Virus record (IMG/VR): IMGVR_UViG_3300030107_004269
Location: 1-37,701 of that record
Length of the DNA: 37,701 bases
Origin: a virus
Direction: 5' to 3' (one strand)
How positions within the stretch are numbered: the stretch's first letter is position 1; each line of letters starts with the position of its first letter. The translations under genes were made by a program, and so were the position numbers. The notes under the pieces were generated by a model, which saw nothing but the letters and a program-made list of their open reading frames with translations, was not told the origin of the DNA and did no database searches. Of the stretch, positions 1 through 37,701 are shown piece by piece.

Positions 1-20
1 TTAATCAAATTTAATTTAAT

Positions 21-1583
21 ATGGAATACAATCAGCCTAGCGAGATTGTCAAAGATGTAAATTTTGGCGATATTGCAAAAAATAAAGTAATTGCTGGCGT
101 TGAAAAGCTAGCAAAAGCAGTTAAATCAACCTTAGGAGCGTCTGGAAAGTGTGTAATCTATGAAGATGCACGAGGACTTCCGGTCATAACAAAAGACGGT
201 GTAACCGTGGCAGAAAGCGTAGTCTTATTTGACTCGGTTGAAAATATGGGTGCAACCCTTATTAAAGAAGCTGCTAGAAATACAGTGAGAGAAGCAGGTG
301 ACGGTACTACTACAGCTACTGTCCTTGCAGAATCTCTATTAAAGCATGTAAACGATCATAATGATTTAACCATTAGAGAAATAAAAGATGGTATAAAATC
401 AGGTTTAAACAAGGTAAATGATTATCTAGATAAAGTTTCTGTCAAGATCGAAGGCGATATGCTGAAATCTGTTAGTTCAATTAGTTGTAATAATGATGAA
501 GAACTAGGTGAGATTATAGCAGAAGCTTATACTAAAGTAGGTAAAGACGGTGTGGTATTAATGGAAGAGTCTCCAACTGAACAGACGTATGTTGAGGTTG
601 TAGACGGCGTACAAGTAGACTCAGGACTTACATCTCCACACTTTATAACTGAAAAAGATAAACAAATATGCGAGTTAGATAATCCACTTATTCTAATAAT
701 ATCTTCAGAAATACCTAATATAAGAAAAATCCAAAAAATACTAGAGCATGTAATAAAGAATAAACGATCTTTATTAATAGTAGCACCAGTAGATCAACAA
801 GTTAAAGCTGCTCTTCTTATGAACAAGGTTAAAGGTAATATAAAAGTTAATATAATTGACTTACCAGGCTTTGGTCCCACAAAAATAGACACAATAGCAG
901 ATCTTGCTTTTTTAGTAGGTGCTAAAGTATTAAATGAAGAACTTGGAGATGATCTTGATCTTATAGATATAGATTGTTTGGGAGAGGCTTATACAGCTAT
1001 AACAGACGATAAGAACACTATATTAACCATAGATATTCCAGAGGGAGATATAGAAGAAAGAAAAAAGGGAATTGAAAAAACTATTAAGAAGTTAGAAAAA
1101 GATCCATTTTTACAGAAAAAACATAGACAAAGACTAGCTATGTTATCAGGAAGTGTTGGTGTAATAAAAGTAGGTGCTGACTCTAAAGTGGAAATGAAAG
1201 AAAAGAAAGATAGAGTTGAAGACGCTATCTACGCTACAAAAGCCGCTTTGAAAGAAGGTATTGTTCCAGGTGGAGGTGTAGCACTGTTAAATGCTTCGGA
1301 AAAAATCACCGCTAACGCGGTAGGTGAAGAGATACTACTTAAAGCTATTAAATCACCATATAACACTATATTAGATAATGCTGGTATACAAACTTCAACT
1401 CCCATGCAAGAGGGTGAAGGTATAAATGTTATAACTGGAGATCTTGTTAATATGATTGATAAAGGAATAATAGATCCGGTTTTGGTTACAAAATCGGCGC
1501 TCAAAAATGCAGTGAGTGTGGTATCAACGATTATATCTGCAGATTGTGTAATTTCAAATATGAGAATGAATGAGAGCAATTAA
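21..1583 (+). CDS. groL: Phage-encoded GroEL-type chaperonin (Cpn60)
   Basis: A 520-aa group I chaperonin, an ATP-driven folding cage in the cytoplasm. The nucleotide site is intact: ITKDG (D59, E. coli D52), GDGTTTA at 93-99 (D94, E. coli D87), VEDA (D401, E. coli D398), a GGG run at 417-419 and IIDP (D485). The apical domain is recognisable (NIRK near 233, PGFG near 282) but divergent: where E. coli has Y199 and Y203 for substrate and GroES contact, this has L203 and H207, keeping F208. Compared with the usual ~545 residues it lacks the C-terminal GGM tail, ending in NMRMNESN, and has lost about 10 residues in the late equatorial domain. There is a 7-residue N-terminal extension. The start follows an A/T-only leader with no Shine-Dalgarno. 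It overlaps the co-chaperonin gene by 14 bases. It is probably functional and dedicated to phage proteins; the client is inferred. Confidence 0.96.
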   Translation: MEYNQPSEIVKDVNFGDIAKNKVIAGVEKLAKAVKSTLGASGKCVIYEDARGLPVITKDGVTVAESVVLFDSVENMGATLIKEAARNTVREAGDGTTTATVLAESLLKHVNDHNDLTIREIKDGIKSGLNKVNDYLDKVSVKIEGDMLKSVSSISCNNDEELGEIIAEAYTKVGKDGVVLMEESPTEQTYVEVVDGVQVDSGLTSPHFITEKDKQICELDNPLILIISSEIPNIRKIQKILEHVIKNKRSLLIVAPVDQQVKAALLMNKVKGNIKVNIIDLPGFGPTKIDTIADLAFLVGAKVLNEELGDDLDLIDIDCLGEAYTAITDDKNTILTIDIPEGDIEERKKGIEKTIKKLEKDPFLQKKHRQRLAMLSGSVGVIKVGADSKVEMKEKKDRVEDAIYATKAALKEGIVPGGGVALLNASEKITANAVGEEILLKAIKSPYNTILDNAGIQTSTPMQEGEGINVITGDLVNMIDKGIIDPVLVTKSALKNAVSVVSTIISADCVISNMRMNESN

Positions 1584-1827
1584 TCACTATATAATCGTAA
1601 AAAATATAAAAACAGAACTTAAAACAGTTGCTGGCCTAATTATAACTGATAAAACAGATGTTGACAATAGGTATATAAAAGCTGAAGTTATTTCAATAGG
1701 TAACTTAGTTGAAGGAATAAATGAAAAAGATATTGTATATTATGATAAGCATGCTGGTCATGATATACAACACGATAAAATATTATACCGCGTTATCCGC
1801 TCAGGAGACGTGGTATTAATAGATTAA
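1570..1827 (+). CDS. groS: GroES-type co-chaperonin (Cpn10)
   Basis: 85 aa, the lid of the chaperonin cage. It follows the GroES pattern: an N-terminal strand INHYIIVKN, then a mobile-loop region with AGLIIT, where the hydrophobic tripeptide LII replaces the usual IVL that docks on GroEL. Next come AEVISIGN (GroES GEVLAVGN) and EKDIVYYDKHAG (GroES VGDIVIFNDGYG), ending in LYRVIRSGDVVLID (LIMSESDILAIV). The start ATG lies inside the last codons of the groEL-like gene (14-base overlap), so the two are translationally coupled. The order is groEL then groES, the reverse of the standard bacterial operon. It is short but complete. Identification rests on the motif pattern and on this neighbour. Confidence 0.92.
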   Translation: MRAINHYIIVKNIKTELKTVAGLIITDKTDVDNRYIKAEVISIGNLVEGINEKDIVYYDKHAGHDIQHDKILYRVIRSGDVVLID

Positions 1828-1896
1828 ACCTAAACCATAATCCAAAACCCTAAAACCTAAAAACAAAAACAAATTATTAATTAAAAAAAACAAATT
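1823..1896 (+). promoter_or_regulatory. G-free A/C-rich 5' leader
   Basis: About 76 bases, from 1823 to the T of the ATG at 1897, contain no G at all. The first half has repeated CCTAAA/CCCTAAAA-like units and the second half is A/T-rich, ending ACAAATTATG. RNA from it would be nearly structure-free. It precedes a gene with codon use typical of high expression, so it probably acts as an efficient unstructured leader and may contain a promoter. I could not identify a promoter consensus in it. Confidence 0.5.
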
Positions 1897-2664
1897 ATGA
1901 AATTTTTATTATTTCACAATGCTGCTGATGATTCTTACATGAACTCAGTAGAAAATTTTAGAGGAGCTTTCGCTGCTACTGAAACTGTAGATGTTTACTT
2001 TGAGTCACCTATTTCTTCGGCAGGTGTGCCTGCTGCTTATGACAAGATTACATTAGCTTGTACTAACGGCGAAGAAGATAGAGCTGTAGAAGAGTTAGCA
2101 AATGCTATGACAAGAAATTCTAGTGTTATTGTTATCGCTGACGACGTAAACTCTGTTTATGCTTGTCAAAATATTACTTCGGTAACTACTATTGCTAAAG
2201 CATCTGCTGGAGCTGCTAAAAACATTAAGACAATGACAGCTAGTGGTGCTCTTACTGCTGGAGAATCTGGATCAGTTGTTTTACTAAACGCTGCTTCTTT
2301 AGATGTTACTTTACCAGCTGCTAGCGCTGGATTAAACTATAAGTTTATTTTAGGAGTTGATGCTGATGCTTCTAATTCTATACAAGTTAATTCTGGTGAT
2401 TGCTTCTATGGTACTGTAACTGTTGTAAGTACAACTGCGGATAATACAGAGGTACAGCACGTTACAAGAGCTGCTGCACTTGCCGCTCCTGGAAGTTATG
2501 ATTTCCTAGATTTCGAACATGATGTTACTACAATTGGTGGTAAAGCTGGAGATGTGATTGAAATCACTGCTGATTCTGGAGGTGGTTCTGGTGCGTGGCA
2601 TGTTGACGCTACATTAACTATGGACGGAGATCCAGGTACTATTGCAGTTATCAACGCTGGTTAA
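1897..2664 (+). CDS. Putative abundant virion structural protein
   Basis: 255 aa, family not recognised with certainty. The N-terminal ~95 residues form one apparent alpha/beta domain (start MKFLLFHNAADDSYMNSVENF, later VIVIADDVNSVYA). From about residue 110 on it is Gly/Ala/Thr/Ser-rich and beta-like, as in capsid decoration or fibre proteins. Codon use is distinctive: GCT, GGT, ACT and TCT dominate and ATA is almost absent, matching the major capsid gene and unlike the terminase or portal, which points to very high expression. It has its own G-free leader. There is no signal peptide or membrane segment. A head decoration protein is my preferred reading; a fibre or minor capsid component is possible. 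Confidence 0.7.
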   Translation: MKFLLFHNAADDSYMNSVENFRGAFAATETVDVYFESPISSAGVPAAYDKITLACTNGEEDRAVEELANAMTRNSSVIVIADDVNSVYACQNITSVTTIAKASAGAAKNIKTMTASGALTAGESGSVVLLNAASLDVTLPAASAGLNYKFILGVDADASNSIQVNSGDCFYGTVTVVSTTADNTEVQHVTRAAALAAPGSYDFLDFEHDVTTIGGKAGDVIEITADSGGGSGAWHVDATLTMDGDPGTIAVINAG

Positions 2665-2667
2665 TAG

Positions 2668-3108
2668 TTGAGATTAACCGCGCAGGATTTGCGTGATATG
2701 AATATCCTTAAGTATTACAGGCTCACTAGAAAGTGGGTCTGTAAAACTTACGGGTTAAAAGATGCAGATTTAGAATTATTAATTTATTTAGATTGTAAAG
2801 GAAGATTTACACGAAAAGAGTTTATAGATGGAGTTTACACATATTCATGGGATAAACAAAGATGGGAGAGACTAAGACAAGATGGTTGGATAGAAACTTG
2901 GAGACATCGCAATAGAACTACTATTAAATACTCCGTGTTCAAAACATCTTTTAAATGCTCTCAGATGATAAGTAGAATTTACAGAATACTTTTAGGCGAG
3001 GAAGATCTTCCTGTGTCAGAAAGAAGTATATTTTATAATAACAAGTCATATACAGATAAAGTTTATAACAAAGCTATAGATGATATGATAAAAGACAAAA
3101 ACAGATAA
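2668..3108 (+). CDS. Winged-helix (MarR-like) DNA-binding protein candidate
   Basis: 146 aa from a TTG at 2668, four bases after the preceding stop; an in-frame ATG at 2698 would give a protein 10 residues shorter. I prefer TTG because the residues it adds, RLTAQDLRDM, continue a plausible helix. The pattern suits a small winged-helix fold: helices at about 8-30 and 35-50 (GLKDADLELLIYLDC), then FTRKEF, a basic recognition-like helix KQRWERLRQDGWIE, and a beta wing RHRNRTTIKYSVFK. The C-terminal third is basic and helical. It is the only regulator-like protein in the window and could control the structural genes or bind packaged DNA. No ligand site is visible. Confidence 0.6.
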   Translation: MRLTAQDLRDMNILKYYRLTRKWVCKTYGLKDADLELLIYLDCKGRFTRKEFIDGVYTYSWDKQRWERLRQDGWIETWRHRNRTTIKYSVFKTSFKCSQMISRIYRILLGEEDLPVSERSIFYNNKSYTDKVYNKAIDDMIKDKNR

Positions 3109-3112
3109 AATT

Positions 3113-3451
3113 ATGCCTAAATTTCCAAAAAACACAAGCCCAGCTATGTATAAGTCAGCTCCATTTAAACAAAAAAATAGAAAAAAATTATTTGATTTTA
3201 AAGGATATATAAAAGGAGAGCAGGGTTTAATTCCAGACATTAAAGGTGAATCTACTAAAAGTACAGCTGAAGGAATAATAGAAAAAGGTAAAAAAATTGG
3301 TCGTAAAGTTGAACTTGCATTAAGTTCTGGGGGTTACAGCAATACATACAAAGCAAGCCATGAAGGCATGTTTCCAGACGCAAAAATAAATCAACCAAGA
3401 TTTTCTGCTGAAAAGAAAGAACTACTTAAAAAATCAAAATATTTTAAATAA
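3113..3451 (+). CDS. Small basic hypothetical protein
   Basis: 112 aa, lysine-rich and low in hydrophobic residues, probably largely disordered. The N-terminus is Pro/Lys-rich (MPKFPKNTSPAMYKSAPFK), followed by lysine runs and a C-terminal KKELLKKSKYF. A YKASHEGMF segment near residues 79-87 is echoed by DASHEGLM in the 66-aa protein downstream. The start is preceded by ATAAAATT, a typical start context for this phage. It sits one base upstream of the metallopeptidase-like gene. No known domain is recognised; a minor virion or nucleic-acid-associated protein is possible. Confidence 0.6.
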   Translation: MPKFPKNTSPAMYKSAPFKQKNRKKLFDFKGYIKGEQGLIPDIKGESTKSTAEGIIEKGKKIGRKVELALSSGGYSNTYKASHEGMFPDAKINQPRFSAEKKELLKKSKYFK

Positions 3452-3883
3452 ATGGGATTTAAACTAGGAACAGAGAGAGGTAACTATGCCGTAAGTGGTG
3501 AAGTTAAGACTAAAATGAGATTTCACCAAAACTCTGGAGAACCAGATGTGTCTGTGCCTGGAACACCTGTTATTAGAAAAGACTTAGGACCTAATATAGG
3601 TGGAGAGGCTAATATGGATGGAAGTATATATCTTAGTAATAAAATAAAGCCAGGTAGTTTTGAAGAAGGACAAATAATAAGTCATGAAATGAGACATGCT
3701 ACTGACATGCAAATAGGTAAATTAGCATATACTGATGATTATATAAAGTATAATGGAGAAACTTTTCCAAGAAAAACTATAAACGGTAAAGATATGATAT
3801 ATTGTGATGGAGAATGGAAAGAGGCTGGTAGTCATGATTTTCCTTGGGAAAACGAAGCAAATAACGGAAATGGAGATATTTAA
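3452..3883 (+). CDS. Zincin-like small metallopeptidase candidate
   Basis: 143 aa. The central helix IISHEMRHATDM carries an HExxH zinc-binding motif (H78, E79, H82). Downstream acidic residues in PWENEA (E133, E135) could supply a third ligand, as in gluzincins. Between them are short beta-type strands (DDYIKYNGETF, GKDMIYCDGEW). There is no signal peptide or membrane segment. It lies between a small basic protein and two small membrane proteins including a holin, so a role in lysis or cell-envelope degradation is possible; a maturation protease is the alternative, since no prohead protease is recognised elsewhere in the window. Zinc ligation is inferred from the motif only. Confidence 0.6.
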   Translation: MGFKLGTERGNYAVSGEVKTKMRFHQNSGEPDVSVPGTPVIRKDLGPNIGGEANMDGSIYLSNKIKPGSFEEGQIISHEMRHATDMQIGKLAYTDDYIKYNGETFPRKTINGKDMIYCDGEWKEAGSHDFPWENEANNGNGDI

Positions 3884-4082
3884 AGATAATAACGAGTGGA
3901 ATGAAAAATCCGTTGTAGGATTCATTGCATTTGCAATAATGTGTGTGATTATGATAGTAGATCTCATAACTGGCTGGTTAGGAAGAGATCTAATGATAAA
4001 TGAGTTTGTATACGATTCTTTTGTACTAGTGGTGCTTGGATGCTTTGGTATAAGTGGAATGGAAAAATTCGCTAAGAAATAA
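3870..4082 (+). CDS. Small two-helix membrane protein, holin/antiholin-like
   Basis: 70 aa from the ATG at 3870, which overlaps the end of the metallopeptidase-like gene by 14 bases. A longer in-frame start at 3804 would add residues lying wholly inside that gene and is unlikely. The protein has a charged N-terminus (MEIFKDNNEWNEKS), a membrane segment at about 14-33, a short polar loop, a second segment at about 46-63, and a basic tail MEKFAKK. Size and topology suit a small holin, antiholin or accessory membrane protein. It lies 216 bases upstream of the better holin candidate at 4299. Confidence 0.65.
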   Translation: MEIFKDNNEWNEKSVVGFIAFAIMCVIMIVDLITGWLGRDLMINEFVYDSFVLVVLGCFGISGMEKFAKK

Positions 4083-4094
4083 TAAATAACAATT

Positions 4095-4295
4095 ATGGGG
4101 TATAAAATGAATAAAACTAACTCAACTTTTGATTTTGGATCAACAAATCAAGATTTGAATAAGGCAAAGAAAAAAGCTAGAAAAAACGTTGCAAGTTCTA
4201 TATTTATGGAAGATGCAAGTCATGAGGGGCTTATGAGTAAAGGTAAAAAACTCCATCGAGCTTTTAAAGAAATTCAAGGATATACAGATTATTAA
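4095..4295 (+). CDS. Small basic hypothetical protein
   Basis: 66 aa, highly basic, with a lysine/arginine cluster NKAKKKARKN near residues 22-31 and a second basic region GKKLHRAFKE. It contains DASHEGLM, similar to the ASHEGMF segment of the 112-aa protein at 3113. It starts after AATAACAATT, the usual A/T-rich start context here. No domain is recognised. It lies between the two membrane-protein genes. Confidence 0.55.
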   Translation: MGYKMNKTNSTFDFGSTNQDLNKAKKKARKNVASSIFMEDASHEGLMSKGKKLHRAFKEIQGYTDY

Positions 4296-4298
4296 AGT

Positions 4299-4685
4299 AT
4301 GCTAGGTAAAATATTTTCAAGTGGTGCAGCGGACCTAGTAAAAGGTGTTGGAAGTGTGATAGATAATTTACACACATCTGGTGAAGAAAAACTTGCTGCA
4401 GAAAACAAAATAAAAGAATTAATAGCCAACTATGAAGTTGAGATGGAAAAGAACATTACATCTCGCTGGAAAGCAGATATGAATAGTGATTCGTGGCTAA
4501 GCAAAAATGTTCGACCACTAGTATTAATATTTTTAGTAGTATGTACAATGCTACTTATATTTATTGATGCTGGTAAACTTAACTTTAACGTAAAAGACTC
4601 TTATGTAGATCTTTTACAATTAGTATTAATAACTGTGATCGGTGCTTATTTTGGCGGACGATCATTTGAAAAAAGAAAAAAATAA
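4299..4685 (+). CDS. Holin, 3TM/GTA-type
   Basis: 128 aa. An N-terminal amphipathic region (MLGKIFSSGAADLVKGVGSV) precedes a charged helical stretch (EEKLAAENKIKELIANYEVE). Then comes the hallmark SWLSKNVRPL leading into a membrane segment at about 71-90, a polar loop, a second segment at about 103-120, and a basic tail RSFEKRKK. This layout matches the 'holin of 3TMs' family known from gene transfer agents and many phages: inner-membrane proteins that permeabilise the membrane at lysis. No endolysin or spanin is recognised next to it, apart from the possible metallopeptidase at 3452. The family call comes from motif and topology, not from a search. Confidence 0.78.
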   Translation: MLGKIFSSGAADLVKGVGSVIDNLHTSGEEKLAAENKIKELIANYEVEMEKNITSRWKADMNSDSWLSKNVRPLVLIFLVVCTMLLIFIDAGKLNFNVKDSYVDLLQLVLITVIGAYFGGRSFEKRKK

Positions 4686-4689
4686 AATT

Positions 4690-5517
4690 ATGGGACAATA
4701 TTTAGCAACAGTAAGACCTCGTATAGACACTGCGATTGCAACTGCTTACGCTCAACACGATTTACTATTTGACTGGCATAGATTTGAAATACCAATGGGT
4801 GAGGCTTGTATAAAAAGTTTTAATATAATAATGCCAGGTACTAATGGATCCGCTGGAAATGAGGTGGATTTTACATTTTTTATAGCAAGAAGTGTTAATG
4901 GTGCTGCTCCACCTTCTTTAGGAACTGCTAACGCCGCTACTAATAACGCAGCTGGTAAAATAGCTTTTGCAGGAGCCAAAAATCATATTGTATATTCTCA
5001 AGTAATAGATGCATCTCTTATGGCTAGTGCGTCTACATATACTCAAAGTTATGAGATATATACTTCCGCAACTATGAATACTGTAGGTGGTACTCAAGCC
5101 GCGCAAGTTGCAAACGCTTTACAACCTGGTGGTGTTAATATAGGTAACTCAACTTATCCTGGTAATTACAACAATTCAACATCACAACCAGGTATGCAAA
5201 GTTTTTGGATTGCAGCTATTACTAATGGAGCGCATGACTTTGGTACGGGCATAGCGTTAAATCAAGCTGGTGATCAAGCAGCAGTAGCTTTAAGTACAAC
5301 TAGTGAAACAACTTTAACTATAGATGGTACAGATGCTGACGATGTGCTTTCGGTAGGAGATGAATTAATCGCTGCTGATGGTGCAAAAATAGGTAAAGTT
5401 ACAGCTATTATAGATGCGGATAGCTTTAAAGTAGATCACGTTGAAGAAGCGTTAGAAGATGACGATGAAATATGCGTTAGGAATCCGATTATATTTAACT
5501 TCGGAATAGAATATTAA
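4690..5517 (+). CDS. Putative virion surface/decoration protein
   Basis: 275 aa from the ATG at 4690 (MGQYLATVRPRIDTAIATAY). That start follows AAAATT, the phage's usual context; an in-frame ATG at 4642 lies inside the holin gene and is rejected. The body is Ala/Asn/Thr/Gly-rich, with many predicted strands and no membrane segment, as in virion structural proteins. Residues ~205-265 form a small beta module with the pattern VGDELIAADGAKIGKVTAII followed by DADSFKV, similar in spacing to modules in the major capsid protein and the 668-aa fibre protein. It lies between the holin and the packaging genes. The exact virion position is unknown. Confidence 0.65.
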   Translation: MGQYLATVRPRIDTAIATAYAQHDLLFDWHRFEIPMGEACIKSFNIIMPGTNGSAGNEVDFTFFIARSVNGAAPPSLGTANAATNNAAGKIAFAGAKNHIVYSQVIDASLMASASTYTQSYEIYTSATMNTVGGTQAAQVANALQPGGVNIGNSTYPGNYNNSTSQPGMQSFWIAAITNGAHDFGTGIALNQAGDQAAVALSTTSETTLTIDGTDADDVLSVGDELIAADGAKIGKVTAIIDADSFKVDHVEEALEDDDEICVRNPIIFNFGIEY

Positions 5518-5546
5518 AAACAAATTAACTTAAATTAAATAAAATT

Positions 5547-5834
5547 ATGGCAAAAAGAAAAACACCTAAGGTGAAAGACCTTAGACCAGAAACTGTAACT
5601 GATGAACAGTTAAAGAAAATCCAAACATATGTAAGTAGTATTAATAGGTATCAATTAGAAATTGGTGCAACAGAAGTGAGAAAGTCACAACTACTAAATG
5701 TTGTTAATGGATTACATAAAAACATGGAAGTTATGCAAAAAGAACTACATGAAGAATACGGTACTACAGATATTGATATTAATACTGGTACTTTAAAATA
5801 TCCAGAAAATGGCGAAACTGATAAGAAAGATTAG
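5547..5834 (+). CDS. Small coiled-coil protein of the packaging cluster
   Basis: 95 aa. A basic N-terminus (MAKRKTPKVKDLRPE) leads into an almost continuous helix from ~18 to ~75 with heptad-like hydrophobic spacing (EQLKKIQTYV, RKSQLLNVVNGLHKNMEVMQ), then HEEYGTTDIDINTGTLKYPE and a charged tail. Its leader is a G-free A/T-rich stretch ending AAAATT. It overlaps the next gene by 26 bases. It probably oligomerises; a role in head assembly or packaging is suggested only by the neighbouring terminase genes. Confidence 0.65.
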   Translation: MAKRKTPKVKDLRPETVTDEQLKKIQTYVSSINRYQLEIGATEVRKSQLLNVVNGLHKNMEVMQKELHEEYGTTDIDINTGTLKYPENGETDKKD

Positions 5835-6030
5835 TGTAGGTAAAGATTACAAAACAGATGCCATGCATTATTCTGTTGGTCAAGAAGTTTATGGAGGTCA
5901 TACTATTTGTGATATATTAGAAGAAGAAGACAAGTATTCTATATATATTAGAAAAGAAAGCAATGTTATACCTTGGAAAGACTTTAATAAAAACATGGCT
6001 ATATCTATTGAGTATAATTTAGAATACTAA
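5809..6030 (+). CDS. Small beta-rich hypothetical protein
   Basis: 73 aa. The start ATG lies 26 bases inside the preceding gene; the next in-frame ATG (5863) would remove the RKISVGKDYK segment, so 5809 is preferred. Alternating hydrophobic residues (YSVGQEVYGGHTICDILEEE, KYSIYIRK) suggest a small beta-barrel or SH3-like fold, ending in a charged segment WKDFNKNMAISIEYNLEY. Its stop TAA shares its last base with the next ATG, so it is tightly coupled to the tandem GroES-like gene. No known function is recognised. Confidence 0.6.
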   Translation: MAKLIRKISVGKDYKTDAMHYSVGQEVYGGHTICDILEEEDKYSIYIRKESNVIPWKDFNKNMAISIEYNLEY

Positions 6031-6620
6031 TGAAAAGTGTTTACAACTTTGTTGTAAAACCAAAAGGAGATAGATACAACAATAAAAAGAAGATTGGAGA
6101 TTCAGAGTTAATACTTAACACTGAAATCTTCAATCATCAATACGTTAATAGAGAAGCTATTGTTACATCAACTCCTATTATTGGTGATACAGATATAAAA
6201 ACTAATGATACGGTTTTAGTACATCATAATGTGTTTCGTAGATGGCACAACCAACACGGTGTAGAAAAAAACAGTAGAAGTTATTTTGATAAAGATACTT
6301 ATTTAATATCAAAAGATCAGATCTTTTTATATAAAAGAGATGGAAAATGGAATGCACCAAATGGATATTGTTTTGTACAACCAATAAAAGACGTTAATCA
6401 ATTCAATCCAAATATAGAAAAACCACTAGTTGGTATAGTTAAATATTCAGATGGCAGTGTTAATGTTGGTGATTTAGTTGGGTTTGACCCTAGATCTGAA
6501 TATGAATTTATTGTTGACAAACAAAGATTATATAGAGTTTTATCAAATTTAATTACAATCAAATATGAATATCAAGGAAACGAAGAAGCGTATAATCCAA
6601 GCTGGGCACAAAGCAGTTGA
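6030..6620 (+). CDS. Tandem GroES-like-domain protein candidate
   Basis: 196 aa that appear to hold two GroES-type folds. Domain 1 (~1-103): strand VYNFVVKPKG, a long mobile-loop-like insert with KIGDSELILNTEI, then REAIVTSTP, IKTNDTVLVHHNVFR and DTYLISKDQIFLYK. These line up with GroES R-V-I-V-K, GGIVL, GEVLAVG, VKVGDIVIFND and VLIMSESDILAIV. Domain 2 (~108-182): GYCFVQPIK, a short loop, PLVGIVKYSDGSVNVGDLVGF, then RLYRVLSNLITIKYE, close to LYRVIRSGDVVLID in the phage GroES at 1570. The tail is EEAYNPSWAQSS. It starts on the stop of the upstream gene and runs 56 bases into the TerS candidate. Tandem GroES proteins are known as plastid Cpn20. The fold is inferred by manual alignment; function is untested. 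Confidence 0.6.
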   Translation: MKSVYNFVVKPKGDRYNNKKKIGDSELILNTEIFNHQYVNREAIVTSTPIIGDTDIKTNDTVLVHHNVFRRWHNQHGVEKNSRSYFDKDTYLISKDQIFLYKRDGKWNAPNGYCFVQPIKDVNQFNPNIEKPLVGIVKYSDGSVNVGDLVGFDPRSEYEFIVDKQRLYRVLSNLITIKYEYQGNEEAYNPSWAQSS

Positions 6621-6840
6621 AGAACTTATAAAAGTGGCTAAAGAGGCTATTGTAGATTCTGATGATGATATATCAGCTGATAGATTAAAAAATGCTGCGG
6701 CAACTAAAAAACTAGCTATATTTGATGCATTTGAAATATTGAAAAGAATACAAGAAGAAAATAATATTTTAGAAGGCAAAGATCCTGAAGAAAAAAAAGA
6801 AAGAGTTTTTAAAGGATTTGCAGAAGGAAGATCAAAATGA
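6565..6840 (+). CDS. Terminase small subunit candidate (TerS)
   Basis: 91 aa, almost all helical: KETKKRIIQAGHKAVEELIKV, then a DSDDDISADRLKNAAATKKLAI segment and a helix DAFEILKRIQEE, ending in charged residues. It lies directly upstream of TerL with a 4-base ATGA overlap, the usual place and size for a small subunit that recognises DNA and hands it to TerL. The start at 6565 is inside the preceding gene (56-base overlap) but is preceded by a G-free A/T-rich stretch like other starts here. A TTG at 6618 is a weaker alternative. The TerS call rests mainly on position. Confidence 0.6.
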   Translation: MNIKETKKRIIQAGHKAVEELIKVAKEAIVDSDDDISADRLKNAAATKKLAIFDAFEILKRIQEENNILEGKDPEEKKERVFKGFAEGRSK

Positions 6841-9056
6841 GTTATAAGCAAACATTAGTTAAAACAATTGAACCTGTTAAACGTACGACTATAACTCGTA
6901 TGAATAGAGGTAAAAAATGGAAATACGGTTATAATAAAGAACACGATATTATTGTTATATCGAAAACTGGTCAAATAGGAGAAATACTTGAAATTCAAAA
7001 CTTAAAAATAGCTTTACCTAAAACTCCTAAAGAAGTATATAAACATAAGAAAAACAAATGGGTAAAACAAGAATATCCTAAAGAATTAAGTAGAATTAAA
7101 AATATTTTTGATTGGAGAAATTATCCAAACGAAAATAAAGAACAGTGGTTTGATTATATAGACGAAGAATTTAAAAGAAGAGACGAAGGGTTTTGGTTTA
7201 TAAACAAGGATAAACCAGTTTATATAGTAGGAACACACTACATGTATCTACAGTGGAGCAAAATTGATGTAGGTGCACCAGATTATAGGGAAGCAAACAG
7301 ATTGTTTTATATATTTTGGGAGGCTTGTAAAGCTGACAGAAGATGTTATGGAATGTGTTATCTTAAAAATAGACGTTCCGGATTTTCTTTTATGTCGTCT
7401 GCTGAAACGGTAAACCTAGCTACTCTTGCTGGTGATGCTAGATATGGTATACTGTCTAAAACAGGTGCTGATGCTAAAAAAATGTTTACCGATAAAGTTG
7501 TACCAATTAGTATAAATTATCCATTCTTTTTTAAACCGATTCAAGACGGTATGGATCGACCTAAGACAGAGCTAGCATATAGAGTGCCTGCTAGTAAATT
7601 TACAAGAAAGAAAATAACATCTAATGAAAAACTAGAAGAGTTAGAAGGATTAGACACAACTATAGATTGGAAGAACACAGGAGACAATAGTTATGATGGT
7701 GAAAAACTAAATCTACTTGTACACGATGAAAGTGGTAAATGGGAAAGACCTGATAATATACTAAATAACTGGAGAGTAACAAAAACTTGTTTAAGATTAG
7801 GTAGTAGAATAGTTGGTAAATGTATGATGGGCTCAACCTCTAATGCCTTAGACAAAGGAGGGGATAACTTTAAAAAACTATACAATGCATCCGATGTTAC
7901 AAAACGAAACAGAAATGGACAGACAGCGTCTGGGCTATATTCTCTTTTTATCCCAATGGAATGGAACTACGAAGGATTTATTGACGAATTCGGTGTTCCA
8001 GTATTTAGTAATCCAGACCATGATGTCTTCGATCCTCACGGAGAATTAATAGATATAGGTGTTGTTGACCACTGGCAGAATGAAGCTGATGGGCTAAAAA
8101 GTGATCAAGATGCTTTAAATGAATTTTATAGACAATTTCCAAGAACTGAAGAACACGCGTTTAGAGATGAAGCTCAAAATAGTATATTTAACCTTATAAA
8201 AATATATGAGCAAATAGATTATAACGAAGAAATGTCTAGTACTTTAGGAATTACAACTGGTAATTTTCAATGGGTAAATGGTGTTAAAGATACGCAAGTT
8301 ATATTCTATCCAGATAAAAAAGGTAGATTTAAAATTAGTTGGGTTCCACCCCAACATTTGCAAAATAAAGTGGTACTTAAAAATGGTATTAAATATCCTG
8401 GTAATGAACATATGGGGGCCTTTGGTTGCGACTCATATGATATATCAGGAACCGTAGATGGTGTAGGTTCTAAAGGAGCTCTTCATGGTCTTACAAAGTT
8501 TAGTATGGAGGACGCTCCGGCCAATAGTTTCTTTTTAGAATACCTATCAAGACCACCTACGGCTGAAATATTTTTCGAAGATATGTTAATGGCAATAGTT
8601 TTTTATGGAATGCCTATATTAGCGGAAAATAATAAACCTAGATTATTGTATTATCTAAGAAGAAGAGGTTATAGAGGTTTTAGTATGAATAGACCAGATA
8701 AAGTTTGGAATAAATTATCTGTAGCAGAAAAAGAAGTTGGAGGTATACCAAATTCCAGTGAAGATATAAAACAAGCCCATGCTGCTGCGATTGAAATGTA
8801 TATACAAGAGCATGTTGGTATGAAACAAGATGGTTCATTTGGAGATCTATATTTTAATACACTATTAAATGATTGGGCTAGATTTGACATAACAAAAAGA
8901 ACAAAATTTGATGCAACTATAAGTTCTGGATTAGCTATAATGGCTAATAATAGGCATTTGTATGCTCCAAACGCAAAAATTGAAAAACCTAAATTAAACA
9001 TAAACATATCAAAGTATAAAAATACTGGAAATATGTCTCAAATAATTAAAAATTAA
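6837..9056 (+). CDS. terL: Terminase large subunit (TerL)
   Basis: 739 aa, the packaging motor ATPase and headful/end nuclease. The ATPase part shows a degenerate Walker A, LKNRRSGFSF (residues 176-185), with RRSGFS in place of GxxGK[ST]; a Walker B, LLVHDE (293-298); and a coupling motif GSTSN (332-336). The linker has the TerL-typical FYRQFPRTEEHAF (430-442). In the nuclease part, acidic residues fit the RNase H-like site: D532 in FGCDSYD, E597 in ILAENN, and an aspartate cluster in NDWARFDITKRTKFDAT near the end. The 4-base overlap with the TerS candidate and the portal gene 2 bases downstream confirm the packaging module. It is longer than many TerLs owing to an N-terminal extension of about 100 residues. 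Confidence 0.93.
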   Translation: MSYKQTLVKTIEPVKRTTITRMNRGKKWKYGYNKEHDIIVISKTGQIGEILEIQNLKIALPKTPKEVYKHKKNKWVKQEYPKELSRIKNIFDWRNYPNENKEQWFDYIDEEFKRRDEGFWFINKDKPVYIVGTHYMYLQWSKIDVGAPDYREANRLFYIFWEACKADRRCYGMCYLKNRRSGFSFMSSAETVNLATLAGDARYGILSKTGADAKKMFTDKVVPISINYPFFFKPIQDGMDRPKTELAYRVPASKFTRKKITSNEKLEELEGLDTTIDWKNTGDNSYDGEKLNLLVHDESGKWERPDNILNNWRVTKTCLRLGSRIVGKCMMGSTSNALDKGGDNFKKLYNASDVTKRNRNGQTASGLYSLFIPMEWNYEGFIDEFGVPVFSNPDHDVFDPHGELIDIGVVDHWQNEADGLKSDQDALNEFYRQFPRTEEHAFRDEAQNSIFNLIKIYEQIDYNEEMSSTLGITTGNFQWVNGVKDTQVIFYPDKKGRFKISWVPPQHLQNKVVLKNGIKYPGNEHMGAFGCDSYDISGTVDGVGSKGALHGLTKFSMEDAPANSFFLEYLSRPPTAEIFFEDMLMAIVFYGMPILAENNKPRLLYYLRRRGYRGFSMNRPDKVWNKLSVAEKEVGGIPNSSEDIKQAHAAAIEMYIQEHVGMKQDGSFGDLYFNTLLNDWARFDITKRTKFDATISSGLAIMANNRHLYAPNAKIEKPKLNINISKYKNTGNMSQIIKN

Positions 9057-9058
9057 AT

Positions 9059-11479
9059 ATGGCAGAGTCTGTTATAAAAAGTTATTTTCCTAGTCAAGCT
9101 GTTAGCGATGCAGAGAAGTTGAGCTATGAGTACGGTTTAAAAGTAGGTAAAGCTATTCAACAAGAATGGTTTAACAATGACAATAGTCATGATAGATACT
9201 TAAATAACCTAAACAATTTTCATAAACTTAGATTGTACGCTAGAGGCGAGCAATCTATTCAAAAATACAAGGATGAGTTATCAATAAATGGTGATTTGTC
9301 CTATTTAAATTTAGATTGGAAACCAGTTCCAATTATACCTAAATTTGTAGATATAGTAGTTAACGGTATGTCTGAAAGAATGTATGATATAAAGGCGTAT
9401 TCTCAAGATCCATACGGAGTGATGCAAAGAACTCAATATATGGAGGCTATGGCTAGTGATATGAGAATGAAGACTTTTAACGATATGGTCTTAGATGATT
9501 TTAATGTTGATTTGTACAAAACGGATCAAAGATTTTTACCAGAAACAACAGAAGAGTTAGAACTTCATATGCAATTAACATACAAACAGTCTGTTGAATT
9601 AGCACAAGAACAAGCTTTAAATGTTTTGTTTGATGGAAATAACTATGAAGCTATTAGAAGAAGAGTGCACTATGACTTAACTGTTCTTGGAATAGCGGCT
9701 GTAAAAACTTCTTTTAATACTTCAGAAGGCGCTACTATAGATTATGTTGATCCTGCAAATTTAGTTTATTCTTATACTGACTCTCCTTATTTTGAAGATA
9801 TATATTATGTTGGTGAAGTAAAATCCGTACCTATTAATGAATTAGCGAAAGAGTTTCCTTTTTTAACAGAAAGTGACATACATGAAATACTTCAAAATAG
9901 AAGTAACATGAAAAATAATTATAACAATATTCATATAACAAATAAAGACGATAAAAACACTGTACAAATACTTTATTTTAATTATAAAACTTATATGAAT
10001 GAGGTTTATAAAATGAAAGAAACTTCTACTGGTGGTATGAAAGCTATAATGAAAGATGATACTTTTGATCCTCCAAAAGAAAAAGAAGGTGAATATTCTA
10101 GGTTATTAAGGTCTATAGAATGTTTATATGATGGGGCTATGATTTTAGGTACAAATAAATTACTTAAGTGGGAAATGGCAAAAAACATGATACGCCCTAA
10201 AAGTGATTTTACTAAAGTTAAAATGAACTATAGCATAGTAGCTCCTAGAATGTATAATGGTAAAATAGAATCTTTAGTTAGTAGAATAACTGGTTTTGCT
10301 GATATGATTCAATTAACGCATTTAAAACTACAACAAGTATTAGGTCGTATGGTGCCAGATGGCGTATATTTAGATGCAGATGGTCTTGCTGAAATAGATT
10401 TAGGTAACGGAACAAATTATAGTCCTCAAGAAGCGTTGAATATGTTTTTCCAAACTGGATCTGTTATAGGTAGATCGTTTACCTCAGAAGGTGATATGAA
10501 TCCTGGCAAAGTACCTATACAGGAAATAACTAGTGGTAGTGGTGGTAATAAATTGCAAGCGCTTATAGGTAATTATAATTATTATTTACAAATGATAAGA
10601 GATACTACCGGACTAAACGAGGCTAGAGATGGTACTATGCCGGATAAAAACGCTTTAGTTGGAGTTCAAAAACTAGCCGCAGCAAATAGTAATACAGCAA
10701 CAAGACATTTATTACAATCAGCTTTGTTTTTAACAGCTGAAACTGCAGAATGTTTATCTTTAAGAGTATCAGATATATTAGAGTACTCACCAACAGCTGA
10801 TGCGTTTATTCAACAAGTTGGCGTTCATAATGTTGCTACATTAGAAGAAATATCTAATCTTCATTTATATGATTTTGGTATATTTATAGAACTTCAACCA
10901 GACGAAGAAGAAAAAATGATGTTAGAAAATAACATACAAGTCGCTTTATCTAAAGAAAATATAGAGTTGGAAGACGCTATTGATATTAGAGAAATTAAAA
11001 ATATTAAATTAGCTAACCAATTGCTTAAAATACGTAGAAAGAAAAAGCAAGATAGAGATCAAATGATACAACAGCAAAACATTCAATTGCAATCTCAAGC
11101 TAATATACAAGCTCAACAAGCTGCAACTCAATTAGAGATGCAAAAGCAAGAAGCTAAAACCATGCAAGAAGGTACGTTGGAACAAATCAAAGCTCAACTT
11201 GATACACAAAAAATGGAGCAAGAGGTTAATTTCAAAAAAGAATTAATGGCGTTAGAATTTCAATATAACATGCAACTTAAAGAATTAGAAAATCAAACCG
11301 CTAATAATAAAGAAAAAGAAAAAGAAGATCGTAAAGACGAAAGAACAAGAATACAAGCAACTCAACAAAGTGAGTTAATTGATCAAAGAAATAATGCAAA
11401 AGCACCTAAAAACTTTGAATCTACAAGTAATGATATTATTAGTGGAGAATTTGGATTAGGAGCCTTTGATCCTAGATAA
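9059..11479 (+). CDS. Portal protein
   Basis: 806 aa, the dodecameric ring through which DNA enters and leaves the head. It follows TerL and precedes the scaffold-like and capsid genes. The N-terminal part contains DWKPVPIIPKFVDIVVNGMS and AYSQDPYGVMQRTQYMEAMA, of the kind seen in portals of crAss-like and related phages, then a wing/stem region with DYVDPANLVYSY and an RDTTGLNEARDG segment near residue 520. Residues ~659-780 are a Gln/Lys/Glu-rich coiled coil (barrel/crown extension). It is translated from an ATG two bases after the TerL stop. The portal call rests on size, order and pattern; no catalytic motif is expected. Confidence 0.88.
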   Translation: MAESVIKSYFPSQAVSDAEKLSYEYGLKVGKAIQQEWFNNDNSHDRYLNNLNNFHKLRLYARGEQSIQKYKDELSINGDLSYLNLDWKPVPIIPKFVDIVVNGMSERMYDIKAYSQDPYGVMQRTQYMEAMASDMRMKTFNDMVLDDFNVDLYKTDQRFLPETTEELELHMQLTYKQSVELAQEQALNVLFDGNNYEAIRRRVHYDLTVLGIAAVKTSFNTSEGATIDYVDPANLVYSYTDSPYFEDIYYVGEVKSVPINELAKEFPFLTESDIHEILQNRSNMKNNYNNIHITNKDDKNTVQILYFNYKTYMNEVYKMKETSTGGMKAIMKDDTFDPPKEKEGEYSRLLRSIECLYDGAMILGTNKLLKWEMAKNMIRPKSDFTKVKMNYSIVAPRMYNGKIESLVSRITGFADMIQLTHLKLQQVLGRMVPDGVYLDADGLAEIDLGNGTNYSPQEALNMFFQTGSVIGRSFTSEGDMNPGKVPIQEITSGSGGNKLQALIGNYNYYLQMIRDTTGLNEARDGTMPDKNALVGVQKLAAANSNTATRHLLQSALFLTAETAECLSLRVSDILEYSPTADAFIQQVGVHNVATLEEISNLHLYDFGIFIELQPDEEEKMMLENNIQVALSKENIELEDAIDIREIKNIKLANQLLKIRRKKKQDRDQMIQQQNIQLQSQANIQAQQAATQLEMQKQEAKTMQEGTLEQIKAQLDTQKMEQEVNFKKELMALEFQYNMQLKELENQTANNKEKEKEDRKDERTRIQATQQSELIDQRNNAKAPKNFESTSNDIISGEFGLGAFDPR

Positions 11480-11505
11480 AAAACAGAAGTTTAACTAATT
11501 ATTAT

Positions 11506-11524
11506 TATATTATATTATGGCAAA
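11506..11524 (+). repeat. Repeated translation start element, copy 1
   Basis: Nineteen bases (TATATTATATTATGGCAAA) ending in the start codon and next codons of the scaffold-like gene are identical to 14415-14433 at the start of the gene after the major capsid. Both lie in A/T-only leaders. It is probably a shared strong initiation context, without Shine-Dalgarno, or a local duplication. Confidence 0.7.
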
Positions 11525-12767
11525 TAAAAAAGAAAATCCCGTTGTGGACAACGAGGTTGGTAAATTAAAAATAAAAGAGCAACCTGAGAAACAACCAAAT
11601 AGCAGTGAAACAAAAGATAATGTTACTAAAGCTAAAAAATTAACGAAAATGAAACCTAAAGTTGAAGAAGAAACAATAACTAAGGTTGATTTAAGCAAAC
11701 CAGCAAAACCAGAAGAAAATGAAACTAAAGAAAATAACCCTGTCGACGAGGGAGTGGCTACAGAGTCTGATAACACCGAGTCCACAGAGAAACAAGAAAA
11801 AGTACAACCGGAAGGAGAAGCACAAGAAGAAACCCCAGTATTAGAAGAAATTACTGAAGAAACTAAAGAAGAAGTTAAAGACAAAGCTACTGAACTTACA
11901 GAAGAATTGTTAGATGCTAAGTTAGAAGAAGCAGAAACTGGAAAAGCAATACCTGAAAATTTACAAAAAGTTGTAGATTTTATGGAAGAAACTGGTGGTA
12001 CTTTAGAAGATTACGTTCGTCTTAATCAAGATTTTTCTAGTTATGACGATATGACAGTGCTAAGAGAGTACTATAAACAAACAAAATCTCATCTAACACC
12101 TGATGAAATAGAATTTTTAATTGAAGATAATTTTTCGTACGACGAAGAAGAAGATGAAGATAGAGATATTAAAAAGAAAAAAATAGCGTTAAAAGAGCAA
12201 GTTGCCGACGCTAAAGCCTATCTGGACGGGCAAAAGTCCAAATACTATGAAGAAATCAAAGCGGGTAGTAAGTTAACTACAGATCAACAAAAAGCTGTAG
12301 ATTTTTTTAATAGATACAACAAGGAATCGGAGGAAAGTGAAAAAGAAGCAGAACGTTTACAAACTAATTTTTTAAACAAAACAAACGAAATATTTAATAA
12401 CTTTAAAGGTTTTGAATATAATATTGGTGATAAAAGATTTAGATATAACGTTAAAAATGCAGAAGATGTAAAAAACACGCAGACAGACATTAACAATTTT
12501 ATAGGAAAGTTTCTAAATGAAAATGCTGAAATGACAGATGCTGCGGGTTATCACAAATCTTTATTTACAGCTATGAACGCTGATGCTATTGCTAATCATT
12601 TTTACGAACAAGGTAGGGCAGATGCTTTAAAAAATAGTGTTGCTAAAGCGAAAAATGTAGATATGAGCGCTAGACAAGCTCATGGTACTATCGAAGGAGG
12701 TGGCATAAAAGTTAAAGTATTAGGTGATACTTCTTCTGATTTTAAGTTTAAAATTAAAAATAAATAA
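11517..12767 (+). CDS. Putative capsid scaffolding/assembly protein
   Basis: 416 aa between portal and major capsid, the classic place for a scaffold. Residues 1-~150 are low complexity, rich in Glu, Lys, Thr and Pro and probably disordered (PEGEAQEETPVLEEITEETK). Residues ~150-310 are charged and helical with coiled-coil potential (YDEEEDEDRDIKKKKIALKE). The C-terminal part has QARQAH-like and Gly-rich segments (GTIEGGGIKVKVLGDTSS) and ends KFKIKNK, a basic tail like the capsid-binding ends of known scaffolds. Strong charge, helicity and lack of aromatic-rich domains fit a transient core protein. No protease domain is visible. Function comes from context. Confidence 0.7.
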   Translation: MANKKENPVVDNEVGKLKIKEQPEKQPNSSETKDNVTKAKKLTKMKPKVEEETITKVDLSKPAKPEENETKENNPVDEGVATESDNTESTEKQEKVQPEGEAQEETPVLEEITEETKEEVKDKATELTEELLDAKLEEAETGKAIPENLQKVVDFMEETGGTLEDYVRLNQDFSSYDDMTVLREYYKQTKSHLTPDEIEFLIEDNFSYDEEEDEDRDIKKKKIALKEQVADAKAYLDGQKSKYYEEIKAGSKLTTDQQKAVDFFNRYNKESEESEKEAERLQTNFLNKTNEIFNNFKGFEYNIGDKRFRYNVKNAEDVKNTQTDINNFIGKFLNENAEMTDAAGYHKSLFTAMNADAIANHFYEQGRADALKNSVAKAKNVDMSARQAHGTIEGGGIKVKVLGDTSSDFKFKIKNK

Positions 12768-12788
12768 CAAATTTAAAAAAACAAAATT

Positions 12789-14339
12789 ATGGCAATTACT
12801 GCAGGAGGTATTTTGAATAGCACGCCAGCTACGGCAAAGGCAACGTTATCTACAAACTACCTAGATCTTGCGACATCTGCGGGAGCAGGTTGGGCGCAAC
12901 AATATGTACCAGACCTAATGGAAAAAGAAGCTGAAGTTTTCGGACCGAGAACTATTTCAGGATTTCTTTCACAAGTTGGGGCTGAAGAGGCTATGACAGC
13001 TGATCAAGTTGTATGGTCTGAACAAGGTAGATTACATCTATCTTATAAAGGGAATGTAAAATCAGGACAAGCTGCTGGTGGTACTGTAGTATCTGGTGGT
13101 ATTATCGAAATCACTCATGACATCGATGGTAACGCAGTTACTGACGGTGAAGATGGTATTAGAGTTAACGATACTGTTATCATCGCTAGTGCTAGTGGAG
13201 TTGTTAAAGCTTTAGTAACAGAATCTAATGTTACATCTGGTGAATTTGAAGTTGCTCCTTATGGTGTAGCTTCTTTAAACGCTGCTGGTATTACTGAGAC
13301 AAGTTCTCAATCACTTACTATATTAGTTTATGGTTCTGAATTCCAAAAAGGTAGAAGTTACAATACTAACGCTAATGTTGGTAATGATGGTACTGCTACT
13401 GATCAAAGAGGTGCAAACGAACCTTCATTCAAGTCTTTCATGAACAAACCAATTATTATGAAAGATTACTACGAAGTTTCAGGTTCTGACGCTTCTAGAG
13501 TTGGTTGGGTTGAAGTTTCTGCTGAAGATGGTACTTCTGGATACTTATGGTATTTAAAAGCTGCATCTGATACAAGAGCTCGATTCACTGATTATTTAGA
13601 AATGGCGATGTTAGAAGCAAAAATGGGAGGTGGTTCTAATGCTGGTGCTACTGGTCATCCAGTTGTATCTGCTGCTGATTTAACTGACGATGCTTTTGAT
13701 TTAACTGCTGACACAGCTACGGGTACTCAAGGTTTATTTGATGCTATTGAGTCTAGAGGTAATTTATCTTCTGGTGTTACTGGTGGTGGTTCTGATTTAG
13801 CTGAATTTGATGCTATCTTAGCTGAGTTTGACAAGCAAGGTGCTATTGAAGAAAACATGATGTTCTTAAACAGAGCAACTTCACTTAATGTTGATGATAT
13901 GTTAGCTTCAATGAATTCTTACGGAGCTGGTGGTACTTCTTACGGAGTATTTGATAACTCTGCTGATATGGCACTTAATTTAGGTTTTACTGGTTTCAGA
14001 AGAGGTTCTTATGACTTCTACAAATCTGATTTCAGATACTTAAATGATTTAGCTACTAGAGGTGGTATTAACGCTGCTTACACTGCTGGCGCGATCAGAG
14101 GAGTTATTATTCCTGCTGGTGTGTCTTCTGTTTACGATCAAACTGTTGGAGCTAATATGAGACGTCCGTTCTTACACGTACGTTATAGAGCTTCTCAAAC
14201 TGATGATAGAAGAATGAAATCTTGGGTTACTGGTTCGGTTGGAGCTGCTACATCTGCTTTAGATGCAATGCAACTACACATGTTAACTGAAAGATGTTTA
14301 ATTACGCAAGGGGCAAATAACTTTATGTTATTTAACTAA
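12789..14339 (+). CDS. Major capsid protein
   Basis: 516 aa, presumably HK97-fold. The case rests on position (after portal and scaffold-like genes, followed by a strong terminator), size, and codon bias: ACT, GCT, GGT and TCT dominate and ATA is nearly absent, as expected for the most abundant product. The N-terminal helix region has AGWAQQYVPDLMEKEAEVFG (34-53). Residues ~98-185 look like an inserted beta domain (VVSGGIIEITHDIDG ... RVNDTVIIASASGVVKALV ... SLTILVYG). Later segments (FTDYLEMAMLEAKMGGGS, FLNRATSLNVDDMLASMNSYG, MRRPFLHVRYRASQ) resemble capsid spine-helix and P-domain elements. A G-free leader (CAAATTTAAAAAAACAAAATT) precedes the start. No prohead protease is visible nearby. 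Confidence 0.85.
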   Translation: MAITAGGILNSTPATAKATLSTNYLDLATSAGAGWAQQYVPDLMEKEAEVFGPRTISGFLSQVGAEEAMTADQVVWSEQGRLHLSYKGNVKSGQAAGGTVVSGGIIEITHDIDGNAVTDGEDGIRVNDTVIIASASGVVKALVTESNVTSGEFEVAPYGVASLNAAGITETSSQSLTILVYGSEFQKGRSYNTNANVGNDGTATDQRGANEPSFKSFMNKPIIMKDYYEVSGSDASRVGWVEVSAEDGTSGYLWYLKAASDTRARFTDYLEMAMLEAKMGGGSNAGATGHPVVSAADLTDDAFDLTADTATGTQGLFDAIESRGNLSSGVTGGGSDLAEFDAILAEFDKQGAIEENMMFLNRATSLNVDDMLASMNSYGAGGTSYGVFDNSADMALNLGFTGFRRGSYDFYKSDFRYLNDLATRGGINAAYTAGAIRGVIIPAGVSSVYDQTVGANMRRPFLHVRYRASQTDDRRMKSWVTGSVGAATSALDAMQLHMLTERCLITQGANNFMLFN

Positions 14340-14348
14340 GCAACTTTT

Positions 14349-14400
14349 AAAAGGGAGGGCGGCATGCATGTAAACGCTCTCTGCCCTCCTTTTTATTTTT
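14349..14400 (+). terminator. Rho-independent terminator after the capsid gene
   Basis: The sequence AAAAGGGAGGGC (14349-14360) pairs with GCCCTCCTTTTT (14383-14394), giving a G/C-rich stem of 7 G-C or A-T pairs plus a G-U, extended by A-T pairs. The 22-base loop contains a GGCATGCATG palindromic stretch. A T-rich tail (TTTTTATTTTTTATTAATTTT) follows. It begins 10 bases after the capsid stop. It should end or attenuate capsid transcripts and also protect their 3' ends. Confidence 0.88.
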
Positions 14401-14414
14401 TATTAATTTTATTA

Positions 14415-14433
14415 TATATTATATTATGGCAAA
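14415..14433 (+). repeat. Repeated translation start element, copy 2
   Basis: Identical over 19 bases to 11506-11524. It covers the last 11 leader bases and the first 8 coding bases (ATGGCAAA) of the gene downstream of the capsid terminator. Confidence 0.7.
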
Positions 14434-15235
14434 AAAACAAGAAACAAAAACAGAGGTGGAAGAAATTCCACAGGTTGTAAGTCAACCAAAAATAAAAGTT
14501 GAACCTAAAAAACCATCTTGGGAAGTAAAAGATAGGGTTTATTACTTAAAAGGAAGAGCAAAACCAGTATCTAGAACTATTAGAGCTTCTCAAATATATT
14601 ACTTTGACGAAGAAAAAGGACTTGAAAGAGAATTAAAATATTGTAAAAATCAACAAACTTGTTTTGTAGACGAAATGAAAGGTGATCAACGTTTATCACA
14701 CATTATTTTTAGAAATGGAGCATTACATGTTCCAAAAAATGAAACAATTTTACAAAAATTACTTTCTTTATATCATCCTCATAGAGACAAAGTTTTTTAT
14801 GAATACAAACCTGCTAAAATAGCAGAAGATCAAATAAACATGCTGGAGTTAGAAGCAGATGCAATTATCGCTGCTAGAACTTTAGAAATTGATATGGCAG
14901 AAGCTGTTATGCGTGTAGAAATTGGTTCTAAAGTATCAGAGATGAGTTCTAAAGAACTTAAACGTGATTTATTAGTATTTGCTAGAAGAAACCCATCTTT
15001 ATTCTTAGAATTAATAAATGATGACAATGTTCAACTTAGAAACTTTGGTATTAAAGCCGTTGAAGCTGGTATACTAAAATTATCTAAAAATCAAAGAGAA
15101 TTCTTATGGGCTTCTAATAATAGAAAGTTAATGGTAATTCCATTTGATGAACATCCATATACTGCTTTAGCACATTGGTTTAAAACTGATGAAGGTATGG
15201 AAATCTACTCTAATATAGAGAAAAGATTAAGCTAA
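14426..15235 (+). CDS. Head-associated protein of unknown function
   Basis: 269 aa. Residues 1-~35 are a charged, probably disordered leader (MAKKQETKTEVEEIPQVV). Residues ~36-110 are beta-rich (DRVYYLKGRAKPVSRTIRAS, RLSHIIFRNGALHVPKN). Residues ~130-220 are helical (QINMLELEADAIIAARTLEI, SKELKRDLLVFARRNPSLFL). The end is FDEHPYTALAHWFKTDEGME. The gene stands between the capsid terminator and the tail genes, where head-completion or internal head proteins occur. The first 8 coding bases and 11 upstream bases repeat those of the scaffold-like gene. No known domain is recognised; a minor head protein or neck component is the best guess. Confidence 0.6.
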   Translation: MAKKQETKTEVEEIPQVVSQPKIKVEPKKPSWEVKDRVYYLKGRAKPVSRTIRASQIYYFDEEKGLERELKYCKNQQTCFVDEMKGDQRLSHIIFRNGALHVPKNETILQKLLSLYHPHRDKVFYEYKPAKIAEDQINMLELEADAIIAARTLEIDMAEAVMRVEIGSKVSEMSSKELKRDLLVFARRNPSLFLELINDDNVQLRNFGIKAVEAGILKLSKNQREFLWASNNRKLMVIPFDEHPYTALAHWFKTDEGMEIYSNIEKRLS

Positions 15236-15242
15236 TCAAACT

Positions 15243-15280
15243 GTAGTAAGCGGTCGCCCTACGGGGCGATTGCAAACTAC
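15243..15280 (+). promoter_or_regulatory. Stable RNA hairpin with UACG tetraloop
   Basis: In the 58-base gap before the tiny gene, GTAGT (15243-15247) pairs with ACTAC (15276-15280). Then comes a 2x2 A internal loop, then 15250-15259 pairs with 15264-15273 (six Watson-Crick pairs TCGCCC/GGGCGA at the top, plus two G-U and two G-C). The loop is TACG closed by C-G, an extra-stable UNCG-class tetraloop. No T tract follows, so it is not a typical terminator. It is more likely an mRNA processing or 3'-end stabilising element between head and tail messages. Confidence 0.7.
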
Positions 15281-15293
15281 TTAAAACAAATAA

Positions 15294-15458
15294 ATGAAAT
15301 CAAGAGGTTTAGGCGACACTATAGAAAAAATTACAACAGCTACAGGCGTTAAAACTTTTACACAATTTTTACAAAAAAATGGTGTTTTAAAAAACGATTG
15401 TGGTTGCAATAAAAGAAAAGAAACGTTAAACAAAGCGTTTCCTTATAAAAATAAATAA
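15294..15458 (+). CDS. 54-aa CxC-motif protein
   Basis: A short frame, ATG at 15294 to TAA at 15456-15458, in a 224-base space otherwise empty of genes. The product starts MKSRGLGDTIEKITTATGVK, continues with a helix TFTQFLQKNGVL and ends DCGCNKRKETLNKAFPYKNK. The Cys-Gly-Cys pair followed by a basic cluster could bind a metal, or join another chain to form a zinc site. It ends one base before the next start. The start lies in ACAAATAAATG, matching the A-rich start context of the phage. Function is unknown; its position suggests a minor head-tail joining component. Confidence 0.6.
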   Translation: MKSRGLGDTIEKITTATGVKTFTQFLQKNGVLKNDCGCNKRKETLNKAFPYKNK

Positions 15459-15459
15459 T

Positions 15460-16182
15460 ATGCCAGTAAATATAGATACAGTATATCAAAAAGTTTTGGC
15501 TATAGCTAATAAAGAGCAAAGAGGTTATATAACTCCACAAGAGTTTAATTTATTTGCTAGTCAAGCTCAATTAGATCTTTTTGAACAATATTTTTACGAT
15601 ATAAATCAAATCAGCAGAGTTCATGGTAATGACACAGAATATTCCGATGCTTTAGAGTTAATTAACGAAAAAGTAGGTTTATTTAAGGTAAGAAGTGCGC
15701 CACTTAATTATAATTCTGGTTCTGGTGTTAATATGAATGTTTTTACCCTTCCTGCAAATCTTTATAGTTTAGGCACGGTTGTTTTCGACGGTTTATATGA
15801 AGTTGAACCTGTAAATGAAAACGAAGCCTTAACATATTTCAACTCTCCACTAGCAACTCCTAATAGAACTAGACCAGTTTATAATAAAATAGCAACTGGT
15901 TTAAAAGTTTACCCAACATCTATAGTATCAGATATTACTTGTACATTTACAAGAAAACCTAATCCAGCAAAATGGGCTTATGTTATAGTGCCAACAAGCA
16001 GTGGTAATGAAAAGGCTTTATATGATCCTGTAAACAGCACTGACTTTGAGTTACATTCAACTGAAGAAACAAAACTTGTTCATAAAATATTAGAATTATC
16101 AGGTATTATGACTGAAGATCAAGGATTGTATATGCAAGCAGACAAAGAGCAGCAACAAAAAGAATTAAAAGAAAAACAATAA
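15460..16182 (+). CDS. Head-tail connector/ring protein candidate
   Basis: 240 aa. The N-terminus (VYQKVLAIANKEQRGYITPQ, then EFNLFASQAQLDLFEQYF) is an amphipathic helical region of the sort found in short-tail ring proteins. The middle is beta-rich (FTLPANLYSLGTVVFDG, DITCTFTRKPNPAKWAYVIV). The end (KLVHKILELSGIMTEDQGLY followed by a Gln/Lys-rich helix) is alpha-helical. It lies between the head genes and the 442-aa and 1796-aa tail proteins, where crAss-like and P22/T7-type phages keep their adaptor and tail-tube rings. No exact family name can be given from sequence alone. Confidence 0.62.
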   Translation: MPVNIDTVYQKVLAIANKEQRGYITPQEFNLFASQAQLDLFEQYFYDINQISRVHGNDTEYSDALELINEKVGLFKVRSAPLNYNSGSGVNMNVFTLPANLYSLGTVVFDGLYEVEPVNENEALTYFNSPLATPNRTRPVYNKIATGLKVYPTSIVSDITCTFTRKPNPAKWAYVIVPTSSGNEKALYDPVNSTDFELHSTEETKLVHKILELSGIMTEDQGLYMQADKEQQQKELKEKQ

Positions 16183-16186
16183 ATAA

Positions 16187-17515
16187 ATGGGATTAATTAC
16201 ACAAAACGAACACAGTTATTATTCTGATGAAAGAAATAGTGGTAATTATCAATTTACAGATTTAGATACTATTATAAATCAGTTTATTGTTAGTTACGTT
16301 GGTGAAGACAAGTTGATATCTAAAGTTAAAAAAACAGACGTTGCTTTTCACGCACAAAGAGCGTTACAAGAATTATCTTTTGACACCTTTAAATCAATAA
16401 AATCTCAAGAATTAACAGTACCACCTTCTCTAAGATTAATGCTACCACAAGATTATGTAAACTACACTAATATATCTTGGGTAGATGCTGCTGGTGTACA
16501 ACGTACTATATATCCAATTAGTAAAGTCTCAAATCCACAGCGTAAAGGAAACTTTATTAATAACAGTTCTTTTAATAAAGATGCAGACAAGTGGACGTTG
16601 GGTACTGGTTGGGAATGGACTAATTATGTTTCTTCTCATGATAATGATAGTGGGGCTATATTAGGTACTAGCGTAGCAGTCGGAGAAAAATTATCTATAC
16701 CTGTAGACGTTAAAATGGGTCGTAAGTATAAACTTAGATTTGATGTTAAACATCCGGTTTCTAGTGGTACACCAATAACAACTCCTCAAGCTGGTAATTT
16801 AAAAATTAGTCTTTATGGTGATGAAGGATATAAATGGGTTAATGGAAATGTAAACGGTACTGTGGTTTATGTACCAACAGTAACCGGTACAGAGTTTGTT
16901 GTAGATTTAGATATTAATTTAATAACTAATGATATTAATTTTCAAACCACAACAGATTCTGATTCTAAAACATTAGTTATAGAACCTGGTACCATAGCTT
17001 TTACTGGTATTATAGATAATATTGTTCTTGTAGACGACAGCGCGGGTCACTTTGAAAAAAATAATTTAATTTCTAGTAGTTTTGGAAAATACAGATCTCG
17101 TGTTCCTTATAATAATCATGATGATTATATTGACGATACTCATTGGCGTCTTGATAACGAAAGATATGGACTAGATCCTCAATATGCACATGTAAATGGA
17201 TCGTTTTTTATTGATAATGATATTTTACATTTTAGTTCTAATATTTCAGGAAAAAATATAGTATTAAAATATATAAGCGACAGTCTAGGCACTGATCAAG
17301 AAATGCAAGTTCACAAATTTGCAGAAGAAGCTGTGTATAAATGGATAGCATATGCAATAGTTTCTACAAGAGCTAATATGCCACAATTTCAAATACTTAG
17401 ACTTAAAAAAGAAAAATTTGCTGAAACTAGAAAAGCAAAATTAAGATTATCAAATTTAAAATTAGAAGAATTAACTCAAATACTTAGAGGTAAATCTAAG
17501 TGGATAAAACACTAA
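16187..17515 (+). CDS. Tail tube/ring protein with inserted carbohydrate-binding-like domain
   Basis: 442 aa. The core is split. Residues 1-~118 hold a helical N-terminus (ITQNEHSYYSDERNSGNYQF, FHAQRALQELSFDTFK) and a strand pair LMLPQDYVNYTNISWVD; residues ~300-442 complete the fold (HWRLDNERYGLDPQYAHV, AEEAVYKWIAYAIVSTRANM). Between them, ~121-285 form a jelly-roll-like module, GNFINNSSFNKDADKWTLGT with GWEW, then KMGRKYKLRFDVKHP and ending FTGIIDNIVLVDD. That pattern is typical of carbohydrate-binding modules of the CBM4/9 type. It is located just upstream of the muzzle gene. The core is likely a ring of the short tail and the insert probably projects outward to touch glycans. The family call is inferred. 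Confidence 0.65.
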   Translation: MGLITQNEHSYYSDERNSGNYQFTDLDTIINQFIVSYVGEDKLISKVKKTDVAFHAQRALQELSFDTFKSIKSQELTVPPSLRLMLPQDYVNYTNISWVDAAGVQRTIYPISKVSNPQRKGNFINNSSFNKDADKWTLGTGWEWTNYVSSHDNDSGAILGTSVAVGEKLSIPVDVKMGRKYKLRFDVKHPVSSGTPITTPQAGNLKISLYGDEGYKWVNGNVNGTVVYVPTVTGTEFVVDLDINLITNDINFQTTTDSDSKTLVIEPGTIAFTGIIDNIVLVDDSAGHFEKNNLISSSFGKYRSRVPYNNHDDYIDDTHWRLDNERYGLDPQYAHVNGSFFIDNDILHFSSNISGKNIVLKYISDSLGTDQEMQVHKFAEEAVYKWIAYAIVSTRANMPQFQILRLKKEKFAETRKAKLRLSNLKLEELTQILRGKSKWIKH

Positions 17516-17518
17516 TAT

Positions 17519-20500
17519 ATGCCAAAGCTTAAAAACGTTTTTACCTCTGGTAAAATGAATAAGGATCTTGATGAAAGACTTGTTCCCAATGGTGAATATA
17601 GACATGCCGCAAACGTAGAGGTTAGCACTTCTGACAAGGAGGGTGTTGGTGTTGTTAAAAATATAAAAGGAAATCAATCTGTAGTAACATGGCCAACTAA
17701 TATTAGCGATAATTTAGAAATATCTACATATTATGCAAAAGGTACGGGGTACAAACAACGCGTTGACACTGTTGCTTCTATAGCGGATAATGAAAACGAA
17801 AAATTATTTTGGTTAACTACTGGCGAATCTATTGGTCGTCAAGCTTTTGATAAATCTTCTGGAATATTTTCTTTAAGAGATCAACCTGTAGATACAAATG
17901 GAATAAAAGGTTGGACAAAAAAAGACATAATATTTGAAGTTACTAAATCAATGACATCAACGTCTAGCTTTGATTTTAATATTCAACCTGTTTTTGTAGA
18001 TATATTTCAATTTGGTAGAACTCAAATTGACACAGATATTGTTCCAACAGGAATGTCAATTGGTTCAATATTTATTGAAGACGGTAGATATATAGAAAAA
18101 AATATGTCTATACGCGCTATATGTAGCAACAGTGCTTTTGATGAATTAGAAAACCGATATAGCGATCATGTTTTTGTTAAAAGCGTAGGTTTAGTTCCTA
18201 CTCTTACTCATCCACACAGAACACAAATAGTGTTATCTCATCCTCAGAATATTCCTTCTGCTTACACCCCTATAATGTTTATTTTTGAAAGAAAAAGAGT
18301 GTTAAACTTTGATAAAGACAACTTGATAACAGGTTTGAATATTATAGATGATCTACTTTTTTGGACTGATGGCGTGTCAGAACCTAAAAAAATAAATACA
18401 TTAAGATCTAAGTTAGGTACAGATTTTAGCGGTGATGTACATACAAAACTTTTTAGAAACAACACTCTTGTTTCACCAACAGAGTATGTAAAAGAAGAAC
18501 ACATAACAGTTATAAAACCCGCCCCTAAAACAAGTCCTAACATTCATGTTAATTTAGAAGGAAGAGAAGGTGTTTTAGAATGTAACGCTACAACCACATC
18601 TGAGTTTATTTCTAAAGGTGCTGATATTCAAATGAAATTTGAAGGAGATAATGATAGGCCAAGTTTTTTAGTAAATGATATAATACTAATACAAACTCAA
18701 ACGCAAGAGCTTACAAAACCTTTGCCTGAAAACTTTGTCTTTAAAGTTCAAATTAAAGAAATAACTGGAACACCTACAAATTCAATTCTTTGTATAGCGC
18801 GCGTTGTGTATTTAGCCGCTAATGCATCAAACTCTCCTGATGATTATAGAGCTAGACTTGAAGAAGTTACACAACCAATATTTGAAACTAAATTTCCTAG
18901 ATTTGCTTATAGATATAAGTTCGAAGACGGGGAATATTCTCCAACAAGTCCATTTACCGATGTAGTGTTTTTTCCTGATAATTATAATTACCACCCAAAA
19001 GAAGCTTATAATTTAGGAATGAAAAATACTATAAAAGAGTTAGTATTAAAAGATTTTGTATCTCCATACATTCCAAAAGATGTAACTGAAATAGATATTT
19101 TATATAAAGAAGAAAAATCACCAAATATATATTCTATTGACACCATTAAGATAAATGATCCTTTGAATCAGAACTTTAATGGGGCGTGGTATAACTCTTG
19201 GACTCATCCAGGTAGTTTTGCAATGGACAACGCACATACGGGTTCATATAAAATATTATCTGAAAATATTTATGCTTCATTACCAGAAGATCAAACCTTA
19301 AGACATTGGGATTTTGTACCTAAAAAAGCTATAGCACAAGAGATAGTCGCAAATAGATTAGTGTACGGTAATTATACACACGGATATAATTTAAAAGATT
19401 TTGCAAATCAAATTGTAAAACCTAAAATCAATGTTGGTTATGAACCAAGAATAGGTGAGTGGTTAGATGATGGTGAGACTGCGGTTGGAAGAAAATCTTT
19501 AAAATCATTAAGAACATATAAACTAGGTTTAGCTTATTTAGATAAATATGGTAGACAAACACCTGTGTTTACAGACAAAGATTCTTCTGTAACAATACCA
19601 AAAATTGAATCAATAAACGCTAATAACTTAACAACTGTTATAGAGAACGAACCTCCTCATTGGGCTGAATATTATAAGGTTTTTGTAAAAGAAATTACAA
19701 ATGAATATTACAATCTAGCAATGGATAGAATATATGAAGCCGGAGATGATAACGTTTGGATTTCTTTTCCTTCTGCAGAAAGAAATAAAGTTGATGAAGA
19801 CACTTATCTAATACTAAAAAAGAAACCTGATGTAAGTGGTTCGCAAGCTTTGGTCTCAGAAGAGGGTAAATATAAAGTTATAGCTATAGAAAATGAAGCT
19901 CCAGATTTTGTAAAAACAAGGAATAAAAAATTAGGGTCTGTTAATGGTTTTGCAACTTTGTTTGACCACACGGGTGGTGACCATGTTGCACAAGCGTTTA
20001 TACCAGGTGCACACGTAAACCAAAAGCAATTTTCATTTTTATCTGGTGACTCCTCAACCTCTACTAGCAACTACGGTTGGGTAGGACAAGGTGGTGAAAG
20101 CGATCAGGATGAAATGGAAAAAGCAAGCCACATACAGTTTTTAAGTGATTCTGGATATAAAAGTCCAAGATATGAAATAAATAATATTACCAAAGAAACA
20201 GGTCCTAATAGGTATCATGTAGAAATAAAAGGAGACGGTGTAGCAGATCATGATTATCAATGGCTCAGCGGAACAAACCCATCTAATTCTTCGTCTGGTA
20301 CCCAATATACAAATGTTGGTGTTTGTTCAGGCATAACTGTTGTTATTTATAAATCCGAAATAAAAAATTTACCAGAATTTGATGGTAGATTTTTTGTTAA
20401 AATTAGAAAAGATGAATTAGTAGTTGACAATTTATATACAAAACAAACTTCGTCCCAAAAACAAATTACAGCCGGTTCAACTGGTGTTTATTACTTTGCT

Positions 20501-22909
20501 GATGATCTAGCTCCAAAATGGGGAAGAGGACATAAAATTCAAAAAAACGAATTTGTATTTGGTACAATAACAAGTGCAAACGCCGCCTCAATACCAAGTT
20601 CAAATACAGCGTCTTATAATACTGGTATTCATAGTGATTTTGTAACAAACAACGTAACAAGTTCTGGTGTTGGAGCTAGTCATAGAGTTGCTGATTGGGA
20701 TAGTTTAATTGGTACTTCAAGCAAATGGTTTATTGATCAAGTTTTTTACGCTATAGGTCAAGGTGGTAGTGAGCCAAGTAGATTTAATCCAAATAAATTT
20801 AAGTGGGGAATGGGATTTGGAAGAGGTATATATGAAATAAATGGTGGTAATGCGGCTGTAATGGAATTAGCTTTTGCTGGTATTAAACCAGACCCTTTAA
20901 CACAGCAAGCAATAGACAATCCAACTAATTGGGTTATTGGAGACGCGTCGAATAAAAGCCACGATCAAGAAAGTTCAACAACAAGAAGAATATTTAACGG
21001 GTCACAATTTAAATTTGCTGACGATCCAGATGGTACTATTTATACTATTATTAACAATCCTTATAAAATGAAAAGGGTTAATCATACGTCAATGTATGAG
21101 GCTATGCACGGAAACGTATTTACAGACTCTTACTCAACTACATTTGGGTCTCCGTTTGGAAGATCAAATTATAGACGATGGGATAGACAAAGCGGGTTTG
21201 ATTATTTTAATTACAGCGCTGGGTCATCACGAAAATCTAAATTAGCTTTTACTGCTGAGTTTTGTCCTTGGGCAATTCCATATTATACAACGATAAAACC
21301 AGATAGCGAAGGAGTCTCTTCAACGTTGATTAACGTTCAACACAGCCCAGGGCATTTACCTAGCTATCGCCATGTTAATGGGGCTTTGGAAGCGTTTAAC
21401 ACCCCAAATTGGGTAGACCCAGATATGCACGCTAAAGAGTATTTTACTAATAACAAATGGACTGTTAATGACATTGTAAATAATGGTGGTACTACACCAG
21501 GCGTGTATGGTAGTGATCCAGATATGGTTACTTTTCAAGGTAAACTTCTAGGACCTACTAATAAGGCTATTTTTCTACAATCTAATAATAGACGGGTGAC
21601 GTGGAGATTTAAAATATCACCAAGTCCATTTCAACAAAATTGGAATCCAATTGATCCAGCTAAACATAGTTCTAATGGTACACTTATGCCAAAAGCAGAT
21701 AGAGCTACATCGATTATTTGGTTAAAACCAGACGAAGGAGACGAATCTTTAAATCAACAAAGCTCTAATCCTGCTGTTTTTGAAACAGAGCCAAGAAGTA
21801 ATGTAGATTTAGACATGTATCATGAAACAAACATGCAATATCCTATATATTTAGATGATGTGCATGGTTATGATTTTGCACCTGTTGGATCTAAAGTTTT
21901 TACCAATGCTTCACTAAAAAATGATCCTGACGAAAGCATACTACCTGACGATGCTACTATTTATTCTTGGGATGATACTAAATTGCAAATATGGAGTGAT
22001 ATCACTGGTGGAATTGTAACTTTTGATCTTGGTGAAATTAGTTTTTCTAATGACGAAGAATTTACTTTTATAAGACCAGACGGGAATTATACTACGGCTA
22101 ATTTAAACGTTAATTATACTTTTGCTAATTCTCAAGTAGTTGATTATTTATTGTTCAATAGAAATATCTCTAAAAATAGAATTGGATTAAGTTGGTATAA
22201 TTGCTTTTCTTTTCAAAATGGGGTAGAATCAGATAGAGTTAGAGATGATTTTAATGCAGAAACTATAAACAATGGACCAAAAGTATCTACAATATCTTTA
22301 AGGCAATATAAAGAGGAAGTAAGAAAAAGCGGTTTAGTATATTCTTCTTTGTATAATTCGAAAACAGGTTTAAACGGCTTAAATCAATTTATAGAAGCTA
22401 ATCAAATAACTAAAGATCTAAACCCAGCATATGGTAGCGTACAAAAGCTTTTTACTAGAAATACTGATTTAGTTGCTTTTTGTGAAGATAGAATTTTAAA
22501 AATATTAGCAAATAAAGATGCTTTATACAACGCAGACGGTAATCCTCAATTAATATCTTCAAATGCTGTATTAGGACAAGCACAACCTTTTGTTGGTGAT
22601 TATGGTATATCTAAAAATCCAGAATCATTTTCAAGTGAATCATATAGAGTTTATTTTACAGACAAAAGTAGAGGCGCTGTAATGAGATTATCTTTAGATG
22701 GTCTAGAACCTATATCAGATCATGGTATGAAGTCTTGGTTTAATGAAAATTTAAAATATGGTGAAAAATTATTAGGATCGTATGACATGAAAAAGATGGA
22801 ATACAATTTAACAATATTACCATTTAACGAGCGTGAAGAGTATATAACATTTAATTTACCAAACTGGATTGATATTCCAATATATGACGATCCGTTAGGA
22901 GCAATGTAA
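17519..22909 (+). CDS. Muzzle/nozzle-like large tail protein (gp10-like)
   Basis: 1796 aa, one of the largest products here. The N-terminal signature LKNVFTSGKMNKDLDERLVP followed by NGEYRHAANVEVSTSDKEGV is characteristic of the P22 gp10/T7 gp12-like nozzle and crAss-type muzzle family, which closes the tail tube and holds fibres. The middle is beta-rich, with segments such as FPRFAYRYKFEDGEYSPTSP (~460-480), DKYGRQTPVFTD (~675) and LPEFDGRFFVKIRKDELV (~955). The C-terminal part returns to conserved text: NSKTGLNGLNQFIEANQITK, SVQKLFTRNTDLVAFCEDRI, RVYFTDKSRGAVMRLS. Such repeated propeller-like strands fit the family. The length is at the high end and suggests extra surface insertions. No catalytic motif is seen. 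It starts 4 bases after the upstream gene. Confidence 0.8.
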   Translation: MPKLKNVFTSGKMNKDLDERLVPNGEYRHAANVEVSTSDKEGVGVVKNIKGNQSVVTWPTNISDNLEISTYYAKGTGYKQRVDTVASIADNENEKLFWLTTGESIGRQAFDKSSGIFSLRDQPVDTNGIKGWTKKDIIFEVTKSMTSTSSFDFNIQPVFVDIFQFGRTQIDTDIVPTGMSIGSIFIEDGRYIEKNMSIRAICSNSAFDELENRYSDHVFVKSVGLVPTLTHPHRTQIVLSHPQNIPSAYTPIMFIFERKRVLNFDKDNLITGLNIIDDLLFWTDGVSEPKKINTLRSKLGTDFSGDVHTKLFRNNTLVSPTEYVKEEHITVIKPAPKTSPNIHVNLEGREGVLECNATTTSEFISKGADIQMKFEGDNDRPSFLVNDIILIQTQTQELTKPLPENFVFKVQIKEITGTPTNSILCIARVVYLAANASNSPDDYRARLEEVTQPIFETKFPRFAYRYKFEDGEYSPTSPFTDVVFFPDNYNYHPKEAYNLGMKNTIKELVLKDFVSPYIPKDVTEIDILYKEEKSPNIYSIDTIKINDPLNQNFNGAWYNSWTHPGSFAMDNAHTGSYKILSENIYASLPEDQTLRHWDFVPKKAIAQEIVANRLVYGNYTHGYNLKDFANQIVKPKINVGYEPRIGEWLDDGETAVGRKSLKSLRTYKLGLAYLDKYGRQTPVFTDKDSSVTIPKIESINANNLTTVIENEPPHWAEYYKVFVKEITNEYYNLAMDRIYEAGDDNVWISFPSAERNKVDEDTYLILKKKPDVSGSQALVSEEGKYKVIAIENEAPDFVKTRNKKLGSVNGFATLFDHTGGDHVAQAFIPGAHVNQKQFSFLSGDSSTSTSNYGWVGQGGESDQDEMEKASHIQFLSDSGYKSPRYEINNITKETGPNRYHVEIKGDGVADHDYQWLSGTNPSNSSSGTQYTNVGVCSGITVVIYKSEIKNLPEFDGRFFVKIRKDELVVDNLYTKQTSSQKQITAGSTGVYYFADDLAPKWGRGHKIQKNEFVFGTITSANAASIPSSNTASYNTGIHSDFVTNNVTSSGVGASHRVADWDSLIGTSSKWFIDQVFYAIGQGGSEPSRFNPNKFKWGMGFGRGIYEINGGNAAVMELAFAGIKPDPLTQQAIDNPTNWVIGDASNKSHDQESSTTRRIFNGSQFKFADDPDGTIYTIINNPYKMKRVNHTSMYEAMHGNVFTDSYSTTFGSPFGRSNYRRWDRQSGFDYFNYSAGSSRKSKLAFTAEFCPWAIPYYTTIKPDSEGVSSTLINVQHSPGHLPSYRHVNGALEAFNTPNWVDPDMHAKEYFTNNKWTVNDIVNNGGTTPGVYGSDPDMVTFQGKLLGPTNKAIFLQSNNRRVTWRFKISPSPFQQNWNPIDPAKHSSNGTLMPKADRATSIIWLKPDEGDESLNQQSSNPAVFETEPRSNVDLDMYHETNMQYPIYLDDVHGYDFAPVGSKVFTNASLKNDPDESILPDDATIYSWDDTKLQIWSDITGGIVTFDLGEISFSNDEEFTFIRPDGNYTTANLNVNYTFANSQVVDYLLFNRNISKNRIGLSWYNCFSFQNGVESDRVRDDFNAETINNGPKVSTISLRQYKEEVRKSGLVYSSLYNSKTGLNGLNQFIEANQITKDLNPAYGSVQKLFTRNTDLVAFCEDRILKILANKDALYNADGNPQLISSNAVLGQAQPFVGDYGISKNPESFSSESYRVYFTDKSRGAVMRLSLDGLEPISDHGMKSWFNENLKYGEKLLGSYDMKKMEYNLTILPFNEREEYITFNLPNWIDIPIYDDPLGAM

Positions 22910-22919
22910 TAATAATAAT

Positions 22920-25900
22920 ATGGCGACAAGTATAGCGACAAATAATCAAAGAAATACACTTATAAAACCAGAGGACAACTTGCAAATTGGTAAGCCGGTA
23001 ACGCTATCTTTTAGCGAATCAGTTAGAGGATGGACTAGTTTTAAAAGTTTTATTCCACAATCAGGCGTTAGTTTGTCAGGTGAATATTATACGTTCGATA
23101 ATGGAACTCCATACATGCATAATTCTGAAACGGTTTCTATGAATACGTTTTACAACGTTTCTTATGAATCAAGTGTTTCTGTTGTTCTTAATGATCTAAC
23201 GTCGAATGTAAAAAGTTTTAAAACTCTAGAATATGAAGGTAGTCAGTCTAAAATAGAAGAGTTTATTACAGAGATAAAAGACGGTGTAAGATATAATGAC
23301 GGTGAATATTATAATTTAACACATAAATACGGTTGGTATGTAGATAATATAAAAACAGATTTACAAGAAGGTAAAGTTCCTGAGTTTATAAACAAAGAAG
23401 GAAAATGGTACAACTATATAAAAGGGGAAAATAGCACTAAACTGCCTGGTCAATTAAATGGAGTAATAAATAAATTAGATTCTAGAGAATTTTCTTTTCA
23501 AGGTTTGGGCTATGCTGGAGACGTTGATTATGTTGGTCCAATAATAAATAAATATTTATTAATAGGAGATTGGATAGATAGCTCAACAAGCACAACAGAG
23601 TGGCAAGATATGGTTAGTGTATTAAACGATTGGAATTCAGGGGCTGTTGTTGCTCCTTGGCAAGATCATATTCCATATGAAGATACTGACAATTCAAGTG
23701 ATCCTTTTACAATACAAGGTAATTTAACATTAAACTTACCTCAAAATGTAATGCAAACCTCATTAAAAAGAAGTATATATGTTATACCAAAAACAGATGC
23801 AGCGGGTAATTTAGAAGAATTATCTGCTCACTTTTTAAGTGTAAATAGAATGCACTTACAATCTACATCAATGGCGCCTTGGTTTGGTGTTGCTCAAAAT
23901 TATACTATTACTACAGCAGGAATACCATCACCTCATGGAAATGGATATACTGAATATAAAATTGTTCCAACAAGTGATTATCACGGTTTAGGATATAATT
24001 ATTTTCATAAATTAGGTTGGCCTATACACTTAACAACACAACATGAAGATATTGTTATAACAGAAATAAATGTAAAAGAAATATATAACGATATAAACAT
24101 AGACACGTATCCTAAATCAATAGAAATAGAATTAACATTATCTGAATTTCAACTAGATAGCATGCGAGATGTTTATGGAAACGGAACGCCTGCTTCAAAT
24201 AAGTACATTCCAGTTGATGTTGATTATTACCCTATAGATTTACCACAATCTTTAATTACTTTTGCAGTAGAACTTGATCAAATACCTTTAAGTGGTAGTT
24301 ATAATTCTACATCTGGACAATTCCATGCTTTAGGGCCAGATTCATCAACAAGTAATGATTTTAAATTTACTTTTTATGATAGCGCTAATTCTCCAGTTAT
24401 TGATTATAACCATCTTATTCAAACTACTCTTCCTAGTATAATAGCTAATTCTCCGGTCAATAATAAACCAACTATAGGAATTTTTCCAGCTATGGATCCA
24501 GGTGTTCCTATAAATGCAGGTGTATTTTTAGGCACCAGTTTTAAAACTAATTGTGAAAGTTATGCTGACACTTCGCCAGATATAGTGGACGCTATATTTA
24601 CAGAACAATTAAAAGCAACACCTAATCAACTAAGTGTAGATCAAAATCCTAGTGGTCCTTCTTATGTAACAAATGGTTATAACTGGAATTGTAACGATTC
24701 AACTCAACCAATTGGTGTTACGTATCCTCCAAATCAAAGTTCTGGTTTAGATTTGTTAAGAGAATTAAGTGTTTCAGCTTGTAGTGGTGGGGCAAATGCA
24801 AGTCAATCTACAGACATATTAAATAATAATATTAGAACAATACCGTTTATTTTACCTCCATTTGATGTTGTTGTTGATATGGGTAAAATATATCACGATT
24901 TAACTAATACTCCTTTTGCAAATGTTTATGGTTGTACCGATCCTTTAGCGCTTAATTTTAACGCACTAGCAACTATTGATGATGGATCATGTATTTACCC
25001 TTCTTGGGATTGTGATGGTCAAGGGAATTGTTCAGACCCATTAGATGGCACTGGAGCGTATTCTACGCTAGCAGCTTGTCAAGCGGCTTGTGTAGTGCCA
25101 ATACCTGGGTGTACGCTTCCTAGCGCAGTTAATTATGATTCAACAGCGACTGTTGATGATGGTTCATGTTATTGGAATTGGTGCACAGATCCAGCGGCAG
25201 ATAATTATGAAGAAATTTGTAACAACGTAACAACTTTAGCACAAGTAATGTCATATGGAGGTTTTGGATCACTAGTATCACTTAATGCTTGTTGTAACTA
25301 TTCTACACCACCTTGTGTAAACCCTACGTTTAATTTTGTGGGTACATTGCCTTCTGGTGTAACTGCTATTATTGATGCTAATGATTCAGGTATTGGAATT
25401 GACGTGGACATGAGCAACACCAATTACGAACAAATAAGTTGGTGGAGTTCGCCTTGGTTTGCATCTGGACAACAAACAACACCTTATAATTGGTATGAAA
25501 TAACTGCTTGGTGGGGTCAGTTAGTTGGGAATAACACAATACAAAACTCAGGAGGAACGTTAATACCTCAAACTTTTGATAAATGGTATGATACTGCTTG
25601 GTATTATAGTTGGGGTAATACTGTGCCTTTATTTCCTAATTGGCAAGGCTTTACTTCTCAGTTAAATGGAATGATGAGTTGGTATGATAAATCTGAAGAT
25701 AATGTTTATTTTTGGAGTGGCAACTCTATAATGTGGCAAATGGAATTTGATGGTGGAATTGGAGATTTTGATCCAGGAACTAGTTTAGGAATTGCTAATA
25801 ACCTTGTTGGTGCACAAGCTAAAACAGCGGGTATAGCTACAAAAATAAATTTAGGACCAGATTGGACTAACTATATAAATACATACACAATAGAAATAGA

Positions 25901-26390
25901 TATTGATTTAACACGGGGATACCCACAATTAGTTGCAAATGGTGTAACTTCTGTACCAGTAGTTTTTATGCTAGGTAATTGGCATCCTAGTTATTGTAGT
26001 CTTCCTTATGGACCAGAACAGGAAATAACAGAAAACGCATTTAACGCGCCCTCTTCGGGAACAGTACATCAAGGGGCTAACTATGGTGTGCCATCATTAG
26101 TTAATGCTTTAGAAGTTGTGAGTAATAACGACTTAGTTATTGCCGCGCAATCTCAATCAGTTTACACTTTGTCATTTACTAGTAATATTGATCAATCATG
26201 GGTTACTAATACAGCATCAACAATAACTGGGTTGGTTGCTGACGCGTTGATAATGCTTCAAATATTACATGATGATCATACAAATGGAGAGATATATATA
26301 AATGACATTAGAGTTACTTGTCAAGGTGGTAGTTCTCCTAATCTTAGACCAGGCGGTGGTAGTAGTAAAAGAATAACACAAAGACTATAA
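22920..26390 (+). CDS. Receptor-binding/tail adhesin with Bacteroidota-type cysteine modules
   Basis: 1156 aa. The N-terminal ~180 residues look like a virion-attachment domain (LSFSESVRGWTSFKSFIPQS, SNVKSFKTLEYEGSQSKIEE, KYGWYVDNIKTDLQ). A central beta-rich region follows. Residues 671-~770 hold cysteine-rich modules: GCTDPLALNF...DDGSC (671-691), WDCDGQGNC...STLAACQAAC (696-724), GCTLPSAVNY...DDGSC (730-750) and a degenerate WCTDPAADNYEEIC. These resemble modules in large secreted proteins of marine Bacteroidota. Residues ~810-1030 are unusually Trp/Tyr-rich (SWWSSPWFASG, ITAWWGQL, TAWYYSWG), suggesting glycan binding. The C-terminus is RPGGGSSKRITQRL. Order after the muzzle gene supports a tail fibre or spike. 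Receptor specificity is unknown. Confidence 0.72.
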   Translation: MATSIATNNQRNTLIKPEDNLQIGKPVTLSFSESVRGWTSFKSFIPQSGVSLSGEYYTFDNGTPYMHNSETVSMNTFYNVSYESSVSVVLNDLTSNVKSFKTLEYEGSQSKIEEFITEIKDGVRYNDGEYYNLTHKYGWYVDNIKTDLQEGKVPEFINKEGKWYNYIKGENSTKLPGQLNGVINKLDSREFSFQGLGYAGDVDYVGPIINKYLLIGDWIDSSTSTTEWQDMVSVLNDWNSGAVVAPWQDHIPYEDTDNSSDPFTIQGNLTLNLPQNVMQTSLKRSIYVIPKTDAAGNLEELSAHFLSVNRMHLQSTSMAPWFGVAQNYTITTAGIPSPHGNGYTEYKIVPTSDYHGLGYNYFHKLGWPIHLTTQHEDIVITEINVKEIYNDINIDTYPKSIEIELTLSEFQLDSMRDVYGNGTPASNKYIPVDVDYYPIDLPQSLITFAVELDQIPLSGSYNSTSGQFHALGPDSSTSNDFKFTFYDSANSPVIDYNHLIQTTLPSIIANSPVNNKPTIGIFPAMDPGVPINAGVFLGTSFKTNCESYADTSPDIVDAIFTEQLKATPNQLSVDQNPSGPSYVTNGYNWNCNDSTQPIGVTYPPNQSSGLDLLRELSVSACSGGANASQSTDILNNNIRTIPFILPPFDVVVDMGKIYHDLTNTPFANVYGCTDPLALNFNALATIDDGSCIYPSWDCDGQGNCSDPLDGTGAYSTLAACQAACVVPIPGCTLPSAVNYDSTATVDDGSCYWNWCTDPAADNYEEICNNVTTLAQVMSYGGFGSLVSLNACCNYSTPPCVNPTFNFVGTLPSGVTAIIDANDSGIGIDVDMSNTNYEQISWWSSPWFASGQQTTPYNWYEITAWWGQLVGNNTIQNSGGTLIPQTFDKWYDTAWYYSWGNTVPLFPNWQGFTSQLNGMMSWYDKSEDNVYFWSGNSIMWQMEFDGGIGDFDPGTSLGIANNLVGAQAKTAGIATKINLGPDWTNYINTYTIEIDIDLTRGYPQLVANGVTSVPVVFMLGNWHPSYCSLPYGPEQEITENAFNAPSSGTVHQGANYGVPSLVNALEVVSNNDLVIAAQSQSVYTLSFTSNIDQSWVTNTASTITGLVADALIMLQILHDDHTNGEIYINDIRVTCQGGSSPNLRPGGGSSKRITQRL
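24930..25235 (+). repeat. In-gene GCTDP...DDGSC cysteine-module repeats
   Basis: Three related units at the protein level. Unit 1 (24930-24992) and unit 2 (25107-25169) each run from a GCT(D/L)P start through (L/V)N(F/Y)(N/D) and AT(I/V)DDGSC. Unit 3 (from about 25179) starts WCTDPAADNYEE and is degenerate. Between units 1 and 2 lies another cysteine pattern, CDGQGNC...CQAAC. DNA identity between units is partial, so duplication is old or the units were acquired together. Confidence 0.75.
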
Positions 26391-26395
26391 TAATT

Positions 26396-28402
26396 ATGCA
26401 AAAAAAATTAAGATTTTCTTTAAACTATAAAGTAGATAACAATCACACTGTTACTATTTCAAGTGCTCAAAAAGAAGGTGTGCCTAGTGGTTACCACCGT
26501 ATGCAAAATGGAAATGTAATATCAAATAAAAAATACCTTGAAACATTTGGATCTTTACCTTCTTACAATGCATTTGTTGGTAAGGAATTTTTTGTAAATA
26601 CAACTACTAACGATTTTTTTAACACAATAGCTGTAGTAAGTTTTAAAGCTAAAGATGGTTATTATTATTCTTCTGAACCAAAAATCTCTTTAAGTTCTAC
26701 AGATAGATTTAATTATACTGTAGAAGAATCTGTTAATGCTGTTGCTGGTAATGTATTTTCAAAAAGTTTTATAATAAAATACAAGGCAACTAAGAGAATG
26801 AGTGTTGGTAATATTAATTTTTCATTTGAATTAAATAAAACAGACTTAGGTATAAAAGTAATTAATGAAGTAAAAAAATTAGCTACTATAGAAGAAAAAC
26901 AAGCATTGACAGAAGAACAGTTAATTACTTTAGAACAACAAGAACAAAATATAATAAATAGTTTAGAACAAACTATTGAAGAACAAGAGGCTGCAGAATT
27001 AGCAGAGCAACAAGCAAGTGTATTAAACGTAGAAATTAGTTCTATTAATTTTGACAAAAGTATTTTACCTGGAATTGGTACTACTAGATATTTTACTGCT
27101 ATTGGACATGCTAAAGCTAAATTTCATTTAAGTATAACAAGGAATTCAGATAGTTATACTTATGATCCAGTTGATCAAGTTTTTAGTAGCGCTACTACAA
27201 GATTTTCAAATATACCCGTAACTCAAGGTGCCCTGCCAATAGTTATACCATCTCACACAAATCAACATGAGATATATAAATTTGAATTTGTTGCTGTAGA
27301 CAGTGTATATTCTGGATCAGCTTCTGACACGGTTTTTGAAGTAACACAAGCTGAAGCAGCGACTGGTACTTTTGCGGTTACAAGTACTAATTCTTCTGGT
27401 GATTATGCTTCTGTTACAAGTATAGAACTAAGTAACCAAGAAACAAGCGCTACACTTTCTTTTGATATTACAGTTAGTGCTTCTAATAAAGCTGTTATAG
27501 ACATATCTCCAAGTGGAGTAGATTTAAATGAATTAAATAGTAATTTATTCTCTATAACTAGAACTATATTAACCAATGACCCGGCTGATGATTTTGCTGA
27601 TACTACTACTATAAAATTAGATACAGTAGATGGTTTAAGAATTGGAGACGGAATAACTGGATCAAGCCCTTTTTCTGTTGCTGACGGTGCACAATCAGTA
27701 GTTAGTATAGATTTAGACAATAACAAAATAACAACATCAAATAATCAAAACTTAGATGATAATCAATCTTTAACTTTTACAGCTCAAAATAATAATTCTG
27801 GATTACAATACTTAAGCGGTGGTTGTAGTTTTGAAATATCTGATGTTACAGTAACAATAAATGATACTACAACAACTACAGATGCTACTTCTAGTAGCAG
27901 TAAAACTGTAAACGTTACTAGTACTGATGGGGCAATAGCAGCTATTACTCAAACGGTAGATGGTTCTGTAGCTAGTGGAAATACTGTTACGCTTGATTCA
28001 ATAACTGGTCTTTATCCTGGAATGAGACTAGTAAAAGCATCTGCTTCAACTTTAGATGGGGAAGATACTTCTGATGGAATAAGTATTACTTCGGTAAACT
28101 CAACGAGCAAAAAAGTAGTAGTAAGTCGTGCTCAAACGTTTGAAGACGGAGAAACATTAACTTTTGGAAAAACTAAAGTTACTGGCGTTGGAATATCTGG
28201 AAATCCATATGTAAGCACAGTAAGCGCTGGAGCATCTGTAGCGGTAGAACCTTCTAATCAAACCTTAGAAAGTGGTAGTAAAATAACATTTTCAGATACT
28301 AGTAAAACTGCAAAAGTAGATGTGTCTTTAAGCAACATACAATGGGGTAATTACTCTTACACAGCAACAATGGATTTAGATTATTTATTAACATTAGCAT
28401 AA
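26396..28402 (+). CDS. Tail fibre-like multidomain beta protein
   Basis: 668 aa. Residues 1-~160 form a beta domain (KKLRFSLNYKVDNNHTVTIS, FIIKYKATKRMSVGNINFSF). Residues ~165-205 are a Glu/Gln-rich helix, probably coiled coil (TIEEKQALTEEQLITLEQQE). The rest is Ser/Thr-rich beta structure. Two related modules are visible: one from TTTIKLDTVDGLRIGDGI to SIDLDNNKITTSNNQNLDD (~400-460), the other from GNTVTLDSITGLYPGMRL to SVNSTSKKVVVSRAQTFEDG (~528-590). The end is YSYTATMDLDYLLTLA. There is no Cys-rich or catalytic motif. It follows the adhesin by 5 bases. A trimeric fibre or tail appendage is likely, inferred from composition and position. Confidence 0.6.
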   Translation: MQKKLRFSLNYKVDNNHTVTISSAQKEGVPSGYHRMQNGNVISNKKYLETFGSLPSYNAFVGKEFFVNTTTNDFFNTIAVVSFKAKDGYYYSSEPKISLSSTDRFNYTVEESVNAVAGNVFSKSFIIKYKATKRMSVGNINFSFELNKTDLGIKVINEVKKLATIEEKQALTEEQLITLEQQEQNIINSLEQTIEEQEAAELAEQQASVLNVEISSINFDKSILPGIGTTRYFTAIGHAKAKFHLSITRNSDSYTYDPVDQVFSSATTRFSNIPVTQGALPIVIPSHTNQHEIYKFEFVAVDSVYSGSASDTVFEVTQAEAATGTFAVTSTNSSGDYASVTSIELSNQETSATLSFDITVSASNKAVIDISPSGVDLNELNSNLFSITRTILTNDPADDFADTTTIKLDTVDGLRIGDGITGSSPFSVADGAQSVVSIDLDNNKITTSNNQNLDDNQSLTFTAQNNNSGLQYLSGGCSFEISDVTVTINDTTTTTDATSSSSKTVNVTSTDGAIAAITQTVDGSVASGNTVTLDSITGLYPGMRLVKASASTLDGEDTSDGISITSVNSTSKKVVVSRAQTFEDGETLTFGKTKVTGVGISGNPYVSTVSAGASVAVEPSNQTLESGSKITFSDTSKTAKVDVSLSNIQWGNYSYTATMDLDYLLTLA

Positions 28403-28409
28403 TTAAAAT

Positions 28410-28784
28410 ATGGCAACGGTAACATTAACATTAGTAAATCAAAATAGAAATTACTCTGTACAAACTGGGGATTATATTTATTCTATACCAACAACAACTC
28501 CAACGGTTGTATACCCATGGAGAGTGCAAGATGGATATATAAACCCAATAGGCATAGTATCTAGTATTGATCAAACAGATCCTCTAAATCACGTTATAGT
28601 GTGTGAAGTTGATCCAGCTGTTGTTATACTGCCACAAACAAAAGATTATTTAGCGTTTCAAAAGGACAATGTTGCTAACATGTCTAGTATATTAGGTTAC
28701 TATGCTGAGATTTCTTTTAACAACGATTCGTTAGAGGAAGCTGAATTATACTCTGTTGGTTCTAATGTAGCTGTAAGTAGCTAA
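28410..28784 (+). CDS. Small beta-rich virion protein candidate
   Basis: 124 aa. Alternating hydrophobic strands run throughout (VTLTLVNQNRNYSVQTGDYI, PVVVY-like TPTVVYPWRVQDG, VIVCEVDPAVVIL). The second half has KDNVANMSSILGYYAEISF and EEAELYSVGSNVAVSS. It is compact, with no Cys, no membrane segment and no coiled coil. It sits at the end of the tail-appendage genes and is followed by a 44-base gap with an A/T dyad, so it probably ends a translational unit. A small structural tail or decoration protein is likely; no family is recognised. Confidence 0.58.
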   Translation: MATVTLTLVNQNRNYSVQTGDYIYSIPTTTPTVVYPWRVQDGYINPIGIVSSIDQTDPLNHVIVCEVDPAVVILPQTKDYLAFQKDNVANMSSILGYYAEISFNNDSLEEAELYSVGSNVAVSS

Positions 28785-28801
28785 AAATCACATAAAAACT
28801 G

Positions 28802-28822
28802 TAATTATAAACTATATAATTA
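28802..28822. promoter_or_regulatory. A/T-rich inverted repeat before the S74-tailed gene
   Basis: TAATTATA (28802-28809) and TATAATTA (28815-28822) form a perfect 8-bp dyad around a 5-base spacer, ending 6 bases before the ATG at 28829. It may be an operator, part of a promoter, or a weak hairpin at the translation start. In such A/T-rich DNA it could be chance. Confidence 0.35.
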
Positions 28823-28828
28823 AACGAT

Positions 28829-29662
28829 ATGACAAAAAAGAAAAAAAATATTGGTTATCGAGTTAGTCCTTTAAAAGGTAGATGGGGATGGACTAGTAAA
28901 GATACTTCTGGCGCTGATACTACTCGGCTCGATGAGTTAAAAGGAGAGTTTACGAGATATGATATGAAAAATTTGTACGGTGATGTAAAAAATCCATATG
29001 CAGACATACAAACAAATTTTGAAAATGTATACGAGGATTTAACAATAAATCAAAAACAATTTGAATTACAAAGAGAATTTTATCAGCAATCCCAAGCTAC
29101 TACACTTCAGAAAATGCAAGAACTTGGTATGGTAAATGTTCAAGCTTTGCAAAATCAAGCCCAAACACAAGCTCAAACTGCAAGCGCAACTATAGGTGAT
29201 CAAGAGGCTCAAAATGTTAGATTAAAAGCTCAAGGGGCTAGTCGAGTGCAAGCAATGGAAAGAGAGGCTGAAATGAAAATAGCTCAAGGCGCATGGACTG
29301 CTGATCAAGCTAGAAGAGCTGGGGCTACAGATGCTAGAAATTTAGAATTACAAAAAATACAAGGATTAATGGCTATTGAAGCTGGTGAAATTCAATCATT
29401 AAGACAGGCTGAGGCAGCTAATAGAAACTTCCTTCAACAAATACTTAGCGATAGAAGATTAAAGAAAAATATAGAATTAATTGGTCAATCTCCAAGTGGA
29501 ATCAATATATATAACTTTGAATATAAAAATCCAATTCATGGTGAAGGACTTTACCAAGGAGTTATGTCAGATGATATTCCGCAAAAAGCAGTTATTAATA
29601 CTGGCATGGGTTATGATATGGTTGATTATAGTCAAATTGACGTAAAATTTAGAAAAATATAA
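28829..29662 (+). CDS. Coiled-coil virion protein with C-terminal S74-like domain
   Basis: 277 aa. A basic start (MTKKKKNIGYRVSPLKGRWG) is followed by a long helical region at ~45-205 rich in Gln and Ala (VQALQNQAQTQAQTASATIG), likely a trimeric coiled coil. Residues 207-277 are a short S74-type intramolecular chaperone-like segment: SDRRLKKNIELIGQSPSGIN, then NIYNFEYKN, GEGLYQGVMSDDIPQKAVI and a closing DYSQIDVKF. In endosialidases and T5-type fibres such domains trimerise the protein and then cleave themselves off at a Ser just before the domain. Here S207 is the likely counterpart, but cleavage is not proven. Position before the 524-aa and giant proteins allows an internal virion/ejection role instead of a fibre. 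Confidence 0.7.
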   Translation: MTKKKKNIGYRVSPLKGRWGWTSKDTSGADTTRLDELKGEFTRYDMKNLYGDVKNPYADIQTNFENVYEDLTINQKQFELQREFYQQSQATTLQKMQELGMVNVQALQNQAQTQAQTASATIGDQEAQNVRLKAQGASRVQAMEREAEMKIAQGAWTADQARRAGATDARNLELQKIQGLMAIEAGEIQSLRQAEAANRNFLQQILSDRRLKKNIELIGQSPSGINIYNFEYKNPIHGEGLYQGVMSDDIPQKAVINTGMGYDMVDYSQIDVKFRKI

Positions 29663-29664
29663 TT

Positions 29665-31239
29665 ATGGCAGTAATAGACGTTAACGCATTATATAAAATA
29701 GGTGTTGCAAGAAACGCAAGACCATCCATGCAACCTCAGTTGTTTCCTATAATAGGAAAAATATTAGGTGGGTTTGCAGTAGATTTACTTCACGATGCTT
29801 GGGAAATGAAAAAGAGTCATCTTAAAACGTTTGATGAAAACGCTATTGGGGTTGACACTCCTATTAAAGATAAAGAAGGAAATGTATTGCCTGAATTAAA
29901 CGCTCATATGAAAGAGCAAGAAGTGAATTTTTTAAGTAATGCTCGTGACGAAGTAGAAGAATCAGATTGGGGCGCAACATTTGCTATAAAAGACGAAAAA
30001 AGAAGAAAAAATAAATCTAATATTAGAAATACGGGTAATTCTGTTAGAAATTATAAGAGTCAAAAGTCAATATATACTATAGGAAAAGCTAACGCGCGTG
30101 AAAGAGTTAGCCAATCTAATACAAACTTAGGGGCTCATAATGAAATGAGTACAATTCATTTTGATACCATGCTTGGTACTGGTGCTTTAGATAACTACAT
30201 GGTAACAACTGAAACAGGTGATATGGTTCTTTCTAGCGAATTAATAACTAACCGTATGACTGAAATTCAAAACCAAATGCTTGGTATGAATCAAACAACT
30301 CCTGAATATGAAGAGTTGAGAAAACTAAACGGTTCATTAAGTAAATTAATGACCAATACTATGGATGGCAAAGATCTTCCTTTAAAAAGCTTTCCAATTG
30401 GAAAAGAAAACGAATCTAATGTTATATTAAATTATAGAAAAGATTCTAAAAAGCTAATGGAAAAATATGGAAAAATTACAACAACAGGTGTGTTTAACGG
30501 AACTCAAGTCCAAACCGAATCACAAAACTATTGGAGTTCTGCTTTAAGAGGTGATTATGCTAGTGAGGAAGAAAAAAATAATTGGGATAATAAAATTACT
30601 AGTATGTGGTTTCAACAGGTTGATTCTAAAACGCCATCACCAGCGCATAACTATATTACCGGCAAGCATTATATTGGTGGAGTGGAAATGGAGGCATTAC
30701 CAGATCCTTTTGCTTCAGACGCAGACCAAACAGACGCAAACAATGATGGTGTAATAGATGTATTAGAAACATATATGGGTAGAATGGAATTACTTAAAAA
30801 AGAAAACTTAACTACTGGTCATAACCTTTCGTTTTTAGAAAATTATTTTGTTGAAGAAGACAAGAAAACATTTAAATATGTATCTGAAAATGCTCTATAT
30901 GAAGATCCTAATAAAAATACATATAAATTCCAAGGATGGGAAAAAGAACATATATCTAGAGCCAATTCAATAAATGCTATTGTTGAAAAAGAAGGTGCTA
31001 TTACTCTTAAAAACTTACAAACACTAACTCTTGATAGTAACAAATCAATTATTGAAGAAGATGGTAAAATTATAGTAAAAGATAGTCAAGGATATTTATT
31101 AGATATAATTGACCCTAAGAATCCTATGGAAGTTAGAAACATACTATATAGACATGGTGGTGTAGACGATAGGTTTAGAACTAAAAGTGATATAATATTT
31201 GATAAAAATGATCAAGGAAGTTCAAGAATTAACCCATAA
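29665..31239 (+). CDS. Putative internal virion/ejection protein with EF-hand-like loop
   Basis: 524 aa, no family recognised. The N-terminus has a hydrophobic stretch (LFPIIGKILGGFAVDLL, ~26-42) that could be an amphipathic or membrane-active helix. The middle is charged and helical. Residues 357-368 read DANNDGVIDVLE, matching the 12-residue EF-hand calcium loop exactly (D1, N3, D5, G6, I8, E12). It stands 2 bases after the S74-tailed gene and 2 bases before the giant gene, a place where podovirus-type phages encode proteins ejected with DNA. No signal peptide or catalytic motif is seen. The ejection role is inferred from position only. Confidence 0.58.
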   Translation: MAVIDVNALYKIGVARNARPSMQPQLFPIIGKILGGFAVDLLHDAWEMKKSHLKTFDENAIGVDTPIKDKEGNVLPELNAHMKEQEVNFLSNARDEVEESDWGATFAIKDEKRRKNKSNIRNTGNSVRNYKSQKSIYTIGKANARERVSQSNTNLGAHNEMSTIHFDTMLGTGALDNYMVTTETGDMVLSSELITNRMTEIQNQMLGMNQTTPEYEELRKLNGSLSKLMTNTMDGKDLPLKSFPIGKENESNVILNYRKDSKKLMEKYGKITTTGVFNGTQVQTESQNYWSSALRGDYASEEEKNNWDNKITSMWFQQVDSKTPSPAHNYITGKHYIGGVEMEALPDPFASDADQTDANNDGVIDVLETYMGRMELLKKENLTTGHNLSFLENYFVEEDKKTFKYVSENALYEDPNKNTYKFQGWEKEHISRANSINAIVEKEGAITLKNLQTLTLDSNKSIIEEDGKIIVKDSQGYLLDIIDPKNPMEVRNILYRHGGVDDRFRTKSDIIFDKNDQGSSRINP

Positions 31240-31241
31240 AT

Positions 31242-34200
31242 ATGAGTGATTTAACAACAGAATTAAAAGATTATGTTCAAACGGCAAATGATCCTGCCGC
31301 TACCACAAACGGTCAAGTAGACTGGAATTTGGTTAATTCCCATTTTCCATTACTTAAAGATTATAATCAAGGATTATTAAAAGATTATGTTAAAGAGGTA
31401 AAAAAATCTAATCCCACAACTGAAAGAGATTGGAATAATCTTAATACTCAATTTCCTGAGTTTTTTGAAAAACCTATTGAGAGCACAATAACGACTAAAC
31501 CTAAAACTGGGGAAGAAGTAGTAAAATCATTGTTTGAATTACAAGATAGTGTTAATAGAAGAGATAGCTTTGTAAAAAAAAGAGCTGCTGATGAATATTT
31601 TATGACAGATGATCTGGAAAAAAATATTAACAAGTGGATGGACGATAATAATAAGTCAACATTCAAAACAGAATGGTTGGGGAATACTTCTAGACAAGTA
31701 AGACAGCCATATACAGAAAAGGATTTAATGGAGTTTTTTGGAAATAAAAAATACCAAGAATATATAAATTGGAAGAAAAACGGCGAGCTACCTTTTGATA
31801 ATGATGATTTTGACAAAATTGTAAGTCAACAAGTTGCAGAGCGACAAAAAGAAGTTCAACAGCATTACTTGAGAGACCTTGATAATATTGTGTTACAAAA
31901 AGAGGCTTTAATTATGATGCCTGATATTTTTGGCACTAATTTGAACTTAACGGAAGAAGCAATGAGGTCTAGCGATGAGATAGAGTTTGAACAACTTTAT
32001 GGTAGACCGTTAGTTAGAAGAGAATACAAGAAGGGTAAAAATGGTAGATATAAAACGTTTATACCTACTCAAAGAACAGATGATTATCATTCTCCCGACT
32101 CACCTGATCTTCAATTAAACCCGCAAAAATACGACAAAATTTTAAAGCTGCAAGAAGATTGGTTAAAAACGTCCATGAACACTTATAAAAAAAGTGTAAA
32201 CACTTATAACGATAAAGTAACTAATTTTACTATTAAAAATCAAAAGTATGTTGATGAACTTGCAAAATTAGACAAAGAAATTGAAGAGCTTGGAGATATA
32301 AACGCTGACACGTCTTTAGAGGTTAGACAAAAATATCTAGAATTAGCAAATCAGTATAATGGTGTAATTTCAAGAATTAAAGAAAGTGGATTAGATGATT
32401 TAAGACTTGAGGTTATAGATTTAAGCAAATCTTTAGAAACTAGATTTGACGATTTAATGGATAAATCAGAAAAATATAACAATATAGTAATGGCTACTGA
32501 AGCGTTAAATCTTAATTATAATTGGAGTGCTAGATTTTTGTTACAAATTGAAAATTTCTTTTCTGATATGAAAGTGTTAGGTACTTCAATACCGGCTGGT
32601 ATATCAGAGCTTACAGAAAAAATAATTTGGAATGTTGATGATGGAGCGGAAAGTGAATTTTATAGATACATGCAGCAAAATTATAAGGCAGCTATAAATT
32701 ATAGTGAGAGTGTTAAAAATAGAATACAAAGTGAATTGCCTAAATCGATTACATGGGAAACTAAAGGGGGTAATCTAGGCGCATATATGGCAGATATGCT
32801 TGCTAATAATTCGATGAGTATTATGACGGCTATAGCGTCTGGTGGGGTAGGAAGTATTGCTACAAAAGGAATGAGTAGGGCTGGCGCTATGCAAGTAAGA
32901 AAAAGAATTGCCAATAAGACTACTGGAATATTTTTTGGTATGGAATCTGGTTCTAAACTAGCAGATATAGAAATATCTAAAAAGAATGCCCCAAAGCATT
33001 TGAAGGATTTAAAAAAATTATATGAAAACGCACAAACTCCTGCTGAAAAATATGAGCTTTTACGTTTAATAGATCAACAAGAAGCTGCGCTTAGTGTAAA
33101 TGGGTTTGAAAAGGCGTTCTCAACAATAGCTTATGGTGGAATTGCTGCTTATGCTGAAAGACTAGGTACACTAAACTATGTGCATGGATTAAGTCGTTGG
33201 AGTAGAATCGGGGCAATGCAAGGTCCAGTGTGGAAAAAGGGATTATATGGCACGGGTAATACAATGTTTAACATGGGTATTGAGTGGCTTGAAGAAACTG
33301 GTACTATGTTAGGTCATAACTTTATTGATATAGTTGTATTAGATGAGGACAAAAGTCTTGTAGATGGTATTGATATGGAGTTTACAGCAAATGTACTATT
33401 CTCTTCTTTAGCAATACAAGGACCTACTATGGGTATGAATTCTTATAGTGCTATAAATAGTGCAGTTTCAAGTAGAAAAGATAGAAAAAAATCCAATTCG
33501 CTAGCTAAAGAATTGATAGATATACAAGAAACTCTTACTACCAATACTAATTTAAAACCAGCACAACGTAAAGAACTTGTTCAAAGAAAACGAGATATAT
33601 TAAAAGAAGCTTCATTACAAAACTCTTACAGCTTGATGCGTGTGGCTAGAATGAAACCTCAAGAAATAAGAGACATGTTCGAGATAAATAGAGAGAACAG
33701 AAAAGATCTTAAGACTTTAAGAGAGTTAGGCATGTCTGGTGAAAGTGTGCAAGGCGCTGAAAGTTTAAAACAAGAAATTGTTAATAGAATAGAAGAAAGA
33801 AATAGAAAAAAAGAAACTTTATTATCTAAACCGGCGCAGAGAAGAAGAGCAAAACTACAAGCTGCTGGAGCAAAAATAGATTTACAAAATAAAGCAAAAG
33901 TATCAAAAGAAGGTGAAGTTACTATCGAGCAAGAAGGTACTGGAGAATATTTTAATGCTGAAACTGATTATTGGTTAGCTAGATCTGAGTATAATGAAGA
34001 TGTTGTAAGAGCTTTAGGGGATAATTTACAAAAATTTGAAGGTGATAACGCAAGAGAAAACTATAAAAATTATTTAGAAAAACAAAACTTACCTCAAGAA
34101 GAAATTCAAAAAGCTTTAAATGAATTTGATCAAGGTGCTTATGGGGCTAACATAGGGAACTCTCCAATTCTATTTGGAGACAATATATTAAGAGGGATAA

Positions 34201-37200
34201 TAAATGGTGGATTTGAAGCTAAAATGGCTGCTGCAACAGCTCTTCATGAAGCTCAGCACGTAAAAAATAAGCAATCTGGCTTAGTAAAAAATGGTTATGT
34301 AGTTGATTCAGCAAAAAGAGCTGTTGAAGAAATACGAAATAGAATAAATGAATTAGGTTTAGACGAAGACACTAGAAAGGGAATAGAAAATAGAATAGCC
34401 GCATACGACGGTATGACTGAGGTTAATTTAGAAGAATTAATTAATCTAGCAGGAGATTTGAAAGATGCTGGAATAATGAGTAGAGAATCTTTACCATTAG
34501 CTTTTGCATTTAAATCTTTATTAAACTCAACTATAAATCTTTTTAGAAAAGACAAAGACATGTACTTTATGCTTGAAACTGTAGATGAAGTTCTACAGTA
34601 TATTGATAGTTTCCAACAAAAAGCTAAAGCAGGAGGTATAGCGTTGCCACCAGAAGAAGAAGCTAAAGAAGGACCAGTAAAACAATCTCTTACTGCTGAA
34701 GAAATAGCTGAAAAAGAAGAACGTGTAAATGAATTAGGTAGAATGGGTTGGAATAATGAAACTTGGAAGTCTACTGGTGCTGATTTTGCAATGGAAACTA
34801 TGAAGACTGAAAAACTACTTGATGCTTTAATTTATTCTAAATACAAAGCAGATCAAGTTCCTAGTAACTTTGTTGATTTAGTTTACTCTGAATTAACACC
34901 TGATGTGCAAAAGTTTAACGAAGATTTATGGGGAACAGAACAAGAAAATGATAGTTTATTTGGTTACTTAATGGGTAGACTTCAGTTCAGGGCAGATCAA
35001 GTTTATAATAGAGAGTTTAAAAAAGATGAAAAACCAACGGTACGTTTAGACGAGAAAACTAAAGAAGGTGAAATAAAAAGAGATATAGCCTCTACAGATT
35101 TAACACCTGAAGAGCAAATGATAGCTAAAGAAGAAGCGGCTAAAAAAGCTAAAACTCAAAAGACAGACAAACAAAAAAGAGACACCTTTCTTAAGCGAGT
35201 AGGTTTTGACAATAAAGTTAAACAAAAAATTATAGACTCTGTAGTAAAAACATTTGGTACTAAATTACCAGCTGTAACTTCTAAACAGTTTAGGTTAGCA
35301 TTGCAAAGGGCTTTTGAAACTGAATTAAAAAATGTTATACAAAAAGAATTTGGTATAGGTAAAAATTATGATCTATTCTTAAAAACATTATTCCCAACCG
35401 TATTTAAAAGATTAACACCTGAACAATTAACTCAAATAGAAAGAAGAGTTCCTAAGGACAAAAAAATATTTTCTACTAGAAGAAGAATAACTAAAAAAGC
35501 AGAAGTTGAGCAACTGCAAAATGAAGGTTTAATTGCTATGGACGTAGATTATAAAACAGGTCCTTGGTTGTCAACTAAAATGAAAACGCCTAGTATAAAA
35601 CAAACAATGGCATTTTTTAGAGGTAAAAACATGCAAGAGGTTTTAGGTTATACTGTTAGCAAATCTGCATTTGGTACTAGAAAAGACGCTTTAGCAGAAG
35701 CACTTGCCGTGGAGCTAGCTTTTGATAGTGCTATGGAAGTATTAAATGATCCTAAAATTTTAGAAAGAAGACAGGATATAGAGACTTTACAAGGTAGAGA
35801 AAAAGCAGAGAATTACGTTGTTGAAGCTGCTCAAAAAATACGTAGAGATCCTAACATAAAACTCAGTAGAGCTGTTGACAATAATGCTAGTGATAGATCT
35901 TGGAAGTTATTTATAGGGAATAGATCTGAATTTTTAAATAAAATAAGCGAGTATGGCTATTCTAAACAAGCTATAAAAAGAGCTTACGACGAGGTGTACA
36001 AACCTTTAAATTTAAAAACAAAAGAAGGTAAATCTTTAAGAACTGTTGTTGTAAATAGTTATAGTAAAATAATAAATCCTTTTCTTAAAATAAATGAAAG
36101 ATATAAAAAAGGTCAACAAGAGTTTCCTCAAACATTAGAAGAGTATGTTTCAACGGTAGACTTAGCTGACGCTGAAATACAAGTAGCTATATATTTTAAG
36201 TTAGACCAAGCTATGACTGATTTGTTTAAAAATCCAACTCAGAAAAAACAGTATCAAGAATTTTTAACAGATATAGCGCTTAACATAAAAGAAAAAAACA
36301 ACTTATCTAACCAAGAGTTGGCTATAATGTTGTTAAGAGCTCAAAGTCATATGGAAAATGGAACTAATAATCCAAGACGTTCTATGGCTTTTTATAAAAA
36401 CGAAGGATTTGCAAAAGGAATGTTATCGTTAGTATATCCGGGTATAGAAACTTATAAAAAACATAAAGGTAAAGTAACTATATTGGGTAAAAAAGGAAAA
36501 GTATTAGATACATTTAATATACCTGTAGAACCAACCCAAGGTGTTACACAAGACATGATTGACAATAGTGTGTCAAAAGAAGAAAAAGCCGCGAGAAAAG
36601 AATCATCAGATTTTCATTGGAATTATTTAAATATGTTTCTTGAAGAAGCTTCTTCTTTAGTTAAAAATAAACAAAGTAAATATTCTAAAAACGAAATGGC
36701 TATGTTAGCTGCTGGATTTTTAGGTAATATGAAAACATCTTTAAGAGCTAGTGCTTTGTTTAAGTATGCAGTACTAAATCCTTTTGATAAAAACCACAAA
36801 AACTACGAATACGAGCATGGTATACCAGCTTTAGTAATGATGATGCATTTATTAGATCATCACTTTGCTGGAAAAAAAGTGGATTTAGGTAAGTTAAAAG
36901 AAAGTTATGCGGTTGGCGCTATTCATGACGATATGAATACTAACTTAGGTGTTGTGTTTAAAAAGAGAATGCACTTTGATTACAAACTGTATGACATGGC
37001 CCCTAAAAGATGGTATAATATATACACGGCCGCTGGAGCAACACACGCTGTTGTGGATATATACAATGGAAATAAGTTTGGAGAAATTCAAGCCAAATCT
37101 TGGAAAGATATTAAAAAGCTTAAAGATGAGTTAGATAATAAGCAAGTTAAGGAAAATAAAAAACTAAGCAATGCTATTCTTGAAGGTAGAAAAACAGTAA

Positions 37201-37701
37201 AATCAAGTAAAGGAATTACTGTTTTAGATTTTGACGATACTTTAGCTACTACCGAATCGCTAGTAGGATATACTGCTCCAGACGGCACAACTGGAACGTT
37301 AAATGCTGAGCAGTATGCTAATACATATCAAGATTTACAAGCACAAGGTTATACTTTTGATTTTTCAGAATTTAACAAAGTTGTTGGTGGTAAAATAGCC
37401 CCGTTGTTTAAAAAAGCTTTAAAACTACAAGGTAAGTTTGGATCAAAAAGCATGTTTGTATTAACAGCTAGGCCACCACAAGCTCAAAAAGCTATATATG
37501 ATTTTTTAAGGGCAAACGGTTTAAATATACCATTAAAAAATATCACTGGCCTTGGTAATTCTACAGCTGAAGCTAAAGCATTGTGGATAGCTGATAAAGT
37601 TGGTGAAGGGTTTAATGACTTTTACTTTGCTGACGATGCGTTGCAAAATGTACAGGCTGTTAAAAATATGCTAGATCAATTTGATGTTAAGTCAAAAGTT
37701 C
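31242..37701 (+). CDS. Giant multidomain virion protein (zincin + HAD), 3' end cut by window
   Basis: Open from the ATG at 31242 to the window edge, at least 2153 aa; the stop is not in view. Residues 8-38 and 46-75 are a tandem repeat (LKDYV...DWNxLNxxFP). Residues ~100-330 are helical. Weakly hydrophobic stretches near 520-720 (MSIMTAIASGGVGS, STIAYGGIAAYAE) could contact membranes. A metallopeptidase-like motif ALHEAQHVKNKQSG puts H1002, E1003 and H1006 in an HExxH array. A Lys/Glu-rich helical section follows, and EYEHGIPALVMMMHLL near 1857. The last ~160 residues are a HAD-type phosphatase/hydrolase domain: VLDFDDT (D1996, D1998), VLTARP (T2075) and FADDALQN (D2131, D2132). Such giant 'polyvalent' proteins are often packed in the virion and injected. 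Which activities are live is unknown. Confidence 0.82.
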   Translation, partial: MSDLTTELKDYVQTANDPAATTNGQVDWNLVNSHFPLLKDYNQGLLKDYVKEVKKSNPTTERDWNNLNTQFPEFFEKPIESTITTKPKTGEEVVKSLFELQDSVNRRDSFVKKRAADEYFMTDDLEKNINKWMDDNNKSTFKTEWLGNTSRQVRQPYTEKDLMEFFGNKKYQEYINWKKNGELPFDNDDFDKIVSQQVAERQKEVQQHYLRDLDNIVLQKEALIMMPDIFGTNLNLTEEAMRSSDEIEFEQLYGRPLVRREYKKGKNGRYKTFIPTQRTDDYHSPDSPDLQLNPQKYDKILKLQEDWLKTSMNTYKKSVNTYNDKVTNFTIKNQKYVDELAKLDKEIEELGDINADTSLEVRQKYLELANQYNGVISRIKESGLDDLRLEVIDLSKSLETRFDDLMDKSEKYNNIVMATEALNLNYNWSARFLLQIENFFSDMKVLGTSIPAGISELTEKIIWNVDDGAESEFYRYMQQNYKAAINYSESVKNRIQSELPKSITWETKGGNLGAYMADMLANNSMSIMTAIASGGVGSIATKGMSRAGAMQVRKRIANKTTGIFFGMESGSKLADIEISKKNAPKHLKDLKKLYENAQTPAEKYELLRLIDQQEAALSVNGFEKAFSTIAYGGIAAYAERLGTLNYVHGLSRWSRIGAMQGPVWKKGLYGTGNTMFNMGIEWLEETGTMLGHNFIDIVVLDEDKSLVDGIDMEFTANVLFSSLAIQGPTMGMNSYSAINSAVSSRKDRKKSNSLAKELIDIQETLTTNTNLKPAQRKELVQRKRDILKEASLQNSYSLMRVARMKPQEIRDMFEINRENRKDLKTLRELGMSGESVQGAESLKQEIVNRIEERNRKKETLLSKPAQRRRAKLQAAGAKIDLQNKAKVSKEGEVTIEQEGTGEYFNAETDYWLARSEYNEDVVRALGDNLQKFEGDNARENYKNYLEKQNLPQEEIQKALNEFDQGAYGANIGNSPILFGDNILRGIINGGFEAKMAAATALHEAQHVKNKQSGLVKNGYVVDSAKRAVEEIRNRINELGLDEDTRKGIENRIAAYDGMTEVNLEELINLAGDLKDAGIMSRESLPLAFAFKSLLNSTINLFRKDKDMYFMLETVDEVLQYIDSFQQKAKAGGIALPPEEEAKEGPVKQSLTAEEIAEKEERVNELGRMGWNNETWKSTGADFAMETMKTEKLLDALIYSKYKADQVPSNFVDLVYSELTPDVQKFNEDLWGTEQENDSLFGYLMGRLQFRADQVYNREFKKDEKPTVRLDEKTKEGEIKRDIASTDLTPEEQMIAKEEAAKKAKTQKTDKQKRDTFLKRVGFDNKVKQKIIDSVVKTFGTKLPAVTSKQFRLALQRAFETELKNVIQKEFGIGKNYDLFLKTLFPTVFKRLTPEQLTQIERRVPKDKKIFSTRRRITKKAEVEQLQNEGLIAMDVDYKTGPWLSTKMKTPSIKQTMAFFRGKNMQEVLGYTVSKSAFGTRKDALAEALAVELAFDSAMEVLNDPKILERRQDIETLQGREKAENYVVEAAQKIRRDPNIKLSRAVDNNASDRSWKLFIGNRSEFLNKISEYGYSKQAIKRAYDEVYKPLNLKTKEGKSLRTVVVNSYSKIINPFLKINERYKKGQQEFPQTLEEYVSTVDLADAEIQVAIYFKLDQAMTDLFKNPTQKKQYQEFLTDIALNIKEKNNLSNQELAIMLLRAQSHMENGTNNPRRSMAFYKNEGFAKGMLSLVYPGIETYKKHKGKVTILGKKGKVLDTFNIPVEPTQGVTQDMIDNSVSKEEKAARKESSDFHWNYLNMFLEEASSLVKNKQSKYSKNEMAMLAAGFLGNMKTSLRASALFKYAVLNPFDKNHKNYEYEHGIPALVMMMHLLDHHFAGKKVDLGKLKESYAVGAIHDDMNTNLGVVFKKRMHFDYKLYDMAPKRWYNIYTAAGATHAVVDIYNGNKFGEIQAKSWKDIKKLKDELDNKQVKENKKLSNAILEGRKTVKSSKGITVLDFDDTLATTESLVGYTAPDGTTGTLNAEQYANTYQDLQAQGYTFDFSEFNKVVGGKIAPLFKKALKLQGKFGSKSMFVLTARPPQAQKAIYDFLRANGLNIPLKNITGLGNSTAEAKALWIADKVGEGFNDFYFADDALQNVQAVKNMLDQFDVKSKV

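Follow-up and report, generated by a model that had tools for sequence, protein, structure and literature searches.

Related peptidases and lysis enzymes

The C-terminal domain of the T6SS effector VgrG2b (PDB 6h56) carries an HExxH motif and a distal Glu, the residues being H935, E936, H939 and E983 according to the part of PMC6899460 consulted. The same part of that paper describes that this domain lyses permeabilised E. coli with muropeptides unaltered and may target proteins of wall synthesis. A precedent is thus given for a periplasmic bacteriolytic zincin acting without peptidoglycan hydrolysis. In Listeria, the metzincin Mtz is a phage-derived HExxH protease linked to phage-lysin sensitivity, having a secretion signal and the motif HExxHxxGxxH/D (PMC8235301, in part). 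Flavophage Molly encodes a small zinc peptidase (199 aa) with a lipoprotein domain, proposed to degrade matrix proteins, and the endolysins of flavophages are listed as muramidase, amidase, GH19 and L-alanine-D-glutamine peptidase (PMC8776804, in part). In Tenacibaculum phage Larrie, a metallopeptidase (ORF 103) is placed directly before the holin (ORF 104) in the accessible sections of PMC10013915.

The protein analysed here is a predicted zincin of 143 aa. It shares HExxH and a distal Glu with the VgrG2b domain, to which its model gave a weak fold match (Z 3.9, 100 aligned, rmsd 4.9, 14% identity); membership is not claimed, and VgrG2b differs in being fused to a T6SS spike and in having an immunity protein. 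Unlike Mtz, it has neither the secretion signal nor the extended motif, as judged by sequence and hydropathy. The likeness to the Larrie pair is by annotation alone, and no Maribacter phage was among the matches of tblastn searches made with the zincin. IrrE/ImmA (M78) and SprT-like zincins gave the best fold matches (6cz6, 3dti and 6mdx), but their Pfam scores were under cut-off. The M15 and Amidase_2 endolysins of Bacteroidota phages lie near the same holin family and are unrelated to the zincin in sequence by the searches made; M15 is often encoded in the same genome.

Among protein families, phrog_16532 and phrog_10499, both of unknown function, share by eye an HExxH...PWExEA layout with the zincin family. 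A divergent compact relative (L301) matches them at E 1.1e-10 and 9.9e-9, respectively, and the relative in phage Melnitz matches phrog_10499 at 6.4e-18, while the window protein reaches only E 0.031 against phrog_16532. Pfam and PHROGs give no functional name for the family, and in the open PMC library no paper recognisable as describing it or its function was found, nor any experiment or virion proteomics on it. The new element is a holin-linked zincin beside a separate endolysin gene; the zincin itself is a known kind of protein.

The window and the zincin locus

The window, that is the whole stretch of DNA analysed, is a virus record of 37.7 kb, classed as linear and without end repeats, with a GC content of 32.6%. 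It contains a GroEL-GroES pair (21-1827), a small-gene block, TerL, portal, an acidic ORF at the scaffold position, a capsid-type protein and tail-type genes, and its main ORFs all share one strand. The nearest named terminases are those of MW202828 (63.6%), Flavobacterium elemoviruses (~45%) and Cellulophaga phages (~38%), and that of Tenacibaculum phage Gundel_1 is 32% identical. The host is therefore likely a member of the Bacteroidota. A second GroES-like gene lies just before TerL at 6030-6620 (phrog_13932 co-chaperonin GroES, E 1.5e-15). The tail-type protein at 22920-26390 matched the crassvirus muzzle C-terminal domain PF25729 (31.7 bits, cut-off 27), a link to crass-like tail machinery.

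The features around the zincin gene are as follows.

2668..3108, + strand: conserved 146-aa gene, first in-frame ATG at 2698, the usual upstream neighbour of the zincin gene (locus comparison)
3113..3451, + strand: 112-aa basic protein between the 146-aa gene and the zincin gene, varying among relatives (ORF list)
3452..3883, + strand: predicted zincin metallopeptidase ('ZINC'), 143 aa, ATG start (ORF, relatives, conservation, model)
3683..3697, + strand: HEMRH motif, codons 78-82, on predicted helix 70-87 (sequence, alignment, model)
3848..3850, + strand: codon 133, the invariant Glu of FPWE, opening predicted helix 131-138 and put forward as third zinc ligand (115/115; model)
3870..4082, + strand: 70-aa protein containing two TM-like segments, its gene sharing 14 nt with the 3' end of the zincin ORF (ATG at 3870; hydropathy, run on the frame from 3873)
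4095..4295, + strand: 66-aa basic protein just before the holin (ORF list)
4299..4685, + strand: holin-family protein (phrog_3427 holin, E 3.5e-30)

The earlier note had pointed to a small HExxH protein with downstream acidic residues lying beside two membrane proteins, and this description is confirmed by the 143-aa ORF with its conserved motif, by the two TM-like segments of the 3870-4082 product and by the phrog_3427 holin at 4299-4685. The holin scored 22.5 bits for Pfam GTA_holin_3TM, below the cut-off of 24.8, and the two-TM protein had no PHROG match at 0.01; an assignment of the latter to TssN was set aside, the Pfam match being under cut-off, as was RxLR_effector for the ORF at 1897-2664. 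The 146-aa gene had no match in Pfam or PHROGs and is 82-93% identical in the five relatives compared. At E 1e-4, G001-G005 gave no homologue of the 3113..3451 and 4095..4295 products. The zincin gene is surrounded, both in the window (3113-3451 and 4095-4295) and in relatives (L308 3407-3997, L300 3233-3733 and G003 9293-9595), by late proteins that are small and basic, have starts of the M-[AGP]-x-K type and contain GSP-rich repeats. The N-terminus of the zincin family itself reads M-x-F-K-L with nearly no exceptions.

Conservation and catalytic residues

The motif residues are H78-E79-M80-R81-H82, and D85, D95, D96 and E133 are the acidic residues downstream. Composition shuffles gave an expectation of 0.0055 HExxH motifs in the zincin protein and 0.15 over the window's 29 proteins, with two observed (the zincin ORF and the ORF at 31242-37700), so the motif taken alone is modest evidence. 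Its conservation across relatives, in contrast, is strong evidence. In viral contigs, a pattern scan confirmed 346 relatives; the best 80, at 65-79% identity, were fetched, and in an alignment of 40 of 81 sequences (these 80 and the window), H78, E79, H82 and E133 were invariant. Divergent forms, many of ~100 aa, were brought in by holin- and TerL-anchored scans. Across 115 distinct homologues (138 matches before duplicates were merged; L082, the copy of the window itself, may be included), E79, H82, E133, W132, Y93, R107 and G57 were each present in 115/115 and H78 in 110/115; the search profile held the motif, so matches bearing it may be favoured. The median dN/dS was 0.19 (698/780 pairs computable) at a median dS of 1.2, which is near saturation. 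Sequence comparison thus marks the gene as real and under purifying selection.

Five relatives have EExxH, with Glu in place of H78 and all other invariant residues kept (L307 1176-1556, L324 1716-2087, L325 1886-2257, L330 1803-2174 and L251 2800-3174). Part of the family may no longer be enzymes and could instead consist of binding proteins of zincin fold that perhaps regulate the holin, as would fit this replacement in 5/115, the fact that G57, Y93, R107, G126 and W132 are as constant as the motif, and the commonness of substituted zincins noted in PMC3650047 (in part). This explanation is quite unlikely: E79, which in zincins is the general base rather than a metal ligand, is kept in 115/115, an invariance that suggests catalysis, and the five substituted sequences look alike and appear, by eye and not from a tree, to form one clade.

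Predicted fold

AlphaFold gave a mean pLDDT of 68.7 with 40 sequences and 71.3 with 58 sequences. In the second model the blocks spanning residues 41-130 reached a pLDDT of 80-88, while residues 1-34 were mostly <50 across runs. H78-H82 fall within helix 70-87 and E133 is close to the beginning of helix 131-138, and E133 is likely the third zinc ligand, of gluzincin type, as far as the model can indicate.

In the VIA-align comparison of the second model, the first 40 PDB rows were, as we take it from their titles, of HExxH or zincin fold, and the first clear outsider was row 41. The top match was 6cz6 (Z 6.2, 88 aligned, rmsd 4.6), with IrrE 3dti (Z 5.8, 84 aligned, rmsd 3.7) and 6mdx (Z 5.7, 85 aligned, rmsd 3.9) also found, and abylysin and selecase at Z 4-5. 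All Z values were <8, the range about which the tool warns, and Foldseek of the same model against the PDB gave nothing under E 0.001 (best 0.31). The zincin fold therefore rests on the consistency of these matches and not on one strong match. Three matches of the first model among viral models passed E 0.001, one of them named SprT-like. In a structure search of the kind proposed in the earlier note, zincin types lead the VIA-align results, with no match clear of the warned range or of the Foldseek PDB threshold. A zincin-like core is supported by prediction at moderate confidence, and the compact zinc peptidase that the note had suggested gains support from these leading folds together with the conservation of E79, H82 and E133 in 115/115 and of H78 in 110/115.

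Profile searches gave no assignment to a named family. Pfam Peptidase_M91 scored 12.9 bits for the window protein and at most 16.6 for relatives against a cut-off of 25, and neither Peptidase_M78 (IrrE) nor SprT-like matched the window protein over cut-off; the best sub-cut-off scores among relatives tested were 16.1 of 22 for M78 and 22.4 of 25.6 for SprT-like (Melnitz). A sequence search of the PDB with the zincin profile returned two chance matches only. No peptidoglycan-hydrolase domain was recognised in Pfam or PHROGs and no wall-binding domain in Pfam, and the hydropathy scan showed no hydrophobic segment or leader. The crAss-like phage cr111_1 (E 0.6) was rejected as a relative as its protein has no HExxH. 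No paper on a crassvirus cargo-protein metalloprotease was found in open PMC, and the main text of PMC10172136 makes no mention of protease, peptidase, zinc or endolysin.

Linkage to the holin

The same holin family follows the zincin gene in 68 of the 80 nearest loci (best 80 of 346), the gap having a median of 227 nt, with 22 loci within 60 nt and a largest value of 1669 nt. In the other 12 a different TM protein lies directly 3' of the zincin gene, overlapping it by 4 nt in four of them (L050, L074, L075 and L078), and one representative of these proteins matched phrog_3427 weakly (E 0.0018). There is weak evidence that all 12 are holins, which would place a holin-type gene in 80/80 nearest loci. 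The loci with the zincin kept and the holin exchanged are L034, L035, L050, L051, L056, L057, L060, L066, L074, L075, L078 and L079. On the upstream side, the 146-aa gene lies within 10 nt of the zincin in 44 of the 72 loci that have it.

A TerL-anchored set of the window clade comprised 80 loci, of which 24 extend at least 4.5 kb upstream, and the zincin was present in 16 of these 24. Among the eight others, L227 belongs to a record in which a divergent zincin copy lies more distantly upstream, in L207 and L252 the 146-aa gene precedes a holin-type gene and the zincin is missing (the holin of L252 being a reading of the sequence), and the remaining five have no holin in the stretch covered. 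Since L207 and L252 have the neighbours but no zincin, the gene appears dispensable in some phages.

Distant relatives were found in other surroundings. In phages OC, pT24 and XacN1 they adjoin no gene annotated as endolysin or holin; the OC copy has an rIII-like lysis-inhibition gene 2.4 kb away, and in general the large-phage relatives sit among non-lysis genes. In phage Melnitz a GH108 lysozyme lies 0.8 kb away with a 2-TM protein in between. Among plasmids, one weak match was found (E 0.008), away from any phage lysis genes.

These surroundings have to be weighed for the possibility that the protein is a protease of the virion or of early host take-over, cutting a host or virion protein, and that its proximity to the holin reflects a late-gene block only. 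The small genes around it are not recognisable as lysis genes, the pT24 relative lies near baseplate and head-completion genes, and phage and plasmid ArdC and IrrE-type zincins, which act on or with DNA-linked processes, appear among the fold matches. Against this, the holin accompanies the zincin in the nearest 80 loci and in 27/80 of the listed holin-anchored loci, and virion data on the family were not found in the literature searched. The explanation is regarded as rather unlikely.

The holin site in sister phages

A sister phage's holin served as the query of a scan from which 80 loci were collected among the matches listed, with up to 4 kb on each side. The vicinity of the holin contained Amidase_2 in 27 of them, M15 in 21, the zincin in 16, zincin and M15 together in 11, and none of these in 5, so that the zincin was present in 27 of the 80. 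All Amidase_2 genes and 18 M15 genes in these listed loci abut the holin upstream, and the zincin lies 349-2927 nt upstream of it. Pfam was run on one representative each (L260, Amidase_2, 1.9e-17; L286, M15_3, 9.5e-18), the other assignments in this set being made by clustering and profiles. Nine named phages have this holin; an annotated endolysin or M15 is adjacent in four and nearby in one, and in the remaining four none is annotated beside the holin, one of them having DUF1353. From the sister loci and these named phages, the holin neighbourhood is therefore often, not always, a site of a wall hydrolase.

The zincin and Amidase_2 occurred together in 0/80 of the listed holin-anchored loci, and the same non-overlap was seen in whole records (0/12 from IMG/VR and 0/24); it may reflect phage lineages only. 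A replacement of M15 by the zincin was considered and rejected, as M15 or phrog_33083 is found elsewhere in longer relatives and both are together in 11 holin-anchored loci.

The endolysin of zincin-carrying phages

The earlier note had proposed that the protein fills the place of an absent endolysin or prohead protease, and neither suggestion held up. For the endolysin, the comparison covered 13 zincin-bearing records no shorter than 47 kb (G001-G008, G028-G031 and the MAG contig G013:C28), and an endolysin-family gene was found in 10 of them: M15_3 in G001, G003, G004, G005, G028, G029, G030 and G031, and phrog_33083 in G002 and G007. G006, G008 and G013:C28 had neither, being fragments that cannot show absence, and two M15_3 matches in G013 lie on contigs other than C28. 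In six window-clade records the endolysin-family gene lies 37-45 kb downstream of the zincin, and the window ends 34 kb downstream, so the lack of a standard endolysin in the window is explained by truncation. In 15 further window-clade records of 13-41 kb no M15_3 was found, as expected, though not proven, if they end short. A search with Peptidase_M15_4 gave two weak sub-cut-off matches, both within the M15_3 gene. The M15 gene of the window clade sits beside tail-type genes, and in G002 the phrog_33083 gene takes the position of the relatives' M15, adjoining the same family of small beta-rich genes.

The zincin could still be the principal endolysin, a peptidoglycan endopeptidase, if the M15 or phrog_33083 protein served, for example, tail-associated entry through the wall. 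Its place by the holin is where sister phages carry Amidase_2 or M15 in the listed loci, the window-clade M15 is 37-45 kb off and near tail-type genes, 12 IMG/VR records that carry the zincin gave no Amidase_2 match, and neither M15_3 nor phrog_33083 was found in three long records (G006, G008 and G013:C28). However, a known endolysin-family gene accompanies the zincin in 10/13 long records, zincin and M15 share the holin region in 11 listed loci, Pfam detects no wall-binding domain in the zincin, and M15-type (L-Ala-D-Gln) peptidases are endolysins of cultured flavophages (PMC8776804, in part). A role as principal endolysin is accordingly unlikely; the zincin is probably not the missing endolysin and is more likely a helper in lysis.

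The prohead protease question

An HExxH protease encoded in the head-gene region, 3 kb upstream of TerL, would suit a role in capsid or scaffold maturation as a prohead protease. The sister phages speak against it: the zincin was seen in 0/80 sister loci (38 of which extend the 4.5 kb upstream of TerL that would take in its expected place), with a capsid homologue of 35-47% identity in 43, and no zincin match was found in five sister records of 36-64 kb (G023-G027). MW202828 shares with the window TerL (66%), the portal (54%), the scaffold-position protein (32%) and the capsid (44%). As sister phages with homologous terminase, portal and capsid are without the zincin, such a role is very unlikely, and the zincin is probably not the prohead protease.

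Proposed role

The neighbourhood of zincin and holin is persistent, and most long records encode a recognised endolysin-family gene besides the zincin. A persistent holin partner, no leader and an invariant catalytic Glu fit a soluble periplasmic peptidase that awaits the holin, and an accessory envelope peptidase is favoured because a recognised endolysin-family gene is usually present too. The best reading, held tentatively and at somewhat under an even chance, is that of a small soluble gluzincin-type zincin that the holin releases and that acts in lysis as an accessory metallopeptidase. The protein would accumulate in the cytoplasm, as it has no hydrophobic leader, and would enter the periplasm once the adjacent holin opens the membrane. 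There it may cut a peptide bond in the envelope, either in an envelope protein or in a stem or cross-link of peptidoglycan, and would act at lysis alongside the separate endolysin of the phage. The loss of H78 in 5/115 and the small genes that often lie between zincin and holin count against this accessory role, as do the missing zincin of L207 and L252, the surroundings of the OC, pT24 and XacN1 relatives, and the low PDB Z values together with the Foldseek result.

A more specific form is doubtful: a distinct protease step in the lysis of marine Bacteroidota phages, in which the holin-released gluzincin would cut envelope proteins, for example those of wall synthesis or outer-membrane anchoring, together with a separate M15-type endolysin and replacing or besides a spanin. 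Members of the family are frequent in contigs of uncultivated marine phages, with 346 confirmed relatives in one pattern scan. If it is indeed an accessory lysis protease, phage lysis of Gram-negative hosts would involve a further enzyme in addition to holin, wall hydrolase and spanin, and the ~100-aa zincin forms would offer small tools to open Bacteroidota envelopes. As seen here, too, a standard endolysin can seem to be missing when the contig is truncated.

Further observations

Proteins of phrog_3000/phrog_33083 type occupy the endolysin position in L086 (14697-15305, - strand) and L156 (6040-6666), and their HRA...SAGC-type stretch is, in our assumption, reminiscent of L,D-transpeptidases. 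The giant ORF at 31242-37700 (2153 aa, cut by the window end) carries the second HExxH of the window, HEAQH at aa 1002; it had no Pfam match over cut-off and no PHROG match, and a DFDDTLATT stretch near its end presumably resembles the HAD phosphatase motif. In the sister phages L117 (1398-2359) and L134 (2816-4252), a TM holin-like protein is followed by a lipoprotein-plus-TM protein resembling a unimolecular spanin, and in L134 an M15_4 peptidase lies between the two.

Follow-up and report, generated by a model that had tools for sequence, protein, structure and literature searches.

Does a virus that joins a zincin-like peptidase motif and a HAD phosphatase-like domain in one giant chain deliver both activities into the cell with its DNA, and on what would the phosphatase act? 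The question is raised by the last open frame of the window, by which we mean the whole 37,701-nucleotide stretch analyzed (IMG/VR record IMGVR_UViG_3300030107_004269). The reading that we prefer, with a probability of roughly 0.45, is that the giant protein is packaged cargo carrying an accessory, virion-delivered phosphatase that heals 3'-phosphate nucleic-acid ends.

Genomic context of the giant frame

The source is probably a marine phage whose host belongs to the phylum Bacteroidota. The genome is that of a podovirus related to Pachyviridae/Elemovirus, and the giant gene closes its structural block.

6837..9056, + strand: large terminase (phrog_6681; PHROG match)
9059..11479, + strand: portal protein (phrog_6547; PHROG match; position of phi18:3 gp99)
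12789..14339, + strand: head protein (phrog_13704), probable major capsid protein (position of phi18:3 gp104)
28829..29662, + strand: virion structural protein (phrog_6121; position of phi18:3 gp120)
29665..31239, + strand: 524-aa protein directly upstream of the giant frame (placed by synteny only)
31242..37701, + strand: giant open frame, last gene of the structural block (at least 2153 aa, truncated at the contig end)

The giant frame reads through 2153 aa to the contig end without a stop codon, confirming the initial annotation's minimum length for a single chain; complete relatives in the first set collected are 2032-3387 aa long. The virion structural protein at 28829..29662 has a homologue in 44 of 80 relatives. 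The 524-aa protein occupies the gene-order slot of the MS/MS-detected phi18:3 gp121 and gave no sequence match.

The whole giant protein matched nothing over cut-off in Pfam, PHROGs or NCBIfam, and tblastn of this HAD-bearing giant protein and of its relative L002 returned zero matches among the 50,697 phage records searched. Whole-chain patterns from P0001 retrieved no relatives because the upstream modules shuffle, and a segment seeded from relative L062 was discarded after it drifted to other positions. Relatives of the HAD domain itself comprised 300 viral-contig stretches in one scan and at least 583 in a second. The membrane-like stretches reported earlier were not recovered in a hydropathy analysis of this protein, in which no span of 19 residues reaches a Kyte-Doolittle value of 1.3.

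A conserved zincin-like peptidase domain

34164..34631, + strand: zincin-like peptidase domain, aa ~975-1130 (alignment of 121 relatives)
34245..34259, + strand: HEAQH, aa 1002-1006 (H1002 99%, E1003 98%, H1006 100% conserved)
34404..34406, + strand: Y1055 (94% conserved, same alignment)
34434..34436, + strand: E1065, probable third zinc ligand (100% conserved)

The zincin motif HEAQH noted in the initial annotation keeps its alignment position in over 100 relatives; conservation of its residues and of E1065 was scored over the 121 relatives plus the window. Composition predicts only 0.014 HEXXH occurrences in the giant protein, so that HEAQH is not a chance match. By analogy with zincin architecture, E1065 is probably the third metal ligand of the peptidase. 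A PDB fold search across this stretch had no zincin among its matches, a result that says little given the low confidence of the model in this region.

The HAD catalytic site is complete and conserved

37206..37701, + strand: HAD phosphatase domain, essentially complete, aa 1989-2153 (motifs, fold, conservation)
37227..37241, + strand: motif I DFDDT, aa 1996-2000 (D1996, D1998; 114/114)
37461..37475, + strand: motif II LTARP, aa 2074-2078 (T2075, R2077; 114/114)
37575..37577, + strand: motif III lysine K2112 (114/114)
37632..37637, + strand: motif IV D2131 and D2132, within FADD, aa 2129-2132 (114/114)

No part of the giant protein is as well conserved as the HAD domain, which is retained as upstream modules shuffle and, in the C-terminal alignment of relatives, is better conserved than the regions that flank it. 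D1996, D1998, T2000, T2075, R2077, K2112, D2131 and D2132 are identical in all 114 uninterrupted HAD domains, the motif II-to-IV spacing is 52 residues in 155 of 155 scored, and the median dN/dS of the region is 0.14 (4028 pairs, non-independent). The domain thus has the DxD, S/T, K and acidic motif IV of the HAD superfamily together with a Rossmann-like fold. The catalytic set had been described as near-complete; DFDDT, LTARP and FADD are confirmed, and K2112, as motif III, makes the set complete. HAD chemistry is well supported, and the sequence conservation suggests that the domain is quite probably catalytically active.

Nearest families and probable substrate

In a VIA-align comparison, the four chains closest to the HAD domain were those of Pnkp1 (Z 10.9) and the T4 Pnkp 3'-phosphatase (10.8, 10.5 and 10.3), with the next at 9.8, so that the Pnkp chains led other folds by 0.5-1.1 Z; Foldseek against the PDB gave no significant match (best E 0.04). 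The HAD alignment matched eight phage Pnkp phosphatases in hhalign with a probability of 91.9 and motifs I-IV in register, and the HAD profile scored probabilities of 45 with T4 Pnkp, 16 with AphA, 0.6 with HisB and 0.4 with SerB as single proteins. By fold and profile, the domain appears closest to the T4 Pnkp and bacterial Pnkp1 3'-phosphatases, with two family-specific residues missing. These are the arginine after motif I and that of the DDR at motif IV, which are invariant in the eight phage Pnkp sequences and absent from the window HAD and its relatives; we therefore do not file the domain as a T4 Pnkp-type member. Like the giant proteins of some relatives, T4 Pnkp and Capnocytophaga Pnkp1 have a kinase-like partner domain. 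In those free enzymes, however, kinase and phosphatase are arranged in tandem; the HAD domain here sits inside a cargo chain, and the kinase of relatives is nested in the cap or lies elsewhere in the chain. A nucleic-acid end is our tentative choice of target. The earlier suggestion that the HAD might act on nucleotides can stand if nucleic acids are included, as both the closest folds and the kinase inserts are in keeping with either kind of target. The results speak neither for nor against host signals, the other target first suggested.

The domain might instead resemble the class B/C acid phosphatases, with a broad range of nucleotide or small-molecule substrates, and be delivered to manipulate nucleotide pools or nucleotide-based alarm signals. 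Motif I has the DxDDT of AphA, a secreted class B enzyme, the motif II-III region aligns with it, AphA reached Z 8.1-8.3 in the fold comparison, and there are weak Pfam matches to DUF2608 (4.7e-5) and Acid_phosphat_B (0.018). We consider this unlikely, as the profile-profile probability with six class B acid phosphatases fell below that with Pnkp (54 versus 92) and covered only a part of the alignment. Moreover, motif IV of the window reads FADDALQN in place of the GDxDxD that is invariant in six AphA sequences, and a class B/C assignment leaves the kinase inserts unexplained. Dephosphorylation of host proteins early in infection, by the HAD as a protein phosphatase effector, is improbable: the fold comparison did return HAD effector structures (Lem4 at Z 8.7) and protein-modifying domains occur in polyvalent proteins (PMC5512222), but the effectors rank below Pnkp, and we saw no protein-kinase partner and found no sequence link.

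Inserts in the HAD cap

A polynucleotide-kinase-like P-loop domain is inserted at the HAD cap site in 31 relatives. In the second set of relatives the frequency was 31 of 79, a value biased because the query held a kinase; the kinase is absent from the window and its 80 nearest relatives. The closest solved sequences to the insert are those of the Clostridium Pnkp kinase, with the T4 kinase among others, and it also matches Zeta_toxin (Pfam). Across 50 records, all 17 AAA_33 kinases lay inside giant frames. Inserts unrelated to the kinase also occur at the cap site (an ART-like domain in relative L180; ~46 aa in 13 loci), so that kinase insertion there need not imply a shared pathway. An ATP-dependent DNA ligase is encoded in 20 of the 50 records, and RNA ligase and RtcB in none; DNA ligases are common in phages anyway. 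Seeing the HAD cap as an insertion site for whole domains also helps in understanding the evolution of polyvalent proteins.

The giant last structural proteins of phi18:3 (gp123), Pachyviridae, Pervagoviridae and Elemovirus share the position of the window's protein in the structural block. HEXXH occurs in some of them (elemoA, Manatee) and not in others, and HAD motifs were absent from all those examined. Since cultured relatives do without it, the HAD domain is dispensable. That these phages and relative L101 manage without the domain, and that its cap tolerates large inserts, would suit a HAD that has lost its enzymatic role and persists as a module for folding or packing the cargo chain. 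With every catalytic residue invariant and the domain better conserved than its flanks, such a loss of activity seems improbable.

Probable packaging and delivery

The giant last gene of the equivalent structural block in phi18:3 (Cellulophaga), gp123, is annotated 'experimental MS/MS proteomics' in the GenBank notes, from which we took this evidence. It matches HAD-bearing relatives (E 3e-16) in a module on the N-terminal side of the peptidase. Because this homologue, in the same gene order, was detected in virions, the giant chain most likely belongs to the 'polyvalent' cargo proteins that are ejected from the particle. We infer that the window's own protein is very probably packaged and, since related proteins sit inside virus particles, that the peptidase and phosphatase are probably injected with the DNA; homology and gene order lend good support to packaging and to delivery into the cell, which the initial annotation had raised conditionally. 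The same gene order and MS/MS annotation make it very improbable that the protein is unpackaged and functions in the producing cell at a late stage.

Polyvalent proteins, as described by Iyer et al. 2017 (PMC5512222), are giant, combine several unrelated activities with a zincin-like peptidase, and are predicted to enter with the DNA. The window's protein resembles them in carrying a zincin set and a HAD domain in one frame, both conserved, and, by sequence, in having an HEXXH helix with a downstream glutamate. It differs in that its most strongly conserved module is the HAD phosphatase and some relatives have a P-loop kinase in the cap; the words phosphatase, haloacid and sigma do not occur in the main text of the survey (PMC5512222).

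Proposed role in end healing

In the reading that we prefer, the multi-domain cargo protein would be packaged in the capsid and exit with the DNA, and the zincin domain would process the giant chain or cut a host protein. The HAD domain would be catalytically active and Mg-dependent, with the architecture of the 3'-phosphatase half of polynucleotide kinase-phosphatases. It would strip 3'-phosphates from the incoming DNA at nicks or breaks, or from defence-cleaved RNA, presumably ahead of phage gene expression, so that a ligase could seal the ends. Some relatives would add a 5'-kinase-like domain, usually within the HAD cap. End repair is best known from enzymes produced after infection (T4 Pnkp); if the activity is confirmed, it would join the functions of injected cargo.

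Other modules

34674..35027, + strand: possible sigma-70 region 2-like helical domain, aa ~1145-1262
35229..35876, + strand: helical module, aa 1330-1545
36609..37121, + strand: pre-HAD module 'EYEHGIPA', aa 1790-1960

Between the peptidase and the HAD domain, the model suggests a possible sigma-70 region 2-like fold. Sigma factors made up 20 of the first 21 matches in the fold search (Z 4.8-6.9, for a helical segment and below trust level), and the best matches to PDB sequences include a sigma factor in register (E ~1); the segment had no Pfam match and hhalign with RpoD gave nil. That one injected chain of marine phages unites an end-healing 3'-phosphatase (capped, in certain lineages, by a nested 5'-kinase), a self-processing protease and a sigma-like domain, and mends damaged DNA ends or defence-cut RNA before any phage gene expression, is a rather unlikely conjunction.

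Giant virion RNA polymerases of N4-like and crAss-like phages are likewise giant capsid cargo ejected with the DNA, and N4-type chains are also fused to a zincin peptidase (PMC5512222). They differ from the giant protein and its relatives, in which no polymerase motif was found: DxDxD is scattered and not conserved in relatives, and none is invariant in the C-terminal alignment. The initial annotation had envisaged an RNA polymerase beyond position 37,701; complete relatives instead continue for ~700 conserved aa past the HAD domain without an invariant DxDxD. Upstream of the HAD domain, the 'EYEHGIPA' module is present in 110 of 159 relatives, and the helical module, modeled with pLDDT mostly >90, is common to 31 of the 159.

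The giant protein and its relatives

The initial annotation described a giant protein combining a zincin motif with a HAD domain, and this protein is real: the last frame of the window is open over 2153 residues, and all four motifs were located.

31242-37701 (+), giant frame, open to the contig end, 2153 residues
aa 1002-1006, HEAQH
aa 1996, DFDDT (HAD motif I)
aa 2074, LTARP
aa 2129, FADD

The chance expectation of HEXXH in this protein, calculated from its composition, is 0.014. A search of viral contigs with the HAD region gave 300 related stretches, from which 80 loci were read as a first set; HEXXH occurs in 73 of these and in 77/79 loci of a second set. The window covers the entire IMG/VR virus record, which ends at 37,701 bases. 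Giant frames of first-set relatives that are not truncated at a contig edge span 2032-3387 aa, with 841-1303 aa downstream of HAD motif I, so that ~700 residues are probably missing from the window's protein.

When the window protein was compared by blast with the 80 loci, the HAD was the sole part common to all; each upstream part matched between one relative and a few tens, in varying combinations. It is therefore a mosaic protein, with upstream modules swapped and the HAD and C-terminus retained. Conservation also peaks in the HAD (mean majority 0.85-0.94 vs 0.44-0.75 after it), with the caution that the loci had been selected by this domain. A search with the C-terminal region gave 18 loci, 16 with a standard HAD; one of the others (L096) has a divergent HAD with DFDET, LTARA and FVDD, and one (L101) lacks the HAD yet retains HEXXH and the C-terminus. 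The HAD motif is likewise absent from the cultured relatives elemoA (Elemovirus), Manatee Spring podovirus and Cellulophaga phages phi46:3, phi18:3 and phi38:1. The HAD is thus an accessory part of the protein.

Among the loci, motif I reads DFDYT instead of DFDDT in L170, whose giant protein is otherwise normal, and the standard motif I is likewise absent from L173. HAD-bearing giant genes (L104-L111) turn up in genome bins of Maricaulis, Woesearchaeota, Ilumatobacteraceae and Aliivibrio; these are most likely wrongly binned phage contigs. GenBank calls the Manatee giant protein (L082, 741-12320), which has two HEFGH motifs, a 'reticulocyte binding/rhoptry protein'; it is almost surely a misannotated phage cargo protein.

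Packaging

The proposal that the giant protein is packaged is sound, with support from homology and gene order. In phi18:3, annotations based on experimental MS/MS proteomics cover the portal, a head protein, tail proteins, gp120, gp121 and gp123, and the genes for these stand in the same order as in the window. The gp123 of phi18:3 (1935 aa) matches 17 relatives (best E 3e-16), and phi38:1 gp101 and phi46:3 gp120 behave likewise. In polyvalent proteins, zincin peptidases are the commonest domain, ARTs also occur, and some carry a zeta-toxin-like kinase (Iyer et al. 2017, PMC5512222); the main text of that paper makes no mention of phosphatase, haloacid or sigma.

Peptidase and possible sigma-like domains

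Iterating a profile of aa 930-1140 picked up 121 of 159 relatives; in their alignment H1002, E1003, H1006 and E1065 are conserved at 98-100% and Y1055 at 94%. The resulting HEXXH-x58-E pattern is the one that a gluzincin-like site should have. A zincin fold is predicted from sequence; the model has low confidence over the peptidase stretch, and structure search with it gave no zincin match.

In a second model (aa 930-1545, mean pLDDT 80.8), sigma factors took 20 of the first 21 structure-match rows for aa ~1145-1262 (Z 4.8-6.9). Two distinct sequence families at this position, weakly alike (prob 62), each have one shared sigma factor structure among their matches, aligned in register but at E of only ~1. 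The segment had no match to RpoD and none in Pfam; a sigma-like domain here is a lead only.

The HAD phosphatase domain

No variation occurs at eight catalytic or near-catalytic positions in 114/114 HAD domains; motif spacing is fixed, and the domain is under purifying selection. With an AlphaFold model of aa 1790-2153 (mean pLDDT 76), Foldseek gave nothing significant (best E 0.04; Pnkp1 at rank 11, probability 0.93). VIA-align placed Pnkp1 at the top together with three structures of T4 Pnkp (Z 10.9-10.3; rmsd 2.5-2.6, 109-125 residues), followed by Nir2 (Z 9.8) and other HADs from 9.2. In profile comparison, eight phage Pnkp phosphatases scored highest (probability 91.9, E 7e-7, spanning motifs I to IV), above six AphA sequences (probability 54, motif II-III only), with SerB and HisB far below. 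Two arginines of Pnkp phosphatases, one following motif I and one in DDR, are lacking in the HAD here. The domain is thus predicted to work like a Pnkp phosphatase but, because those arginines are missing, is not classed as a member. Fold and domain company make nucleic-acid ends its most likely substrate.

Pnkp-type enzymes repair tRNA in the Pnkp1-Rnl-Hen1 complex of Capnocytophaga (PMC4411300) and in T4 (database record notes). Among 50 records, RtcB and RNA_ligase were found in none, with positive controls matched, whereas 20 have an ATP-dependent DNA ligase; this points weakly to DNA ends, the records being mostly fragments and phage DNA ligases common.

A P-loop domain of ~200 residues lies between HAD motifs I and II, at the C1 cap site, in 31/79 second-set loci, a frequency biased upward by the kinase-bearing query. 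Pfam assigns it to AAA_33 (2.6e-17) and Zeta_toxin (2e-13), and the nearest solved sequences are a Clostridium kinase (E 0.0018), T4 kinase (0.05) and zeta toxin (0.2). The Clostridium structure is entered as 'Metallophosphoesterase', which we take to be the Pnkp kinase. The kinase occurs in 16/50 records, all 17 copies lying inside giant frames, and in three loci (L141, L142, L143) a similar kinase is placed elsewhere in the chain. The window has no P-loop, and its HAD has a short cap. The cap site takes the kinase, an ART-like domain (in L180, as read by eye) and, in 13 loci, an insert of ~46 residues, so it serves as a general insertion site. One locus (L109) has an extra domain directly behind the HAD; from L180 and L109, the cap and rear edge look like domain-insertion sites.

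Phage and host

Matches to PHROGs head-and-packaging families identify the window's terminase and portal, one head protein and other virion proteins. The terminase is closest to Manatee Spring podovirus (64%), then Elemovirus (45%), then Cellulophaga/Tenacibaculum podoviruses (<=38%). Chaperonin genes lie at the contig start:

21-1827, GroEL (520 aa) and a small overlapping GroES-like gene in the GroES position

A GroEL and GroES-like pair is likewise present near the structural block of elemoA, and this pair and the relatedness of the phage make a Bacteroidota host likely. A small protein with HEMRH (3452-3883), with no Pfam match, is another possible short zincin. A 1156-aa protein (22920-26390) has a crAss_MUZ_C Pfam match (aa 75-169); the muzzle position itself (17519-22909) is taken by another protein, of 1796 aa.
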